Made by a program: the position numbers and the translations under genes. Of a DNA stretch of 64,000 bases, positions 1 to 64,000 are shown one piece after another. Position 1 is the first letter of the stretch. Each line of letters opens with the position of its first letter. The DNA is from Pseudooceanicola sediminis (GTDB lineage Bacteria > Pseudomonadota > Alphaproteobacteria > Rhodobacterales > Rhodobacteraceae): the NCBI RefSeq assembly GCF_003575965.1, contig NZ_QWJJ01000011.1:1-64000 (forward strand), read 5' to 3'. The notes below the pieces were generated by a model that saw only the letters and a program-made list of their open reading frames with translations, ran no database searches and had not been told where the DNA came from.

Positions 1-318
1 GCTCCTCACCCCGGCCCCGGCCCCCACCCCGCTCCCCGACCCGGGCCCCGCCTCCCGACCTGCCGCACCGGGCACGTCCGCGCCCCCGCGCCGCGCGCCA
101 CGGGTTTCGTCCTCGCCAGCCTGGCCGGCGCAGTGGGGCTGGGTCTTGCCATCGCCCTCTGGGTCGCCGGTGCTCCGGCGGTGCTGATCCTCGCCGCCTA
201 CCTCGTCACCCCGGGTCTTGCCCTGGGTCTGATCGGCCTCTGCACCGCTCGGATACCGTCAAGATACCGACGTGAATACCGCCGCCCCGATTTCAATGGA
301 TGTGACGCCAATGTCTGA
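1..318 (+). CDS. Unrecognised Pro-rich membrane ORF, 5' truncated
   Basis: The frame is open from the first base of the window to a TGA at 316-318, about 105 codons. The first third is rich in proline, glycine and histidine. It is followed by two hydrophobic stretches (roughly residues 36-60 and 60-80) that could be membrane segments, then a basic tail. The tail is encoded by an ACCG-phased repeat (251-284) like one far downstream. The stop overlaps the ATG of cysW at 311 by 8 bases, which would suit translational coupling. It does not resemble CysT, the permease expected before cysW. It could be a small membrane protein or a chance GC-rich frame; I do not recognise it. Confidence 0.35.
   Translation, partial: APHPGPGPHPAPRPGPRLPTCRTGHVRAPAPRATGFVLASLAGAVGLGLAIALWVAGAPAVLILAAYLVTPGLALGLIGLCTARIPSRYRREYRRPDFNGCDANV
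251..284. repeat. ACCG-phased repeat copy (window start)
   Basis: Three ACCG tetramers lie at the same phasing (11 then 12 bases) as in the two long repeat copies at 46081-46291. The first 22 bases differ from those copies at only three positions. Here the element lies inside the end of the upstream ORF and across the possible GTG start of cysW at 272. Confidence 0.5.
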
Positions 319-1174
319 CCTTTCGCTGCACCATCCCGCCGACGTCACGACCGAGGCCCGCCCCGCCCGCATCGCCCTGACGACCCTGATCCTTGGCCTG
401 ACCGCCGTGCTCCTGCTCGCCCCGCTGGCCGCCGTGTTTGCCGAGGCATTTCGCCAGGGACCCATGGCCTTTCTGGCAGCGATTTCAACACCTGACGCCC
501 AGTCTGCGATCCGCCTGACACTGACGATCTCGGCCCTTGCCCTGCCGCTGAACGCGGCCGTTGGACTGGCCGCAGCCTGGGCCATCGCCAAGTTCGACTT
601 TCGCGGAAAAGCGGTCCTTATCTCTCTGATAGATCTACCCTTTTCCGTATCGCCAGTGGTGGCGGGCCTGTCGCTGGTGCTGCTGTTCGGCAGCTCCGGA
701 TGGCTCGGGGCGTGGCTTGCGCTGCACGATCTGCGGATCGTCTTCGCCCTGCCGGGCCTCCTGCTGGCGACGCTCTTCGTCACCTTCCCCTTCATCGCCC
801 GCGAACTGATCCCGGTGATGAGCGAACAGGGCCGCAGCGAGGAAGAAGCCGCCCTGACCCTGGGCGCGACGGGCTGGTACATGTTCCGCACCGTCACCCT
901 GCCCAACGTCCGCTGGGCGCTGCTGTACGGCGTACTGCTCTGCAATGCCCGCGCCATGGGCGAATTCGGCGCCGTCGCCGTCATCTCCGGCAAGATCCGC
1001 GGCCAGACCACCACCATGCCGATCCTGATCGAGATGCTCTACAACGAATACCTCTCGGTCGCCGCATTTTCCATGGCCGCCCTGCTTGCCAGCCTCGCCC
1101 TGCTCACTCTCGTGTTGAAAACATTGATGGAATGGCGCCACGCGGATCTTCTATCCGCCACGCGCCGCCACTGA
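311..1174 (+). CDS. cysW: Sulfate/thiosulfate ABC transporter permease CysW
   Basis: This is an inner-membrane permease of the sulfate/thiosulfate importer, about 287 residues with six hydrophobic segments. The conserved cytoplasmic loop reads EEAALTLGATGWYMFRTVTL. The C-terminal stretch with MGEFGAVAVISG, followed by TTTMPILIEMLYNEY, is typical of CysW rather than of molybdate or phosphate permeases. The ATG at 311 is preferred; a GTG at 272 would add 13 residues. cysA follows after 24 bases, so the two are co-transcribed. No cysT or binding protein is visible upstream in the window. Identification as CysW is confident; the exact start is not. Confidence 0.88.
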   Translation: MSDLSLHHPADVTTEARPARIALTTLILGLTAVLLLAPLAAVFAEAFRQGPMAFLAAISTPDAQSAIRLTLTISALALPLNAAVGLAAAWAIAKFDFRGKAVLISLIDLPFSVSPVVAGLSLVLLFGSSGWLGAWLALHDLRIVFALPGLLLATLFVTFPFIARELIPVMSEQGRSEEEAALTLGATGWYMFRTVTLPNVRWALLYGVLLCNARAMGEFGAVAVISGKIRGQTTTMPILIEMLYNEYLSVAAFSMAALLASLALLTLVLKTLMEWRHADLLSATRRH

Positions 1175-1198
1175 ACCGCCCCCCTATCGGAGATTGAA

Positions 1199-1936
1199 AT
1201 GCGCATCGATATCGACGAAATCGCCAAGAGCTTTGCCGGCACACACGCCCTGCACCCCGTCTCGCTCTCCATCCCCTCCGGCGCCATGGTGTCGCTTCTG
1301 GGCCCTTCAGGCTCGGGCAAGACCACCCTGCTGCGCATCATCGCGGGGCTTGAGGCCCCGACCGCAGGCCGGGTCCTGTTCGACGGCACCGACGCCACCG
1401 GCATCACCGTGCAAGCCCGCCGCGCCGGGTTCGTTTTCCAAAGCTACGCCCTGTTCCGCCACATGAGCGTGTTCGAAAACATCGCCTACGGCCTGCGTGC
1501 CCGCCCCCGCGGCACCCGCCCCTCGGCTGCGGAAATCGAACAGCGCGTCATGACGCTGCTGGAGCTGATCCAGCTGCCCGGCATCGCCAGCCGCTATCCC
1601 GCGCAACTTTCGGGCGGACAGCGTCAGCGTGTCGCGCTTGCCCGTGCGCTGGCGACAGAGCCGCGCGTTCTGCTGCTGGATGAACCCTTTGGTGCGCTCG
1701 ACGCCCGCGTCCGACGCGAACTGCGCGCCGGTCTGCGCGATATCCACGACGCCACCGGCCTGACCACGATCTTCGTCACCCACGATCAGGACGAGGCGCT
1801 GAGCCTTGCAGACATGGTCGCGGTCATGTCGATGGGCCGGATCGAACAGGTCGGAACCCCCGCAGACATCCGCAAACGCCCGCAAACCGACTTCGTGCGA
1901 AGCTTCATCGAACGGCCAAGGCTGGCGATTGCCTGA
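1199..1936 (+). CDS. cysA: Sulfate/thiosulfate import ATPase CysA, short form
   Basis: This ATPase energises the CysW permease. Visible motifs are Walker [10 protein letters not shown] (about residues 38-46), the Q-loop [11 protein letters not shown], the signature [15 protein letters not shown], Walker [13 protein letters not shown] and the H-loop [14 protein letters not shown] ribosome site sits just before the ATG. The product has 245 residues and stops soon after the ATPase core, so it lacks the C-terminal regulatory region (TOBE-like) that brings many CysA proteins to about 330-360 residues. It is the last gene of its operon and converges on glpR. Confidence 0.9.
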
Positions 1937-1952
1937 CGCCCTCCTGGGCGCC

Positions 1953-1979
1953 TCCTGACTGGCCCCTTCCTGACTGGCC
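1953..1979. repeat. Tandem 12-base repeat between cysA and glpR
   Basis: TCCTGACTGGCC occurs at 1953-1964 and again at 1968-1979, a 15-base period. The second copy can also pair imperfectly with GGTCAGG at the glpR stop, so the short convergent spacer may fold as a weak hairpin. No T-tract is present. Confidence 0.45.
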
Positions 1980-1987
1980 TCCCCCGG

Positions 1988-2764
1988 TCAGGATTTACCC
2001 TTGCCCGAACAGATCTGAACCTCTGTCCCCCACTCGTCACAGCGCAGGCTCAGATCGGGATGCAGGGCCCGGTCGGTGAAAAACATGTCCACGTCCCGCA
2101 GCGAGGCAATACGTGCGGGAGCCGTGCGTTTGAACTTGGTATGATCCGCCACCAGCAGGGTCCGGCGGGACCGGTTCAGGATCGCCTGGCTGACCCCGAC
2201 CTCCTGCACGTCAAAGTCCAGAATATCGCCGTCATTATCAATGGCCGAACACCCGATGACACCGATATCGAACTTGAACTGCCGGATCGTCGCGGTCGTG
2301 ATATCCCCGATCAGACCGCCGTCCGAATGCCGCAGCGATCCGCCCGTCACGATCACATTGCAGTCGCGGTTTTGCGACAGGATATTGGCGACATTCATGT
2401 TGTTGGTCACCACCAACAGATTGCGATGATGCATCAGCTCCACCGCGACGGCCTCGGTGCTGGTACCGATGTTGAGGAAAACGGCGCAATCTTCCGGGAT
2501 CTGCGCTGCACAGGCCCGCGCAATGGCCGTCTTGCCCTCAGAATTAAGCCGGCGGCGCTCTTCATACCCGATGTTTGTGGTGCCAGACGGCAGCACTGCC
2601 CCGCCATGCACCCGCTCCAGTCGTCCCGCATGGGCGAGGTCCGACAGGTCGCGCCGGATCGTCTGAAGCGTCACGCCGAAATGTTCGGCCAGCCCATCGA
2701 CCGTAACCTTGCCCTCGCGGCGCGCGATATCGAGGATCTCTGGATGGCGGATGGTCTGCGACAT
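1988..2764 (-). CDS. glpR: Glycerol-3-phosphate regulon repressor GlpR (DeoR family)
   Basis: This DeoR-family repressor has 258 residues. It carries an N-terminal winged HTH (about residues 6-57, VTVDGLAEHFGVTLQTIRRDL) and a C-terminal sugar-phosphate sensor domain of the isomerase-like DeoR type (about 75-235, with NIGTSTEAVA and VTNNMNVA). It lies divergent to glpD and the whole glycerol operon, the usual place for GlpR, whose inducer is glycerol-3-phosphate. The 276-base spacer carries AT-rich ACGAAAA direct repeats near both starts that could be its operators. The family and context agree well. Confidence 0.88.
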   Translation of the reverse strand: MSQTIRHPEILDIARREGKVTVDGLAEHFGVTLQTIRRDLSDLAHAGRLERVHGGAVLPSGTTNIGYEERRRLNSEGKTAIARACAAQIPEDCAVFLNIGTSTEAVAVELMHHRNLLVVTNNMNVANILSQNRDCNVIVTGGSLRHSDGGLIGDITTATIRQFKFDIGVIGCSAIDNDGDILDFDVQEVGVSQAILNRSRRTLLVADHTKFKRTAPARIASLRDVDMFFTDRALHPDLSLRCDEWGTEVQICSGKGKS

Positions 2765-2783
2765 GATCTGGCCCTTTGCTAAA

Positions 2784-2968
2784 ACGAAAAGAAACGCGCC
2801 AGAGCGAACACGTCAACACATTTCACGGGCCTATATTGGGTGTTCCGCACCTTCAACACCCTTGTTGCAGCGCAGCAATTGCCACACTCCACCGTATGAT
2901 CCCTGACTTTCTCATTATTATTGAAAGAGTTACAGAGTCGCCTGACGATTACGAAAAAAAACGAAAAC
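2784..2968. promoter_or_regulatory. Divergent glpR/glpD control region, candidate GlpR operators
   Basis: Two sites share a direct-repeat layout: ACGAAAAGAAACG at 2784-2796 near glpR, and ACGAAAAAAAACGAAAAC at 2951-2968 near glpD. The second repeats ACGAAAA with a 10-base period, about one helical turn. The spacer is strikingly AT-rich for this genome. DeoR-family repressors often use such direct repeats; the assignment to GlpR is inference. Confidence 0.45.
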
Positions 2969-3040
2969 AAATATTGTTCTTTTGAGCGGAGTTTCTGTAA
3001 CCTTTAGCTAAGGAATCGTGGCTCGAGGGAGGGGACCAGC

Positions 3041-4636
3041 GTGCAAGCCGATGATGAAATCCGCGACCTTCTGGTCATCGGCGGCGGCATCAATGGCTGT
3101 GGCATTGCGCGCGACGCAGCAGGCCGCGGCCTGTCCGTCACCCTGGCGGAAATGTCCGACCTTGCCTCGGCCACATCCTCCGCATCGACCAAGCTGTTTC
3201 ATGGCGGGTTGCGCTATCTCGAATACTTTGAATTCCGGCTGGTCCGTGAAAGCCTGATCGAACGAGAAGTCCTGCTCAGCGCCATGCCGCATATCTCATG
3301 GCCGATGCGCTTCGTGCTGCCCTATCATCCCGACATGCGGTTCGAGAGTGATACGCCGACCTCCCGCCTGATGAACATCTTCATGCCCTGGATGAAGGGG
3401 CGCCGCCCCGCCTGGCTGATCCGCCTCGGGCTGTTCCTCTATGACACGCTGGGTGGGCGCAAGATCCTGCCCCCGACCAGCAGCCTGAACCTGAAAACCG
3501 CGTCTGAGGGTGCGCCGCTCGACGAACGCTTTGAAAAGGCGTTCGAATACTCCGATTGCTGGGTCGAGGATTCCCGCTTGGTGGTCCTGAACGCCCGCGA
3601 CGCAGAGGCGCGCGGTGCCACCGTCCTGACACGCACCCGCGTTCGCTCGGCCCACCAGCACGACGGCGTCTGGCAGGTCGAGCTGGAATACGTCGAAACC
3701 GGCGTCCGCAGCACAGTCCGATCGCGCATGATCGTCAATGCCGGTGGCCCATGGGTCGGCAATATCATCTCCAATACCATCCGCTCCAACAGTACCGATG
3801 GCGTGCGTCTGGTGCGCGGCAGCCATATCGTGACCCGCCGCCTGTTCGATCACGACAAAAGCTATTTCTTTCAGGGGACGGACGGGCGGATCATGTTCGC
3901 CATTCCCTATGAGACCGATTTTACCCTGATCGGCACGACCGATCAGGAACACACCGATCCCGAGGCCAAGCCCGTCTGCACCCCGGACGAACAGCGCTAC
4001 ATGGTCGATTTCGTCAATGCCTACCTGAAGCAACCGATTTCGACCGCGGATATCGTCTGGACCTACTCCGGTGTCCGCCCGCTGTATGATGATGGGGCCA
4101 GTTCGGCCACTGCCGCGACCCGGGACTATACGCTCAAGGTCGACACCAGCGCAGGGGCGCCCGTTCTGAACATCTTCGGGGGCAAGATCACCACCTACCG
4201 GCGTCTGGCCGAAAGCGCGCTGGATCTGATCGGCGAACATTTCACCGACCTGCCCGGCCCCTGGACCGCAGGCGTCGCCCTGCCCGGCGGAGATTTTCCG
4301 GTCGACGCGGTAAACACCCAGATCAGCACCCTGAAGCGTGATTTCGCCTTTCTGGATGATCGCTGGGCCCGCCGCCTGGTCCGTGCCTATGGCACCGAAG
4401 CACGGCAGATGCTGGGGGACGCACGGACGGCCGACGACCTTGGCCAGCTGTTCGGCTTCAATCTGACGGCGCGCGAAGTCGATTGGCTGATGCGCCACGA
4501 ATATGCCCGCTGCGCGCAGGATGTGCTGTGGCGGCGCTCGAAACTGGGCCTGCGCCTGTCGGAGGATGAGACCGCAGAGCTTGAAACCTACATGACGGGA
4601 CGCCGCGCCCAGCTTGTGTCGGAGGCCGCCGAGTAG
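3041..4636 (+). CDS. glpD: Aerobic glycerol-3-phosphate dehydrogenase
   Basis: This FAD-dependent, membrane-associated enzyme oxidises glycerol-3-phosphate to dihydroxyacetone phosphate and feeds electrons to quinone. The protein has 531 residues. The FAD-binding fold is at the N-terminus (LLVIGGGINGCGIARDAA, about residues 9-26) and is followed by the FAD-dependent motif STKLFHGGLRYLE. A C-terminal GlpD domain covers roughly residues 395-525. The start is GTG at 3041, chosen because a strong GAGGGAGGGG ribosome site precedes it. It is the first gene of the glycerol operon and is divergent from glpR. It catalyses the step after GlpK, encoded at the other end of the operon. Confidence 0.94.
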   Translation: MQADDEIRDLLVIGGGINGCGIARDAAGRGLSVTLAEMSDLASATSSASTKLFHGGLRYLEYFEFRLVRESLIEREVLLSAMPHISWPMRFVLPYHPDMRFESDTPTSRLMNIFMPWMKGRRPAWLIRLGLFLYDTLGGRKILPPTSSLNLKTASEGAPLDERFEKAFEYSDCWVEDSRLVVLNARDAEARGATVLTRTRVRSAHQHDGVWQVELEYVETGVRSTVRSRMIVNAGGPWVGNIISNTIRSNSTDGVRLVRGSHIVTRRLFDHDKSYFFQGTDGRIMFAIPYETDFTLIGTTDQEHTDPEAKPVCTPDEQRYMVDFVNAYLKQPISTADIVWTYSGVRPLYDDGASSATAATRDYTLKVDTSAGAPVLNIFGGKITTYRRLAESALDLIGEHFTDLPGPWTAGVALPGGDFPVDAVNTQISTLKRDFAFLDDRWARRLVRAYGTEARQMLGDARTADDLGQLFGFNLTAREVDWLMRHEYARCAQDVLWRRSKLGLRLSEDETAELETYMTGRRAQLVSEAAE

Positions 4637-4660
4637 ACCGGCCAGAAGGAGGAGGAGGCA

Positions 4661-5746
4661 ATGACACTGACACTTGAGGGCGTGACCAGCGTCGTCGGCG
4701 CGACGACTCATATTCACGAAACGTCGCTGACCTTGGAAAAGGGCACGATGAACGTACTGCTCGGGCCGACCCTGTCCGGCAAGACCTCGTTGATGCGCCT
4801 GATGGCGGGCCTTGATGCACCGACCAGTGGCCGCATCATCTGGAACGGCAACGATGTGACCGGGATGCGGGTACAGGACCGCCGCGTCGCCATGGTCTAT
4901 CAACAGTTCATCAACTACCCATCGATGAGCGTTTACGACAACATTGCCTCGCCCATGCGCCTGCTCGGCCTCGACAAATCCGAGATCGACAGCCGCGTCC
5001 GCGCCACCGCCGAGCTGATGAAACTGACCCCGATGCTGGCCCGCAAGCCGCTGGAACTGTCGGGCGGGCAGCAACAACGCTGTGCCCTTGCCCGCGCGCT
5101 GGTCAAGAATGCCGGCCTTGTGCTGCTCGATGAACCCCTTGCCAACCTCGACTACAAGCTGCGCGAGGAACTGCGCGCCGAGATCCCCAGGATCTTTGAG
5201 GAATCCGGCGCCATCTTCGTCTATGCCACCACGGAACCCGAGGAAGCCCTGCTGCTCGGCGGCAATTGCGCAACCCTGTGGGAGGGGCGCGTGACCCAGT
5301 TCGGCCCGACCGCCAGCGTTTATCGCAACCCCGGCAACGCCACCACCGCGCGCGTCTTTTCCGACCCGCCGATGAATTTCCTGCCTCTGGAAAAGCGTGG
5401 CGGTCGTGTGACTTACGGCACCGCCGGCGACATTCCCGCCGACATCCTTGCCCCCGGTCTGGCGGATGGGCACTATATCGCAGGCTTCCGCCCCAATCAC
5501 CTCAGCCTTGAACCCCAAGCGGACGCCATCGCCTTCGATACAACCCTGACGGTGACTGAAATCACGGGGTCCGAGACCTTCGTGCACCTCGACTATCACG
5601 GGGCACGCTGGGTCGGCCTGATCCACGGCATTCGCAACCTGACACCCGGTCAGGCGCTGCCGGTCTACCTCGACGCCTCCCGCGTCTACCTCTTTGCCGA
5701 AGACGGCCAGTTGGTTGCCTCGGCACCCTATGCGGATGCTGCATGA
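4661..5746 (+). CDS. glpS: Glycerol ABC importer ATPase GlpS
   Basis: This is one of two different ATPases of the alphaproteobacterial GlpSTPQUV glycerol importer. The ATPase core spans about residues 1-230 and a TOBE-type C-terminal region covers 270-361. Walker A is GPTLSGKT (35-42), the signature LSGGQ is intact (133-137) and Walker B is VLLLDEPLANLD. The H-loop, normally THD, reads YATTE (188-192), so the switch histidine is replaced by threonine. Its partner GlpT has the opposite defect. A GAAGGAGGAGG site precedes the ATG. The stop overlaps the glpT start, indicating translational coupling. Confidence 0.88.
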   Translation: MTLTLEGVTSVVGATTHIHETSLTLEKGTMNVLLGPTLSGKTSLMRLMAGLDAPTSGRIIWNGNDVTGMRVQDRRVAMVYQQFINYPSMSVYDNIASPMRLLGLDKSEIDSRVRATAELMKLTPMLARKPLELSGGQQQRCALARALVKNAGLVLLDEPLANLDYKLREELRAEIPRIFEESGAIFVYATTEPEEALLLGGNCATLWEGRVTQFGPTASVYRNPGNATTARVFSDPPMNFLPLEKRGGRVTYGTAGDIPADILAPGLADGHYIAGFRPNHLSLEPQADAIAFDTTLTVTEITGSETFVHLDYHGARWVGLIHGIRNLTPGQALPVYLDASRVYLFAEDGQLVASAPYADAA

Positions 5747-6827
5747 TGGCCAAGATCACTTTGGACAACCTCGCTCATTCCTACCTGGCACAGCCCAGGT
5801 CCGATGACGATTTCGCGCTCAAGGAACTGAACCACGACTGGGCGGATGGAGAGGCCTACGCCCTGCTCGGCTCCTCAGGCTGCGGCAAATCCACCTTGCT
5901 CAACATCATCTCCGGTTTGCTGATCCCCAGTCAGGGCCGGGTGCTGTTTGATGGCCGCGACGTGACGCACGCCCCAACGGCCGAACGCAACATCGCACAG
6001 GTGTTCCAGTTCCCCGTTGTCTACGACACCATGACGGTGCGCGAAAACCTTGCCTTCCCGCTGAAGAACCGCGGCATGGATGCGGCCGAAATCGCCCGCC
6101 GTGTCCAGCGCGTCGGCAAGATGATCGACATGGAAGCACAGTTGAACCACAAGGCGCGCGGCCTGACCGCCGACGCCAAGCAAAAGATCAGCCTTGGCCG
6201 TGGCATGGTGCGCGAAGACGTCAACGCCCTGCTGTTCGATGAACCCCTGACCGTCATCGACCCCCACATGAAATGGGAACTGCGCACGCAGCTGAAAAAG
6301 CTGCACCACGATTTCGGCCATACGATGATATACGTGACGCATGACCAGACCGAGGCCCTGACCTTCGCGGACAAGGTCGTCGTCATGTACGATGGCCGCG
6401 TCGTGCAGATCGGCACCCCGCAGGAACTGTTCGAACGACCCGCGCATACCTTCGTGGGCTATTTCATCGGTTCGCCCGGGATGAACCTCTTTGACGCTCA
6501 GGTTGACGGGCGCACCGCACGCATCAATGGCACCCCGGTCGATCTGGGCCACAGCTACCGGGCGGACGGCGCGATGCAGATCGGCGTGCGCCCCGAATTC
6601 ATACGCCTCTCGACCACCGAAGACGGCATCCCGGCACGGATCAGACGGGTTGAGGACGTGGGCCGCCACAAGATCCTGCGGCTTGAGGTGAATGGGCACG
6701 AAATCAATGCGATATCCGGCGAAGGTGATGTGATACCTGAAGGTGCAAACCGCATCACTTTCGCGCCGGAAGGCGTCAACGTCTACGCCAACGACTGGCG
6801 CATTTCACCACTGGGAGAGGCCGCCTG

Positions 6828-6828
<1 letters not shown>
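5743..6828 (+). CDS. glpT: Glycerol ABC importer ATPase GlpT
   Basis: This is the second, different ATPase of the glycerol importer, 361 residues with the same core plus TOBE-like layout. Walker A GSSGCGKST, Walker B LLFDEPLTVID and the H-loop YVTHDQ (His at about 200) are intact. The signature motif, normally LSGGQ, reads LTADAKQ (141-147), so the ATP-contacting SGG is lost. Paired with GlpS, this predicts one consensus and one degenerate ATP site. The name follows the Rhizobium leguminosarum glpSTPQUV system; it is not the major-facilitator antiporter called GlpT in enterobacteria. It overlaps glpS by 4 bases and touches glpP. Confidence 0.86.
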
Positions 6829-8578
<1,750 letters not shown>

Positions 8579-8616
8579 TGATGCAACAGCAACAATTGAA
8601 ACGGAGGGTCTGAGCA

Positions 8617-8889
8617 ATGGCATGGATGGCATGGACATGGCCGACGGCCGCCTTCTTCGCGGTGATCGCCGCTCTGCTGCTCACCTTCACGGTGCTGGCA
8701 ATCCGCTCCCCCGAAACGCCGCGCACCGGCGTGCTGCGGATCGAGACGACGCGCGGCGACCGCTTGTTCATCACGCTGCTCGGCTCGGCCTTCCTCAACC
8801 TGGCCTGGCTGGGCCTTGATCTCGGCCCACAGCCCTATGCGCTGATTGTCTGCGTCGCTTATGCCGCAGCGGTGTTCCGCTGGGTATAG
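8617..8889 (+). CDS. glpU: Small integral membrane protein GlpU (DUF2160-like)
   Basis: This small protein has 90 residues and three hydrophobic segments (about 6-28, 50-68 and 70-88), starting MAWMAWTWPTAAFF. A GGAGG site lies before the ATG. The position between the second permease and the binding protein is exactly that of the small membrane protein of the Rhizobium glpSTPQUV operon, and the length and hydrophobic pattern agree with the DUF2160 family. Its biochemical role is unknown; a part in the transport complex is plausible because it keeps this place in the operon. Confidence 0.8.
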   Translation: MAWMAWTWPTAAFFAVIAALLLTFTVLAIRSPETPRTGVLRIETTRGDRLFITLLGSAFLNLAWLGLDLGPQPYALIVCVAYAAAVFRWV

Positions 8890-8902
8890 CACCCGAAACG
8901 AC

Positions 8903-8934
8903 GATCTGCGGGACTGTAGGAGGGCCCGCAGATC
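8903..8934 (+). terminator. Perfect hairpin between glpU and glpV
   Basis: GATCTGCGGG (8903-8912) pairs perfectly with CCCGCAGATC (8925-8934) across a 12-base loop. There is no T-tract, so it looks more like an mRNA processing or stability hairpin protecting the glpV message, which encodes the abundant binding protein, than a full terminator. Confidence 0.5.
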
Positions 8935-8969
8935 ACTTCAAACCACGTTCACCTTAGGGAGGAATCTAC

Positions 8970-10679
8970 ATGAACGTCCTACTCAAATCTTCCACGGCAC
9001 TGGGTCTTGCCCTCTGCCTTGTCGGGGGCCCCGCGCTCGCCGACATGGAGGCGGCGAAAAAGTTTCTCGACGACGAAATCGGTGATGTCTCGACCTTGTC
9101 GCGCGCCGATCAGGAAGCCGAGATGCAATGGTACATCGACGCCGCCAAACCATACGAGGGGATGTCGATCAACGTCGTCTCCGAAACCATCACGACGCAT
9201 GAATACGAAAGCCAGGTCCTTGCGCCGGCCTTCACCGCCATCACCGGCATCCAGATCACCCACGATCTGATCGGCGAAGGCGATGTTGTCGAGAAACTGC
9301 AAACCCAGATGCAGTCGGGCGAAAACATCTATGACGCCTACGTCAACGACAGTGACCTGATCGGCACGCACTGGCGCTATCAGCAGGTGCGCAACCTGAC
9401 CGAATGGATGGCGAACGAGGGGGCAGATGTCACCTCGCCCACGCTGGACCTTGACGACTTCATCGGCACCCAGTTCACCACCGCCCCGGACGGCGACCTC
9501 TACCAACTGCCCGACCAGCAGTTCGCGAACCTTTACTGGTTCCGCTACGATTGGTTCAACGACCCCGAAATCAAGGCGGCCTTTAAGGAAAAGTACGGCT
9601 ATGACCTCGGCGTGCCGGTCAACTGGGCAGCCTATGAAGATATCGCGGAGTTCTTCACGGGCCGCGAAATCGACGGCAAGAAGGTCTATGGCAACATGGA
9701 CTACGGCAAGAAGGACCCCTCGCTCGGCTGGCGCTATACCGACGCGTGGATGTCCATGGCCGGGATGGGCGACAAGGGTGAACCCAACGGCCTGCCGGTC
9801 GATGAATGGGGCATCCGCGTCAACGACAAGTCCCAGCCCACCGGCGCGTGCGTGACCCGTGGCGGCGCGACCAACTCGCCCGCGGCCGTCTATGCCGTGG
9901 ACAAGGCGATCAAGTGGTTGCAGGAATACTCTCCCCCCGCCGCCGCCGGCATGACCTTCTCCGAGGCCGGCCCCGTCCCTGCACAGGGTGACATTGCCCA
10001 GCAGATGTTCATGTACACGACCTTCGTGGCGCCGCTTGTCGCCTCTGACGCCGTGATGAACGAAGACGGCACGCCGAAATGGCGTCTCGCCCCCAGCCCG
10101 CATGGCGTCTATTGGGAAGACGGCATGAAGGTTGGCTACCAGGACGTGGGGTCCTGGACGCTGATGAAGTCGACCCCGGTGGACCGCGCACAGGCCGCAT
10201 GGCTCTATGCGCAGTTCGTCACCTCGAAAACGGTGGACGTCAAGAAAGCCGACATCGGGCTGACCTTCATCCGCAACTCGACCATCGAGAGCGACCACTT
10301 CACCGACCGCGCGCCGAAACTGGGCGGCCTGGTGGAATTCTACCGCTCGCCTGACCGCGTGCGCTGGTCCCCGACCGGCACCAACGTCCCTGACTACCCC
10401 AAGCTGGCACAGCTGTGGTGGCAGAACATCGGTGACGCCATGTCGGGTGCCAAAACCTCGCAAGAGGCTCTGGATTCACTCTGCGCAGACATGGAAAGCG
10501 TGTTGTCGCGGCTGGAACGCGCCGGCATTCAGGGCGATCTCGGTCCGGTCCTGAACGATGAACAGGATGCCTCCTACTGGCTGGAACAGCCGGGCGCACC
10601 CAAGCCCAAGCTGGAGAGCGAGGACGAAGAGCCCAAGACCGTCAGCTACGACGATCTGGTCTCCTCCTGGAACCAGTAA
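8970..10679 (+). CDS. glpV: Glycerol ABC importer periplasmic binding protein GlpV
   Basis: This periplasmic solute-binding protein has 569 residues. A Sec signal peptide covers about residues 1-25 (LLKSSTALGLALCLVGGPALA, cut near ALADM). It is longer than most sugar-binding proteins, as expected for the GlpV type. A GGGAGGAATC ribosome site precedes the ATG. The flanking hairpins at 8903-8934 and 10707-10733 bracket its message, which suggests separate mRNA stability. The role as glycerol binder is inferred from the operon and the Rhizobium precedent. Confidence 0.88.
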   Translation: MNVLLKSSTALGLALCLVGGPALADMEAAKKFLDDEIGDVSTLSRADQEAEMQWYIDAAKPYEGMSINVVSETITTHEYESQVLAPAFTAITGIQITHDLIGEGDVVEKLQTQMQSGENIYDAYVNDSDLIGTHWRYQQVRNLTEWMANEGADVTSPTLDLDDFIGTQFTTAPDGDLYQLPDQQFANLYWFRYDWFNDPEIKAAFKEKYGYDLGVPVNWAAYEDIAEFFTGREIDGKKVYGNMDYGKKDPSLGWRYTDAWMSMAGMGDKGEPNGLPVDEWGIRVNDKSQPTGACVTRGGATNSPAAVYAVDKAIKWLQEYSPPAAAGMTFSEAGPVPAQGDIAQQMFMYTTFVAPLVASDAVMNEDGTPKWRLAPSPHGVYWEDGMKVGYQDVGSWTLMKSTPVDRAQAAWLYAQFVTSKTVDVKKADIGLTFIRNSTIESDHFTDRAPKLGGLVEFYRSPDRVRWSPTGTNVPDYPKLAQLWWQNIGDAMSGAKTSQEALDSLCADMESVLSRLERAGIQGDLGPVLNDEQDASYWLEQPGAPKPKLESEDEEPKTVSYDDLVSSWNQ

Positions 10680-10706
10680 GCCAGGCTGACGCTTGAACAA
10701 CAAACC

Positions 10707-10733
10707 GGGGCGCGCGGACCCTTCGCGCGCCCC
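10707..10733 (+). terminator. Perfect GC hairpin between glpV and glpK
   Basis: GGGGCGCGCG (10707-10716) pairs perfectly with CGCGCGCCCC (10724-10733) over a 7-base loop. No T-run follows, so partial attenuation or 3'-end protection of the binding-protein message is more likely than full termination. glpK would then be read by read-through. The hairpin also argues against starting glpK upstream at 10693. Confidence 0.6.
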
Positions 10734-10767
10734 GACCCTATCCGACCCCAAGCGCGCGGAGCGACGC

Positions 10768-12258
10768 ATGAGCTATATTCTGGCCATTGATCAGGGCACG
10801 ACCTCCAGCCGGGCGATCCTGTTTGACGAAACACTGCACGTCACCGCCAGCGCACAAGAAGAATTCCCCCAGCATTATCCGCAATCGGGTTGGGTCGAAC
10901 ACGACCCCTCTGACCTGTGGTCAACCACCGCCGCCACCTGCCGCGCGGTGATCGAACGGGCCGGGATCTCCTCCTCCGACATTGCCGCCATCGGCATCAC
11001 CAACCAGCGTGAAACGACGCTGGTCTGGGATCGTGACACGGGCAGGCCCATTCACAACGCCATCGTCTGGCAGGACCGCCGCACCGCCCCGGTCTGCGCA
11101 GACCTGCGCGACGCCGGGCACGAACAGATGGTCACCGACCGCACCGGCCTGCTGCTCGACCCCTACTTCTCGGGGACCAAGCTGAAATGGCTTCTCGATA
11201 ACGTCGAGGGCGCCCGCGAAAGGGCGCGCGCAGGCAAACTGCTGTTCGGCACCGTCGATACCTTCCTGATCTGGAAACTGACGGGCGGCGCGTCCCATGT
11301 CACTGACGCCACAAATGCCGCGCGCACCCTGCTTTATGACATCCGCAAGGGCCGTTGGTCGCGCACCATCTGCGACCTGCTGGATATCCCGATCGAGATG
11401 CTGCCAGAGGTCCGCGATTGCGCGTCCGACTTCGGCAGGACCCGGCCCGATCTGTTCGGCGGCTGCGAATTGCCCATCCTCGGCGTCGCAGGCGATCAGC
11501 AGGCCGCGACCATCGGGCAGGCCTGTTTCGAACCCGGCATGCTGAAATCCACTTATGGCACCGGCTGCTTTGCCCTGCTCAATACCGGCGACACGCCCGT
11601 GCGCTCCTCCAACCGGCTGCTGACCACCATCGCCTACCAGCTTGACGGCAAGCCGACCTATGCGCTTGAGGGCTCGATCTTCATCGCCGGGGCCGTGGTG
11701 CAATGGCTGCGTGACGGCCTCAGGATCATCCGCGAAGCGGGCGAGACGCAGGGCCTCGCCGAAAACGCCGACGAGGGGCAGAATGTCGTGCTTGTGCCCG
11801 CCTTCACCGGCCTCGGCGCGCCCTATTGGAATGCCGAATGCCGCGGCGCCGTCTTCGGCCTGACCCGCAACTCCGGCCCGGCCGAGCTGGCCCGTGCCGC
11901 CCTGCAATCCGTCGGCTTCCAGACCCGCGACCTGCTTGAGGCGATGCAGCGTGACTGGGACCGCCCCGCAGGCGGCGCCACCCTGCGCGTCGATGGCGGG
12001 ATGAGCGCTTCTGACTGGGCGATGCAGTTCCTCTCAGACATCATCGGCGCCCCCGTCGACCGCCCCAAGACGCTGGAAACAACGGCGATGGGGGCCGCGT
12101 GGCTGGCAGGGTATCGCGCCGGTCTTTACCCCGATCAGGCCGGTTTCGCCGACATGTGGGCGCTCGACCGTCAATTCACACCCGACATGTCCGATGAACA
12201 GCGCGGCGCGAAATACGACGCATGGACCCGCGCCGTGGCCGCCGCGCAAGCGTTCTGA
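10768..12258 (+). CDS. glpK: Glycerol kinase
   Basis: This enzyme phosphorylates glycerol to glycerol-3-phosphate, trapping it after import and supplying GlpD. With the ATG at 10768, which follows a GGAG site, the protein has 496 residues, the normal GlpK length. Clear marks are [14 protein letters not shown] at the N-terminus, [25 protein letters not shown] and the late FGGY-kinase region with [18 protein letters not shown]. An upstream ATG at 10693 would run through the hairpin and is rejected. It is followed at once by an alcohol dehydrogenase gene in a TGATG overlap. Confidence 0.94.
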
Positions 12259-13373
12259 TGCAACTGCTGCTGCCCCCGCGCATCCTGTTCGGTCGCGGCG
12301 CCCTGGCCGACGCCCTGCCCCATCTGCGCGCCCTCGGATCCCGCCTGATCCTGGTCCACAGCGCCTCTGCCCGTGCCGCGCCCCCCCTGGCCGACGACCT
12401 TCGCGCCCTGGGCTGCACAGTCCAGACCTGCCTTGCCAAGGGCGAACCGACACTGCCGGTGCTGGAGGACGCCCTGCACACCCTGCGCCCCTGCAACGCC
12501 GATGCCGTCATCGCCATGGGCGGCGGCTCGGCCCTCGACCTGGGCAAGGCGCTGGCGGCCCTGTTGCCAGGCGCGCACCCCGCCCTGCACCATCTGGAAG
12601 TCGTCGGCGGCGGGCACCCCCTCGATACCGCGCCGCTGCCCTTTGCCGCCATCCCCACCACCGCAGGCACCGGGGCCGAGGCGACGAAGAATGCCGTCAT
12701 CGGCGTGCCACAAGCACAGCGCAAGGTCAGCCTGCGCGACGACCGCATGATCGCGCGCCTTGCCGTGGTCGACCCCGCCCTGACCGAAGACGTGCCCCCC
12801 GCGACCCGCCTCGCCTCGGGTCTCGATGCGATCACGCAGGTGATCGAGCCCTACCTGTCGCTGAACGCCAGCCCTCTGACCGACGCGCTCTGCCGCGATG
12901 CCATCCCAAGGGGGCTGGGTGCCCTGCGGCAGCTCATGCAGGCGCCCAACCCGCAGGCCTTTGACGATATGGCGCACGTCAGTCTGTCGGGCGGCATCGC
13001 GCTGGCCAATGCCGGCCTTGGGGCGGTGCATGGGCTGGCAGGCGTGCTCGGCGGGCGCACAGGCGCGGCCCACGGCGTGCTTTGTGGTCGCCTGCTGGTG
13101 CCGGTGCTGCGCACAAACTTCACCGCCATTGACACGCCCCGCAGGGCCGAGGTGCTGGCCTGGATCGCCTCGGCTTTCCCCGAAAACTCCGATCCCCTCA
13201 CCGCATTGCAGACCTGGATCGACGCGCAGGGCCTGCCCCGCCTTGCCGACCTCGGGCTGAGCGCGCGCGATCACGCGAGGGTCGCGGCGGACTCCCTCGC
13301 CTCCTCCTCCATGCGCACCAACCCGGTCGCCCTCTCCGGGGAACAATTGCGCAAGATCCTCTCCCAAAGCTGA
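12258..13373 (+). CDS. Iron-containing alcohol dehydrogenase, glycerol operon
   Basis: This 371-residue protein belongs to the group III (iron-type) alcohol dehydrogenases. The NAD-binding segment has MGGGSALDLGKALAALL (about 90-106), followed by PTTAGTGAEATKNAV. The region with DAITQVIEP and GLGAVHGLAGVLGG carries histidines in the usual metal-site positions. The start is the ATG in the TGATG junction with glpK. The substrate is not clear from sequence: oxidation of glycerol, a diol or another short alcohol all fit the operon. It is the last gene before a terminator-like hairpin and converges on the TRAP operon. Confidence 0.82.
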   Translation: MQLLLPPRILFGRGALADALPHLRALGSRLILVHSASARAAPPLADDLRALGCTVQTCLAKGEPTLPVLEDALHTLRPCNADAVIAMGGGSALDLGKALAALLPGAHPALHHLEVVGGGHPLDTAPLPFAAIPTTAGTGAEATKNAVIGVPQAQRKVSLRDDRMIARLAVVDPALTEDVPPATRLASGLDAITQVIEPYLSLNASPLTDALCRDAIPRGLGALRQLMQAPNPQAFDDMAHVSLSGGIALANAGLGAVHGLAGVLGGRTGAAHGVLCGRLLVPVLRTNFTAIDTPRRAEVLAWIASAFPENSDPLTALQTWIDAQGLPRLADLGLSARDHARVAADSLASSSMRTNPVALSGEQLRKILSQS

Positions 13374-13377
13374 ACGG

Positions 13378-13407
13378 CAAAAGGCGGCAGGATCATCCCT
13401 GCCGCCT
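13378..13407 (-). terminator. Rho-independent terminator of the TRAP/quinate operon
   Basis: AGGCGGCAGG (13382-13391) pairs perfectly with CCTGCCGCCT (13398-13407), with a 6-base loop. On the minus strand the stem is followed by TTTT (13378-13382), so it should end transcripts from dctM. It may also limit read-through from the glycerol operon on the other side. Confidence 0.75.
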
Positions 13408-13448
13408 CTCCAGTTTCCAATGAGGCCGGGGGCATCCCCCCGCCCCCC

Positions 13449-14750
13449 TCAGCCGCGATAGCCGAACTGGCGCGGCAACCAAAGCGAGATGTCGGGCACC
13501 AGCGTGATCACCAGCAGGGCGATCAGCAGCGCGATCAGGAACGGCAGCACCTCTCGGATGATCTTGTTCAGCGAACAGCCCGAAATCCCGGCCATCACGA
13601 ACAACAGCAGCCCATAGGGCGGCGTGATCAGCCCCAGCATGATGTTGACCACGCAGACGATGCCAAAGTGCACCAGATCGATACCAAGCGCGTTGGCCGT
13701 CGGGATGAACACCGGCACGATCACCAGCAGGATCGTCGTGCCCTCCAGCAGGCACCCCAGCAACAGCAGGATCACGTTGACGATCAACAGGAACGCCATC
13801 GGTGACAGGTCGAACCCGCCCAGCCATTGGCTCAGCATCGTCGGCACGTTCTCGATGGTGACGACATAGTTGAACACCAGCGCCCCGGCGATCAGCATCC
13901 CGATCGACGACGTTGTACGCGCGCTGGACAACAGCGACTGATAGATCGACCCAAAGCTGACGCTGCGGTACAGGATGGCCGACACCAGCAGCGCATACAG
14001 CGCCGCGACCGCCGCGGCCTCGGTCGGGGTCGTTGCCCCACCATAAATCCCGCCCAGCAGCACGATGGGCATCATCAGCGCCGGAAACGCCTTCAGCGTC
14101 ACACCGGGCAATTCGCGCACCGGCACCGGCTTTTCCACCGGAAAGTTGCGGCGCTTGGCCGTCGTCAGGATCAACGCGATCTGCATCGCGCCCATCAGCA
14201 GCCCCGGCATCACCCCCGCCAGAAACAGATAGCCGATCGAGGCATCCGAGACGAGCGCATAGATCACGATGGGAATGGACGGCGGGATGATCGGCCCGAT
14301 CACCGCGGTCGATGCCGTCAGCGCCGCGGCAAAGGCGGGCGGGTACTTGCCCCCCTCGGTCATCATCTTCTGCATCATCTTGCCCGTGCCCGCGGCATCC
14401 GCGATGGCCGACCCGGACATGCCGGCGAAAATGATGCTCTGCCCGACATTGACCAGCGCCAGCCCACCGGGAAACCGCCCGACAAAGGCATTGCAAAACG
14501 CCAGCAGGCGCAACGTCATCGACCCGGAGTTCATCAACTCTGCGGCAAGGATGAACAGCGGCACCGCCAACAGGATATAGCTGGAAAACAGCCCGTTCAG
14601 CAGTTGTTCGGCCGCCGTGCCCATATCCAGGCCCGACAGCATCAGGTACAGGATGGACGACGCGATCATCGAATGGCCGATCGGCAGGCCCAGCAGGCTC
14701 AGCAGCACGATCGAAATGATGCTCAGCGCAAAGGGATCCAGGCCCATCAT
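13449..14750 (-). CDS. dctM: TRAP transporter large permease (DctM type)
   Basis: This is the large membrane subunit of a tripartite ATP-independent periplasmic transporter, driven by an ion gradient. It has 433 residues and about twelve hydrophobic segments. Typical DctM features include PLFILAAELMNSGSMTLRLL, the SGSAIADAAGTGK motif, IGPIIPPSIPIVIYAL and GLITPPYGLLLFV. It overlaps dctQ by 4 bases and is the last gene of the operon that begins with the shikimate dehydrogenase at 21181. The substrate is inferred from neighbours to be quinate, shikimate or their dehydro forms. Confidence 0.92.
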   Translation of the reverse strand: MMGLDPFALSIISIVLLSLLGLPIGHSMIASSILYLMLSGLDMGTAAEQLLNGLFSSYILLAVPLFILAAELMNSGSMTLRLLAFCNAFVGRFPGGLALVNVGQSIIFAGMSGSAIADAAGTGKMMQKMMTEGGKYPPAFAAALTASTAVIGPIIPPSIPIVIYALVSDASIGYLFLAGVMPGLLMGAMQIALILTTAKRRNFPVEKPVPVRELPGVTLKAFPALMMPIVLLGGIYGGATTPTEAAAVAALYALLVSAILYRSVSFGSIYQSLLSSARTTSSIGMLIAGALVFNYVVTIENVPTMLSQWLGGFDLSPMAFLLIVNVILLLLGCLLEGTTILLVIVPVFIPTANALGIDLVHFGIVCVVNIMLGLITPPYGLLLFVMAGISGCSLNKIIREVLPFLIALLIALLVITLVPDISLWLPRQFGYRG

Positions 14751-15256
14751 TGCAGTTCCTCCTCGCGGGTTTCAACCTGGCCCCACTTGCCGCTGACAGC
14801 GCCAAGGAACAGCCAGGCGTAGCGGATCAGCACCGCCACCGCGAACACGATGTAAATCGAATAGACGTAGTCATAGCGGATATCGAGGTACGAGGTATCC
14901 TGCACCTTCATGAAGGTGACATAGTCCCAGACCGCCGGCAGCGAATAACCATAGAGAAACAGCAGCGCCGCCGCGGCAAAGACTGTCATGACCCGCCGGG
15001 TCCGGCGACCGACCATCGCCAGGATGAAGTCAAAGCGGATTTCCTCGCTTTCGCGCACAACAAAGGCCGCGCCCCATAGCACGATCCAAAGCCACATCAG
15101 GATCGTCAGCTCCGATGCGCCGCCCACCGGCATGTTGAAAAGATAGCGGAAGGCCACCTGCACGATGAACGCGCCGAACATGACGGCCAGCATGATGGCG
15201 GCGATATTCTCGGCGCGCTGGCGCAGCCAGTGACCCAATTTCACAAGTTTTTCCAC
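14747..15256 (-). CDS. dctQ: TRAP transporter small permease (DctQ type)
   Basis: This small membrane subunit has 169 residues and four hydrophobic segments, with the characteristic run GGASELTILMWLWIVLWGAA and the following ESEEIRFD. It overlaps dctM by 4 bases. It lies 69 bases after the end of the first binding-protein gene. Together with DctM it forms the membrane part of one TRAP transporter that can be served by two binding proteins encoded just upstream. Confidence 0.9.
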   Translation of the reverse strand: MEKLVKLGHWLRQRAENIAAIMLAVMFGAFIVQVAFRYLFNMPVGGASELTILMWLWIVLWGAAFVVRESEEIRFDFILAMVGRRTRRVMTVFAAAALLFLYGYSLPAVWDYVTFMKVQDTSYLDIRYDYVYSIYIVFAVAVLIRYAWLFLGAVSGKWGQVETREEELQ

Positions 15257-15325
15257 GTGTCTCAGCCTTTGTTGAAACTGCGCCCGGACCCGCCGGACGC
15301 AGCCTTCATGACAGGGTCGAACGCA

Positions 15326-16309
15326 TCACATCGCGTTGATACGTTCCAGCATTCCCTCCGGCCAGTCGCTGGAGAGGTCGGAGTCGAGGTACATCTTCTG
15401 CGCATAGGCCCGGAAGGCATCGACATCCGGGGTATAGATCTTCAGGCCCTGTTCCTCGAAGGAAGACGCAAGTTCCTCTTCGCGCTTGAGGTGCTCTGCG
15501 GTGCTCCAGGCGATGGCTTCGTCTGCCGCCGCCTCGAACGCGCTGCGATCCTCTTCGCTCATCTCGTCCCAGACCTTCTGCGAAATCACCAGGAGGTCGT
15601 AGCCAACCAGATGAGAGGTTTGCACGATCTGTTTCATGACCTCGTAGAACTTCATGTTCTCGACGTTCGGCAGCGGGTTGTCCTGGCCGTCGATGGCCCC
15701 GGTTTGCAGGCCGGTATAGACCTCGGCATAGGCCATCGGCGTCGGGTTCGCACCAAGCGCCTTGCCCAGGAACTGCCATGCGTCACCGCCCGGCATCCGC
15801 AGTTTCACGCCAGCCATATCCTCGGGCGTGTTGATCTCCTTGTCGATCCGCAGACCGACCTGACGCGTGCCGAAATAGGTCGGCCCCAGGATATGGATGC
15901 CCAGCTGATCTTCGGCCATCGCCTTCATCTCGGCACCGGCATCGCTGGCAAAGAACGCCTTCAGATGCTCCGCGTCGCGGAACAGATAGGCCGATGTCAG
16001 GATCGAAAAGGCCGGGATCTGCGTCGCGATATCCTGCGGCGAGACGTTGCCCATCTCAAGGTTGCCACGCTGGATCGCGATGATCTCGGTCGTCTGCTTG
16101 AACAGATTGCCGCCATAGTACAGCTGCATGTCCGCGATGCCCGAGACCTTTTCGGCCAGCATCTTCATCATGTCGGCGCGAATGTCCTGCTCGGAAAACA
16201 CGGCCGAAAAGCGCAGCGTCGGCTTGTCCTGGGCCATCAGCGGCGTGGCGACGCCCAGCATCAGCGCCGCACCGGCGACCGCGCCCATAAGGGTTCTGCG
16301 ATTGATCAT
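15326..16309 (-). CDS. dctP: TRAP transporter binding protein, copy 1 (DctP type)
   Basis: This periplasmic binding protein has about 327 residues with an N-terminal export signal (MINRRTLMGAVAGAALMLG). It shows the DctP signatures: INTPEDMAGVKLRMPGG carries the conserved arginine that clamps a carboxylate, and AEVYTGLQTGAIDGQDNPL is the second typical stretch. The start at 16309 gives correct spacing to the GGGAGG site; further in-frame ATG codons just upstream are too close to it. Its last 150 residues closely match the protein encoded at 16426-17412, so the two arose by tandem duplication. Substrate is likely an aromatic-pathway carboxylate, by context. Confidence 0.88.
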   Translation of the reverse strand: MINRRTLMGAVAGAALMLGVATPLMAQDKPTLRFSAVFSEQDIRADMMKMLAEKVSGIADMQLYYGGNLFKQTTEIIAIQRGNLEMGNVSPQDIATQIPAFSILTSAYLFRDAEHLKAFFASDAGAEMKAMAEDQLGIHILGPTYFGTRQVGLRIDKEINTPEDMAGVKLRMPGGDAWQFLGKALGANPTPMAYAEVYTGLQTGAIDGQDNPLPNVENMKFYEVMKQIVQTSHLVGYDLLVISQKVWDEMSEEDRSAFEAAADEAIAWSTAEHLKREEELASSFEEQGLKIYTPDVDAFRAYAQKMYLDSDLSSDWPEGMLERINAM

Positions 16310-16425
16310 TTTCATTCCTCCCATTTTCAACAGTGACATACTTTCTCCAATTCGTATGACATTGTTCGTTTTGTGTTACATTTTGATGGGGCCACGTAAA
16401 GCCGCCGCCCCATCCTCTTCCTCGC

Positions 16426-17412
16426 TTAAAGCGCGTTGATCTGCTCAAGCATTCCCTCGGGCCAGGCCTCGGACATGTCCGAATTCAGGTACTGCTCCTG
16501 TGCGTAGGCGCGAAAGGCGTCCACGTCGGGGGTATAGACCTTCAGGCCCTCACCTTCGAAAAAGCTCACAAGCTCTTCTTCTTGCTGCAAATATTGCTCG
16601 GTCGACCAGTCGAACGCCTTGCTGGCGACACTGCGCATACGCGCCTGCTGTTCCGGTGTCAGGCTGTCGAACAGGTCGGTCCCGACGATCAGCATCCCGA
16701 AGCCCACATTGTGGCTGGTCAGCACGATCTGGTCCGTCACCTCGTAGAATTTCATCGCCTTGTCGTTCGGCAGGGGGTTGTCCTGGGCATCGATCACGTT
16801 GGTCTGCAGCGCGGTATAGACCTCGGCATAGGGAATCGGCACCGGGTTCGCGCCGATCGCCTTGCCCAGGAACTGCCAGCTGTCGCCACCCGGCATCCGC
16901 ATCTTGATCCCGGCCATATCGGCGGGCGTGTTGATTTCCTTGTCCCCGGCGACGTTCACCTGACGCCGTCCGTAATAGGCGGGGGCCAGAATCTCGACCT
17001 TCAGCTTTTCGCGGGCCAGCGCGCGAAACGTCTCGCCCACTTCGCTGTCAAAGATCCGCTTCAGGTGCGCCGCGTCGCGCACCACGTAGGCCGCGCCCAG
17101 AATATCAAAGGCCGGAACCTGCTGCGCGAAATCCGACGGCGGCAGGATTGCCATTTGCAGGTTGCCGCGCTGAATGGCCACCAGTTCGGTGCCCTGCTTG
17201 ATCAGCGTGCCGTTGAAGAACGGCTTGAACTCGAACTCATCCCCGATCTCCTTGGCGAAAATTTCGGTCATCGCCTGCGAACGCGGCACATCCGGCGTCG
17301 TCACATCCGAGAACATGATCTGCGTCTTGTCCTGTGCCTGCCCGGCCATCGCGGCAACGAATGTCGCCGTCGTGGCCACAGCCAGCGTCCTCAGAATGGT
17401 ATTTAGCGCCAT
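16426..17412 (-). CDS. TRAP transporter binding protein, copy 2 (DctP type)
   Basis: This is a second DctP-family binding protein of 328 residues, with a signal peptide (TLAVATTATFVAAMAGQAQ). A strong GGGAGGAAACC site stands before the ATG. The frame stays open upstream to 18204, but that part is the shadow of the SMP-30 gene. It shares long identical stretches with copy 1, such as YTPDVDAFRAYAQ, QDNPLPN and WPEGMLE. Both keep the carboxylate-binding RMPGGD arginine. Two binding proteins for one permease pair suggest two related substrates, for example quinate and shikimate. Confidence 0.88.
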   Translation of the reverse strand: MALNTILRTLAVATTATFVAAMAGQAQDKTQIMFSDVTTPDVPRSQAMTEIFAKEIGDEFEFKPFFNGTLIKQGTELVAIQRGNLQMAILPPSDFAQQVPAFDILGAAYVVRDAAHLKRIFDSEVGETFRALAREKLKVEILAPAYYGRRQVNVAGDKEINTPADMAGIKMRMPGGDSWQFLGKAIGANPVPIPYAEVYTALQTNVIDAQDNPLPNDKAMKFYEVTDQIVLTSHNVGFGMLIVGTDLFDSLTPEQQARMRSVASKAFDWSTEQYLQQEEELVSFFEGEGLKVYTPDVDAFRAYAQEQYLNSDMSEAWPEGMLEQINAL

Positions 17413-17435
17413 ATGGTTTCCTCCCTTGGGTATTA

Positions 17436-18335
17436 TCAGATATCGAACAGATGCTCGGGCACCCCTTGTCCGACGCCTTCGATGGCAAACACACTGCCTG
17501 CCAGCGGCTGCTCGGCCAGTTGCGCCTCGCTCAGAAACTTGAAGGCCGTGGTGACGTAGAGCGTCCTTAGGTCCGGCCCCCCGAAACACAGGCAGGTGGG
17601 GTTGCTGGTCGGCAACGCGATCTCGCGGTCGATCCGCCCATCCGGCGCATAGCGCACCACCTTGCCACCGGCGAAAAAGGCCTGCCACAGACAGCCATCC
17701 GCATCCACGCAGGCCCCATCGGGGCGCTCGCCCGTGGCGCTGTAATCGGCAAGGATTTCGCGTGCGACGGGAACCTCGCCCGCCGCGTCCAGCGTCACCT
17801 TCCAGGTGACATGGCGGCGGGTGTCGGTGAAATACATGTGCCGTCCGTCGGGATCGAAGGCGATGCCGTTCGACACGATCACATCGTCGTAAAAGGCCGT
17901 CATGCGGCCATCGGGATCGACCCGGTACAGATGCCCCAGCCCTTCGCGCAACCCGTTGTCCATCGTGCCAATCCACAGCCGCCCGTGCCGGTCGACCCGG
18001 CCATCGTTCAGCCGCGTCGCCGGATGGCGCTCCTCCGGCGTGGTGGCGAAATGCGTCTCGACCCCGGTGTCGGTGTCCAGTGTCACAAGGTCCAGATCCC
18101 GCGCCAGCAGGCGCGCACCCGAGCGAGTAAAGGCCAGGCTCCCCAGATAGGTGCCGCCCTGCGCCCAGGACCGGGCCTCGCCCGTCTCCGGGTCCAGCTG
18201 CCACAGGCGCGGCTGTTCAATGTCGATCCACCACAGCGAATTGGTCCGCGTGCACCACAGCGGGGTTTCGCCCAATTGCGCCGCGACCTGCTGCACGCAG
18301 GTGATCTCTGGCTGTTTCATCCCTGCATCCTTCAT
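17436..18335 (-). CDS. SMP-30/gluconolactonase-family protein
   Basis: This is a six-bladed beta-propeller protein of the SMP-30/LRE family, 299 residues. It starts with GETPLWCTRTNSLWWIDIEQ, has the metal-site stretch ATRLNDGRVDRHGRLWIGTMDN (about 105-126) and later SNGIAFDPDGRHMYFTDT and PDGACVDADGCLW. Family members are mostly divalent-metal lactonases of sugar acids. Its start overlaps the quiC stop by 4 bases, so it is made with the quinate/shikimate enzymes. A lactone of quinate or a related hydroxy-acid could be its substrate, but that is inference. Confidence 0.82.
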   Translation of the reverse strand: MKDAGMKQPEITCVQQVAAQLGETPLWCTRTNSLWWIDIEQPRLWQLDPETGEARSWAQGGTYLGSLAFTRSGARLLARDLDLVTLDTDTGVETHFATTPEERHPATRLNDGRVDRHGRLWIGTMDNGLREGLGHLYRVDPDGRMTAFYDDVIVSNGIAFDPDGRHMYFTDTRRHVTWKVTLDAAGEVPVAREILADYSATGERPDGACVDADGCLWQAFFAGGKVVRYAPDGRIDREIALPTSNPTCLCFGGPDLRTLYVTTAFKFLSEAQLAEQPLAGSVFAIEGVGQGVPEHLFDI

Positions 18336-20224
18336 CGCCGCGGCACCGCATTTGGCGACATCGACCGACGCTGCGCCGCAATCCGAAATGGCGCATTCGC
18401 CGCGCCATATCCGGCGTAACCACCGCTGCGCTGAACGATCTCGAAAAAGATCCCGTCGCCGAACGGGCGGCCATAAATCTGGAAATAGGCGCCCTGCCCG
18501 TCCTCGTCGTAGAGGATATTTCCGGCCTTCAACCTGACGATCATCTCATCGCCCACACCAAGGCGGGCCGCCACGTCATCATAGTAATTGTCGGGAATAT
18601 GCAGCGGCTCGAACCCGTTCGCGATCAGCGCATCGGCGGTGGCAAAGATATCATCCGTCTCAAAGGCGACGTGCTGCACCGACGAACCAAAGCTGTCGGC
18701 GATGAAGCGACCGGCAAAGGTGCGATGTGTCTCGGCCCCGTTCAGCGTCACCCGCAGCGCACCATCGGCAGATTCAATCGCCTGACTGCGCACCAGCCCA
18801 CCGGGGTCGACCACGTCCACCGTCGCACGTTTTTGCGTCTCGAACAGCGACAGGTAGAACAGCGACCAGGTCAGCATTTCCTCGTAATTCATCGTCTGGG
18901 CGATATGGTCGATCCGCGTCAGCCCGGCGTCGGGCGTCGTGCCCGTATCCTCGACGGGCGAAAACTCGACATCCCAGACCTTTGCAACATCGCTTTTGTC
19001 GTCGATGAAATGCAGCAACCCGCTGCCGACCCCCCGGATCGCCGGGATCTCGAACTCGCCCGGCCCCACCGGCTGGCGGAACGGCGACGCGCCAAGCGCC
19101 TGCGCCCGCTGAACCGTTGCCTCGGCGCTGTCGACCCGCAGCCCGACATCGCAGATATTCATGCCGTGCACCGTATGCGCGCTATGGGCAAAGCCTTCGC
19201 GCTCGGTGTTCAGAACGATGCGGATCTCGCCCTGCTGCCACAACTCGACCTGCTTCGAGATATGCCGCCCGACGCAGCGAAACCCCATCGTGCGCAGCAA
19301 ACGCCCCAGGCTGGCCGCCTCGGCCTCGTCTGCGGCAAACTCGACGAACGACACCCCGTCGGCGCGCACCCGCGGCGGCATGTCCGGCGCGCTCATCGCG
19401 ATCCCCGGCTCCTGCCGCTTCACCTGGTCCATCAGGTAGACAAGCGAGCGGTGCCCATCCAGCGCGATCGCGCCGGGGCTGCCACCACGGAACTGGTCGT
19501 TGAACACCTCCAGGCTGATCGGCCCGTCATAGCCCGTCGCCGCCACCGCGCGCATGAAACCGGTCACATCCAGATCACCCTCGCCCGGCATGTTGCGGAA
19601 ATGGCGCGACCAGTACAGCAGGTCCATCTCGATCAGCGGCGCATCGGCCAGCTGCACGAAAAAGATCTTGTCGCTCGGGATCGAGCGGATGCTGTCGGGA
19701 TCGATCCCGCGACCCAGCGTGTGAAAACTGTCCAGGATAAGGCCGATGTTGGGATGATTGGCGCGCCGCACCACCTCCCAGGCATCGCGGTGATCCCAGA
19801 CGTGCTTACCCCAGGCCAGTGCCTCGAACCCGACGCGCAAGCCGCGTTTGGCGGCGCGCGCGCCCAGCTCTGCAAAATCGCCCGCCATCCGGTCGATCCC
19901 GCCAAGCGCCTCCGGGTGCACCGACGAACAGACCAGCACCAGGTCGGTCCCCAACTCCTGCATCAGGTCGAACTTGCGCTCCATCCGCTCGAAACTGCGG
20001 GCGCGCAACGGCTCCGGCAGGCCCTCGAAATCGCGGAACGGCTGAAACAGCGTGATCTCCAGCCCGTGATCGCGCACCATCTGCCCGACCTCGCGCGGCG
20101 AGGCGTCGAAGGCGATGAAATCCTGTTCGAAGATCTCGATGCCATCGAACCCGGCGGCGGCGATCGCGGCCAGCTTCTCGCGCATGTCCCCGGCGATGCA
20201 GACGGTGGCGATAGAGGTCTTCAT
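18332..20224 (-). CDS. quiC: 3-Dehydroshikimate dehydratase, QuiC type
   Basis: This fused enzyme has about 630 residues and converts 3-dehydroshikimate to protocatechuate. The N-terminal half is a xylose-isomerase-like TIM barrel (about 1-275). Its likely metal ligands lie in GFEALAWG (Glu), LILDSFHTL (Asp), FFVQLAD (Gln) and ISLEVFND (Glu). The C-terminal half (about 290-625) is a double VOC domain like 4-hydroxyphenylpyruvate dioxygenase, with TRIDHIAQTM and VQHVAFETDDIF. The ATG at 20224 is preferred over an upstream one at 20245. No pca ring-cleavage genes are in this window, so protocatechuate must be degraded elsewhere. Confidence 0.86.
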   Translation of the reverse strand: MKTSIATVCIAGDMREKLAAIAAAGFDGIEIFEQDFIAFDASPREVGQMVRDHGLEITLFQPFRDFEGLPEPLRARSFERMERKFDLMQELGTDLVLVCSSVHPEALGGIDRMAGDFAELGARAAKRGLRVGFEALAWGKHVWDHRDAWEVVRRANHPNIGLILDSFHTLGRGIDPDSIRSIPSDKIFFVQLADAPLIEMDLLYWSRHFRNMPGEGDLDVTGFMRAVAATGYDGPISLEVFNDQFRGGSPGAIALDGHRSLVYLMDQVKRQEPGIAMSAPDMPPRVRADGVSFVEFAADEAEAASLGRLLRTMGFRCVGRHISKQVELWQQGEIRIVLNTEREGFAHSAHTVHGMNICDVGLRVDSAEATVQRAQALGASPFRQPVGPGEFEIPAIRGVGSGLLHFIDDKSDVAKVWDVEFSPVEDTGTTPDAGLTRIDHIAQTMNYEEMLTWSLFYLSLFETQKRATVDVVDPGGLVRSQAIESADGALRVTLNGAETHRTFAGRFIADSFGSSVQHVAFETDDIFATADALIANGFEPLHIPDNYYDDVAARLGVGDEMIVRLKAGNILYDEDGQGAYFQIYGRPFGDGIFFEIVQRSGGYAGYGAANAPFRIAAQRRSMSPNAVPRR

Positions 20225-20305
20225 ACGCCCCCCGCCCCTGTGCACCGGACCTGCGCCCGAAATCTGTCCTGTCTCGACATATGCATCCCCCCTGCCATGC
20301 CGCCC

Positions 20306-21181
20306 CTAGTCGGAGGCCAGCAATACGGCCTTCATTTCATCGAGGTCAGGCGCCCGGCCGCTGAACAGCTCAAAGGCGCGCACGGCCTGGTACAGCGCCA
20401 TTCCCGTGCCCGGCAAAACGGCACAGCCCAGGGCGCGCGCCGCGGCCAGCAGCTCCGTCTCGGGCGGGAAATAGACGATATCGGCAACCCATTGACGCGC
20501 CGACAACAACGTCTTCGGCAGCGGGCACCCCGGCAGCTTGGTCATCCCCACGGGCGAGGCGTTGACGATCCCGTCAACCTCGCGGGCCATCGCGACATCC
20601 TCGGCCACAGCGGCGCGCGCCGCGCCAAACCGCGCCTGCAGGATCGCAACCAGTTCCTGTGCCTTGGCCACCTCGGGGTCATGCACCAGCAGCGTACCGA
20701 CACCGGCATCCAGCAGCGCCTGCGCCACCGCGCCACCGGCACCCCCCGCCCCCAGCAGAATGACCCGCGTCAGAACCGCATCGGGCAGACCCAGGCGCAG
20801 ACTGGTCCCAAACCCCCAGTAATCGGTGTTGTGGCCATAGCGGCGGCCATCGCGGAACACGATCGTGTTGATCGCGCCGACCGCCCTGGCCGCTTTGGAC
20901 AGGTCATCGACATGGGGGATCACGGCCTGCTTGAACGGATAGGTCACGTTCAGCCCGTCATACCCCTGCGCCTCTACCTGATCCAGGATCTGGTCGACCT
21001 TGTCCGGCAGCGTCATTTCAAGCGGATCGAGGAAATCATACTGGTACGGCACCCCAAGGGCGCGGGCGGAGGCCATGTGCATCCCCGGCGTTCGCGACGC
21101 GGCGATCCCCTTGCCCAACAGGCCGACGCGGATCTTGCGCAGCCCCTCGTCAAGTGGGTCCTTATGTGTCGCGATTGCCAT
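20306..21181 (-). CDS. Shikimate/quinate dehydrogenase (AroE family, catabolic)
   Basis: This 291-residue protein is of the shikimate dehydrogenase family. The N-terminal substrate domain has GLLGKGIAASRTPGMH, where the usual AroE serine pair is altered, followed by GLNVTYPFKQAVIPHVD with the conserved catalytic Lys, then GAINTIV and GHNTDYWGF. The nucleotide fold begins VILLGAGGAGGAVAQAL, and the C-terminus has LPGTGMALYQAVRAFELF. The changed N-terminal motif and the place at the head of the quiC/TRAP operon suggest a catabolic quinate/shikimate enzyme rather than biosynthetic AroE. Confidence 0.82.
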   Translation of the reverse strand: MAIATHKDPLDEGLRKIRVGLLGKGIAASRTPGMHMASARALGVPYQYDFLDPLEMTLPDKVDQILDQVEAQGYDGLNVTYPFKQAVIPHVDDLSKAARAVGAINTIVFRDGRRYGHNTDYWGFGTSLRLGLPDAVLTRVILLGAGGAGGAVAQALLDAGVGTLLVHDPEVAKAQELVAILQARFGAARAAVAEDVAMAREVDGIVNASPVGMTKLPGCPLPKTLLSARQWVADIVYFPPETELLAAARALGCAVLPGTGMALYQAVRAFELFSGRAPDLDEMKAVLLASD

Positions 21182-21239
21182 GAACGGTGCCTCTCCTCAC
21201 TGCCCGATTGCCTCGGTCAGCCTCTCTCGAATCCACTAT

Positions 21240-21285
21240 TGTTCGAAACGGTTAAAAATGTCAACGTAGTGTTCGAGCCGGTTAA
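21240..21285. promoter_or_regulatory. Paired 16-base repeats, candidate operator of the TetR-esterase
   Basis: TGTTCGAAACGGTTAA (21240-21255) and TGTTCGAGCCGGTTAA (21270-21285) match at 14 of 16 positions and are exactly 30 bases apart, close to three helical turns. They lie in the 212-base spacer between the divergent quinate/shikimate operon and the TetR-esterase gene, so one regulator could control both. Confidence 0.6.
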
Positions 21286-21393
21286 TTTTCTGCATTGCAG
21301 AATGCCGCACGTCGAATTTGCGCGCGGATGACCATCGCGCTTCGCGCCGGATTTGCGTATCAAAGGGGCTGAACGACTACGGGAGGGCAGACT

Positions 21394-23046
21394 TTGGCAG
21401 AAGGTGACGTGGGCGGGTCCGATGGCCCATCGGCGCGGCGCGGTTGGAAACAGAACCCCGAGGCGGTGCGATCCAACATTCTTTCGGTGGCGCGCGATGT
21501 CTTCGTCGCCAACGGCCTGTCCGGTGCAAAGATGGACGAAATCGCGGCACTGACCCGCACGTCCAAGCGCATGATCTACTACTACTTCGGCGACAAGGAA
21601 GGTCTGTACCGGGCCGTCCTGGAAGATGCCTATGCCCGGATGCGCAGCGCCGAAGACAGCCTGGACCTGGATCGCCTGCACCCCGTCGAGGCGCTGCGGC
21701 GCCTTGCCGAATTCACCTTTGAACACCACCGCCAGCAAAAGGATTTCGTGCGCCTCGTGATGGTCGAGAACATTCACGACGGTCGCCACATGTCGAAATC
21801 CGAGATGATCTCGGGCCAGAACTCCTCCGCGATCCGCCTGCTCGATCAGATCTATCGGCGCGGCTGCGACGACGGCCTGTTCCGGCGCGGCCTCAGCGCG
21901 CTGGAATTGCACTGGCACATCTCGGCGATGGCCATCTTCAATGTCTCCAACCGCGCCACGTTCTCGGCGATCTTCGGGGATGACCTGTTCGGCGCCAAGG
22001 GTCAGCAGATGCTGTGCCGTCATGCCGGCGACATGCTGGTGCGCTTCGTGATGAAACCCGGCCTGTCGATCGAAGACAGCGCCACCCCACCCCGCCAGGC
22101 CTTGTCGCAGATCCACCCCGACCTGCTGCGTTTCCTTGACATGTGGCAGGCCAAGGTGTCGGAACTTCCCGCCCACAGCTCGGCTGCCGACCGTCGCCTG
22201 CACATGGAATCGGTGGCGCGCGACATACGGATGCCCACCCCCGAAAACATCGAAACCGACGAAGAACACTGGATCGAGACGATGGGCGGGCCGGTGCGTG
22301 TGCGCATCTTTCGCCACAAGGGCGGCGGCGTACAGCCCGCGCTGGTCTACATGCACGGCGGTTCCTGGGTGCAGGGCAGCCCCGAAAGCCATTGGGACAT
22401 CACGGCCCGCATCGCCTCCTGGAACCGCCAGACCGTGATTTCGGTCGACTACGCCCTCGCCCCTGAGGTCCGCTTTCCCGCCGCCTTCCTCCAGGTCGTC
22501 GCGGTGCTTCGCTGGGTGCACGATCAGGCCCGGGACCTGAGGATCGACCCGGCCCGCATCGCCGTCGGCGGCGACAGCGCGGGGGGCAATCTGGCCGCCG
22601 CAGCCGCGCTTGAATGCCGCACGCTCGGCCTGCCCATCTGCGCTCAGCTGCTGATCTACCCGGTTTGCGATTTCGACATGACCCGGCCTTCCTACGCTGA
22701 AAACCCGGACGGCCCGATGCTCAGCGTCGCGACCTTCCGCGAACAGCGCGCAATGTACCTACCGGAAACCGACGCGATACCGACAGACTACCGACACACC
22801 CCTTTGGCCGCTGAAAGCCACGCCGGCCTGCCGCCCAGCTTTGTCGCCACGGCCCAGTTCGACCCGCTGCGCGACAGCGGCATCGCCTATGCCGATGCGC
22901 TCGACGCCGCAGGCGTGAGGGTGGTCAGGGACACTGGTGAGGGGATGATTCACGGCTATCTGCGCGCCATGGCCTATTGCCCTGCGGCCGAGGCACGGTT
23001 GCGCCGCATGTGCGACTGGCTGGCGCAGATTTATCAACCTTCTTAA
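21394..23046 (+). CDS. TetR-family regulator fused to an HSL-type esterase
   Basis: One uninterrupted 550-residue frame joins two complete proteins. Residues about 25-75 are a TetR/AcrR HTH (MDEIAALTRTSKRMIYYYFG), followed by a helical ligand domain to about 215. Residues about 235-550 are an alpha/beta hydrolase of the hormone-sensitive-lipase family IV: oxyanion motif HGGSW (321-325), nucleophile GDSAGG (Ser395), acid DPLRD (Asp490) and base IHGY (His520). All catalytic positions are present, so the esterase should be active. The start is TTG at 21394, six bases after GGGAGGG. It is divergent from the quinate/shikimate operon. It may regulate that operon and cleave an ester of quinate or shikimate; both roles are inference. 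Confidence 0.88.
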   Translation: MAEGDVGGSDGPSARRGWKQNPEAVRSNILSVARDVFVANGLSGAKMDEIAALTRTSKRMIYYYFGDKEGLYRAVLEDAYARMRSAEDSLDLDRLHPVEALRRLAEFTFEHHRQQKDFVRLVMVENIHDGRHMSKSEMISGQNSSAIRLLDQIYRRGCDDGLFRRGLSALELHWHISAMAIFNVSNRATFSAIFGDDLFGAKGQQMLCRHAGDMLVRFVMKPGLSIEDSATPPRQALSQIHPDLLRFLDMWQAKVSELPAHSSAADRRLHMESVARDIRMPTPENIETDEEHWIETMGGPVRVRIFRHKGGGVQPALVYMHGGSWVQGSPESHWDITARIASWNRQTVISVDYALAPEVRFPAAFLQVVAVLRWVHDQARDLRIDPARIAVGGDSAGGNLAAAAALECRTLGLPICAQLLIYPVCDFDMTRPSYAENPDGPMLSVATFREQRAMYLPETDAIPTDYRHTPLAAESHAGLPPSFVATAQFDPLRDSGIAYADALDAAGVRVVRDTGEGMIHGYLRAMAYCPAAEARLRRMCDWLAQIYQPS

Positions 23047-23049
23047 AGA

Positions 23050-23079
23050 GATGCGCGGGAAAGTTCATCCCCGCGCATC
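23050..23079. terminator. Bidirectional hairpin between TetR-esterase and PQQ dehydrogenase genes
   Basis: GATGCGCGGG (23050-23059) pairs perfectly with CCCGCGCATC (23070-23079). The gene ends converge on it from both sides and short T-rich runs follow on both strands, so it probably ends both transcripts. Confidence 0.6.
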
Positions 23080-23092
23080 CAGCTTTTCAAGG

Positions 23093-25330
23093 TTATTTCG
23101 ATGCCTCGGGCAAGGCGTAGGCAATCATGTAGTCACCAATCGGCGTCTCCATGAAATGGTGCCCGGTGGCGGCAATCATCACATAGTCGCGCCCGTCCAC
23201 CGAATAGGCGATCGGGTTGGCCTGGCCACCCGCAGGCAGCACGTCCGACCAGACCGTCTCGCCCGTCTTGATGTCGATGGCACGGAACAGGTTGTCCGTC
23301 GCCGCCCCGATAAAGATCAGCCCCCCGGCCGTCACCACCGACCCGCCGTTATTGGGTGTTCCTATGTCAAAAGGCAGCATGGACGGAATGCCGAACGGCC
23401 CGTTATTGCGCGCTGTTCCCAAGGGTTTGTCCCAGATCGTCTCGCCCGTCTCCAGGTCGATCGCGCGGATCCCGCCATAGGGCGGACGCGTGCAGGGCAT
23501 CCCGGTCAGCTCGCTGCGCCAGCCGGCGTTGACGTTGATTGCATAGGGCGATCCCGCCTGCGCGTCACCGGCGCCCTCGGCACCACCTGAACGCTTGGCT
23601 TGCTCATCAATCGGCACCAGCCCCATCTCGTCGGCTTTTTCGCGTGGAATCAGCTGGTTATAGTTGGGAACGTCATTGTAGTTGGCAACGATGACGCCCG
23701 TTTCGGTGTCCACCGCGACCGACCCCCAGTCCGACCCGCCGTTGTACCCGGGGTACTGGATCCACGGCTTGTCTGCCGACGGCGGGGTCATGTAGCCATC
23801 ATAGTTCGCACGGCGGAACTGAATGCGGCACCAGAGCTGGTCAATCGGGGTAAAGCCCCAGCTGTCCAATTCCTGCAACGGCTCCTTGCGCAGGGTGTGC
23901 CAGCTCGAAACCGGTTGGGTCGGAGAGATAAAGTCGGGCTCCACATCGCCTTGCGGCAGATCCGAAACCTCGCCGACCGGGGTCAGCGCCTCGCCCGTCG
24001 CACGATCAAGGATATAAAGATCGCCCTGTTTCGACGGCAACAGGATTGCCGGTGTCCCCTTCCAGTCGATCAGCGTCGGCTGGCTGCCAAGGTCGTAGTC
24101 CCAGACATCGTGGCGCACCGTCTGGAAATGCCAGACCGGCTTGCCCGTCGTCACGTCCAGCGCCACCAGCGAGGTGGCAAATTCATTCTCGGCGTCCGAC
24201 CGGTTCGAGCCGTAGTAGTCGACCGAGGAATTGCCAAGCGGCAGATAGACATAGCCCAATTCTTCGTCCGCGACGGCGGCGGTCCACATGTTCGGCGTTC
24301 CGCGCGTATAGACTTCACCCTCTGGCGGACCGTCGATATTCTGATCCGGCGCGGCCAGATCCCAGGCCCAGGCCAGTTCCCCGGTCTTGACGTCATAGCC
24401 GCGAATGACCCCCGAGGGCGCGTCCTCGGCCTGGCCGTCCTTGACCTGCGCCCCGGTCACAAGGATACCGCGCACGACGACAGGGGGCGCAGTCACCGCG
24501 TACCACCCCGGCACCCGTTCACCGATGTCCTGCCAAAGATCGACGGTGCCATTTTCGCCAAACCCTTCGCAGGCCGCACCGGTGCTTGCATCAACGGCGA
24601 CCAGCTTGGCGTCCAGCGTGCCTTCGATAATCCGCGTGGCGCAGGGTGTTCCCTCGGCCGCGGTCGGGTCGGTATAGGCCGTAACGCCCCGGCATGACGC
24701 GGAATATGGGATCGCCTCGTCCGGCACCCCCGGATCGAAACGCCAGTTTTCCTCGCCTGTCGTGGCACTTATCGAAATCAGCACGTTCTTGGCGGAACAC
24801 ATGTACAGGGCGCCGTTCATCTCGATCGGGGTCGTTTCACCCGCGTATTTGCCAGCAGCCTCCGCACTCGGCATGTCGCCCGTGCGATAAACGAAGGCGC
24901 GTTCCAGCTGGCCGACATTTTCCGGGGTAATCTGGTTCAGCGGAGAGTAACGCGTCGCATTTGAATCCCCCCCGTAAAAGGGCCAGTTCTCGCCCACCTC
25001 GGGCTGCGCCTGCGGCGCTGTTCCCAGCCCGGCATTCGTGGCCTGGTCAGTATCCTCGGCCGCACCTTCCGGTTGGCTCGTCTCGTCGCCTTGGCTCGTC
25101 TCATCTGACGTATCCTGCGGCGCGGCGTCCGGTTGCGCCTGCCCGGCGCTCCCGGTGTCGGTTGCCGAGGTTGTCACATCAGACGACCCCGCGTTCGGGG
25201 CTGTGTCTGCTGGTGCTGCGGCGCTCGGCGCGCTGTCGGTCGATGAGGATGTGGAGGTGTCCTGCGCCAGGATCGGATGGGCCGCGATGAGGGCAAGAGC
25301 GGACGCGGTGCAAAGTGTAAATCGTGTCAT
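23093..25330 (-). CDS. PQQ-dependent dehydrogenase, catalytic subunit (quinate or polyol type)
   Basis: This periplasmic quinoprotein has about 745 residues. A signal peptide covers residues 1-23 (MTRFTLCTASALALIAAHP). It is followed by an unusual acidic Ser/Thr/Ala/Asp/Gln linker of some 80 residues. The eight-bladed propeller then starts near NWPFYGGDSNATRYSPLNQI. Repeated W-motifs such as TGEENWRF, TGKPVWHF and TGETIWDK are typical of membrane glucose/quinate/polyol dehydrogenases. The ATG at 25330 overlaps the membrane-subunit stop by one base. Beside quiC and the dehydrogenase at 20306, quinate oxidation to 3-dehydroquinate is the best guess. A glycerol or polyol substrate, as in Gluconobacter SldA, is the alternative. 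Confidence 0.84.
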   Translation of the reverse strand: MTRFTLCTASALALIAAHPILAQDTSTSSSTDSAPSAAAPADTAPNAGSSDVTTSATDTGSAGQAQPDAAPQDTSDETSQGDETSQPEGAAEDTDQATNAGLGTAPQAQPEVGENWPFYGGDSNATRYSPLNQITPENVGQLERAFVYRTGDMPSAEAAGKYAGETTPIEMNGALYMCSAKNVLISISATTGEENWRFDPGVPDEAIPYSASCRGVTAYTDPTAAEGTPCATRIIEGTLDAKLVAVDASTGAACEGFGENGTVDLWQDIGERVPGWYAVTAPPVVVRGILVTGAQVKDGQAEDAPSGVIRGYDVKTGELAWAWDLAAPDQNIDGPPEGEVYTRGTPNMWTAAVADEELGYVYLPLGNSSVDYYGSNRSDAENEFATSLVALDVTTGKPVWHFQTVRHDVWDYDLGSQPTLIDWKGTPAILLPSKQGDLYILDRATGEALTPVGEVSDLPQGDVEPDFISPTQPVSSWHTLRKEPLQELDSWGFTPIDQLWCRIQFRRANYDGYMTPPSADKPWIQYPGYNGGSDWGSVAVDTETGVIVANYNDVPNYNQLIPREKADEMGLVPIDEQAKRSGGAEGAGDAQAGSPYAINVNAGWRSELTGMPCTRPPYGGIRAIDLETGETIWDKPLGTARNNGPFGIPSMLPFDIGTPNNGGSVVTAGGLIFIGAATDNLFRAIDIKTGETVWSDVLPAGGQANPIAYSVDGRDYVMIAATGHHFMETPIGDYMIAYALPEASK

Positions 25331-25710
25331 CAATAGGTCTGCCTTCTGGAACGGCCGGTCAGTCCGGGGATGCAAATGAGGATCAGGACAAGCACGAGGG
25401 TCGGGGCAACCAGGCGTGGAACCTGCGCCCACCAGTCCGTTCCGACCTCCCAGTAGGCCCAGACGACCGTGGCCAGCCAGATCACCAGGTACAACCAGAC
25501 CGCAGCCATGCTTGCACGGTTTAGCAGCGCCCCGGTCACGATCAGGCCCAATCCGGCCAGCCCGTAATACCAGGATCCGCCAAGAACGATCAGCCAGATA
25601 CCCCCGGCCAGCAATACGGCACCAAAGATCACCAATACCCACCCCAGCACCAGGATCGCCCAGTGGCGTTCCACGGGCGTCCTGGCACTGACAGATTGTG
25701 TCGAAGTCAT
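25330..25710 (-). CDS. PQQ dehydrogenase membrane-anchor subunit (SldB-like)
   Basis: This hydrophobic protein has 126 residues and four or five membrane segments. It matches the N-terminal membrane domain that is fused to the catalytic domain in single-chain glucose and quinate dehydrogenases (LGWVLVIFGAVLLAGGIWLI and later GSWYYGLAGLGLIVTGALL). Here it is a separate gene coupled to the catalytic gene by TGATG. The length and split layout are those of the small subunit SldB of Gluconobacter polyol dehydrogenase. It should anchor the enzyme and hand electrons to ubiquinone. Confidence 0.8.
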   Translation of the reverse strand: MTSTQSVSARTPVERHWAILVLGWVLVIFGAVLLAGGIWLIVLGGSWYYGLAGLGLIVTGALLNRASMAAVWLYLVIWLATVVWAYWEVGTDWWAQVPRLVAPTLVLVLILICIPGLTGRSRRQTY

Positions 25711-26298
25711 GAATTTTCTCCTTTCGCGTCGGAGTTGTCGCGTCGCCCTACGGCACGGTGTCCGATGCGCATGTCTGCGCCAGCCCTAGCTGTCGCTGTG
25801 ATCAAAACGCCTGACCCACGATCAAGGTTCCATGACTTTTCATCGAATGATGCGTGACATCGCAACAGGGTTGGCCCAAGGGGGACCGGCATCGCAGGGT
25901 CATGTCAAAGATAAAGATCACCCCGTAACTCACGTAAATATAAGGACAATGCGTCCTCAAGTCGAACCCGTACCTTCCTGCCAACTTGGGTCAACTGTCG
26001 CACAAAGCGTCGGTGTCGGACAGCGCCCGCCTATACCTGAGTTTTTTACTTGTCTTTCTCCGGGCGCGCTTTCATAAAGCGGCAACACCGGTCTTTTCGG
26101 CTGCGAAACTGCGGCAGATCAGACCTCACGAACCCACGCCAGCCCAGATGTGCAAAAGACTGACAGCGCCCTGCACGACCTTTCGCGGCCCCGATGGCCG
26201 CCCGTCGCAAACCGCCGGCAAGGTCACGCGGAATCCCGCCCTTCTTGCAGCATAGCCAGCGACACGGCACACCCGAAAACAGCAAGAAGAGCCGCCGC
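25711..26298. other. Gene-free spacer, divergent promoters
   Basis: This 588-base spacer lies between the PQQ dehydrogenase operon and the isochorismate synthase gene. I see no credible coding frame. It includes a relatively AT-rich patch around 25900-25960 and a small AGGAC/GTCCT inverted repeat near 25945. It probably carries both promoters; no clear iron-responsive operator was recognised. Confidence 0.5.
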
Positions 26299-27531
26299 AT
26301 GACCCCGTCGCGCCACCGTGTCGCCCCCTCACCCGCCCCGGTCGATCTCTCGGCCCGGACCGCCCCGTTCCTGTTCCAGGGCCCAGACGGCGCAATCGGC
26401 GCCACCGGCACCTTGCACCCCCTGCCACGCGGTCCCTTGGCCACCCTGCCCGACAGGATTTCCCGGGCGATGGAGGGCATGGCCCCCACTGGCCTCATCG
26501 GTGGCGCGCTGCCCTTTGATCGCGACGCCGACGATTGCCTATGGATGGCCGACCAGACCAGCCGCACTCCGATTGCGGCCCGCACTCAGCCTGAAATCGC
26601 CCCGACCTGGACCGTCACGCCAGAACCCTCTGCCGAGGCCTACGCGGAGGCCGTCCAACAGGCCCTCGACCTCATGAAAAACCAGGCCAACCTGCCGCAG
26701 CCGCTCCGGAAAATAGTGCTCGCGCGGACGCTGGCACTTGTCTGCGATCAGGTCATTCCCGTCCCCTCGGTTCTGGCGCGCCTGTGTCAGGATGCCTCTG
26801 TCACGGCCTTTCAGGTCGCCCTTCCCCCGTCGACCGACACGGGCCCCGACACCGTCACGGACACCGCCACGGACACGGACGGGGCACGCCTGCTTGTCGG
26901 TGCATCGCCTGAACTTCTGGTGCGCAAAAGCGGCGCGCAGATCCTGTCGCACCCGCTGGCCGGGTCGGCCAGACGCCGCAGCGATGCGGCACAAGATCGC
27001 GCGGCGGCACAGGCCCTGACAGCGTCGGCCAAGGATCTGCGCGAACATGCCATCGTGGTCGAATTCATCCTCGATACCCTGGCACCTCATTGCACCACGC
27101 TGACGGCGCCGAGCGTGCCGGAAATCACCAGTTCGGCGACGATGTGGCACCTTGGCACACCGATCCGGGGCGAACTGCGCGACGCCGACATGCCCTCGGT
27201 TCAGATTGCCGGGCTCTTGCATCCCACCCCCGCCGTCTGCGGATCGCCCCGCGACCGCGCCGCGCAGATCATCCAACAGCTTGAACCCGTGGCGCGTGAT
27301 TTCTACGCAGGCGCGGTCGGCTGGACCGCCGCCAACGGCGATGGGGCCTGGTACGTCAGCATTCGCTGCGCCGAGATCCAGGGCCGCAGTGCGCGCCTCT
27401 ATGCAGGCGCAGGGATCGTGCCAGGATCCGTGCCCGCCCAGGAGGCCGCCGAAACCGGGGCAAAATTTGCGGCGTTGCTGCGCGCCCTTGGCCTGCCCCA
27501 CGATATGGCCATCCCGACCGATCCGCACTGA
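26299..27531 (+). CDS. Isochorismate synthase (EntC/DhbC type)
   Basis: This chorismate-utilising enzyme has about 410 residues and forms isochorismate. Typical blocks are LRKIVLARTLALV (about 135-147), LLVGASPELLVRKSGAQILSHPLAGSARR, KDLREHAIVVEFILDTL, TSSATMWHLGTPIRGEL, HPTPAVCGSPRDRA and the C-terminal FYAGAVGWTAANGDGAWYVSIRCAEI. The lysine, histidine and glutamate residues of the family active site fall in these blocks. The ATG at 26299 removes an unlikely Arg-rich extension. An isochorismatase gene follows after 52 bases. No 2,3-dihydro-DHB dehydrogenase or DHB-AMP ligase is adjacent, so the end product is unclear. Confidence 0.88.
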   Translation: MTPSRHRVAPSPAPVDLSARTAPFLFQGPDGAIGATGTLHPLPRGPLATLPDRISRAMEGMAPTGLIGGALPFDRDADDCLWMADQTSRTPIAARTQPEIAPTWTVTPEPSAEAYAEAVQQALDLMKNQANLPQPLRKIVLARTLALVCDQVIPVPSVLARLCQDASVTAFQVALPPSTDTGPDTVTDTATDTDGARLLVGASPELLVRKSGAQILSHPLAGSARRRSDAAQDRAAAQALTASAKDLREHAIVVEFILDTLAPHCTTLTAPSVPEITSSATMWHLGTPIRGELRDADMPSVQIAGLLHPTPAVCGSPRDRAAQIIQQLEPVARDFYAGAVGWTAANGDGAWYVSIRCAEIQGRSARLYAGAGIVPGSVPAQEAAETGAKFAALLRALGLPHDMAIPTDPH

Positions 27532-27583
27532 TGTTTCGGCCGACCGACATCGCTGATTGCCGACCCAAGAAAGACACCTGACC

Positions 27584-28240
27584 ATGGCGCTACCGACGAT
27601 CCCTGCCTATGACCTCCCCCAACCCGGCGACTGGCCCGCATCGCGCGCGGCCTGGACACCGCAGACGGATCGGATGGCGCTTCTCGTCCATGACATGCAG
27701 TCGTATTTCTGCGCGCCCTTTGTCCAGGACGCCGCCCCCCTGAAACCGCTCATCGCCAATATCGACCGCCTTGCGCGGGCCGCCCGCGCTGCGGGAATTC
27801 CGGTGTTCTACACGGCCCAGCAGGGCAACCAGCTGCCGAGCGACCGGGGCCTGCAACGCGACCTCTGGGGGCCCGGCATGTCGCGCGATCCGGCACACGA
27901 GGCGATCCTGCCCGACCTCGCGCCGCAGCCCGACGACATCGTGCTGGTCAAGCACCGCTACAGCGCGTTCCAACGCTCCAACCTGCAACATCTGATGCGC
28001 GCCCGGGGCCGCGACCAGCTGATGATCACCGGGATCTATTCGCACATCGGTTGCCTTGCCACCGCATCCGAGGCATTCCAACTGGATATCGAACCTTTCA
28101 CGATTGCCGATGCCCAGGCCGATTTCGACCGCGCCCGCCATGACATGGCGATGTCCTGGGTCGCCTCGGTCTGCGGTGTGGTGCTTGCCACGCAGGACAT
28201 GCTGAACCAGCTCGACCCCGCCCCCGCGCATCGCTCATGA
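27584..28240 (+). CDS. Isochorismatase (EntB N-domain/DhbB type, no carrier domain)
   Basis: This 218-residue cysteine-hydrolase-fold enzyme closely follows the isochorismatase domain of EntB and PhzD. Visible blocks are RMALLVHDMQSYFCAPF (catalytic Asp), GIPVFYTAQQGNQ, DRGLQRDLWGPGM, VLVKHRYSAFQRSNL and MITGIYSHIGCLATA. It should hydrolyse the pyruvyl ether of isochorismate, giving 2,3-dihydro-2,3-dihydroxybenzoate. It ends after the hydrolase domain, so the aryl-carrier domain of EntB is absent. It sits downstream of the isochorismate synthase and is probably co-transcribed. Confidence 0.88.
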   Translation: MALPTIPAYDLPQPGDWPASRAAWTPQTDRMALLVHDMQSYFCAPFVQDAAPLKPLIANIDRLARAARAAGIPVFYTAQQGNQLPSDRGLQRDLWGPGMSRDPAHEAILPDLAPQPDDIVLVKHRYSAFQRSNLQHLMRARGRDQLMITGIYSHIGCLATASEAFQLDIEPFTIADAQADFDRARHDMAMSWVASVCGVVLATQDMLNQLDPAPAHRS

Positions 28241-28402
28241 CACCCCGAAGGCGCTGACGACCTGCGCCCATGACGCGACGGTGCCTTACCCCGGGCGGCG
28301 GATGGTCGCGACAGGTGCGCCGAAACCTGGCGTCGATCCGGCGAAAACGGCCCGCGCCGATTGCTTGGGGGTTGACCGGCACAAGGTCCGACAGCGCCAA
28401 GG

Positions 28403-29200
28403 CTAGATCAATCTCTTCTGCGCCCACAGTCCCAGGTAGGCATCGCAGATCTCGATCATCCGCGCCCTGCCAAAGGCCTGGTCGTGCCCGCCGTGCACGA
28501 TGCGCACCGGCAGCTCTCTGATCCGACGCAGGGTCCGTGCATAGGCGGCCACGTCGTATCCCGCCCCCTCCCAGATCAGCGGCCCGTCATAGATTGCATC
28601 GGCCCCGAACAGCGTGCCGCTATGGCCATGCCACACCCCGACCTGCCCCGCCGAATGCCCCGGCAGATGCAGCACCTCCGCCTGCCAGTCCCCCAGGGAA
28701 ATCACATCGCCGTCCGCAACCGTGTCGGTCGGCGCCGCCCCCCACAGCACATAGTCGGCCGGCTCATACCCCGCATGCGGCAGCGCATCGATCAGCATCG
28801 GCCACAGTGGCGGATACCCTGCCGCCGCAAACATCGCCATCGCACCGGGCGACAGGGCCGCGGCATTCAGCGAATAGGGTGCAGGATCGGCCAATGACCC
28901 GGCCTCGATCTCATGCACCAGCCGAATGTCGAACTCCTGCACCGCACCGAAATGATCGACATGGGTATGCGTCGTCAAACTGATCAGCGGCTTGCGCGCG
29001 TCCCGCCGCAGACCGTCGACAAAGGGGCGCAACGGCGCCACGCCCATGCCGCTGTCGATCAGCAGATCGCGGTGCGTCCCCTCCACCAGGTACATGTTCG
29101 CGGAAAAGATCGGGTGCACGTGCGGCTCCGTGATCAGCGTGATCCGGCCATCCAGCCGCCGTGCGACATACCAATGCTCGGCCACGGGCAGCGTTTTCAT
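28403..29200 (-). CDS. MBL-fold metallo-hydrolase
   Basis: This 265-residue metallo-beta-lactamase-fold protein has the metal motif THTHVDHFGA (about residues 76-85), the later LPGHSAGQVGVW, GADAIYDG and the C-terminal VHGGHDQAF. The ATG at 29200 follows a strong AGGAGGGG site. The substrate cannot be read from the sequence; family members are mostly hydrolases of thioesters, lactones or phosphodiesters. It is divergent from the LysR gene at 29407, a common arrangement of a regulator with a target. Confidence 0.82.
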   Translation of the reverse strand: MKTLPVAEHWYVARRLDGRITLITEPHVHPIFSANMYLVEGTHRDLLIDSGMGVAPLRPFVDGLRRDARKPLISLTTHTHVDHFGAVQEFDIRLVHEIEAGSLADPAPYSLNAAALSPGAMAMFAAAGYPPLWPMLIDALPHAGYEPADYVLWGAAPTDTVADGDVISLGDWQAEVLHLPGHSAGQVGVWHGHSGTLFGADAIYDGPLIWEGAGYDVAAYARTLRRIRELPVRIVHGGHDQAFGRARMIEICDAYLGLWAQKRLI

Positions 29201-29406
29201 CTCGGCCCCTCCTCTTGTTCCCTGCGCGATCCTGCGCTCTTGCGTCCTGCACCATCCTGCGCGGTGGCCCCGCACCTGCAAGGCTCCGGCGGTGCATCAA
29301 CTGCCGCCTGCCCCGCGCTGCCCAGCATTGCAGCACCGCTAACATCCCTCGACCAGGACGCGCCACTGTGGCAAACATTTCCCTCAGGGATGGAGCGTGA
29401 ACGGAC

Positions 29407-30336
29407 ATGAACCTGCGGGCCTTGCAACTCTTTCGACAGATCGTGCTGACCGGCGCCCTGTCCGAGGCGTCGTCGCGCCTCAACATCTCCGTTTCCGCCG
29501 CCAGCCGCCTTCTGTCGCAACTGGAAAGCGATGTTGCCCTCACACTGTTTTCCCGCAGCCGACGGCGGCTCGAACTGACCGAGGACGGAGAGCTGTTCTA
29601 TCGCCAGATCGCGAATACGCTGCTGGGCATCGATGAAATCACCCGCGTCTCCCGCGACATCCGCCAGCGCAGCAAGGACTGGCTTTCCGTCGTCACCGCC
29701 GCGCCACTGGCCAACGGCCTTGCCGTGCCCGGCCTTGCCCGCCTGCGCGACCGCGCCGCCGCGATGCAATGTTCCGTCAAGGTCGAAAGCCGGTTCGAGA
29801 TCGAAAGCAAGGTCGCGGCCCGCGGCTACAACCTCGGCCTGATTTCGCTGCCGGTCGAAAATGCCATCATCGATCTGCAAATCATCCCCTTCCTGCGCTC
29901 GCGCCTCTGCGTGCTGATGCGCGACACCCACCCCCTTGCAACGCGGCGCGCGGTCACCGTCAATGACCTTGCCGGCGAAACATTCGCCACGCTCGAGGCC
30001 GGCCAGCGCTGGCGCAACCGGCTTGAGGAGATGCTGGGAGAAGCGGGTCTGTCGCTGGCGGCGCCGTTCGAATCCTCGTCGACGCTGGTGACGATCGAAA
30101 TGGTCCGCGCGGGCCTCGGCATCGCCCTGCTGGACCGGGTCTGCGCGCCACCTGCCCTCGGCTCCGGGCTGGTGCTGCGCCCGATTGCCGGCGATCACTG
30201 GATCACCTACGCCAGCCTGCACCCGCCGGGCGCGCGCGCACCGCTGGCCGAACGGTTTCTGGATGCCGTCAGCGATGCCATCGAGGATCTGCGCGCCCGT
30301 GACCCACAGGCGCGCGACCTGCTGGAACTGATCTAG
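29407..30336 (+). CDS. LysR-family transcriptional regulator
   Basis: This 309-residue regulator has a standard N-terminal HTH (about 1-60: ALQLFRQIVLTGALSEASSRL then SAASRLLSQLE) and a LysR substrate-binding domain (about 90-300). It is divergent from the MBL-fold gene. Its TAG stop is directly followed by the stop of the convergent lyase gene, with no spacing. It may control the MBL gene, the lyase/ABC operon, or both. The effector is unknown. Confidence 0.88.
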   Translation: MNLRALQLFRQIVLTGALSEASSRLNISVSAASRLLSQLESDVALTLFSRSRRRLELTEDGELFYRQIANTLLGIDEITRVSRDIRQRSKDWLSVVTAAPLANGLAVPGLARLRDRAAAMQCSVKVESRFEIESKVAARGYNLGLISLPVENAIIDLQIIPFLRSRLCVLMRDTHPLATRRAVTVNDLAGETFATLEAGQRWRNRLEEMLGEAGLSLAAPFESSSTLVTIEMVRAGLGIALLDRVCAPPALGSGLVLRPIAGDHWITYASLHPPGARAPLAERFLDAVSDAIEDLRARDPQARDLLELI

Positions 30337-31653
30337 TCAGCCAGACACCCCCGGGTCGAAACGCACCGCCAGATCCTGCGCCAGATCCGCGCCGGACAGC
30401 GCAATTTCCACGCTGTCGCCCAGGTATTGCGCCGGGTCCAATGCCGCCGCGATGGCGGCGGGCTCCAGGTACTTGCGAATTCCGGCGTCCTCGGTCAGGC
30501 CCGACGCGCCGCCGTCCTCCAGCGCATGATGCACGATGTCATGCGCCTGCGCCCGTCCGGCCAGCGGCGCCAGCGCCATCATCAGGTTCTCGGCGGAAAT
30601 CGCGCCCTGGCTGCGGTTCAGGTTTTCCGCCATGCGCACCGGGTTCGGCGTCAACCGGTTCAACGTCTCCTCGAAACTCTCGGCCAGCCGCCAGGCCAGG
30701 GGGATCGCCGCATCCAGCACCGATGACAGCAACTGGTTGGCGACCGCATCGCCTTCGTGACTGGAACGCCCGGTTTCCAGCGCCGGCCCCGCCAGTCCGC
30801 GCAGCTCGACCGCCTGCGCGATCGTGCGCACCACGAACTTCGGGTTCACCTTTTGCGGCATGGTCGACGATCCGACGGTCCCCGCATCCAGTCGCTCGCT
30901 GACCTCTCCGATTTCCTCGGCCATCAGCGCATAGGCTTCGGTCATGATCCGTTCGATCGTCATGGCCAGCAGGCTCAGGCTCAGCACGTATTCCGCGAAC
31001 AGGTCGTTCACCACGCGCCCCGGCACCAGCAGTTCGCGCAACTCCAGATCCGCGGCCAGTTGCCGGTTCAGCGCCCGGCCTTCGCCGCCAAAGGCATGCA
31101 TTGCCCCGACTGCCCCGCCGAAAGGCAGCGCGAACAGGCGGGTGGCGGCATCGCTCATCCGGGCCTCGGCCCGCTCCATCTCCTCGATCCAGCCCGCCAC
31201 CTTGAAACCAAAGGTGATCGGCAGCGCGTGCTGGCGATTGGTGCGCCCGGCCATCAGCGTACCGGATTCCTCTCGGGCCAGCGCGCCCAGCCGCAGGCTG
31301 GCCCGGGCCAGGCGGGCGCGAATGGCGCGATCCGCCTGCCGGATCAGCAGGATGCGCCCGGTCTGCATGATGTTCTGCGTGGTCGCGCCCCAGTGCACAT
31401 AGTCGCCCGCCTTGCCGGCCGCCTTTGCCAGCAGCCGCGTCAGGGACAGGATCGGCGCCATCGTCCGCCGGGCGTCGGCCACCATCGCATCGCGTCCCAG
31501 GTGATCCAGCGTCGCAACCTCGGTGATGGTGCGCGCCGCCCAGTCGGGGATCACGCCCAGCTGCGCCTGCGCGCGCGCCAGCGCCGCCTCGACGTCCAAC
31601 CAGGACTGCCAAAGCGTGTCGCGCGCGAACAGGGTGTCAGGTGTCAAACTCAT
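30337..31653 (-). CDS. Fumarase/aspartase-superfamily lyase (PcaB-like)
   Basis: This 438-residue enzyme belongs to the superfamily of adenylosuccinate lyase, argininosuccinate lyase and 3-carboxy-muconate cycloisomerase. The signature is GSSTMPQKVNP (about residues 265-275). VHWGATTQNIMQT and TNRQHALPITFGFKVAGW carry the histidines of the other active-site regions. The N-terminus WLDVEAALARAQAQLGVIP resembles PcaB. Its ATG overlaps the end of the ABC ATPase gene by 4 bases, so it acts on something that the importer brings in. A C-N lyase for an imported amino-acid conjugate is as likely as a muconate cycloisomerase. Confidence 0.78.
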   Translation of the reverse strand: MSLTPDTLFARDTLWQSWLDVEAALARAQAQLGVIPDWAARTITEVATLDHLGRDAMVADARRTMAPILSLTRLLAKAAGKAGDYVHWGATTQNIMQTGRILLIRQADRAIRARLARASLRLGALAREESGTLMAGRTNRQHALPITFGFKVAGWIEEMERAEARMSDAATRLFALPFGGAVGAMHAFGGEGRALNRQLAADLELRELLVPGRVVNDLFAEYVLSLSLLAMTIERIMTEAYALMAEEIGEVSERLDAGTVGSSTMPQKVNPKFVVRTIAQAVELRGLAGPALETGRSSHEGDAVANQLLSSVLDAAIPLAWRLAESFEETLNRLTPNPVRMAENLNRSQGAISAENLMMALAPLAGRAQAHDIVHHALEDGGASGLTEDAGIRKYLEPAAIAAALDPAQYLGDSVEIALSGADLAQDLAVRFDPGVSG

Positions 31654-33485
31654 ACGTGTCCCTCCGCCGCCGGGGCGGCCTGCCATTCGGGTCGAAACTG
31701 CGGTGCCGCTGCCAGCAGCCGCGCGGTGTAATCGCTGCTCGGGCTGCCCAGCACCTGTGCGCAGCTGCCCTCCTCGACCAGTTGCCCGTTCAGCATCACC
31801 GCCACCCGGTCGGCCACCTGGTGCACCACCGCCATGTCGTGCGTGATCACCAGACAGCTCAGCCCCAGCTCGGCCTGAAGATCGCCCAGCAGGTTCAGCA
31901 CCTGCGCCTGCACCGACACATCCAGCGCCGAGGTCGGCTCATCACACACCAGCGCCTGCGGACGCGTCACCAGCGCCCGCGCAATCGCCACCCGCTGGCG
32001 CTGACCGCCCGACAGCTGTGATGGATAGGAATGCAGCAGACGCGCCGGCAGGCGTACCATCTCCATCGCCTCGCGCGCCTTTTGCGCACAGGCATCGGCA
32101 TCGTCCTCGCCGCGCAGCACCAGCGGGCGCGCGATGATTTCGGCCAGCGTGCGCCGCGGGTTGAGCGATGAATACGGGTCCTGAAACACCGGCTGCACCA
32201 GCGCGGCACGTTCCAGCGGGGCCAGGTCGGCCACGGGTTTTCCCAGCATGGTGACCGTGCCGCTGGTGGGCAGGTTCAGCCCCAGCATGATCCGCGCCAG
32301 CGTCGATTTTCCCGACCCGCTCTCGCCCACCAGTGCCAGCGTCTCGCCGCGCATCAGGCTCAGGCTCACGCCATCGACCGCGTGGATCGTGTGGCGCGCG
32401 CCGAACATCCCCTTGCGCGAAGTAAAGACCTGGGTGATGTCGCGCGCCTCGATCACCGCCTCGACCTGCGCGGCGGCAACGTGATCGGCGCGCAGCGGCG
32501 CGGCGGCCATCGCCGCAGGCCGCTCCGCATCGCTGAGGACACAGCGGCGCGAATGATCGGCCCCGCCCCGCACCGGCGGGCGCCCCTCGACGCACTCGGG
32601 CCGGGCAAAGTCGCACCTCGGGGCAAAGACGCAGCCCTTGGGGCGGCTGGTCAGCGACGGCACCGTGCCGGGGATCGCCCCGAGGCGGCGCGGCGCGCCG
32701 TCCATGCGCGGGATCGCCCCCAGCAGCGCCCGTGTATAGGGATGTGCCGGATCGGCCATGACCGCCTCGGCGCGCCCCTCCTCGATCATCTCGCCGCCAT
32801 ACATGACCGCGACGCGGTCGGTCTGTTCGGCCACCACGGCAAGGTCATGCGTGATCAGGATCATCGCCATGCCCATCTCGCGCCGCAGATCGCGCAGCAG
32901 GTCAAGGATCTGCGCCTGCACCGTCACGTCCAGCGCCGTCGTCGGTTCATCCGCGATCAGCAGTTCCGGCTCCAGCATCAGCGCCAGCGCGATCATCACC
33001 CGCTGCCGCTGCCCGCCCGACAGCTGGTGCGGATATTGCGACAGGCGCGCCACGGGGTCGGGAATGCCGACCCGTTCCAGCAGGAACAGCGCCCGCGCCT
33101 CGGCCTCGCGCTGGCTTTTCCCGCCAAAGATCACCGCCGCTTCGCTCAACTGCCGCCCGATGGTGTAGACAGGGTTGAGCGATGTCATCGGCTCCTGAAA
33201 GATCATCGCGATCCGGTGGCCCAGATACTGCCGCGAAAACGCCTCGTCGCTCACCGCGCCCAGATCGGCCCCGTCGAAACGGAGGCTGCCCGTCGCCTCG
33301 GCACGTCCCGGCAACAGCCGCATCAGCGCCAGCGCCGACATGCTCTTGCCCGACCCGCTTTCGCCCACGATCCCCAACGCCTCGCCCCGCTCCAGCGTGA
33401 TCGACACGTCGCGCACCGCATGCAGGCGCCCCGTGGGGATAGTCAACGCGACCGACAACCCGTCGATTTCCAACAACTTGCTCAT
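31650..33485 (-). CDS. Peptide-type ABC importer, fused double ATPase
   Basis: This 611-residue protein joins two oligopeptide-type ATPases, equivalent to DppD plus DppF. Domain 1 (about 1-265) has [15 protein letters not shown] and [15 protein letters not shown]. It ends in the cysteine-bearing oligopeptide motif with [17 protein letters not shown]. Domain 2 (about 345-600) has [14 protein letters not shown] and [15 protein letters not shown]. Both Walker B and H-loop motifs look intact. It starts one base inside the stop of the permease gene and overlaps the lyase by 4 bases. Confidence 0.9.
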
Positions 33486-34405
33486 CAGCTACGCCCCTCC
33501 GGTGCGGTAATGTCGCGCAATCCATCGCCCAGCAGGTTAGCCCCGATCACCAGCGTGAACAGGCACATCCCCGGCAACACGACCAGCCATGGCCGATAGA
33601 ACATCGCCTGCTTGCCCTCGGCGATCATCAGACCCCAGGACGGTGTCGGGGGCTGAATGCCCACGCCCAGGAACGACAGCGACGCCTCGGCCAGGATCGC
33701 GATGCCCAGCTCGAAGGTGAAGATGACGATGATCTGCGGGATCAGGTTCGGCACGATCTCGTGCCAGATGATCTGGCGCGGCGTGGCCCCCGACGCGGCG
33801 GCAGCCGCGACAAAATCCAGACTGCGGATACGCTGTGTCGCGCTGCGCGTCACCACCAGGTAATAGGTCCAGTGCAGCACCCCGATGATGCCGATCACCA
33901 CCCAGATCGACGGGCCGATGATGAACACCAGCGCCATCGCCAGCAGCAGCCCCGGCAGCGCCAGTTGCGCAGTCAGCAGAAAGCTGACGCCATGGTCGAC
34001 CCAGCCGCCGAAATACCCGGCCACCACGCCAAGGCTCACCCCCAGCAGCAGACCGATCGACGCCGCCCCCAGCCCGATCGAAATCGACACCCGCGCGCCG
34101 TAGATCAACCGGCTCAGGTAATCGCGCCCGTTCTGGTCCGTGCCCAGGATATGATCCCAGGTGCCTGCATCGTCCCAGACCGGCGGCAGCATCCGACTGC
34201 TCAGCGATTGCACAAAGGGGTCATGCGGCGCGATCAGCGGGGCGAACAGGGCGATCAGCGCCAGCGCGGCAATCAGCCCGGCCCCGACCAGGAACCCGGT
34301 GTGGCTCAGCGCGCGGCGGCGCATCAACTGGCGCGGTGTGAACGGCGCGGCCTCTTCCGTGGCCGCGGTTTTCACCTCGGCGTTCAACGTGGTGCTCTGG
34401 GTCAT
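33485..34405 (-). CDS. Peptide-type ABC permease (DppC type)
   Basis: This 306-residue inner-membrane permease has a cytoplasmic N-terminal tail followed by six hydrophobic segments. The DppC/OppC-type motif GTDQNGRDYLSRLIYGARVSI lies near residues 90-110 (written in part), and the ATPase-contact loop contains DFVAAAAASGATPRQIIWHEI. It overlaps the DppB-type gene by 4 bases. Substrate unknown; peptide-type importers also carry nickel chelates, opines and aminopolycarboxylates. Confidence 0.9.
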   Translation of the reverse strand: MTQSTTLNAEVKTAATEEAAPFTPRQLMRRRALSHTGFLVGAGLIAALALIALFAPLIAPHDPFVQSLSSRMLPPVWDDAGTWDHILGTDQNGRDYLSRLIYGARVSISIGLGAASIGLLLGVSLGVVAGYFGGWVDHGVSFLLTAQLALPGLLLAMALVFIIGPSIWVVIGIIGVLHWTYYLVVTRSATQRIRSLDFVAAAAASGATPRQIIWHEIVPNLIPQIIVIFTFELGIAILAEASLSFLGVGIQPPTPSWGLMIAEGKQAMFYRPWLVVLPGMCLFTLVIGANLLGDGLRDITAPEGRS

Positions 34406-35319
34406 GATATGCGGATCCTCGGATCAAGCGCGGCATTCAGGATGTCGGCCAGCAGGTTCATGGCGACAAAGACGATGGCAAAGACAAAGATCAGCATCTG
34501 CACGGTCGGGATGTCGGCGCCCAGGATGCTCTCCAGTGCCAGCCGCCCCAACCCATTGATCGCAAAGATGCTTTCGGTGATGACAGACCCGCCGAACTTC
34601 TGCCCCAACTGCACCGCCAGCACGGAAATCACCGGCAGCAGCGCGTTGCGCAGCGCATGACGGCGCAACAGGGCACCGCCGCGAAATCCCTTTGACCGGG
34701 CCGTGCGGATGTAATCGGCGCTCATCACCTCGATCAGGCCGGTGCGCGTCAGGCGCATGACAGCAGGGACGGACGACGCCCCCAGCACAAAGGCCGGCAG
34801 CACGAAATGCCGCCACGTATCATCCCCAGACACCGGAAAGATCGGCACCATCACGGCAAACAGGATGATCATGATCAGCCCCAGCCAGAAATTCGGCACC
34901 GCCTGCGCCGACACCGCCACGCCAAGCGCCATGCGGTCCAGCCATGTGTTCGGGTTCAGCGCCGCCAGCGCCCCCAGTGGAATGGCGATCAGGATGGTGA
35001 CGCTCAGCGCGGCCAGCGCCAGCGTGATCGTCACGCCCGCCCGCTCGGCCACCAGCTCCGCCACAGGCTTGTGCCAATAATAGCTCTCGCCGAAATCGCC
35101 CTGCAACACGCCGACCAGCCATTGCCCGTAGCGCACCGGCAGCGGCTGATCCAGACCATAGCGGGCGCGGATCGTCTGCACGACCTCTTGCGTCGCATCC
35201 TCGCCCGCAATGGCCTGCGCCGGATCGGTCGCGATGTTGAGCAGGAAAAACGCGGCGAGCGAGACGGTAAACGCCACCGCCAGCGCCAGAAGGCCGCGCA
35301 GCAGGATATATTTCAACAT
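34402..35319 (-). CDS. Peptide-type ABC permease (DppB type)
   Basis: This 305-residue permease shows the DppB pattern: an N-terminal membrane segment, a long periplasmic loop containing RYGLDQPLPVRYGQWL and GDFGESYYW, then five further membrane segments. The contact loop reads DYIRTARSKGFRGGALLRRH. It is separated by a GC-rich hairpin from the binding-protein gene upstream in the operon and overlaps the DppC-type gene by 4 bases. Confidence 0.9.
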   Translation of the reverse strand: MLKYILLRGLLALAVAFTVSLAAFFLLNIATDPAQAIAGEDATQEVVQTIRARYGLDQPLPVRYGQWLVGVLQGDFGESYYWHKPVAELVAERAGVTITLALAALSVTILIAIPLGALAALNPNTWLDRMALGVAVSAQAVPNFWLGLIMIILFAVMVPIFPVSGDDTWRHFVLPAFVLGASSVPAVMRLTRTGLIEVMSADYIRTARSKGFRGGALLRRHALRNALLPVISVLAVQLGQKFGGSVITESIFAINGLGRLALESILGADIPTVQMLIFVFAIVFVAMNLLADILNAALDPRIRIS

Positions 35320-35338
35320 GGTGTGTCCTTTGAAGAAT

Positions 35339-35363
35339 GGGGCGGACCCTTCGGATCCGCCCC
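35339..35363 (-). terminator. GC hairpin after the binding-protein gene
   Basis: GGGGCGGA (35339-35346) pairs perfectly with TCCGCCCC (35356-35363). It lies in the 57-base gap between the binding-protein gene and the DppB-type permease. No T-run follows, so it probably stabilises the binding-protein message and lowers read-through into the permeases. Confidence 0.55.
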
Positions 35364-35376
35364 GACCGACGCGCTG

Positions 35377-36903
35377 TTACTTCCAGCTGGCGTTCTGCAA
35401 ACGCGGCAGACCATCCGGGTCCAGCGGAAACTCAAGCTCCGGCGACACCAGGTAGTTCGCCGAATAGGTGAACAGCGGCGCCCAATAGGCCTGATCCGCA
35501 ATGGTCGACAGTGCGCTTGAATAGATCTCGGCGCGTTCGTCCTGATCGTTGGTCTGCTCGGCGGCCAGCACCTCGTCCGCCAGCGCCTGATCGCCCGACA
35601 GGTTGCGGTCGGTGTCCATCGAGAAATGGATGCGTGCAATGGCGGCGGTGTCTGCCGTGCCACCCGATCCCCAGGTGCCGATATAGGCCGGAATGTCCTG
35701 CGACGCGCGCGCCTGGTTCAGCGACTCCAGCTTGACGTAGCGCAGGTTCACCTTGATGCCGACGGCGCTCAGATCCGCCGAAACCGCCTCGGCCACGGCC
35801 TTGTCACGATAGGCCCACAGCTCCAGCTCGAACCCGTCGGGATAACCCGCCTCGGCCAGCAGCGCCTTTGCCGCCTCGGGGTCATAGGGATAATCCTGCA
35901 CGCTCTGATCGCAGCCAAACTGCGCCGGATGGCAGGCGGTATGGATCGGCTCGGCCGACCCGCCGATCAGGAACTTGGCCATGTCGGCCTTGTTCAGGGC
36001 ATGATTGATTGCCTGACGCACCTTCACCTTGGTCAGCGGTCCATCCGCATCCGTATAGCCCGCCGCATCCAGCACGACGAAGGCGACACGCAGGTCCGGC
36101 CCGCTCAGATGGCTGGCCATCGGCGTCGCGCCCAGACTCTCGGCCAGGTCCAGCGGCACCTTGAACATCCAGTCGATCCCGCCGGACATCAGCTCGGCCT
36201 GCTGGGTGCCGATATCGGGCAGGTTGCGCACCACGATGGTCTGGATCGCGGGGGCCTCTCCGAAATAATCGTCAAAGCGTTCCAGCACCAGTTCCTGCCC
36301 CGGCTCAAAGGATTTCACCTTGTAGGGGCCGGTGCCGATCAGCTCCTGCGCCATGGCGTCACGGTCGACCGTGCCGCCCTCGTCGTAGGTGCCGGCCTTG
36401 CGCAGCATGATCCGTTGCGCCATGTCGCGCAGCACCAGCGGATAGACCGATTTCAGGTGAAAGCGCACCGTGTTCGGCCCCGTCACCTCGGCGTTGTCCA
36501 GCCAGCGCCCGATGGTCCCCGAAGCGTTGGATTCGCTGTCCTCGCGGATGATCCAGTTGTAGGTATAGGCGACGTCCTCGGCGCTCAGCACGCTGCCGTC
36601 GTGAAATTTCACGTCGTCGCGCAGGGTGATATCCAACGTCTTGTCGTCGACGAACGCATACCCCGTCGCCACCGCCGGCTTGTACTCCTGCGTGCGCGGA
36701 TCCAGATCGAACAGCGTCGTATCCGTCATTTGCGCAAGGATGATGTATTCGCGCTTGGTGGTGTAATTGTAATCCAGGTTCAGGATTTCTTCGGCCATCG
36801 CGACGCGCATCGTGTCGTCGGCCTTGTCCGCCATGGCGGGGGCGGCGAACAGCGTCGCGGCCAGAAATGCAGGTGCCAGCACCCGCGTCGTCATATGTTT
36901 CAT
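35377..36903 (-). CDS. Peptide-type ABC binding protein
   Basis: This family 5 extracellular binding protein has about 508 residues with a signal peptide (VLAPAFLAATLFAAPAMA). Typical stretches are LTDITLRDDVKFHDG-like (TLDITLRDDVKFHDGSVL), GTGPYKVKSFEPGQELVLERFDDYF (given in part) and VRQAINHALNKADMAKFL. GGGAGGAG precedes the ATG at 36903; earlier in-frame ATGs lack such a site. It is the first gene of a five-gene operon ending in the PcaB-like lyase, and shares its promoter region with the cytochrome c peroxidase gene. Confidence 0.9.
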   Translation of the reverse strand: MKHMTTRVLAPAFLAATLFAAPAMADKADDTMRVAMAEEILNLDYNYTTKREYIILAQMTDTTLFDLDPRTQEYKPAVATGYAFVDDKTLDITLRDDVKFHDGSVLSAEDVAYTYNWIIREDSESNASGTIGRWLDNAEVTGPNTVRFHLKSVYPLVLRDMAQRIMLRKAGTYDEGGTVDRDAMAQELIGTGPYKVKSFEPGQELVLERFDDYFGEAPAIQTIVVRNLPDIGTQQAELMSGGIDWMFKVPLDLAESLGATPMASHLSGPDLRVAFVVLDAAGYTDADGPLTKVKVRQAINHALNKADMAKFLIGGSAEPIHTACHPAQFGCDQSVQDYPYDPEAAKALLAEAGYPDGFELELWAYRDKAVAEAVSADLSAVGIKVNLRYVKLESLNQARASQDIPAYIGTWGSGGTADTAAIARIHFSMDTDRNLSGDQALADEVLAAEQTNDQDERAEIYSSALSTIADQAYWAPLFTYSANYLVSPELEFPLDPDGLPRLQNASWK

Positions 36904-36948
36904 GTCTACTCCTCCCGAGTATGGCAAACGATAGTCCGCGCCAAGAAG

Positions 36949-36970
36949 TGCGTAAATTGCAATTAATGCA
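36949..36970. promoter_or_regulatory. Near-perfect 22-base palindrome, candidate operator
   Basis: The halves TGCGTAAATTG and CAATTAATGCA form an imperfect palindrome (18 of 22 positions symmetric) centred on TTGCAA. It lies in the 170-base spacer between the divergent binding-protein gene (start 36903) and the cytochrome c peroxidase gene (start 37074). The regulator is unknown; the convergent LysR protein is one candidate. Confidence 0.45.
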
Positions 36971-37073
36971 GCCATCGTTGCACATTCCGCAAGCGTTACA
37001 TCCCCCTCACGACCATTGCCGAACGCCGGGCAATTTGCCATCCTCCACCTCGGGCAGAGGAGGGGGAGAGCCA

Positions 37074-38417
37074 ATGCACCACAGTCGCATCACGTCCGGG
37101 GTTTATCTGGCCCTCGCCGCCAGTGCCGTCCTCGCGACCACCGGCACCGCCATCGCCGGTCCCCTGCCCGCGCCCGTCACCGACGACAGCTATGCCCCCG
37201 TGCGCGCGGACGAGGCCGCCCTCGGGCAGCTCCTGTTCTACGATCCGATCCTGTCCGGCAACAAGGAGGTGTCCTGCGCCACCTGCCACCATCCGCGCTT
37301 TGGCACGGGCGATGGCCTGTCGCTGTCGCTGGGCGATGGCGGCATCGGCCTCGGCCCCGACCGCCGCGCCGATCCCGACAACCCGCCCGAGGCCCGCGTG
37401 CCCCGCAATGCGCCTGCGCTGTTCAACCTCGGCGCGCATGAATTCACCCGCCTGTTCGACGATGGCCGGATCGAGGCCGACCCCACCCGCCCCGGCGGGT
37501 TCCGCACCCCGCTGGACGACGACATGGTCACGGGCTTCGCCTCTCTGCTCTCCGCGCAAACCATGTTCCCGGTGCTCAGCGCCGATGAAATGGCGGGCCA
37601 TGTGCAGGAAAACGACGTTGCCCGCGCCGCCCGTCAGGGGCTGATCACCGGCCCCGGCGGCGCATGGGATCTGATCGCGCGCCGCGTCGCCGCCATTCCG
37701 GCCTATGCCGAGGGTTTCATGGCCGTCTATCCCGCCATCAAAAGCCCCGACGACATCGCCTTCACCGATATCTCCAACGCCATCGCGGTCTTCATGGCGG
37801 CGGAATGGCGCTCGGATACAGCACCCTTCGATGCCTATCTGCGCGACGGCACGCCGCTGCCCGACGCGGCCCGCGCCGGGATGGAGCTGTTCTATGGCCC
37901 CGCGGGTTGCGACAGCTGCCATTCCGGTCCGTTTCTGACCGACCACGATTTTCACGCCATGGGCGCGCCGCAGATCGGCCCGGGCAAGGCCGCCAAGTTC
38001 GAATTCAACACCCGCGACGAAGGCCGCTTTCGCGTCACCGGCGACCCCGCCGACCTCTATGCCTTTCGCACGCCATCGCTGCGCAACGTGGCGCTGACCG
38101 CGCCCTATGGCCATGCGGGGGCGCATGCCGATCTGGGCCAGTTCATCGCGGACCATGCCGACCCTGTCGCAGGCCTCGCCCGCTACGACATCACCCAGGC
38201 GGTCCTGCCCGCCCTGCCCTATGACGATGCCGCCACCATGGCCAGCCCGGCAGATGTTGCCGCCATCGCCTCCATGGCGACATGGCGCACCGACCTCGGG
38301 GCCGAAGATATCGCCAACCTCAGGGCCTTCCTCGATACTCTGACCGACCCACAGGCGCTGACCCGGGGGCTCGGCGTTCCCGACACAGTGCCGAGCGGCC
38401 TGCCCGTGGCGCATTAG
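37074..38417 (+). CDS. Di-haem cytochrome c peroxidase/MauG-family protein
   Basis: This periplasmic c-type cytochrome has about 447 residues with a signal peptide (residues 1-28, LALAASAVLATTGTAIA). Two haem-binding motifs are present, CATCH at about 68-72 and CDSCH at about 279-283. The spacing matches the di-haem peroxidase/MauG family. Also visible are GQLLFYDPILSGN and a late FRTPSLRNVALTAPYGHAGA with a possible axial-ligand region. The ATG at 37074 follows AGGAGGGGGAG. The stop overlaps the stop of the CRTAC1 gene on the other strand by 4 bases. It may reduce peroxide or modify a protein partner. Confidence 0.88.
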   Translation: MHHSRITSGVYLALAASAVLATTGTAIAGPLPAPVTDDSYAPVRADEAALGQLLFYDPILSGNKEVSCATCHHPRFGTGDGLSLSLGDGGIGLGPDRRADPDNPPEARVPRNAPALFNLGAHEFTRLFDDGRIEADPTRPGGFRTPLDDDMVTGFASLLSAQTMFPVLSADEMAGHVQENDVARAARQGLITGPGGAWDLIARRVAAIPAYAEGFMAVYPAIKSPDDIAFTDISNAIAVFMAAEWRSDTAPFDAYLRDGTPLPDAARAGMELFYGPAGCDSCHSGPFLTDHDFHAMGAPQIGPGKAAKFEFNTRDEGRFRVTGDPADLYAFRTPSLRNVALTAPYGHAGAHADLGQFIADHADPVAGLARYDITQAVLPALPYDDAATMASPADVAAIASMATWRTDLGAEDIANLRAFLDTLTDPQALTRGLGVPDTVPSGLPVAH

Positions 38418-39880
38418 CGCCGCAGCGTCACGATGCGGTCGACGGCGGGGTGCGCCTCGCTGCGGCTGCCATCCGGCCAGATCACCGTGACCTGCGCCGT
38501 CTCGGCCGCCCCCAGCCCGAAATGCAGCGGCGTCGCCTGCCCGCTGGCATGGCCGCCGCCGACGCTCACCTCCTGTTCCTGCCCATTGACGCGCACCCGC
38601 GCGCCCACGGCATTGCGGTTGCCGCCCGGCTGTTGCAGCGACACCTCCAGCCAATGCCCGGTGCCTTCGGTCACGTTGCGATACAGCTCCAGCGGCGCAC
38701 GGCGGTTCACCACCAGCAGGTCCAGCCGCCCGTCGCCGTCGAAATCCGCCAGCGCCGCGCCGCGCGACCGTTCTGCCGTCGCCACGCCCGCATCTGCCGC
38801 CGCCTCGACAAAGCTGCCATCCGCCTGCTGCATCAACAGGTTGTTCGGGTCATGGATCGCCATGCCCGGCATCTGATCGACGTTGCCCTTGGCAATGAAC
38901 AGATCCGCGCGCCCGTCGTTGTCGACATCCGCGAACTGCGCGTGCCACCCGGTCGATGGCCGCCCGTCACCGCCCACATGCGGGCGCGTCGCATAGGTGC
39001 CGATGGCGTAAGGTGCGTTGGCGTATGTTCCGTCCGCCTGCGCCAGTTGCAGCAGTTGATCCCCCATCGAGGTCATCATCACCTCGGCCCGCCCGTCGCC
39101 TGTCAGGTCCCGGCTGGCAATCCCCATCCCCCAGAGCGAGACCTTGGCGAACCCGTCCTGTGCATCCAGGAACCGCCCCTCTCCGATGTCCCACATCTGC
39201 TCGTAGCCGCCCTTGACATAGTAGTGACGGTCATTGGAAATCCGCAGGCCCAGCCGCCCGCGCGCATCCCGCGCCGCCAGCATCGACAGGCTGCAAAACC
39301 CCGGTGCCAGCACCTCGGCCCGGTATCCCTGCGCATCGGGGACCAGCCGCGTATTGGTGTCACAGGCCTCGAACGGCCCGTCGGGATTGCCGCGGTCGAC
39401 ATAGTGCCCCACGGCCATCTGCGGCCGGCGGTCATCGGTCCACCAGGCGGCAAAGGCCGTGCTCCACTGATCGCTTTCGGGCAGGCCGAACGCCTGTGTC
39501 GCATCGACGAAACCGCAGGCGGGCTGACCGCGCAAGACCACGTCCGGCCCGACCCGCATCACATACAGATCCATCCATCCGTCGGCGTCGATGTCCAGCG
39601 GATAGGCCCCGGTGGCGCCGCGCAGCTCAGGCACCGCCACCTGCCGAAACGTGAAATCCCCCCCGTTGCGCAGCAGCAGCGCCGCGTTCTCGCCCCCGGC
39701 GGCGAAAATATCGGGCCGCGCATCGCCATCGCAATCGAACACCGCCACGCCCCCGCCGACGAAATGTTCCCATCCGCCACCGTATACATGCCGCGGCAAG
39801 GCGTCGGACCGGTCCTCGAACACCGGGCCGGCCTGCGCCCCGCTTGCCAGCATCGCCAGAACCACCGCCCACCGCATCAT
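38414..39880 (-). CDS. CRTAC1-like FG-GAP/ASPIC-UnbV secreted protein
   Basis: This exported protein has about 488 residues with a signal peptide (MRWAVVLAMLASGAQA). It contains several FG-GAP/VCBS beta-propeller repeats with calcium-type motifs, for example VAVFDCDGDARPDIF, FADVDNDGRADLF and LADFDGDGRLDLLVV. The C-terminal region, with HWLEVSLQQPGGNRNAVGAR and VIWPDGSRSE, is the ASPIC/UnbV domain. Function is unknown for most bacterial members. The ATG at 39880 overlaps the xylose repressor stop by 4 bases, and the gene converges on the peroxidase gene. Confidence 0.85.
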   Translation of the reverse strand: MMRWAVVLAMLASGAQAGPVFEDRSDALPRHVYGGGWEHFVGGGVAVFDCDGDARPDIFAAGGENAALLLRNGGDFTFRQVAVPELRGATGAYPLDIDADGWMDLYVMRVGPDVVLRGQPACGFVDATQAFGLPESDQWSTAFAAWWTDDRRPQMAVGHYVDRGNPDGPFEACDTNTRLVPDAQGYRAEVLAPGFCSLSMLAARDARGRLGLRISNDRHYYVKGGYEQMWDIGEGRFLDAQDGFAKVSLWGMGIASRDLTGDGRAEVMMTSMGDQLLQLAQADGTYANAPYAIGTYATRPHVGGDGRPSTGWHAQFADVDNDGRADLFIAKGNVDQMPGMAIHDPNNLLMQQADGSFVEAAADAGVATAERSRGAALADFDGDGRLDLLVVNRRAPLELYRNVTEGTGHWLEVSLQQPGGNRNAVGARVRVNGQEQEVSVGGGHASGQATPLHFGLGAAETAQVTVIWPDGSRSEAHPAVDRIVTLRR

Positions 39881-41157
39881 GCCGCCCACCTCTCGCCCAG
39901 AACCGAATCCGTCACGGCGCTCAGCGCCAGCGCCGATGCCCCGCGCGCCCAGACCATGTCCCCCCAGGCATGCAGCTCGACGGCGCAGGGCACCCGGCCC
40001 CCACCCACGGTCAGCGCCCGCATTTCCGCCATCATTTCATCGGCATAGAGGTAATCGTACTGCATCCGCTCGCCCGACAGGATGATCAGCTCCGGGTCGA
40101 ACAACTGCACCACGTTGGCCAGCCCCAGCGACAGATAACGCGCCGCCCGGCTAAAGATCGTGCGGGCCGACTCGTTGCCCGCCTTGGCCTCGGCAAACAG
40201 CGTCTCCAGCAGCGCATGGGCGCTCTGGCGATTGTGCGCGCTGCGATCCAGCGCCGTCGCCGCCTCGCGCGCCAGCGCATAATCCGCCACATAGGCCTCC
40301 AGACAGCCGCGCTGCCCACAGCGGCACAGGGCGCCATCCAGATGCACCTTGGTATGCCCCAGCTCCAGCCCGACCCCGCGCGACCCGCGGAAAAGCTGGT
40401 GGTTCAGCACCACGCCCATGCCGACGCCTTCCTCGATCGTGACCACCGCGAAATCCGATCGCGCCCGCCCGGCCCCGAACCACAGCTCGGCCAGCGTCAG
40501 CATGTTGGCGTCGTTGTCGATCTGCACCGGCAGGCCGAACCGATCCTGCAACGCCTCTGCCAGCGGCAGATCGCGCAGCCGCAGCAGCGGCGACCAGACC
40601 ACATGCCCGGCCGGGTGATCGACCAGCCCCGGCAGCCCGACGCCCATGGCGCTGATCGCGGCGACCCCGCACCCGGCCTGCGCCAACAACGCGGCGACCA
40701 GCGTTTCGACCTCCGCCAGGATATCCTCCAGGCTCTTGCGCGTCGGCGGTGTCGGCTGCGACGCATTGGCCAGAACGGTGCCCGCGAAATCCGTCAGCAC
40801 GGCAGTATGCACCTGGTCCGACAGCTTCAGCCCGATCACCAGCCGCGCATCCGGCACCACCTCCAGCGCCACGGGCGGGCGGCCCCGCCCCGCCTCGCGC
40901 GCCAGCCCCTCGACCTCGCGCAGGAACCCGGCGGCAATCAGCTCGGCACTCAGCGTCGTCGCCGATCCGGCGCTGATTCCCAGGCTGCGCGTCACATCGG
41001 CCCGTGTCGTGCGCCCGGCGGCCCGCACCGCCTCAAAGATCTGCTGGCGCAGGTTCTTGGCGGCATGTCCGCTGACCGACAGAATCGGTCCGCATCCGGT
41101 CGGGGCCTGCTCCGTCGGCGCCAGGGGGGGCTCTGGGCTGGCATCACTCACATACAT
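39877..41157 (-). CDS. xylR: ROK-family repressor of xylose genes (XylR)
   Basis: This 426-residue protein has an N-terminal winged HTH (about 33-90: LRQQIFEAVRAAGRTTRADV) and a ROK sugar-kinase-like sensor domain. The ROK zinc motif is present as CRCGQRGCLEAYV, and the sugar-site ELGHTKVHLDG also matches. It is divergent from xylF, the usual place of the alphaproteobacterial XylR, which releases DNA on binding xylose. The spacer contains a perfect 12-base inverted repeat pair that may be its operators. It starts at 41157 next to one of these sites. Confidence 0.86.
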   Translation of the reverse strand: MYVSDASPEPPLAPTEQAPTGCGPILSVSGHAAKNLRQQIFEAVRAAGRTTRADVTRSLGISAGSATTLSAELIAAGFLREVEGLAREAGRGRPPVALEVVPDARLVIGLKLSDQVHTAVLTDFAGTVLANASQPTPPTRKSLEDILAEVETLVAALLAQAGCGVAAISAMGVGLPGLVDHPAGHVVWSPLLRLRDLPLAEALQDRFGLPVQIDNDANMLTLAELWFGAGRARSDFAVVTIEEGVGMGVVLNHQLFRGSRGVGLELGHTKVHLDGALCRCGQRGCLEAYVADYALAREAATALDRSAHNRQSAHALLETLFAEAKAGNESARTIFSRAARYLSLGLANVVQLFDPELIILSGERMQYDYLYADEMMAEMRALTVGGGRVPCAVELHAWGDMVWARGASALALSAVTDSVLGERWAA

Positions 41158-41169
41158 TATTCAGACTCT

Positions 41170-41283
41170 AAACTTATTGCTGCACCTGCGAAGGGATAGA
41201 GACCCCTCCGCACGGGTATATTCGACATTATCAGGCATCTCGCTTGTCAGAATGTGGAAAAGAAGGCGAAAAGCAATAAGTTT
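41170..41283. promoter_or_regulatory. Inverted 12-base operator pair in the xylR-xylF spacer
   Basis: AAACTTATTGCT (41170-41181) and its exact reverse complement AGCAATAAGTTT (41272-41283) stand 102 bases apart centre to centre. One lies beside the xylR start, the other about 100 bases before xylF. A further TGACA/TGTCA pair lies at 41289-41311. The arrangement suits repressor binding to two sites with looping of the DNA between them. Confidence 0.6.
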
Positions 41284-41379
41284 TATTTTGACAGATGAAT
41301 TAAATATGTCATCCTGCCGCCACCGGACCAACGGTTCGGGACTCTCGCCAGTGGCGGGGGGACTTTTCGGGAGGAAAAC

Positions 41380-42408
41380 ATGCATAAATCCATTCTCGCA
41401 GCGGTCATCGCCGTTGCTGGCTTCAATTCGGCCGCACTCGCCCAGGACATGACTGTCGGCGTCAGCTGGTCGAACTTCCAGGAGGAGCGCTGGAAAACCG
41501 ACGAAGCCGCCATCAAGAAAGCCCTTGAGGCCGCCGGCGCGACCTATGTCTCCGCCGATGCGCAATCGTCCTCGGCCAAGCAATTGTCCGACGTGGAGAG
41601 CCTGATTTCGCAAGGGGTCGACGCGCTGATCATTCTGGCGCAGGACACCGCCGCCATCGGCCCCGCCGTTGACGCCGCCGCCAACGAAGGCATCCCCGTG
41701 ATCGCCTATGACCGCCTGATCGAGGACAAGCGCGCCTTCTACCTGACCTTCGACAACGTCGAGGTGGGCCGGATGCAGGCCCGCGCCGTGCTCGAGGCAC
41801 AGCCGACCGGCAACTACGTCATGATCAAGGGTTCGCCCACCGATCCCAACGCCGACTTCCTGCGCGGCGGCCAGCAGGAAGTCCTGCAATCGGCCATCGA
41901 CAGCGGCGCGATCACCATCGTCGACGAGGCCTATACCGACGGCTGGCTGCCTGCCAACGCGCAGCGCAACATGGAACAGATCCTGACCGCCAACGACAAC
42001 AAGGTCGATGCCGTCGTCGCCTCCAATGACGGGACCGCCGGCGGCGTTGTCGCGGCACTGACCGCGCAAGGCATGGAAGGGATCCCCGTTTCGGGCCAGG
42101 ATGGCGACCATGCCGCCCTGAACCGCGTCGCACTGGGCACGCAGACCGTCTCTGTCTGGAAAGACGCCCGTGACCTCGGCACCGCTGCGGCTGAAATCGC
42201 GGTCGAACTGGCCGGAAACGGCGACGACATGACCGCCGTCGAGGGCGGCCAGACCTGGACCTCGCCCGCAGGCACCGAAATGACGGCCAAGTTCCTGACC
42301 CCGGTGCCGATCACCAAGGACAACCTGTCGGTTGTGGTCGACGCGGGCTGGATCACCAAGGACGCGCTCTGCCAGGGCGTCGAGGCCGGACCGGCCCCCT
42401 GCAACTGA
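41380..42408 (+). CDS. xylF: D-xylose ABC importer binding protein
   Basis: This periplasmic sugar-binding protein has 342 residues with a signal peptide (VIAVAGFNSAALA). It belongs to the XylF group of periplasmic-binding fold proteins: VGVSWSNFQEERW, DRLIEDKRAFYLTFDNVEVG, TDPNADFLRGGQQEVL and VVASNDGTAGGVVAAL. GGGAGG lies before the ATG. It is the first gene of the xylFHG-xylA operon and is divergent from the ROK repressor. Confidence 0.92.
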   Translation: MHKSILAAVIAVAGFNSAALAQDMTVGVSWSNFQEERWKTDEAAIKKALEAAGATYVSADAQSSSAKQLSDVESLISQGVDALIILAQDTAAIGPAVDAAANEGIPVIAYDRLIEDKRAFYLTFDNVEVGRMQARAVLEAQPTGNYVMIKGSPTDPNADFLRGGQQEVLQSAIDSGAITIVDEAYTDGWLPANAQRNMEQILTANDNKVDAVVASNDGTAGGVVAALTAQGMEGIPVSGQDGDHAALNRVALGTQTVSVWKDARDLGTAAAEIAVELAGNGDDMTAVEGGQTWTSPAGTEMTAKFLTPVPITKDNLSVVVDAGWITKDALCQGVEAGPAPCN

Positions 42409-42425
42409 TCATCCGATGATCTACC

Positions 42426-42451
42426 CGGCCTGCCCCGCCACGGGCAGGCCG
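42426..42451 (+). terminator. Perfect hairpin after xylF
   Basis: CGGCCTGCCC (42426-42435) pairs perfectly with GGGCAGGCCG (42442-42451). It sits 18 bases after the xylF stop in the 158-base xylF-xylH gap and lacks a T-run. It probably protects the xylF message and reduces expression of the membrane genes. Confidence 0.6.
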
Positions 42452-42566
42452 ACCCCCACCCCTTTCACGCTGGCCCCGTCGCAGCCCCCTTGTCGGGGGA
42501 TCTCCGTGGCCTCCGCCCTCTCCGGCACGCCCGGCGCCCCGCGCCGCTGTCCCACTAGGAGCCCGA

Positions 42567-43865
42567 ATGTCTGATCAGACGCAATCCACCCCGGCCCCCG
42601 CCGCCAAGCGAAACCTCCTCAAGCAACTTGAACTCGACACCCGCCTGCTGGGCATGATCGGGGCATTCCTGGTTGTCTGCCTGGTCTTCAACGTCTGGAC
42701 CGACGGGCGTTTCCTGACGCCGCGCAACATCTTCAACCTGACGATCCAGACCGTCAGCGTCGCCATCATGGCGACCGGCATGGTCTTTGTCATCGTCACC
42801 CGCCACATCGACCTGTCGGTCGGGGCGCTGCTGGCCACCTGCACCGCCGTCATGGGCATGATGCAGACCCGCTGGCTGCCCGGCGTCCTCGGGCTCGAGA
42901 TCGGCTCGCCCCTGATCCCATGGATCACCATCGGCCTCGGCCTGATCACCGGCGCCGTGATCGGTGCGGCGCAGGGCTGGCTGATCGGCTATCGCGGCAT
43001 CCCCGCTTTCATCGTGACGCTCGGCGGTCTGCTCGTCTGGCGCAACGTCGCCTGGTACCTGACCGACGGTCAGACGATCGGCCCGCTCGACGACACCTAC
43101 ATCCTGTTCGGCGGCATCACCGGCACCCTCGGGTGGGGGCTCAGCTGGATCGCGGGGGGCATTGCCGCCCTCGCCGCCGCCGCCGGCATCTACAGCGCCC
43201 GCCGCTCCCGCGTGGCGCATGACTTCCCGGTCAAGCCGCTCTGGGCCGAAGCCATCGTCATCGCCCTGACCATCGGCGCCATCCTCGGCTTTGTCGCGGT
43301 GCTGAACGCCTACGAACTGCCCTCGCGCGTGGTGGCCCGGGACTTCGCCGCCTATGGCTGCGACACCGCTGAAAACTGCAACGTCGCCTACGGCATCCCC
43401 TATTCGGTGCTGCTGCTGATCGCGGTCGCCATCGTCATGACCGTGATCGCCACCCGCACCCGCCTCGGCCGCTACATCTTCGCCACCGGCGGCAACCCCG
43501 ACGCGGCCAGCCTGTCGGGCATCAACACCCGCCTGCTGACGGTCAAGATCTTCGCCATCGTCGGCGTGCTCTGCGCCCTCGGCGGCGTCGTCGCCTCGGC
43601 CCGCCTCGGCTATCACACCAACGACATCGGCACGCTTGACGAACTGCGCGTCATTGCCGCCGCCGTCATCGGGGGCACCGCGCTCTCCGGCGGTCTCGGC
43701 ACCATCTACGGTGCCATCTTCGGCGCGCTGATCATGCAGTCGCTGCAATCTGGCATGGCCATGGTCGGCGTCGACGCCCCCTACCAGAACATCGTCGTCG
43801 GTGCCGTCCTCGTCTTTGCCGTCTGGGTCGACATCGAATACCGCAAGCGCACGGGAGCCAAGTAA
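42567..43865 (+). CDS. xylH: Xylose ABC importer permease
   Basis: This 432-residue inner-membrane protein has about ten to twelve hydrophobic segments and is of the ribose/xylose-type permease family. Typical stretches are VTRHIDLSVGALLATCTAVMG, FIVTLGGLLVWRNV and FATGGNPDAASLSGINTR. The latter precedes the conserved AVIGGTALSGGLGTIYGA. The length and the inserted segment around residues 190-250 are as in XylH. It is followed directly by xylG with no gap. Confidence 0.9.
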   Translation: MSDQTQSTPAPAAKRNLLKQLELDTRLLGMIGAFLVVCLVFNVWTDGRFLTPRNIFNLTIQTVSVAIMATGMVFVIVTRHIDLSVGALLATCTAVMGMMQTRWLPGVLGLEIGSPLIPWITIGLGLITGAVIGAAQGWLIGYRGIPAFIVTLGGLLVWRNVAWYLTDGQTIGPLDDTYILFGGITGTLGWGLSWIAGGIAALAAAAGIYSARRSRVAHDFPVKPLWAEAIVIALTIGAILGFVAVLNAYELPSRVVARDFAAYGCDTAENCNVAYGIPYSVLLLIAVAIVMTVIATRTRLGRYIFATGGNPDAASLSGINTRLLTVKIFAIVGVLCALGGVVASARLGYHTNDIGTLDELRVIAAAVIGGTALSGGLGTIYGAIFGALIMQSLQSGMAMVGVDAPYQNIVVGAVLVFAVWVDIEYRKRTGAK

Positions 43866-44615
43866 ATGACCACCCCCCTTGTCCAGATGAAGAATATCTC
43901 GCTGTCCTTCGGCGGCGTGCGCGCGGTCGACGACGTCAGCATCGACCTCTATCCGGGCGAAGTCGTCGGCCTGCTGGGCCACAACGGCGCCGGCAAATCC
44001 ACCCTGATCAAGATCCTGTCCGGCGCCTACAAGGCCGACTCGGGCGAGATCTGGATCAACGGCAAGAAGACCGAGATCACCTCGCCCCGCGACGCCCGCA
44101 ACAACAGCATCGAAACCATCTACCAGACCCTTGCGCTGGCCGATAACCTCGATGCCGCCTCGAACCTGTTCCTGGGGCGCGAACTGACCACCCCGCTGGG
44201 CTTCGTCAACGATTCCAGGCAGGAGGCCGAGACGCGCAAGATCATGGCGCGCCTCAACCCCAACTTCAAGAAACTGAAGGAACCCGTCTCGGCCCTTTCC
44301 GGCGGCCAGCGGCAATCGGTCGCCATTGCCCGCGCGGTCTACTTCAAGGCCCGCGTGCTGATCATGGATGAACCGACCGCCGCCCTCGGCGTGCACGAAA
44401 CCAAGATGGTCGCGGACCTCATCACCGAGCTCAAGAAACAGGGCCTCGGCATCTTCCTGATCAGCCACGACACCCGAGAGATGATGGAGCTGTGCGACCG
44501 TGTATCCGTGATGAAGAACGGTCAGGTCGTCGGCACCGAACGGGTCGAGGACGTGACCGAGGATGACATCCTGTCGATGATCATCATGGGCAAGAACCCC
44601 AAAGCCGCCGCCTGA
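43866..44615 (+). CDS. xylG: Xylose ABC importer ATPase, single-domain
   Basis: This 249-residue ATPase has Walker [13 protein letters not shown], signature [15 protein letters not shown], Walker [13 protein letters not shown] and H-loop LISHDTREM. It holds one ATPase domain, while enterobacterial XylG holds two in about 513 residues, so two copies would be needed per transporter. The single-domain form is common among sugar importers of this group in alphaproteobacteria. It starts right after the xylH stop. Confidence 0.88.
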
Positions 44616-44641
44616 CCGGCGCCCCCCGCACATGACACCCC

Positions 44642-44672
44642 GGGCGCGCGCCCGGCCCTTGCTCGCGCGCCC
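44642..44672 (+). terminator. GC hairpin between xylG and xylA
   Basis: GGGCGCGCG (44642-44650) pairs perfectly with CGCGCGCCC (44664-44672) over a 13-base loop. No T-run follows. It probably separates the stability or level of the transporter message from that of xylA. Confidence 0.5.
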
Positions 44673-44712
44673 ATTCCAGACCCGCCTCCCCGATCTGTTT
44701 CAAGGACACGAC

Positions 44713-46014
44713 ATGAGCGATTTTTTCAAGGACATCCCGGCCATCACCTACGAAGGCCCCGACAGCGACAACGATTTCGCCTTCCGCCACTATAACCCCG
44801 ATGAAATGGTCATGGGCAAATCGCTCAAGGATCACCTGCGCTTTGCCGCCGCCTATTGGCACAGCTTTGCCTGGCCCGGCGGTGACCCCTTCGGCGGGCA
44901 GACGTTTGAGCGCCCCTGGTTCGGCGACACCATGGAGCTTGCCCGCCTCAAGGCCGACGTGGCGTTCGAGATGTTCCAGATCCTCGGCGTACCCTACTAC
45001 TGCTTTCACGACGTCGATGTCCGCCCCGAGGGCAACAGCTTTGATGAAAACACCCGCGCCCTGCGCGAAATCGTCGATTATTTTGAGGAGAAGCAAGCCG
45101 CGACCGGCGTGAAACTGCTCTGGGGCACCGCCAACCTGTTTTCCAACCGCCGCTTCATGGCCGGTGCCGCCACCAACCCCGACCCCGATGTCTTTGCCTT
45201 CTCCGCCGCGACGGTGAAAACCTGCATGGACGCGACCATGCAACTGGGCGGCGAAAACTACGTCCTCTGGGGCGGGCGCGAAGGCTACGAGACGCTGTTG
45301 AACACCGACATGGGCCGCGAACGCGCCCACGCCGGGCGCTTCCTGCAAATGGTCGTCGACTACAAGCACAAGATCGGCTTTGACGGCGCCATCCTGATCG
45401 AACCAAAGCCGCAGGAACCGACCAAGCACCAGTACGACTACGACGTCGCCACCGTCTATGGCTTCCTCAAGGAATTCGGGCTTGAGGGTGAGGTGAAGGT
45501 GAACGTCGAACAGGGCCACGCCATCCTTGCCGGTCATTCCTTCGAACACGAACTCGCCATGGCGCGCAGCCTCGGCATCTTCGGCTCGATCGACATGAAC
45601 CGCAACGACTACCAGTCCGGCTGGGACACCGACCAGTTCCCCAACAACGTGCCCGAAATGGCACTGGCCTATTACGAGGTGCTGCGCGCTGGCGGCTTCA
45701 CCACCGGCGGCACCAACTTCGACGCCAAGCTGCGGCGCCAGTCCCTCGACCCCGAGGATCTGATCCTTGCCCATGTCGGCGGCATGGATGCCTGCGCCGC
45801 CGGTCTGAAAGCCGCCGCCGCGATGCTGGAAGATGGCAAGCTGGAGGCCGCCCGCGATGCCCGCTATGCCGGATGGGACAGCGACGCGGCCAAGGCGATG
45901 CTCTCCAGCGACCTCGCCAGCATTGCCGACCGCGTCAGCGCCGAAGGCATCAATCCGCAGCCCCGCTCGGGTCGGCAGGAACGCCTCGAAAACCTGGTGA
46001 ACCGCTACCTCTGA
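44713..46014 (+). CDS. xylA: Xylose isomerase
   Basis: This enzyme converts D-xylose to D-xylulose. It has about 433 residues, the class II length. Clear marks are [26 protein letters not shown] with the catalytic His, [31 protein letters not shown] with metal ligands, and [18 protein letters not shown]. The ATG at 44713 replaces an unlikely Arg-rich upstream start at 44632. No xylulose kinase gene follows in the window, so xylB must lie elsewhere. Confidence 0.94.
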
Positions 46015-46021
46015 TCGCGCC

Positions 46022-46055
46022 GCCCCGGCGCAGGCCATTTTGGCCGCGCCGGGGC
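46022..46055 (+). terminator. Long stem-loop downstream of xylA
   Basis: GCCCCGGCGC (46022-46031) pairs perfectly with GCGCCGGGGC (46046-46055). An inner GGCC/GGCC pair closes an ATTTT loop, giving an unusually strong hairpin seven bases after the xylA stop. There is no T-run after it, so it may work as a transcript-end barrier rather than a classical terminator. Confidence 0.6.
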
Positions 46056-46080
46056 CCCCGATCAGGCGACCCTCACCGCC

Positions 46081-46291
46081 CCTGCCCGCGCGGTTTCAGC
46101 ACCGCCCGGATACCGCCCAAATACCGACGCAGGCACCGACGTTGCATTTCAACGCATCGAGGCGGGGGTTATCGGCACGTACCTCCGCCGCCGACCTCCA
46201 TCCCCTGCCCCTGCCCGCACGGTGTCAGCACCGCCCGGATACCGCCCAAATACCGACGCAGGCACCGACGTTGTATTTCGGCGCTTCGAGG
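46081..46291. repeat. Two copies of an 82-base ACCG-phased repeat
   Basis: Copy 1 runs from 46081 to about 46162 and copy 2 from 46210 to about 46291, 129 bases apart and differing at only about six positions. The shared core begins GGATACCGCCCAAATACCG and carries ACCG tetramers at spacings of 11 and 12 bases. The same phased core occurs in diverged form at 251-284. The copies lie in the 305-base spacer between xylA and the convergent MaoC gene, which otherwise holds only the xylA hairpin. Confidence 0.7.
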
Positions 46292-46319
46292 GTGTTTTCC
46301 CGGTCTCCGGACCGGCAGA

Positions 46320-46766
46320 TCATCGGCGCAATACCGTCAGGTTGCCGACCGAGATCTGCACCGGATCGTCGTTCTGATTGAGCGTCACCGTCCGCACCTT
46401 GATCATGCCCAGGCCAGGCCGCGTCCGCAGTTCCCGCACCTCCAGGATCTCCATTTCAAGGTGCAGTTCGTCGCCCGGGCGCACCGGCCTCGGCCACCGC
46501 AGCTCGTCGAAACCGGCCCCGATGATACCGCCCGCGGGTCGGAAATCACTGGCCACCGTCAACTGCATGGTCAGCGCGGCCGTATGCCATCCGCTTGCCG
46601 CAAGCCCTTGGAAAAAAGTCTCTTTCGCGGCGACCGCATCGGTATGAAACGGCTGCGGATCAAAGGTTTCCGCGAAGGCCACGATGGCATCCTGCGTCAC
46701 CTTCACCCGCCCGGACGAGGCATAGGTCTGGCCCGCGGCCATGTCCTCCAGGTACAGATCGGTCAT
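46320..46766 (-). CDS. MaoC-family hot-dog dehydratase
   Basis: This 148-residue hot-dog-fold protein shows the MaoC/R-hydratase motif: FAETFDPQPFHTDAVAA, with Asp and His in the catalytic positions. It is followed by FFQGLAASGWHTAALTMQL. Family members hydrate enoyl-CoA or act on acyl-CoA esters. Its ATG overlaps the MATE gene stop by 4 bases, an unusual pairing with no clear metabolic meaning. Confidence 0.86.
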   Translation of the reverse strand: MTDLYLEDMAAGQTYASSGRVKVTQDAIVAFAETFDPQPFHTDAVAAKETFFQGLAASGWHTAALTMQLTVASDFRPAGGIIGAGFDELRWPRPVRPGDELHLEMEILEVRELRTRPGLGMIKVRTVTLNQNDDPVQISVGNLTVLRR

Positions 46767-48259
46767 GATGGTGTCCTCCGCTCCCAGGTGCTGCGCCACA
46801 CGGCCAGCCCGGTGATCAGCCCATAGCCCAGCATCCCCGTGGCGATGGCGATGAAGACGCCCCGCACCCCGAAACCCGCCGTCGCGGAAAGCAGGGCCGC
46901 CCCGCCGACCGCCAGCACGATCCGCGACACGCTGCCCACCACCGGCCACAGCATGCGCCCCGCCCCCTGACAGGCAAAATACAGCGCCAGCCCAAAGCCG
47001 AAAAAGGCGTAAAGGGGTGCTACAGTTCGAAAATATGCGCGCCCCACAGCCAGCGTTGCACTGTCGTCCGCCGCCAGAAAGATGCCCAGCCACAGGTCCG
47101 GCACGACCGCCAGAACGATGCCGATGCCGCCGACGATGGCCGCGGCAGCACAGGCCCCGGTCCAGGCAATCCGTCGTGCCCGCGCCACCTGCCCCGCCCC
47201 GATATTGATGCCGACCATCGCCGTCATCGCCGCCCCGATCCCGAACACCACCGGGATCATCAGGAATTCCAGCCGCGCGCCAAGACCATAGCCCGCCAGC
47301 GCCGCCTCTCCGTAACGCCCGACCATTCCGACCATCAGCACGATTGTCAGCACGGTCAGCACGCCGTTGACAGATGCCAGCGCCCCCACCTTCAGGATGT
47401 CCAGAAACAGGTCCGCGCTCAGCCGTGTCCAGGCCCCGCGCAACACCAGCCCAGAACGCCCCGTCACGACAAAGCCGATTCCGGCAATCGCACCAATGGC
47501 ATAGGCCGTCAGCAACCCGGCCGGCAGCCCCGCCATCCCAAGCGCCGGAAACGGCCCCCAGCCCAGGGCCAGTGCCCCCGACAGCGGTATCGACCCTGTC
47601 GACACCAGCAGCAACAGCAACGACGGGACCCGCATATCCCCCGTGCCCCGGATCACGCTCAACGTCGAATGGCACAGCCACAGACAGATGCACCCCGGAA
47701 AGAAAACACTCGCATAGGTCACAGCCGCGACGACGCTATCGCCCGTCCCTCCAAGCGCCGCAAAGATCCGCGGCCCCAGGAAATGCATTGCGACAGCGGA
47801 ACACACCGCGACAGCTATCGCGATGATCCACGCCGCCAAGGCCAGACCACCGGCCCTTTCAGCATCCTCCGCGCCCAGGGCGCGCGCCACGGCCGAGGAG
47901 ATGGCACCGCCAATGGACCCCGCCGACAGCATTTGCGACAACATGACCAGTGGAAACACCAATGCCAGCCCCGCCAGCGCCGATACCCCCAGAAGACTGG
48001 CAAAATAAGCCTCGGCAATGCTTTGGGCCGCCTGCACGAACATGGCGATGACGTTGGGCGCGGCCAGTCGCAGCAAGGTGCCCCCGATCGGGCCGCTCAA
48101 CAACAGATCCCGCCGCAAGGCCCGTGCATCAGGGGTCAAGCTGCCCGTATCGCGGCCCGCGCCCACCACGCCCTGCCTATTGCTCGGCGAGGGTGCCACC
48201 TCAACCACGCCCACCACCTCGGCCTGTTGCAATACGCACTGCGTCCATCGGCAGAGCAC
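46763..48259 (-). CDS. MATE-family efflux transporter
   Basis: This integral membrane protein has up to 498 residues and about twelve hydrophobic segments. The two MatE halves start near residue 50 (LRLAAPNVIAMFVQAAQSIA) and residue 275. The second half contains LGARLEFLMIPVVFGIGAAM. The N-terminal 40 residues are polar and poorly MATE-like, so the true start may be an internal GTG downstream of 48259. It should export cationic or aromatic compounds using a sodium or proton gradient. It is divergent from the HxlR regulator, which probably controls it. Confidence 0.86.
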   Translation of the reverse strand: MLCRWTQCVLQQAEVVGVVEVAPSPSNRQGVVGAGRDTGSLTPDARALRRDLLLSGPIGGTLLRLAAPNVIAMFVQAAQSIAEAYFASLLGVSALAGLALVFPLVMLSQMLSAGSIGGAISSAVARALGAEDAERAGGLALAAWIIAIAVAVCSAVAMHFLGPRIFAALGGTGDSVVAAVTYASVFFPGCICLWLCHSTLSVIRGTGDMRVPSLLLLLVSTGSIPLSGALALGWGPFPALGMAGLPAGLLTAYAIGAIAGIGFVVTGRSGLVLRGAWTRLSADLFLDILKVGALASVNGVLTVLTIVLMVGMVGRYGEAALAGYGLGARLEFLMIPVVFGIGAAMTAMVGINIGAGQVARARRIAWTGACAAAAIVGGIGIVLAVVPDLWLGIFLAADDSATLAVGRAYFRTVAPLYAFFGFGLALYFACQGAGRMLWPVVGSVSRIVLAVGGAALLSATAGFGVRGVFIAIATGMLGYGLITGLAVWRSTWERRTPS

Positions 48260-48424
48260 CGCATCCGTGGCTCAGAAAGCTTTTTTTATCGCACACATTC
48301 AGATACTTATCGTACACTTTTGTCGCAAAATTCGCGCGATCCGGACAGAGCGCACCCACGCTGCCTGCGCCTGACCTTTCCCCGAACATATGCCCTTACT
48401 CCCTGCTGATGTGGTCCCGGGACA

Positions 48425-48470
48425 GTAAGTTCCCTTATGGAATGCACTAGGGGTAAGTTCTCTTTCGGAA
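48425..48470. promoter_or_regulatory. Paired 18-base repeats, candidate HxlR operator
   Basis: GTAAGTTCCCTTATGGAA (48425-48442) and GTAAGTTCTCTTTCGGAA (48453-48470) match at 15 of 18 positions, 28 bases apart. Each contains a GTTC/GGAA inverted half-site pair. They lie just before the HxlR gene and upstream of the divergent MATE gene, so they may mediate autoregulation and efflux control. Confidence 0.5.
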
Positions 48471-48497
48471 CCTGTCAATCTGCGATATGCTGGGCCT

Positions 48498-48941
48498 ATG
48501 AAATGGACCGAGCTACATACCGAATCCTGCCCCGTGGCCCGCGGCTTGTCCGTGATCGGGGACCGCTGGACAATGCTGGTGATCCGCGAATGCTTTCTGG
48601 GGGTGCGCCGTTTCGACCAGATGCAGGCCCGCCTGGGCATCACTCGGCACGTCCTGGCAGACCGTCTGCGCAAGCTCGAGGCGGATGGTGTCTTGCGCCG
48701 CGATGCCTACCAGGACCGTCCACTGCGCCACGAATATCGCCTGACAGAAAAGGGCAAGGCATTGCACCCGATCCTCGTCACCCTGATCGACTGGGCAAAT
48801 CAGAACGTACCGACAGAGGCCACGCCGATGATCACGCTGCTGTCGCGCGACACCGAACGCCCGATCCGCCCCCGACTTGTCGACGAAGAGACCGGCGCGC
48901 CGATCACCCACCTCAGCGTCACGGCGAAACTGGCCGAATAG
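48498..48941 (+). CDS. HxlR-family transcriptional regulator
   Basis: This 147-residue winged-helix regulator has the HxlR hallmark CPVARGLSVIGDRWTMLVIREC at the N-terminus (residues 11-32, given in part here as VARGLSVIGDRWTMLVI). FDQMQARLGITRHVLADRLR follows as the recognition helix, then LRHEYRLTEKG as the wing. The single N-terminal cysteine could be redox-sensitive as in some family members. It is divergent from the MATE gene and followed by a clear terminator. Confidence 0.88.
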   Translation: MKWTELHTESCPVARGLSVIGDRWTMLVIRECFLGVRRFDQMQARLGITRHVLADRLRKLEADGVLRRDAYQDRPLRHEYRLTEKGKALHPILVTLIDWANQNVPTEATPMITLLSRDTERPIRPRLVDEETGAPITHLSVTAKLAE

Positions 48942-48958
48942 GCTGCGCTGCGAACGGG

Positions 48959-48987
48959 AAAGGGCCACCCACCGGGCGGCCCTTTTT
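48959..48987. terminator. Rho-independent terminator after the HxlR gene
   Basis: AAAGGGCC (48959-48966) pairs with GGCCCTTT (48978-48985) and TT follows, making a five-base T-run on the plus strand. The A-run on the other side suggests it also ends the converging ABC operon. Confidence 0.75.
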
Positions 48988-49012
48988 GTACGTCTTGCGG
49001 ATGTCGGCGCGG

Positions 49013-50656
49013 CTACTCGCCCCCTGCTTCCATCTTGCGATGCGCGATGACTTCTTCCAGCCATCCCAACCGCATCTCGGGCACCGAAGACAGCAACAGA
49101 TCGGTATAATCGTCAAAGGGCGGTGACAGAACCTCGTCACGGTTGCCATCGCGAACGACGGCACCGCGATACATCACGGCGATCTTGTCAGCGATGGCTT
49201 TTACCGTGGCAAGGTCGTGCGTGATGAAGAGATAGGCGACGCCTTCCTCCTTCTGCAGGTTCAGCAACAGCTTGAGGATGCCATCCGCGACCAGCGGGTC
49301 CAGCGCCGAGGTCACCTCGTCGCATATGATCAGCTTGGGTTTGGCCGCCAGGGCGCGGGCGATGCAGACACGCTGCTTTTGCCCCCCCGACAGTTCTGCC
49401 GGATAGCGGTCGGCAAAGCCGGTGCCCAGTTCGATCTCGTCAAGCAGTTCCTGCACACGCTTGCGTTTTTCCGCGCCCTTCAGCCCGAAATAGAATTCCA
49501 GCGGACGCCCGATGATAGCGGCCACCGTCTGACGCGGGTTCATCGCCGTATCGGCCATCTGGTAGATCATCTGCAATTCGCGCAGATCTTCTTTCGACCG
49601 CCCCTTGAGAGCGGGTGACAGCGTGCGTCCGCAGAACTCGATCGACCCTGCATTCGGGGGCAAAAGGCCGGTGATGACGCGCGCCAGGGTGGATTTGCCC
49701 GACCCGCTTTCCCCAACCACGGCCAACGTCTGCCCGGCGGCCAGTTCCAGGGTAACATGCTTGAGAACATCGAACTTCAGCCCGCTATAGCGCGCCGAAA
49801 TATCGTTGATCTTGAGCACCGCCTCGCCCACTGCGGGCTTTTCGGCGTGATTGACCTGCCGGACGGAAACGAGGTCGCGCGTATACTCCTCGCGCGGGTC
49901 ATGGATGATCTGCTCGGCCGTGCCCAGTTCGACCATGTTGCCATGGCGCAGCACCATGATCTCATCCGACACCTGTGCCACAACCGCCAGGTCGTGCGTG
50001 ATGTAGAGCGCGGCCACGCCCGTATCGCGGATCGCTTCCTTGATCGCGGCCAGAACGTCGATCTGCGTGGTCACGTCCAGCGCCGTTGTCGGTTCGTCAA
50101 ACACCACCAGTTCAGGTTGCGGGCACAATGCCATGGCTGTCATGACCCGCTGCAACTGTCCGCCCGACACCTGGTGAGGGTAGCGGTTGCCGATGGTCTT
50201 TGGCGATGGCAGGCCCAGTTTTTCGAACAGGGCCACCGCCCTGGCCTCGGCCTCTGCACGCGCCACGCCCATGGCCAGCGACGTCTCGATCACCTGATCC
50301 ATCAGCTTGCGTGCGGGATTGAACGACGCGGCGGCAGACTGCGACACATAGGTCACCGTCTTGCCACGCAGACGTCGCAAGGCGCCTGCCCCACCTTTCA
50401 GGATGTCGGTGCCATTGACCAGCACCTCGCCCGCCGTGATGCGCACGCCACCCCGGCCATAGGCCATCGATGACAGCCCGATGGTCGATTTGCCTGCACC
50501 GGATTCACCGATCAGCCCCATCACCTTGCCCTTTGCCAGGGTCAGTGAGACACCTTCGACAATGGTCACATCGACGGGCTTTTCACCGGGCGGATAGCTG
50601 GTCGCCTCTATCTTGAGGTCGCGGATCTCCAGCACCGGGTTTTCAATCTCGCTCAT
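49013..50656 (-). CDS. Peptide-type ABC importer, fused double ATPase (carnitine cluster)
   Basis: This 547-residue protein holds two oligopeptide-type ATPase domains. Domain 1 (about 8-265) has GESGAGKSTIG, VSGGQLQRVMTAMAL and [10 protein letters not shown]. Domain 2 (about 290-535) has [28 protein letters not shown] and CDEVTSALDP, where the usual DEP proline is Val. The ATG at 50656 lies within a 4-base overlap with the permease gene; the frame extends further upstream but only as a shadow. It is the last gene of the operon that begins near 54039 or 58543. Confidence 0.88.
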   Translation of the reverse strand: MSEIENPVLEIRDLKIEATSYPPGEKPVDVTIVEGVSLTLAKGKVMGLIGESGAGKSTIGLSSMAYGRGGVRITAGEVLVNGTDILKGGAGALRRLRGKTVTYVSQSAAASFNPARKLMDQVIETSLAMGVARAEAEARAVALFEKLGLPSPKTIGNRYPHQVSGGQLQRVMTAMALCPQPELVVFDEPTTALDVTTQIDVLAAIKEAIRDTGVAALYITHDLAVVAQVSDEIMVLRHGNMVELGTAEQIIHDPREEYTRDLVSVRQVNHAEKPAVGEAVLKINDISARYSGLKFDVLKHVTLELAAGQTLAVVGESGSGKSTLARVITGLLPPNAGSIEFCGRTLSPALKGRSKEDLRELQMIYQMADTAMNPRQTVAAIIGRPLEFYFGLKGAEKRKRVQELLDEIELGTGFADRYPAELSGGQKQRVCIARALAAKPKLIICDEVTSALDPLVADGILKLLLNLQKEEGVAYLFITHDLATVKAIADKIAVMYRGAVVRDGNRDEVLSPPFDDYTDLLLSSVPEMRLGWLEEVIAHRKMEAGGE

Positions 50657-51468
50657 CCGCGGCCTCCTTTCAGGCTGGAGGTGCGGTTCAGCACCCAATC
50701 CGCCACGAGGTTGACCGAAATGGCCAGCGTGGCGATGGCAACTGCCGGGATCAGCGCTGCGGGGATGCCGTAGACGATGCCCTCCTTGTTCTCCTTCACG
50801 ATGCCGCCCCAATCGGCCAGCGGCGGTTGAACGCCAAGGCCAAGGAACGACAAGGTCGAGATGAACAGGACCATGAAGATAAAGCGCAGGCCCGCCTCGG
50901 CCACCAATGGCGACAGCGCGTTTGGCAGGATCTCGCGAAAGATCACCCAAAGCGTGCCCTCGCCACGCAGTCGGGCCGCCTCGACGTAATCCATGACGGC
51001 CACGTCCACCGCAACGGCGCGCGACAGACGGAACACCCGTGTGGATTCGATCAGGCCCATGACCCCGATCAACACGGGGATCGACACGGGCAGAACCGAC
51101 AGGATGACCAATGCCAGGATAAGCGCCGGGATCGACATCAACAGATCCACCAGGCGCGACAGCGTCTGATCGACCCAACCACCTGAAACAGCGGCCAGAA
51201 ACCCGAAGAAGGCACCCGTGGCAAACGCCAGGACAGTGGCGGCGGCGGCAACAAAGATCGTGATCTGGCCACCGTAGATCATACGGCTCAGCAGATCGCG
51301 CCCGATGGAATCCGTGCCCAGCCAGTGGTCGGCGGAAATCGGATCCCAGACATTGCCGACGACTTCGGCGTATCCGTAGGGCGAAATGACATCGGCAAAG
51401 ATCGCAGCCAGGAAATAGGCCGCGGTCACCACTATCCCGATGAGGGCGGAGAGGGGAATACGGCTCAT
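50653..51468 (-). CDS. Peptide-type ABC permease (DppC type, carnitine cluster)
   Basis: This 271-residue inner-membrane permease has the GTDSIGRDLLSRMIYGGQITI block near residues 50-70 (given in part) and the contact loop DYVEAARLRGEGTLWVIF. The membrane core is followed by GLGVQPPLADWGGIVKENKEG. It overlaps both neighbouring genes by 4 bases. Substrate is inferred only from the catabolic genes upstream in the operon. Confidence 0.88.
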   Translation of the reverse strand: MSRIPLSALIGIVVTAAYFLAAIFADVISPYGYAEVVGNVWDPISADHWLGTDSIGRDLLSRMIYGGQITIFVAAAATVLAFATGAFFGFLAAVSGGWVDQTLSRLVDLLMSIPALILALVILSVLPVSIPVLIGVMGLIESTRVFRLSRAVAVDVAVMDYVEAARLRGEGTLWVIFREILPNALSPLVAEAGLRFIFMVLFISTLSFLGLGVQPPLADWGGIVKENKEGIVYGIPAALIPAVAIATLAISVNLVADWVLNRTSSLKGGRG

Positions 51469-52439
51469 TTAGGGTGCCTCAGACGTGGGTTGGCAAGGAT
51501 GGAAACAAGGTCGGCGATCATGTTCAGCCCGATGTAGACGGCAGCGAATACAAGGCCACAGGCCTGCACCACCGGCACGTCGCGCTTGGCGACGTGATCG
51601 ACCAGGTACTGTCCCATTCCGGGATAGACAAAGACGACCTCGACCACGACCACGCCGACGACCAGGTAGGCGAGGTTCAGCATCACGACATTGACCACCG
51701 GCGCAATCGCGTTCGGCAGGGCGTGGCGCCAGATGATGCGGAACGGGCGCATACCCTTCAGCTCGGCCGTTTCGATATAGGCCGATTGCATCACGTTAAG
51801 GATTGCGGCGCGGGTCATGCGCATCATGTGCCCCAGAACCACCAGCACCAGGACGGTGACAGGCAGGGCAATGGCATTCAGCCGTTCCAGCAGGGACATG
51901 CTGTCGTAGACGGTCGAGACTGATGGAAAGGCGCGCAGACGCACCGCCATGATGAACATGACGATATAGCCCAACAGGAATTCGGGCACCGAAACCGACG
52001 CGAGGGTGACTGCCGAAATCAGCTTGTCAGGCCAACGCCCCTGGTAACGGACGGACACAAGACCCAAGGTTAATGCCAGCGGTACTGCGATGATTGCTGC
52101 ACAGCCCGCCAGGAACAGGGTGTTGCCCAGGCGGCGACCCATGGCATCGGCGATATCCTGACCGTTGGTCAGCGCAGTGCCAAGATCACCATGCAAAGCC
52201 CCCAGTAACCAGGATAAATAGCGGCTGACGGCGGGTTCGTTCAACCCCAGTTCGGCGCGCAGGTTGGCCAGCGCCTGTGGAGTGGCGGATTGCCCCAGGA
52301 TGGATTGGGCCACATCACCGGGCAGAATCTGCGTTCCCACGAAGATCAGCAGCGACGCGGCGAAGAGGAGCAAGAGGCCCATCGCAATGCGATGGGCCAC
52401 GAGCCGGACAACTGGGTGTCCAATTATGGATGTGATCAA
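51465..52439 (-). CDS. Peptide-type ABC permease (DppB type, carnitine cluster)
   Basis: This inner-membrane permease has about 324 residues with a first membrane segment (AMGLLLLFAASLLIFVG), a periplasmic loop containing RAELGLNEPAVSRYLSWL and GDLGTAL, and five further segments. The contact loop reads AYIETAELKGMRPFRIIW. A TTG at 52439 with a GAGGG site formed by the end of the binding-protein gene is the preferred start. An ATG at 52475 would overlap that gene by 26 bases. Confidence 0.86.
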   Translation of the reverse strand: MITSIIGHPVVRLVAHRIAMGLLLLFAASLLIFVGTQILPGDVAQSILGQSATPQALANLRAELGLNEPAVSRYLSWLLGALHGDLGTALTNGQDIADAMGRRLGNTLFLAGCAAIIAVPLALTLGLVSVRYQGRWPDKLISAVTLASVSVPEFLLGYIVMFIMAVRLRAFPSVSTVYDSMSLLERLNAIALPVTVLVLVVLGHMMRMTRAAILNVMQSAYIETAELKGMRPFRIIWRHALPNAIAPVVNVVMLNLAYLVVGVVVVEVVFVYPGMGQYLVDHVAKRDVPVVQACGLVFAAVYIGLNMIADLVSILANPRLRHPK

Positions 52440-52449
52440 GATCCCGCCC

Positions 52450-54039
52450 TCAGGCAAACCAGCACTTGTGCGCAAGCAGACCGTTCATCAGATCCTGGTT
52501 CGGATCTTCTTCCCAGCCCTGCACGTCATCGGTGATTGCACAGATGAAATCATTGAACATCGGCAGGATCAGACCGCCTTCGTCACGCACCATGTAGGCC
52601 ATCTGGCTGTACATTTCCTTGCGCTTGGCGGTGTCCAGCTCGCCCTTGGCCTCAACCAGCAGCTTATCGAACTCGGGGTTGTCGAACCGGGTGTCGTTCC
52701 AGTCCGCACTCGACAGGTAAGCGGTCGAATACATCTGGTCCTGCACGGGCCGGCCGCCCCAGTAAGAGGCGCAGAAGGGTTGCACGTTCCAGACGTCCGA
52801 CCAATAGCCGTCGCCGGGCTCACGTTTGATTTCCAGAGGAATACCCGAGGCTTGCGCCGTTTGCTGGAAAAGTGCGGAGGCGTCGAGCGCACCAGAGAAG
52901 GCGACATCGGAGGTCCGCATCACGATGGGAGAGCCATCATGGCCGGATTTCTTGTAGTGGAACGCGGCCTTGTCGGGATCATAGCTGCGTTGTTCGATCG
53001 AGTCGTCGAACAGCGGATAGGACGCGTTGATCGGAAAGTCGTTGCCGATCGTGCCATAGCCCTGCAGCACCTTGTCCACCATCTCCTGACGGTTGATCGC
53101 ATATTTCAGCGCCAGCCGCAGATCGTTGTTGTCGAAGGGTGCCGTATTGCAGTGCATGATGAACACGTAGTGCCCCTTGCCCGACACGTTCTTGACTTCG
53201 AGGTTCGGCGCGCGGCCCATCAGCCCTGCAACCTTCGGATCGATCCGGTTGGCAACGTGAATTTGCCCCGATTGCAGCGCCGAGGTGCGGGCGGTGTTGT
53301 CGTTGATCACAAGGATCTCGACGCCATCGAAGTGGCCCTGGCTTTCGTCCCAGTATTCGTCAAACTTTTCAAAGACGTGGCGCACGCCGGGTTCATTGAC
53401 GGTGACCTTGTAGGCACCCGTGCCGATCCCGGATGCCGGATCATCCATGCCGCCGTTGGGTTCGATCACCAGGTGATAATCGGCCATAAGGTACGGCAGG
53501 TCGGCGTTCGCCTCGGTCAGGGTGACGACGACATTGTCGCCATCGACCTTCATCGACTCGATCCCCTTCATGACGCCAAGGGCGCCGGATTTCGAGTTTT
53601 CGTCCGAGTGGCGCTTCAGCGTGGCCAGAACGTCATCGGGGGTCAGATCCTTGCCATTGTGGAACTTGACGCCCTTGCGGATCTTGAACGTCCATTGCTT
53701 GGCGTCGGGTGTGCTTTCGACCGCTTCGGCCAGGCGCATCTGTACGGGACCGCCCTTTGGGTCAAGCTCGACCAGGGGATCACCGAACAGTTTCAGCAGC
53801 TGGAAGGTCACCTGGTTGGCAGCCAGCGCCGGATCAAGGGAGTCGGTGGACCCGCCACCCTGCATCCCGATCTTCAGCACGCCACCCTTCTGCGGCGTCT
53901 GCGCCTTCAGACCCGACGCCAGCATCGTGTTCGCGGCAGCGGCGGTGAAACCCACAGCAGCGGCACGCCCCAGAAAGTTGCGGCGGTTCATCTTGCCCTG
54001 CACGGTGCGGGCCAGCAGATAGCGGAGTTCGTCGTTCAT
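52450..54039 (-). CDS. Peptide-type ABC binding protein with Tat-type signal (carnitine cluster)
   Basis: This family 5 binding protein has about 529 residues. The N-terminus carries a twin-arginine signal (NRRNFLGRAAAVGFTAAAA, Arg at 19-20), so the protein may be exported folded. Typical stretches are WTFKIRKGVKFHNGKDLTPD, GTGAYKVTVNEPGV and LRLALKYAINRQEMVDKVL. The ATG at 54039 is preceded by GGGAGAA. The gene lies 138 bases downstream of the hydrolase gene on the same strand, so it may belong to the carnitine operon or start its own transcript. Confidence 0.88.
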   Translation of the reverse strand: MNDELRYLLARTVQGKMNRRNFLGRAAAVGFTAAAANTMLASGLKAQTPQKGGVLKIGMQGGGSTDSLDPALAANQVTFQLLKLFGDPLVELDPKGGPVQMRLAEAVESTPDAKQWTFKIRKGVKFHNGKDLTPDDVLATLKRHSDENSKSGALGVMKGIESMKVDGDNVVVTLTEANADLPYLMADYHLVIEPNGGMDDPASGIGTGAYKVTVNEPGVRHVFEKFDEYWDESQGHFDGVEILVINDNTARTSALQSGQIHVANRIDPKVAGLMGRAPNLEVKNVSGKGHYVFIMHCNTAPFDNNDLRLALKYAINRQEMVDKVLQGYGTIGNDFPINASYPLFDDSIEQRSYDPDKAAFHYKKSGHDGSPIVMRTSDVAFSGALDASALFQQTAQASGIPLEIKREPGDGYWSDVWNVQPFCASYWGGRPVQDQMYSTAYLSSADWNDTRFDNPEFDKLLVEAKGELDTAKRKEMYSQMAYMVRDEGGLILPMFNDFICAITDDVQGWEEDPNQDLMNGLLAHKCWFA

Positions 54040-54177
54040 GTGTTGATTCTCCCGGATGGTCCTGCGGTCACAAATTGCGCCGCAAGGTTTCTTGATTGAC
54101 TGATCAATAAACTGCGGCACCCTGCCGCAGACGCAACGTTTTTTTTGCTCAGCCGTGCAAAAAATATCGTTTTGTGC

Positions 54178-56166
54178 TCACAAATTGTCGCGGGGCACCT
54201 CGTCCTTGATATCTCGCTCATAGATCAGGACATCGTCCTGCCACGCCTCGATGCGCCCCGTCAGATAGAATGTACCCGAGTCGGACCACATTTCCTGCAT
54301 GGCTTCGGTCCTCAGGCGCGTTCCGTCACGCTCAATTTCCTGCGTCCAATGCGTCCAGCCATGTGCCGACAGCGGATCATCGGGATGGATCGTCCAGCGT
54401 TCGCGTGCGACCGATCCCGCGATCAGCCCATGGTCGCCATTCCGGCTCTTGCCGAAATCATCCTCGATCACCAGCGTGACCGCACCTGTCTGATGGTCGG
54501 TCTCGCTGCGCCGCACATGGGCGGCTTCGCGCAGGGTTTCCGCCTCAAGTGGTGCGGCGCTTTCAGCGGGCGCGAAGGTGATCTCATCACCTGTCGCGGC
54601 TGCACGGACCGGCAGTGTCAGCGCGCCTTCCAACAATGTCAGCCGGGTCGCCGCAGAGGATGGCCAGATCATCGGCCAATAGGCGGACGAAACCGCGACA
54701 CGCAGACGGTGCCCCTCCGGCAGGCGATAGGCGATATGATCCAGTGCCAACTCGATCTCGATCTCTTCGCCCGGGATCAGGGGCCGTGGTTCTGCATGAG
54801 AGGTATGATGGGTCAGGTTCAGAACACCCCAGCTGATGCGTGTTGCGGCCCCGTCAGGATGTACATGGTTCAGCCGCACGGCGATCTGCCCTGCGGTCTG
54901 ATCTGCTGTCAGCTTCAGCTTCAGCACAGGCGCGCCGACGATATCGGTCTGCGCCATGGCATCGCTATCAAAGCACAGCGACAAGGCGTCATCGGTGCGC
55001 TGATCGCCTGGCATTTCCGGCCCCAGCCAGATGGCACAGAATTCACCGCCCTGAGCACCGCAATGTTGCGGCGAGGCAAGCGGCAGGTTCAGTGCCCCGG
55101 CCCCCTTGCCCAATCCCTGCTGAGACAGATCCAGCACCGAAGTCTCGATGTCGGCTGCCGGCCAGGACGCCTCGGTTACCCATCGGCCAGGACGCTCCGC
55201 ATACCATGTCGCAGGTCGCACGCCGTCCATCAGATATGCCGAATAGGCCGGTTCGTCTGACACGCCGGTCTCTACGCCTTTCAGGTGCTGGTCCCACCAA
55301 CGCAGTGCTTCTTGCAGAAAGCCTATGCGGGGCTCAGGCACGGCAAAGTGCGGATATTTATGCACCCAAGGCCCGACGATACCACGCACCGGGCCGTCGA
55401 TCTTCTCGACCAGTTGCGGCACGGCGTTCTTGTAGCTGTCCCCCCAGCCACCAACAGCCATGACGGCCGCCTTGATGGCACTGAAATCCTCGCAGACCGA
55501 CCCGTGCTGCCAATAGGCGTCTCGGCGTTGGTGGCTCAGCCATGTCGTTGCCAAAAAGGGCTGCCGCTCCAACCGCTCCAACCACTGCTCGCGCCAGTCT
55601 GCGCGCATCGCAGGGTCAGGCGGACGCGAGGAATAGGACCACATGGTGCCCGCCCAGCCGAGATTTTCGTTCAGCAGGCAACCGCCCTTGTAGTGAATAT
55701 CGTCGGCATAACGGTCAACAGTCGAACACAGCGTGATGATGGCCTTCAGTGCAGGCGGTTGCAGCGCCGCCACCTGAAGCGAATTGAACCCGCCCCAGCT
55801 GATGCCCATCATACCGACGTTGCCGCTGCACCAATCCTGCGCTGCGATCCAGGCGATCACCTCGCAGGCGTCCGAAAGCTCCTGGGGGCTGTATTCATCG
55901 TCCATCAGCCCGTCACTGTCGCCATTGCCGCGCATGTCGACGCGCAAGCAGGCATAGCCGTGGCCAGCAAGATAGGGGTGGGTCAGGGCATCACGCGCCG
56001 TGGTTCCATCGCGCTTGCGATAGGGTAGAAACTCCAACACAGCAGGCACCGGGCCGACCCCATCAGCCGCCCAGAGACGCGCCGACAGCCGCGTTCCGTC
56101 AGACAGCGGAATCCACAGGTCTGGCGTTTCCGTCACCTGATAGGGAAAGTCTGTTCGTATCGTCAT
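54178..56166 (-). CDS. CocE/NonD-family hydrolase (S15-like)
   Basis: This 662-residue alpha/beta hydrolase of the CocE/X-Pro dipeptidyl-peptidase S15 type has the nucleophile motif GISWGG near residue 120. It is preceded by RVDMRGNGDSDG and YSPQELSDACEVI. The C-terminal third (about 430-620) is the jelly-roll domain of the family. Members cleave esters or amides. It overlaps the dehydrogenase-thioesterase gene by 4 bases, so its substrate is probably a carnitine-like ester or amide that yields the compound degraded by the next enzymes; that is inference. Confidence 0.86.
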   Translation of the reverse strand: MTIRTDFPYQVTETPDLWIPLSDGTRLSARLWAADGVGPVPAVLEFLPYRKRDGTTARDALTHPYLAGHGYACLRVDMRGNGDSDGLMDDEYSPQELSDACEVIAWIAAQDWCSGNVGMMGISWGGFNSLQVAALQPPALKAIITLCSTVDRYADDIHYKGGCLLNENLGWAGTMWSYSSRPPDPAMRADWREQWLERLERQPFLATTWLSHQRRDAYWQHGSVCEDFSAIKAAVMAVGGWGDSYKNAVPQLVEKIDGPVRGIVGPWVHKYPHFAVPEPRIGFLQEALRWWDQHLKGVETGVSDEPAYSAYLMDGVRPATWYAERPGRWVTEASWPAADIETSVLDLSQQGLGKGAGALNLPLASPQHCGAQGGEFCAIWLGPEMPGDQRTDDALSLCFDSDAMAQTDIVGAPVLKLKLTADQTAGQIAVRLNHVHPDGAATRISWGVLNLTHHTSHAEPRPLIPGEEIEIELALDHIAYRLPEGHRLRVAVSSAYWPMIWPSSAATRLTLLEGALTLPVRAAATGDEITFAPAESAAPLEAETLREAAHVRRSETDHQTGAVTLVIEDDFGKSRNGDHGLIAGSVARERWTIHPDDPLSAHGWTHWTQEIERDGTRLRTEAMQEMWSDSGTFYLTGRIEAWQDDVLIYERDIKDEVPRDNL

Positions 56167-57626
56167 GCAGCATCCCTGCCTTGGCCAACGTGCCGACCTG
56201 CCGCCGTGGGGCGCGGCATGTCGGATTGCGCGTTGGCGATTTCATCCAGTGTTTTCAGCACGGAAGTATCGGCGGCACAGGTGCGGCCAGCGGCCATATC
56301 TACATGCAGCAGCATCTGTTCTATCGTCGCCACCTCGGTTCCGTCGTCATCACGAGTCAGCCGCATCCAGATATGCAGGCGCTTTTCGTCATGGCTGAGA
56401 ACCTGCACCGTACCAGTCAGATGCGCGCCCAACTTGGCCTCTCCCAAGTGGCGGATATGGGTTTCGGCGGTGTAATAGCTGTGTCCGGCAGCCACATAGT
56501 CCAGCCCTGCCCCGATCCGGGCCAGAAAGGCATCGACGATCTGCGACCCCGCGAACAGATAGCGGCTTTCCGTCATGTGGCCGTTGTAGTCAATCCAGCT
56601 GGGAAGCACCACCAGCTTTGTCGCCTCTGAAGCAGCCGATGTCGTTTTTGTCGCCTTCGCCTGCTCTGCAAGGCGTCGATCATGGTCGTTGAACACCTTG
56701 CCCGCCCCCCAATCACGATCTTTCAGCGCCCGCAGGAAGGCAACCAGGTTGCCATCCCGAATGCGCTCAAGATCCCTGATGGTGTGATGGCCCGATTGGG
56801 CATCGGACTGGTCGGCGATCAGCTCCACCAGTTCCTCGGTGAATTCTGGCACGTCCATCAACTTGGTCCAGGGCCAGGCCAGAGCCGGGCCGAACTGCTC
56901 CATGAAGTGTTTCATGCCTGCCTCGCCGCCGGCGATGCGATAGGTCTCGAAAAGTCCCATCTGCGCCCATCTCAGGCCAAAGCTCATGCGGATGACATCG
57001 TCGATTTCTTCTGTCGTGGCGATACCGTCCTTGACCAGCCAGAGCGCCTCGCGCCACAGTGCCTCCAGCAGACGGTCGCCGATATGTGCGTCGATCTCCT
57101 TGCGCACCTGCAGCGGGAACATCCCGATGTCGCGCAGCAATTCCAGCACGTGATCGGTAAAGCCCTGCGCATCGGCAGCCGATGGTACGATCTCGACCAG
57201 AGGTAACAGGTAGACGGGATTGAACGGGTGCGCGACAAAGATCACGCCGGGGGTCACCGCGCCCTGCTGCAACTCCGATGGCTTGAACCCCGAGGTTGAC
57301 GAACCGAGCGGTACATCCGGCGCCGCGGCCTGAATCTCTGCAAAGACCCGGTGCTTCAACGCCAGCTGCTCCGACACACTCTCCTGGATATACGCGGCCC
57401 CCGTGACAGCCTCCGCCACAGACCCTGCAAAGCTCAGCCTACCTTCGGTGGGCAAGCCTGTGTCGGACAACTGCGGCAGTGCGGCACGGGCATTGGCAAG
57501 GACCTCGCCGATCTTGCGCTCTGCCTGCGGATCGGGGTCAAAGATCGCCACATCCCAGCCGTTGAGAAGGAACCGCGCGGCCCAGCCACCGCCGATGACG
57601 CCGCCACCGATGATCGCGGCCTTCAT
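56163..57626 (-). CDS. Carnitine dehydrogenase-type enzyme fused to a thioesterase
   Basis: This 487-residue fusion begins with a 3-hydroxyacyl-CoA-dehydrogenase-like NAD domain (GGGVIGGGWAARF, residues 7-19). It continues with SSTSGFKPSELQ, VAHPFNPVYLLPLVEIVPS and EIDAHIGDRLLEALWREAL, all typical of L-carnitine dehydrogenase. From about residue 330 a hot-dog thioesterase follows (SWIDYNGHMTESRYL). Fused carnitine dehydrogenase/betainyl-CoA thioesterases are known in carnitine degraders. It should make 3-dehydrocarnitine and release glycine betaine from betainyl-CoA. It overlaps its neighbours by 4 bases on each side. Confidence 0.86.
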   Translation of the reverse strand: MKAAIIGGGVIGGGWAARFLLNGWDVAIFDPDPQAERKIGEVLANARAALPQLSDTGLPTEGRLSFAGSVAEAVTGAAYIQESVSEQLALKHRVFAEIQAAAPDVPLGSSTSGFKPSELQQGAVTPGVIFVAHPFNPVYLLPLVEIVPSAADAQGFTDHVLELLRDIGMFPLQVRKEIDAHIGDRLLEALWREALWLVKDGIATTEEIDDVIRMSFGLRWAQMGLFETYRIAGGEAGMKHFMEQFGPALAWPWTKLMDVPEFTEELVELIADQSDAQSGHHTIRDLERIRDGNLVAFLRALKDRDWGAGKVFNDHDRRLAEQAKATKTTSAASEATKLVVLPSWIDYNGHMTESRYLFAGSQIVDAFLARIGAGLDYVAAGHSYYTAETHIRHLGEAKLGAHLTGTVQVLSHDEKRLHIWMRLTRDDDGTEVATIEQMLLHVDMAAGRTCAADTSVLKTLDEIANAQSDMPRPTAAGRHVGQGRDAA

Positions 57627-58543
57627 GCTGCCACCTTCGGCGCGCGCTTGGTCAGCCCCAGCTTTTCGCGCACCGCCTGCGGGCCCATCACCCGGGATCC
57701 CATCGCTTCGATGATCGTCACCGCCCGCTCGACCAGCTGCGCATTCGTGGCAAGCTGTCCCTTGGCCAGCCACAGGTTGTCCTCCAGGCCGACGCGCACG
57801 TTGCCCCCCGCCAGAACCGACGCGGCGACATAGTTCATCTGATCGCGACCCAGCGTGAACGCCGACCAGTTCCAATCCTGCGGGACGTTGTTCACCATCG
57901 CCATGAAGGTATTCATGTCATTGGGTGCACCCCATGGCACCCCCATGCACAATTGCACCAGCGCGGGCGAGGTCAGCGTACCTTCTTCGACCAGTTGCTT
58001 GGCGAACCACAGGTGACCGGTGTCGAAGGCCTCGATCTCGGGCTTGACGCCAAGGGCCGTCATCATCCCGCCCATGGCGCGCAACATGCCGGGCGTGTTG
58101 GTCATGACGTAATCGGCCTCGGCAAAATTCATCGTACCGCAATCCAGCGTGCAGATCTCGGGCAGGCAATCCGCGATATGCGCCATGCGCTCGGTCGCAC
58201 CGACCATGTCAGTCGCGGCGGCATTCACCGGAAACGGTGCCTCGACCCCGCCAAAGACGATATCGCCGCCCATCCCCGCCGTCAGGTTCAGCACGACATC
58301 GGTGTCACTGTCCCGGATGCGTTCCGTCACTTCGCGGAACATCGCAGGGTCGCGCGACGGCGTGCCGGTTTCGGGATCGCGCACGTGGCAATGCACGATG
58401 GCCGCACCGGCCTTTGCCGCCGCGATCGCGCTGTCGGCAATCTGTTCGGGTGAACGCGGCACATGCGGGCTGCGATCCTGCGTCGCCCCCGATCCGGTGA
58501 CGGCGCAAGTTATGAAGACGTCTTTGTTGGCGGCCAGTGGCAT
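57623..58543 (-). CDS. Beta-keto acid cleavage enzyme (BKACE), 3-dehydrocarnitine type
   Basis: This 306-residue TIM-barrel enzyme of the former DUF849 family has the N-terminal CAVTGSG, the zinc histidines in IVHCHVRDPETG, the central LDCGTMNF and the C-terminal GGNVRVGLEDNLWLAKGQLA. BKACEs swap an acyl-CoA with a beta-keto acid; the carnitine member turns dehydrocarnitine plus acetyl-CoA into betainyl-CoA plus acetoacetate. The pairing with the dehydrogenase-thioesterase supports that role. The ATG at 58543 follows AGGAG. It is first in the operon and is divergent from the GlxA-type regulator. Confidence 0.86.
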   Translation of the reverse strand: MPLAANKDVFITCAVTGSGATQDRSPHVPRSPEQIADSAIAAAKAGAAIVHCHVRDPETGTPSRDPAMFREVTERIRDSDTDVVLNLTAGMGGDIVFGGVEAPFPVNAAATDMVGATERMAHIADCLPEICTLDCGTMNFAEADYVMTNTPGMLRAMGGMMTALGVKPEIEAFDTGHLWFAKQLVEEGTLTSPALVQLCMGVPWGAPNDMNTFMAMVNNVPQDWNWSAFTLGRDQMNYVAASVLAGGNVRVGLEDNLWLAKGQLATNAQLVERAVTIIEAMGSRVMGPQAVREKLGLTKRAPKVAA

Positions 58544-58616
58544 GGGAACTCCTATTCGTGATGCCCCCAATGCTATCGCAATTGAATCGCCTCATTTGAC
58601 GATATAGGTTACTTTC

Positions 58617-59597
58617 ATGACAGATCGCGCCAATATTTTTACCCCTGCCCCCCTGACGGGCAGCTCAGAGGTCCTGGAATTGGACCTGCTGGTAATGCCC
58701 CAGGCCTCTCTGCTGACGCTTGGCTCGGTCATAGATCCGCTGCGCGCGGCGAACAGGCACCTCGGCCGACAGGCCTTTCGCTGGCGGATCGTCTCGGTCG
58801 ACGGTGGCCCGGTCGCGCTGACCTGTGGCATCCATCTGCCTGCCGATTGTGCCCTGCCCGCGACCCAAGGGGCGGTCTTGCTGGTTTTGGCGGGCTACGG
58901 AGCACCCGAGATGGCGCGGCGTGGCTTGTTGCATGACTTGCGGCACGCCGCGACCCGCGCGCGTACCCTGATGACGGTCGACAGTGGTGCATGGCTGCTG
59001 GCGGCAACCGGATTGCTGGACGGCTGCCGCGTAACCACCCACTGGGAGGATCTGGAAGATTTCGCTGCCGCCTTCCCAGAGGTGACGTTGGTGCCGGATC
59101 GCTACCTCGTCACGTCCCGATGTGCCAGCGCCGCCGGCGCAGGACCCGCCCAGGACATGATGCTAGATCTTATTGCGGCGCGGCACGGTGCAGCACTGGC
59201 CATGCAGGTGGCCGGCACTTTCATCACCTCGCGTCGCTCAGGCGCGGAAAGCCAGCTTGCCGCCATCGCGACCGGGCGCCGCTCAGGCGGCGATCCCCGC
59301 GTGGCGGCTGCAATTGCCCGAATGGAAACATTGATAGATCAGCCGGAAACAGCGGCGCGCACCGCATGGGCCATCGGCATCCCGCTGCGTCACCTGCAAC
59401 GATTATTCGCGACAGAGATTGGCATGGGTCCGGGTCAATATGCGCTTGAACTGCGTTTGCAGGCGGCCCGCCGCATGGTCACCGACACCCGGCACCCGCT
59501 GTCAGAAGTGGCCTTGCGTTGCGGGTTTTCCGCACAATCCGCACTCAGCCGCGCCTTCACGACACGGTTTGGCCAGCCCCCGTCCGCCCTCAGATAA
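58617..59597 (+). CDS. GlxA/CdhR-family AraC-type regulator
   Basis: This 326-residue protein has an N-terminal DJ-1/PfpI-like domain (about 20-190, with LDLLVMPQASLLTLGSVIDPL and VDSGAWLLAATGLLDG) and a C-terminal AraC HTH (about 230-326, with HLQRLFATEIGMGPGQYAL). CdhR, the carnitine-responsive activator of Pseudomonas, has this layout. It is divergent from the BKACE gene across a 73-base spacer that contains a CTATCG (58573)/CGATATAG (58600) inverted pair. Control of the carnitine operon is likely. Confidence 0.84.
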   Translation: MTDRANIFTPAPLTGSSEVLELDLLVMPQASLLTLGSVIDPLRAANRHLGRQAFRWRIVSVDGGPVALTCGIHLPADCALPATQGAVLLVLAGYGAPEMARRGLLHDLRHAATRARTLMTVDSGAWLLAATGLLDGCRVTTHWEDLEDFAAAFPEVTLVPDRYLVTSRCASAAGAGPAQDMMLDLIAARHGAALAMQVAGTFITSRRSGAESQLAAIATGRRSGGDPRVAAAIARMETLIDQPETAARTAWAIGIPLRHLQRLFATEIGMGPGQYALELRLQAARRMVTDTRHPLSEVALRCGFSAQSALSRAFTTRFGQPPSALR

Positions 59598-59600
59598 CGC

Positions 59601-60515
59601 TCAGCGCACACCCGCCAGATGGCGAATCGCCGCGATCAATGCGGCAAACCCCTCGGCTGCTCCGGGGCTCATGTGCCGCGCGCGCAACCAGGCATGGATC
59701 ATCTGAGGTTCACTGCGAAACCAGGCCTCGACACCAGCGCGGACCAGCGCCCCCGCGTATTCGGCCGCATCATCATGCAGCGGATCGAAAAACGCCCCCG
59801 TCACATAGGCCGGTGCCAGCCCGGAAAAGTCCGACGCACTCAAGGGCTGCGCTTCTGGATCGCCAGCGGGGGCGCACAGCAGATCCCGGTAGAACCGGAT
59901 GTCAGCCGTGCTCAGCCCGGGCGCCTCCGCCATGCTGACATAAGACCCACGCGAAAGGTCCCCGCCCAACCCCGGATAGATCAGCGCTTGCCCCATCAGG
60001 CCGTCCAGTCCCCGGTCACGGACCCGCCGCGCCAGCCCCGCCGCCAGCGTTCCGCCTGCGCTGTCTCCGATCAAGACGACCTGCTGTCCGCGTCCGAGGA
60101 AATCCTGAAGCACCAGATCACAATCCTCGATTTGCGCGGGCCATAAATGTTCGGGCGCAAGCCTGTAATCTACCGCTGTCAGGCAGGCCCCGACACCTGC
60201 GGCCAGTTCGGCACAGATCCCATGGTGACTTTCCAGTGATCCGACGACGAAACCACCTCCGTGGATGTACAACAGCTGCACATCGGTGCGCAGATCCTGC
60301 GGCGTATAGCGGCGCACCGGCACCTGCCCGCCCACGATGTCATCCGACCAGGATGCCGACGCATCTGTCGCGCCAAACGCGACGCACAAGGCGTCATACC
60401 AAGCACGCTGCTGCGCGATGGAGGCGCCGGTTGCATCAGCAGGATAGAACGTCTCGCATTGCGCAATGAAATCAAGGATTTCCGGCTCACTTGGTCTCTG
60501 CATAGATTGTGTCAT
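59601..60515 (-). CDS. HSL-type alpha/beta hydrolase (esterase)
   Basis: This family IV esterase has about 304 residues with oxyanion motif IHGGGFVVGS, nucleophile GDSAGGT, acid DPLHDD and base IHAW, so the catalytic triad is complete. The ATG at 60515 avoids a Cys/Arg-rich extension. It converges on the GlxA-type regulator with a three-base gap and is not in the carnitine operon. The substrate is unknown; a short-chain acyl ester is most likely for the family. Confidence 0.85.
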   Translation of the reverse strand: MTQSMQRPSEPEILDFIAQCETFYPADATGASIAQQRAWYDALCVAFGATDASASWSDDIVGGQVPVRRYTPQDLRTDVQLLYIHGGGFVVGSLESHHGICAELAAGVGACLTAVDYRLAPEHLWPAQIEDCDLVLQDFLGRGQQVVLIGDSAGGTLAAGLARRVRDRGLDGLMGQALIYPGLGGDLSRGSYVSMAEAPGLSTADIRFYRDLLCAPAGDPEAQPLSASDFSGLAPAYVTGAFFDPLHDDAAEYAGALVRAGVEAWFRSEPQMIHAWLRARHMSPGAAEGFAALIAAIRHLAGVR

Positions 60516-61153
60516 TTCCAAGCATCTTTCCTTTGTACTTCTGCCGGCGTACCGTCGGCGAAAAGTTTCACGCGCGCTTTTATTAGGCAAGTCGCTTTGC
60601 TCTGTCCGGCAGACTACCCCACACCAGCTGCGCGCCCGGTGGGCGCGAAAGCTGTCCTCGCAGCAGGTAATCCACGACCGTCGGTCTTGGCTACTACAGC
60701 AAGGGGCCATCCGAAGGCGATTCCTGTTATCAGAGCGCGCGGCTCACCTCGGAAGAGTTTGATCCCTGGCATCCGCGACGTCCCGGACCTCGGCCCTCCC
60801 GGCAAACCGACCGACACGCCTGTGCCAAAAACTTCAACGCGATCGTGTGGAGGGGGAACCTTGATCAATCTGAGCTTATGGACCTTCCAAGCGCCCAGGA
60901 AAAGTCGAAGTCGGGCGGCCAACGACGTGAGACCGCGTAGCGCATTCGGAGGCAGAGCACCGCTGGCCCTGCCTTCAAAGCTTGGAGCGGAAGCCCGAGC
61001 CATCAACCTGCCGGAGTTTCTCATCTGATCCGGTCCAGATCACGCAATGGGACCGGGTTCGATTGTCTCTTGCAGCACTTCCGCCTGTGTCACAGGATGA
61101 CACCGGCGAGCACGCCAACACCGCAAAGTCTCAGGGAAGTTTGTAAGTATAGC
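60516..61153. other. Gene-poor stretch of 638 bases
   Basis: Several frames are open across 60600-61028 on both strands, but none shows a recognisable domain, export signal or ribosome site, and their codon use differs from nearby genes. One plus-strand frame ending near 60938 contains DQSELMDLPSAQEKSKSGG and could be the end of a decayed gene. I make no gene call here. Confidence 0.4.
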
Positions 61154-61585
61154 ATGTCCACCGCGAATGAGACCAAGAACTCCCAAGTTCACAAATTGTC
61201 GGAACTGGTCGAATGCCACGGCGTGATTCTCTTTACGGAGCGATACGACGATTGCGTTGCGTTCTATCGGGACAAACTTGGGTTGCCCCTCTGGTATGAG
61301 AAGGACGGGCTTACATGCCTCAGGTTTGGCGACGGCTATTTGATGATCGAGAAAGACGGCATCGCGAGTGACACGCGCAAGACGCGATCAGAGAACCCGA
61401 CCGCGATCCGCTTCAACGTCGCTAGCGTCACCGACGCCGCGCACCTGCTGCAGGCACAGGGAATCTCCGTCAGTGTCAGCGAGCATAGCTGGGGGACAAC
61501 AGGCGCATTTCTCGACCCGGACGGAAACGTGTGCAGCCTGAAGAACTCAGACGATCCCTACTTTGGAAACACGACAGCGCGGTAA
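61154..61585 (+). CDS. VOC/glyoxalase-family protein
   Basis: This 143-residue single-domain vicinal-oxygen-chelate protein has GVILFTERYDDCVAFYRDKL near residue 22, followed by GLPLWYEKDGLTCLRFG. The second half has SWGTTGAFLDPDGNVCSLKN, the usual end of the VOC fold. The first metal position is not the usual His motif, so its activity cannot be assigned. The gene has more A and T at third positions than its neighbours, which suggests transfer. An ATG at 61070 would give a longer form but lies in weak sequence. Confidence 0.78.
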   Translation: MSTANETKNSQVHKLSELVECHGVILFTERYDDCVAFYRDKLGLPLWYEKDGLTCLRFGDGYLMIEKDGIASDTRKTRSENPTAIRFNVASVTDAAHLLQAQGISVSVSEHSWGTTGAFLDPDGNVCSLKNSDDPYFGNTTAR

Positions 61586-61770
61586 TAATATCGGGGGCGA
61601 GCGCAGCGTGGAGCGGTGCGCATCACAGATGGCACCCCCTGCCCCTTGCATACCGAAAAGGCAGAAACCAACACCGCCATGCGGCTGTGCCGAACTGGCG
61701 GGTCAAGCATCGCGCAGCATTCCTGCGGCTTGGCAGACTGTAGTGCGAAGGAGACGGCACGACGCGAGAG

Positions 61771-62700
61771 TCATGGAGCACTGGACGTTCCCGTGTGTTC
61801 CGGAAGGTGCAGACTGCGCATGAAGCGGCCAGGTGGCTGGCCGACATGGCGCCTGAAAGCCGTGCTGAAAGTGCTCGCAGAGCCATACCCGATCCGCGCG
61901 GCAACGTCCTCGATCGTCAGCGTGCCGGCTCTTAGCAGCGATTTGGCAAGCGCCATGCGCCACCTTAGCAGATAGTCCATGGGTGTCATTCCGACCGTCC
62001 GCGAAAAACGGTCGAAGAAGGCTGAACGTGACATCCCGACTTCGCGCGCGAGTTCGTTTGCCGTCCAGCTGCGTTCGACGTCCCCGTGCATCAACCGCAA
62101 GGCAACAACCACTCGGTCATCGGCTAACCCGCGCAACAATCCCGGCTGCAGCGTGGCGCCCGAAACTGATCGTAGCGCCTCGATCAGCAGGATTTCAATG
62201 AGCCGTTCCAAGATCATTGTGCGGCCAATATCGTCCCGTTCTGCCTCATCCCCAACAAGGCGCACAAGCTGGGGCAGTCGCGGTGCACCGCGGATGTGGA
62301 TCAAGCGGGGCAAAAGCGTCACGAGCAAGAAGGCATCCGGTGACTCGAAGGTGAAATAGCCACCGAACTGTCGCATCTCGGCGGGGCCGCGCTGTCGCCC
62401 GTGCCGAACCTCAATGCCCGCTTCGGCGATGCGGCCAGCTTCGACCCTGCGCCCCACCGTATTAAGGGTGGACATGGTGAACGCCGGGGTGGCGGGCAAA
62501 AGCACAAAATCGCCTTCTTCCAGCAGGATTTCCGCTTCGCCGTCCACCGCAAGAAGGCAGCTGCCAAGCGTCATGGCGCAAAAGCCCGGATGGCCGAACG
62601 CCGGGTAACGCACCGCCCATTCACCCGAGCCACTGATCCCTTTCGAAAACACCGCCCTGGGGCGCAGCAGGCGGATGATCTGTTCGAGGGGGTCAGACAT
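61771..62700 (-). CDS. AraC-family regulator with cupin-type sensor
   Basis: This 309-residue regulator has an N-terminal cupin-like sensor (about 5-190, with GEAEILLEEGDFVLLPA) and a C-terminal AraC HTH (about 205-300). The HTH contains WTANELAREVGMSRSAFFDRF and VAARIGYGSASTFSTAF. This layout is typical of regulators that control a divergent oxidoreductase gene. It is divergent from the SDR gene at 62799, separated by 98 bases, and very likely controls it. Confidence 0.87.
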   Translation of the reverse strand: MSDPLEQIIRLLRPRAVFSKGISGSGEWAVRYPAFGHPGFCAMTLGSCLLAVDGEAEILLEEGDFVLLPATPAFTMSTLNTVGRRVEAGRIAEAGIEVRHGRQRGPAEMRQFGGYFTFESPDAFLLVTLLPRLIHIRGAPRLPQLVRLVGDEAERDDIGRTMILERLIEILLIEALRSVSGATLQPGLLRGLADDRVVVALRLMHGDVERSWTANELAREVGMSRSAFFDRFSRTVGMTPMDYLLRWRMALAKSLLRAGTLTIEDVAARIGYGSASTFSTAFRRHVGQPPGRFMRSLHLPEHTGTSSAP

Positions 62701-62798
62701 TCTGGACGACTACAAATTAATTTTGGACTGATCATTGCATATAATCCGACACTTGTCCGGCACCTAGGGTTCATCAACGACAAACTCAGGAGACTGAT

Positions 62799-63569
62799 AT
62801 GAAAACCGTCCTTATTACGGGCTGCTCATCGGGTTATGGCCTGGAAACAGCGCGCCACTTCCATGCGCAGGGTTGGCGCGTGATCGCCACGATGCGCACC
62901 CCGCGGAAAGGGGTGCTGCCCGACTCAGATCGTATCCGCATGCTGCCGCTGGATGTGACTGATCCGGACAGTATCAGCACCGCGATCGCGGCGGCTGGGC
63001 CGATTGATGTGCTGGTCAACAATGCTGGTATCGGGGTCGTAGGGGCCTTTGAGGCCACACCGATGTCGCATGTGCGTAAGGTGTTCGAAACCAACACGCT
63101 TGGCACGATGGCGATGGTCCAGGCAGTGATACCGCAGATGCGCGCGCGCCGATCGGGGGCAATCGTGAACGTTACCTCCAGCGTAACACTGGCCGCGATG
63201 CCGCTGGCCGCTGCCTATACGGCCAGCAAACAGGCCATAGAGGGTTTTACAGGATCGTTGGCGCATGAAATGTCAGCCTTTGGCATCCAGGTGAAACTGG
63301 TCGAGCCGGGCTATGCGCCGACAACTCGGTTTGCGCAAAACACCGACATCGACATCGCGGACCTTATCCCCGAGGCCTACGCCGCTTTCGCCGAACCTAT
63401 CTTTGCAGGCTTTGCCAAACCAACCCTGACCACAAAGGAGAGCGATGTGGCCGAAACGGTCTGGCATGCCGCGAATGACGAGACAGGCAGGCTGCGCTTC
63501 CCCGCGGGAGCTGATGCGGTCGCCTTGGCGCAAGCGCGCTACGGAACGCTCTCTTCTAAGCAAGTTTGA
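62799..63569 (+). CDS. Short-chain dehydrogenase/reductase
   Basis: This 256-residue classical SDR has the NAD(P) motif TGCSSGYG (about 7-14), VNNAGIGVVG, the catalytic Ser in NVTSSVTLA and YTASK with the active-site Tyr and Lys. The substrate is unknown. It is divergent from the cupin-AraC regulator and is followed by a hairpin at 63583-63605. Confidence 0.88.
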   Translation: MKTVLITGCSSGYGLETARHFHAQGWRVIATMRTPRKGVLPDSDRIRMLPLDVTDPDSISTAIAAAGPIDVLVNNAGIGVVGAFEATPMSHVRKVFETNTLGTMAMVQAVIPQMRARRSGAIVNVTSSVTLAAMPLAAAYTASKQAIEGFTGSLAHEMSAFGIQVKLVEPGYAPTTRFAQNTDIDIADLIPEAYAAFAEPIFAGFAKPTLTTKESDVAETVWHAANDETGRLRFPAGADAVALAQARYGTLSSKQV

Positions 63570-63582
63570 TTGAGAAACATGA

Positions 63583-63605
63583 CCCGGGGCAGCTCATGCT
63601 CCGGG
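63583..63605 (+). terminator. Hairpin after the SDR gene
   Basis: CCCGGGGCA (63583-63591) pairs with TGCTCCGGG (63597-63605), with one G-T pair and a 5-base loop, 13 bases after the SDR stop. A weak TTTATT follows, so it may be a terminator. Confidence 0.5.
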
Positions 63606-63905
63606 CGGTTTATTGGCTGGTCGATCTGGGCGGCGCGCGGCAGCAGCTGGCACCGCTCTAAAGCTCCGGCGGGCGACTGTTCTTTGATCATGAACTGATA
63701 GTCTGCGAGCTGATCGACCGTCAGCGACCCGAGTGCTGCTAGAAAAAGACTTCTCGATTACCGCAAGAACGCGAAGGACCGCTCTCGCCTCACCGAAGCT
63801 CGATGTTGCCCTGGTCCCCTCGCGCGAACTATCAGCAATCATCTTATGGACTCGGGCCACATTCCCAAGGCCGGCGTTTTCAGGAATATTCGCGTGGTTG
63901 GTCTC
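63606..63905. other. Gene-poor 300-base stretch
   Basis: No frame here has a convincing product or ribosome site. Short open pieces are broken by stops, and the base composition is less GC-rich than the rest of the window. It may hold decayed sequence beside the truncated gene at the window edge. Confidence 0.4.
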
Positions 63906-64000
63906 TTAGGTTTCCAGCGACTTGAATTCCTTTTCCGCGCCGAACGCCCCCTCGATCGAAAGCAGCAACAATTGCGGATGACCGAAGGGCGCGGTCAGGC
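63906..64000 (-). CDS. Unrecognised protein, C-terminal end only
   Basis: A minus-strand frame is open from the window edge to a TAA at 63906-63908 and encodes about 30 residues ending GAFGAEKEFKSLET. The codon choice looks like real coding sequence for this genome, with LTAPFGHPQLLLLSIEG at the start. The part present is too short to assign a family. Confidence 0.4.
   Translation of the reverse strand, partial: LTAPFGHPQLLLLSIEGAFGAEKEFKSLET

Follow-up and report, generated by a model that had tools for sequence, protein, structure and literature searches.

A TetR regulator and a family IV esterase in one reading frame opposite a quinate/shikimate operon of Pseudooceanicola sediminis

Regulators and esterases of known type

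TetR regulators are normally passive sensors, and many of them have a divergent gene position and palindrome-like operators. Enzymes that also bind DNA are known among the bifunctional regulators or trigger enzymes, e.g. PutA, NadR, BirA and the MocR/GntR-aminotransferases. The HSL esterase fold has links of its own with regulation; Aes of E. coli regulates MalT, and plant GID1 is an HSL-fold ligand sensor in which catalysis has been lost. We consider here a stretch of 64,000 nucleotides of Pseudooceanicola sediminis (contig NZ_QWJJ01000011.1, assembly GCF_003575965.1), hereafter the window, in which one chain combines a putative TetR repressor with an enzyme that has links to the pathway under its presumed control.

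The nearest solved chain to the TetR half is 3npi, of the TetR_C_29 regulators. These regulators resemble the window protein in a helix-turn-helix and regulator domain that can be aligned over their full length, in divergent gene position and in palindrome-like operators, whereas the window protein carries in the same chain a C-terminal esterase of ~310 residues. The esterases EST2 (2hm7, 1evq) and Est8 (4ypv) share the triad, HGG and GDSAG with the window esterase, which differs from them in having a DNA-binding regulator in its chain and a gene in the position of a regulator. An enzyme fold and DNA binding within one chain are common to PutA, NadR, BirA, the MocR proteins and the window protein; in the latter, however, the DNA-binding module is TetR and the enzyme is an ester hydrolase tied to the pathway under control. 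Covalent fusion and an intact triad set it apart from Aes and GID1, and only its relatives in Alloyangia and Salipiger have a broken triad.

Two-domain dehydroshikimate dehydratases have been described in Pseudomonas putida (QuiC1) and Corynebacterium (QsuB) (PMC7442255). The window operon likewise has a two-domain dehydratase with an HPPD-like C-terminal part, and it differs from the QuiC1 and QsuB operons in TRAP uptake, TetR control and a linked esterase. A TetR-esterase fusion was not named in titles or abstracts among the matches listed from the open-licence PMC literature, a search there that joined roseobacter, quinate and TRAP gave no paper, and the other matches listed held nothing on this regulator.

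The fused gene, its putative operators and the divergent operon

The fused gene (21394..23046, forward strand) is a stop-free frame of 550 codons with a TTG start. Its helix-turn-helix is a TetR_N domain (Pfam PF00440, residues 29-75, 21478..21618; 44.7 bits against a cut-off of 24), followed by a ligand and dimer domain assigned by sequence to TetR_C_29 (PF17938, residues 97-214, 21682..22035; 139.4 bits against 26.2). Comparison with relatives places the linker and junction at 22036..22113. The esterase part, delimited by Pfam and by alignment with EST2, spans residues 238-550 (22105..23043) and includes the N-terminal segment, which in HSL esterases forms the cap; its Abhydrolase_3 core (residues 317-523, 22342-22962) scores 205.6 bits against a cut-off of 25. 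The initial annotation had claimed a TetR regulator and an esterase in one frame, and the open reading frame together with three domain models, all above their cut-offs, confirms it.

That annotation had named a frameshift between the halves as the observation that would overturn the fusion. Third-position GC is high throughout the linker with no break, and the two alternative frames across the gene are stop-rich, which makes a frameshift unlikely. The genome itself (4.44 Mb, 54 contigs) holds a single full-length copy, and 20 fusions of the same layout were found in other assemblies (48-68% identity to the window fusion), some of them on complete plasmids of Sagittula, Alloyangia and Salipiger. 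In the helix-turn-helix, the stretch TSKRMIYYYF is invariant in 19 of the 21 fused proteins. A frameshift or chimera was rejected on codon-position GC and on the same-layout fusions of relatives, and an artefact of sequencing or assembly that joined two genes is extremely improbable, being refuted by the recurrence of the layout in many independent genomes and on complete plasmids. The window therefore contains a genuine TetR-esterase fusion.

The complete HSL-type esterase of the initial annotation was borne out by alignment with EST2 (PDB 2hm7, 188 bits), in which Ser395 (22576..22578, within GDSAGG), Asp490 (22861..22863) and His520 (22951..22953) match chain residues 155, 252 and 282, which we take to be the EST2 catalytic triad. 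The sequence hallmarks of the HSL/family IV class are present (HGG oxyanion motif, GDSAG nucleophile, Asp and His), and the esterase half is thus apparently intact. Its oxyanion motif is HGGS (residues 321-324), with Ser in the third oxyanion position against Gly or Ala in the remaining 20 fused copies. The window esterase has the longest branch of its clade (0.6, in an esterase tree of 52 rows) and departs from five columns of at least 95% conservation, which ranks it third after L043 (10 departures) and L042 (7) and level with L083 and L102. It reaches the cut-off of no NCBIfam esterase model, including LipP1 (NF058653, 260.4 bits against 350) and chloramphenicol hydrolase (NF033149, 201.3 against 500), and the regulator did not match RutR (TIGR03613, 44.8 against 368).

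The divergent genes all lie on the reverse strand. Nearest to the fusion is a shikimate/quinate dehydrogenase, SDH (20306..21181; NF009201, 364.9 bits against a cut-off of 235), followed by a QuiC-type 3-dehydroshikimate dehydratase (18332..20245, alternative ATG at 20224) with an HPPD-like C-terminal part, for which NF042435 is the best model at 701.4 bits, below its cut-off of 1200. The presence of both enzymes marks a quinate/shikimate catabolic operon. It continues with an SMP-30/gluconolactonase-like protein (17436..18335, Pfam), a second TRAP solute-binding protein (16426..17412, by similarity to the TRAP-P of relatives), and the TRAP components DctP (15326..16339), DctQ (14747..15256) and DctM (13449..14750), the latter falling outside the esterase-linked subtype in a TRAP-M tree (Pfam assignments for all three). 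The placement of the fusion opposite such an operon, as first annotated, holds for the dehydrogenase, dehydratase, lactonase and transporter alike. On its other side lies a PQQ glucose/quinate-type dehydrogenase (23093-25642, reverse strand; TIGR03074, 797.6 bits, just under the cut-off). A defence role was considered, and there was no PADLOC match.

Comparison of promoter regions revealed two putative operators, TGTTCGAAACGGTTAAAA (21240..21257) and TGTTCGAGCCGGTTAATT (21270..21287), 30 bp apart. A promoter-like site for the operon (TTGACA - 18 nt - AATAGT, 21235..21264, reverse strand), recognised from its consensus match alone, agrees at 10 of 12 positions, where 0.2 such sites would be expected in the stretch. 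Operator 1 coincides with the 18-nt spacer between -35 and -10 to within one base, and operator 2 lies directly upstream of the TTGACA, so that the two flank the -35 box. Operators had been placed at 21240-21285; the place stood, and the second ends at 21287 instead. The consensus of the double site is TGTWC-N5-GGTTAAWT, twice, with a spacing of 30-31 bp in most loci. In leave-one-out matrix scoring, with a spacing derived from the very loci scored, 24 of 25 SDH-bearing loci exceeded all 300 mononucleotide shuffles (G282 fell below), as did two of four TetR copies without SDH. Among 39 loci outside the matrix (with tetR fused, adjacent or alone, and including Rhizobiales and one Burkholderiaceae bin), 36 exceeded the best of 40 shuffles each and 29 had a pair score above 25; L087, L096 and L220 fell short. 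Within the window, matrix scores above 14 were confined to the two operators, and in the 4.44-Mb genome TGTTC-N5-GGTTAAWW has no exact match apart from these two. Three one-mismatch sites occur elsewhere, each single, and a wider regulon was rejected on this search of exact and one-mismatch forms. The TetR half is likely a repressor of the quinate/shikimate genes, and the layout is that expected for an autoregulated repressor.

The fusion and the esterase among relatives

Full-length, stop-free fusions are found in 7 of 23 genomes of the genus set, 6 of 295 of the family (one with two copies), 6 of 390 of the order, 2 of 385 of the class (the P. sediminis genome and G692, from another family) and, with full-length fusions, the same 2 of 398 of the phylum, in genome sets that overlap and in most of which few candidates were scored per genome. 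Sampling was by similarity with the best matches kept, by which loci with degraded esterases are under-counted. Carriers include Maritimibacter sp. ih11, Oceanicola sp. S124, Pseudooceanicola onchidii, Pararhodobacter zhoushanensis and a Burkholderiaceae bin, with plasmid copies in Sagittula sp. MA-2 and P11, Alloyangia pacifica and Salipiger sp. CCB-MM3. Five of the six best plasmid records are annotated as alpha/beta hydrolase fold domain-containing protein, and the sixth as NlhH_2 beside a hypothetical protein; since they are named by the hydrolase half alone, the regulator half has been overlooked.

Fused copies fall into two clades in both trees (esterase, 52 rows; TetR, 71 rows), which rest on short proteins and omit L075, L080 and L082 (on contigs of G192, G143 and G097), the TetR tree omitting also L051 and L095. 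Clade I includes the window; clade II, unstarred in the esterase tree, comprises G222, Pararhodobacter and one uncultured copy, and the Burkholderiaceae copy has an uncertain position. With fusion, a trait, as the label, and in tests made after the trees had been inspected, the TetR data reject one clade for the 15 fused rows (p-AU 0.00015) and the esterase data do not (p-AU 0.45, with the decayed or missing-TetR rows L044, L076 and L104 counted as fused). A common origin of every fused copy is thus contradicted by the former and not by the latter, and either two fusions, or one fusion followed by a swap of the TetR half, remain on these trees.

Unfused neighbours are close together; among six adjacent tetR/esterase pairs, three overlap as ATGA, two overlap by 14-17 nt and one is separated by 3 bp. 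In L044 and L104 the TetR is broken or shortened and the esterase retained. The former esterase ATG persists at the junction of 10 clade-I fusions. Nine of them carry a Shine-Dalgarno match (at least 5 nt) ahead of this ATG; among the 282 remaining in-frame ATGs of the 21 fused frames, 8 do. The junction rows are related to each other, and the near-copies L238 and L240 (of L073 and L074) were left out of the control. The Shine-Dalgarno motif is kept despite changed linker residues (KEEA, REGT, EEET). A Glu-rich linker could itself help to preserve this motif. Many fusions therefore still have an internal AGGAGG-ATG start for a free esterase, which could still be made from the junction-ATG genes. 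The fusion had been suggested to couple hydrolysis to induction; as proof of such coupling it is weakened by the several fused genes that retain this start.

At the window junction, both ATG and Shine-Dalgarno have been lost and only TTG is present; both are likewise lost in G692 and Alloyangia, Salipiger has GTG without a Shine-Dalgarno, and in Sagittula P11 and G1313 the ATG alone is altered. The junction ATG is lost also in L042, L079 and L085. On the tree of 21 fused proteins the start changes between intact and lost seven times, at least five of these forced by starred branches, and the loss is found in several lineages that keep the triad. With its internal ATG and Shine-Dalgarno lost, the window esterase is predicted to be made only as part of the repressor chain, i.e. 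as an obligate fusion.

The nearest clade to the window in this tree is formed by Alloyangia and Salipiger (support 96/93). In it GDGAG replaces GDSAG and VRDY replaces IHGY, so that Ser395 has become Gly and His520 Arg, with the Asp kept, and the esterase half can no longer work as a normal serine esterase. Three such records are known from two genera, the third from Alloyangia T6124; their frames are full length, and two still give 194 and 197 bits for Abhydrolase_3. Between genera, dN/dS is 0.32-0.33 for the pseudo-esterase and 0.15-0.16 for the TetR part, and between two Alloyangia strains it is 0.09 for the pseudo-esterase; five pairs of active relatives give 0.10-0.20 for the esterase, and pairs that include the window 0.33 and 0.44, at a high dS of 0.8-0.9. 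Constraint on the pseudo-esterase looks weaker, with purifying selection apparently retained. These orphan fusions lie away from the quinate operon, 3' of a peptide MFS transporter; there is one operator-like site upstream of the Alloyangia copy (score 20.3) and none in the upstream region of the Salipiger copy. The window shares with its sister clade a lost internal start, a long esterase branch and the lack of an adjacent esterase-type TRAP, and differs in having kept the triad. Ten of 384 family genomes matched at E <= 1e-100 in a search for further pseudo-esterases, and all copies were known triad-bearing ones; the peptide patterns of the esterase contig search, which needed IHGY or HGG[AG][WF][MV], were blind to pseudo-esterases. 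The lost internal start and the TetR-pseudo-esterase sister look new.

Searching contigs with the esterase alignment gave at least 595 stretches, 575 of 595 encoding a relative; the 80 best matches (79 loci) were retained. In one layout among these, the esterase lies directly 3' of TRAP-M within the operon and tetR elsewhere in the cluster (e.g. Rhizobium alvei, Roseibium, Ahrensia, Oricola, Mesorhizobium, Hydrogenophaga, and the two Rhodobacterales loci L101 and L051). In a second, found in most unfused Rhodobacterales loci and Martelella, it is just 3' of tetR; in a third the two are fused; and in the last, which includes nearly all relatives below ~45% identity, the pathway neighbourhood is absent. 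L076 and L083, of this last layout, are second copies in genomes that also carry a fusion. In most Rhodobacterales loci the esterase overlaps or is fused with tetR. L048 has a lone esterase opposite SDH, with tetR on a different contig; L079, L096 and L101 have TRAP, TetR and esterase, yet SDH and QuiC are absent from the stretch; and in betaproteobacterial loci these are mostly distant or absent. The link of the esterase to SDH and QuiC is strong, not strict.

In the TRAP-M tree (quick method), a first esterase-only clade (99) brings together 33 esterase loci and a second contains three betaproteobacterial ones, lone-TetR loci fall into two further clades (14 and 7), and two lone-TetR loci cluster with the window. 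An esterase-type TRAP is present in 36 of 37 esterase loci and in none of 23 loci without an esterase in the stretch, the window being the sole exception, in a count that omits second TRAP copies, L074 (whose operon runs off the contig), L222 (with an unrelated TRAP) and loci in which no TRAP-M had over 330 aligned residues, e.g. L047, L053, L085, L100, L221, L223 and L224. One of the 23, L226, comes from a genome with an esterase elsewhere (L225). This points to a possible route by which Rhodobacterales and Rhizobiales take up esters of quinate or shikimate. The window TRAP-M is nearest to that of the lone-TetR locus G365 (83% identity), and in a search of its own genome for an esterase-type TRAP the best match was the window's own TRAP-M (61%), with the next at 43%. 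A plasmid copy of the window-type TRAP in Alloyangia T6124 (79% DNA identity) adjoins a type II dehydroquinate dehydratase and a PQQ quinate/shikimate-family dehydrogenase, neighbours that fit a substrate of quinate type and not an ester. The esterase as a chance neighbour is ruled out by its operon placement in relatives and by the TRAP-subtype association. The tie proposed between the esterase and the quinate/shikimate genes is thus upheld by the Rhizobiales operons and by TRAP subtype, and is lessened in the window itself, where the TRAP differs.

A DUF3237 gene accompanies 19 of 55 esterase loci and none of 32 loci without an esterase (duplicates retained), and in 17 of those 19 it is immediately beside the esterase. 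PinX, a DUF3237 protein, is reported to share 42% and 38% identity with PhcG and PhcF, decarboxylases of lignin-dimer catabolism (PMC12607616). The association of DUF3237 with esterase loci and this reported likeness fit a phenolic acyl group, and the association hints at a phenolic acid as second product of the ester. The suggestion of a hydroxycinnamoyl-type ester gains from this link, and loses from the P. sediminis genome, in which a search for DUF3237 found none, and from the fused loci, where only 2 of 17 (L040 and L079) have it.

Possible roles of the fused protein

A quinate or shikimate ester had been proposed as the compound that the protein binds or cleaves. Many relatives have the same TetR type at the same operator with the esterase absent, which weakens the case for an ester as TetR ligand; a ring acid or pathway intermediate is more simply the ligand. 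The reading we prefer, tentatively and at somewhat less than even probability, is a bifunctional repressor-enzyme in which an active esterase releases a ring acid that is the inducer for its own TetR half. The TetR half would bind both operators and repress the quinate/shikimate operon, probably also its own gene, while the esterase half would cleave an ester whose ring acid is quinate, shikimate or a closely related compound, perhaps one with a hydroxycinnamoyl or another phenolic group. Such an ester, imported by the esterase-type TRAP, would stay silent until cleaved. Esterase present at the level of the repressor would act before induction and free the ring acid, the likely inducer and the starting substrate of the operon, in the way that basal beta-galactosidase supplies allolactose. 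Fusion would fix the ratio of repressor to enzyme and might release the acid close to the TetR pocket, and in a lineage without the esterase-type TRAP the enzyme half seems to drift. We infer DNA binding, esterase activity, the identity of the ester, the ring acid as inducer and its local production. Set against this model are the other TRAP subtype of the window and the lack of DUF3237 in its genome, the long branch and five altered conserved columns of its esterase, the esterase loci in which SDH and QuiC are distant or absent, the orphan fusions of Alloyangia and Salipiger, and also the operon esterases of Rhizobiales, L051 and L101, which stand apart from the repressor.

In the main alternative the fusion would be neutral, i.e. 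translationally coupled neighbours joined by loss of a stop, with halves that work independently and have neither channelling nor allostery. Overlaps in five of six adjacent pairs (three as ATGA, the sixth 3 bp apart), the internal ATG of ten clade-I fusions (nine with the Shine-Dalgarno match), the need for two origins or a domain swap, and the esterases kept beside a damaged TetR in L044 and L104 are all consistent with such a history, which we regard as a real if doubtful possibility; the frame has, however, been kept in the window and several other lineages after loss of the internal start, and this recurrence suggests a benefit. Alternatively, the obligate-fusion lineage may sense a ligand through the alpha/beta-hydrolase pocket, with catalysis reduced or dispensable. 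The sister clade speaks for this, having lost Ser and His while remaining full length with good Abhydrolase_3 scores and dN/dS below 1, and the long branch, the HGGS motif and the missing esterase-type TRAP of the window point the same way; but the window keeps its whole triad, the pseudo-esterase dN/dS exceeds that of the five active pairs, so that relaxed decay is also possible, and three records of two genera are few, which together leave a sensor improbable. HSL esterases are broad in specificity, an SMP-30 lactonase stands in the same operon, some esterase loci lack SDH and QuiC, and no NCBIfam esterase cut-off was reached, all of which would suit an esterase for another bond, such as that of a lactone (quinide) or of some unrelated ester, and tied to the operon by shared regulation only. 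The tight link to TRAP subtype across two classes argues instead for a specific imported substrate and makes such an enzyme very unlikely.

A bolder reading, in which the relatives are steps from a catabolic enzyme to a sensory part and the window esterase is an inducer-making sensor that controls its own DNA binding, is rather unlikely on present comparisons. A series from separate genes to a dead enzyme would make the recruitment of enzymes as sensors testable with small bacterial proteins. The layouts can be arranged from the operon esterase to the tetR-coupled esterase, the leaky fusion, the obligate fusion of the window and the TetR-pseudo-esterase of Alloyangia and Salipiger.

Variants of the regulator–esterase pair

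A fusion of TetR to the esterase was found in a Burkholderiaceae bin (locus L085:2127-3761), with a predicted operator pair upstream (matrix score 28.2), and would reflect either transfer between classes or an independent fusion event. The tetR part can also be damaged, being cut down in genome G067 (L044:8516-8692) and split over two frames in Sagittula marina (L104:6877-7453); both loci nevertheless retain the esterase downstream of it, together with the esterase start site. In two strains of Alloyangia pacifica and in Salipiger sp. CCB-MM3, TetR is fused to a pseudo-esterase in which Ser is changed to Gly and His to Arg (L233:11959-13617, L234:11968-13644 and L247:5959-7617), and these orphan genes are adjoined by a peptide MFS transporter.

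Neighbouring enzymes and transporters

A DUF3237 gene directly adjoins the esterase at loci L040, L043, L045, L048, L049, L079, L084, L087-L091, L093, L096 and L099-L101, and its product is a candidate for an enzyme acting on the acid released by the esterase. The window itself encodes a PQQ glucose/quinate-type dehydrogenase (23093-25710, minus strand). Its membrane part seems to be a gene of its own (25330-25710, 126 aa), which is hydrophobic by eye and had no match in a Pfam scan, and its catalytic part starts at ATG 25330 with a signal-like, low-complexity N-terminal stretch. This is possibly a split version of a membrane enzyme normally made as one chain.

Two TRAP solute-binding proteins (16426-17412 and 15326-16339, both minus strand) are encoded with one permease pair. 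The nearest solved chain to the latter is 4pf6; no ligand was found, and a literature search turned up no paper of relevance.

Other genes of the window

A second HSL-type esterase (59655-60350, minus strand) shares 39% identity with the fused esterase across about 240 residues. At 26194-28240 (plus strand), a chorismate-binding enzyme (Pfam) is followed by a gene resembling isochorismatase by eye; this pair, possibly catecholate siderophore genes, was found again at L059:699-2302.
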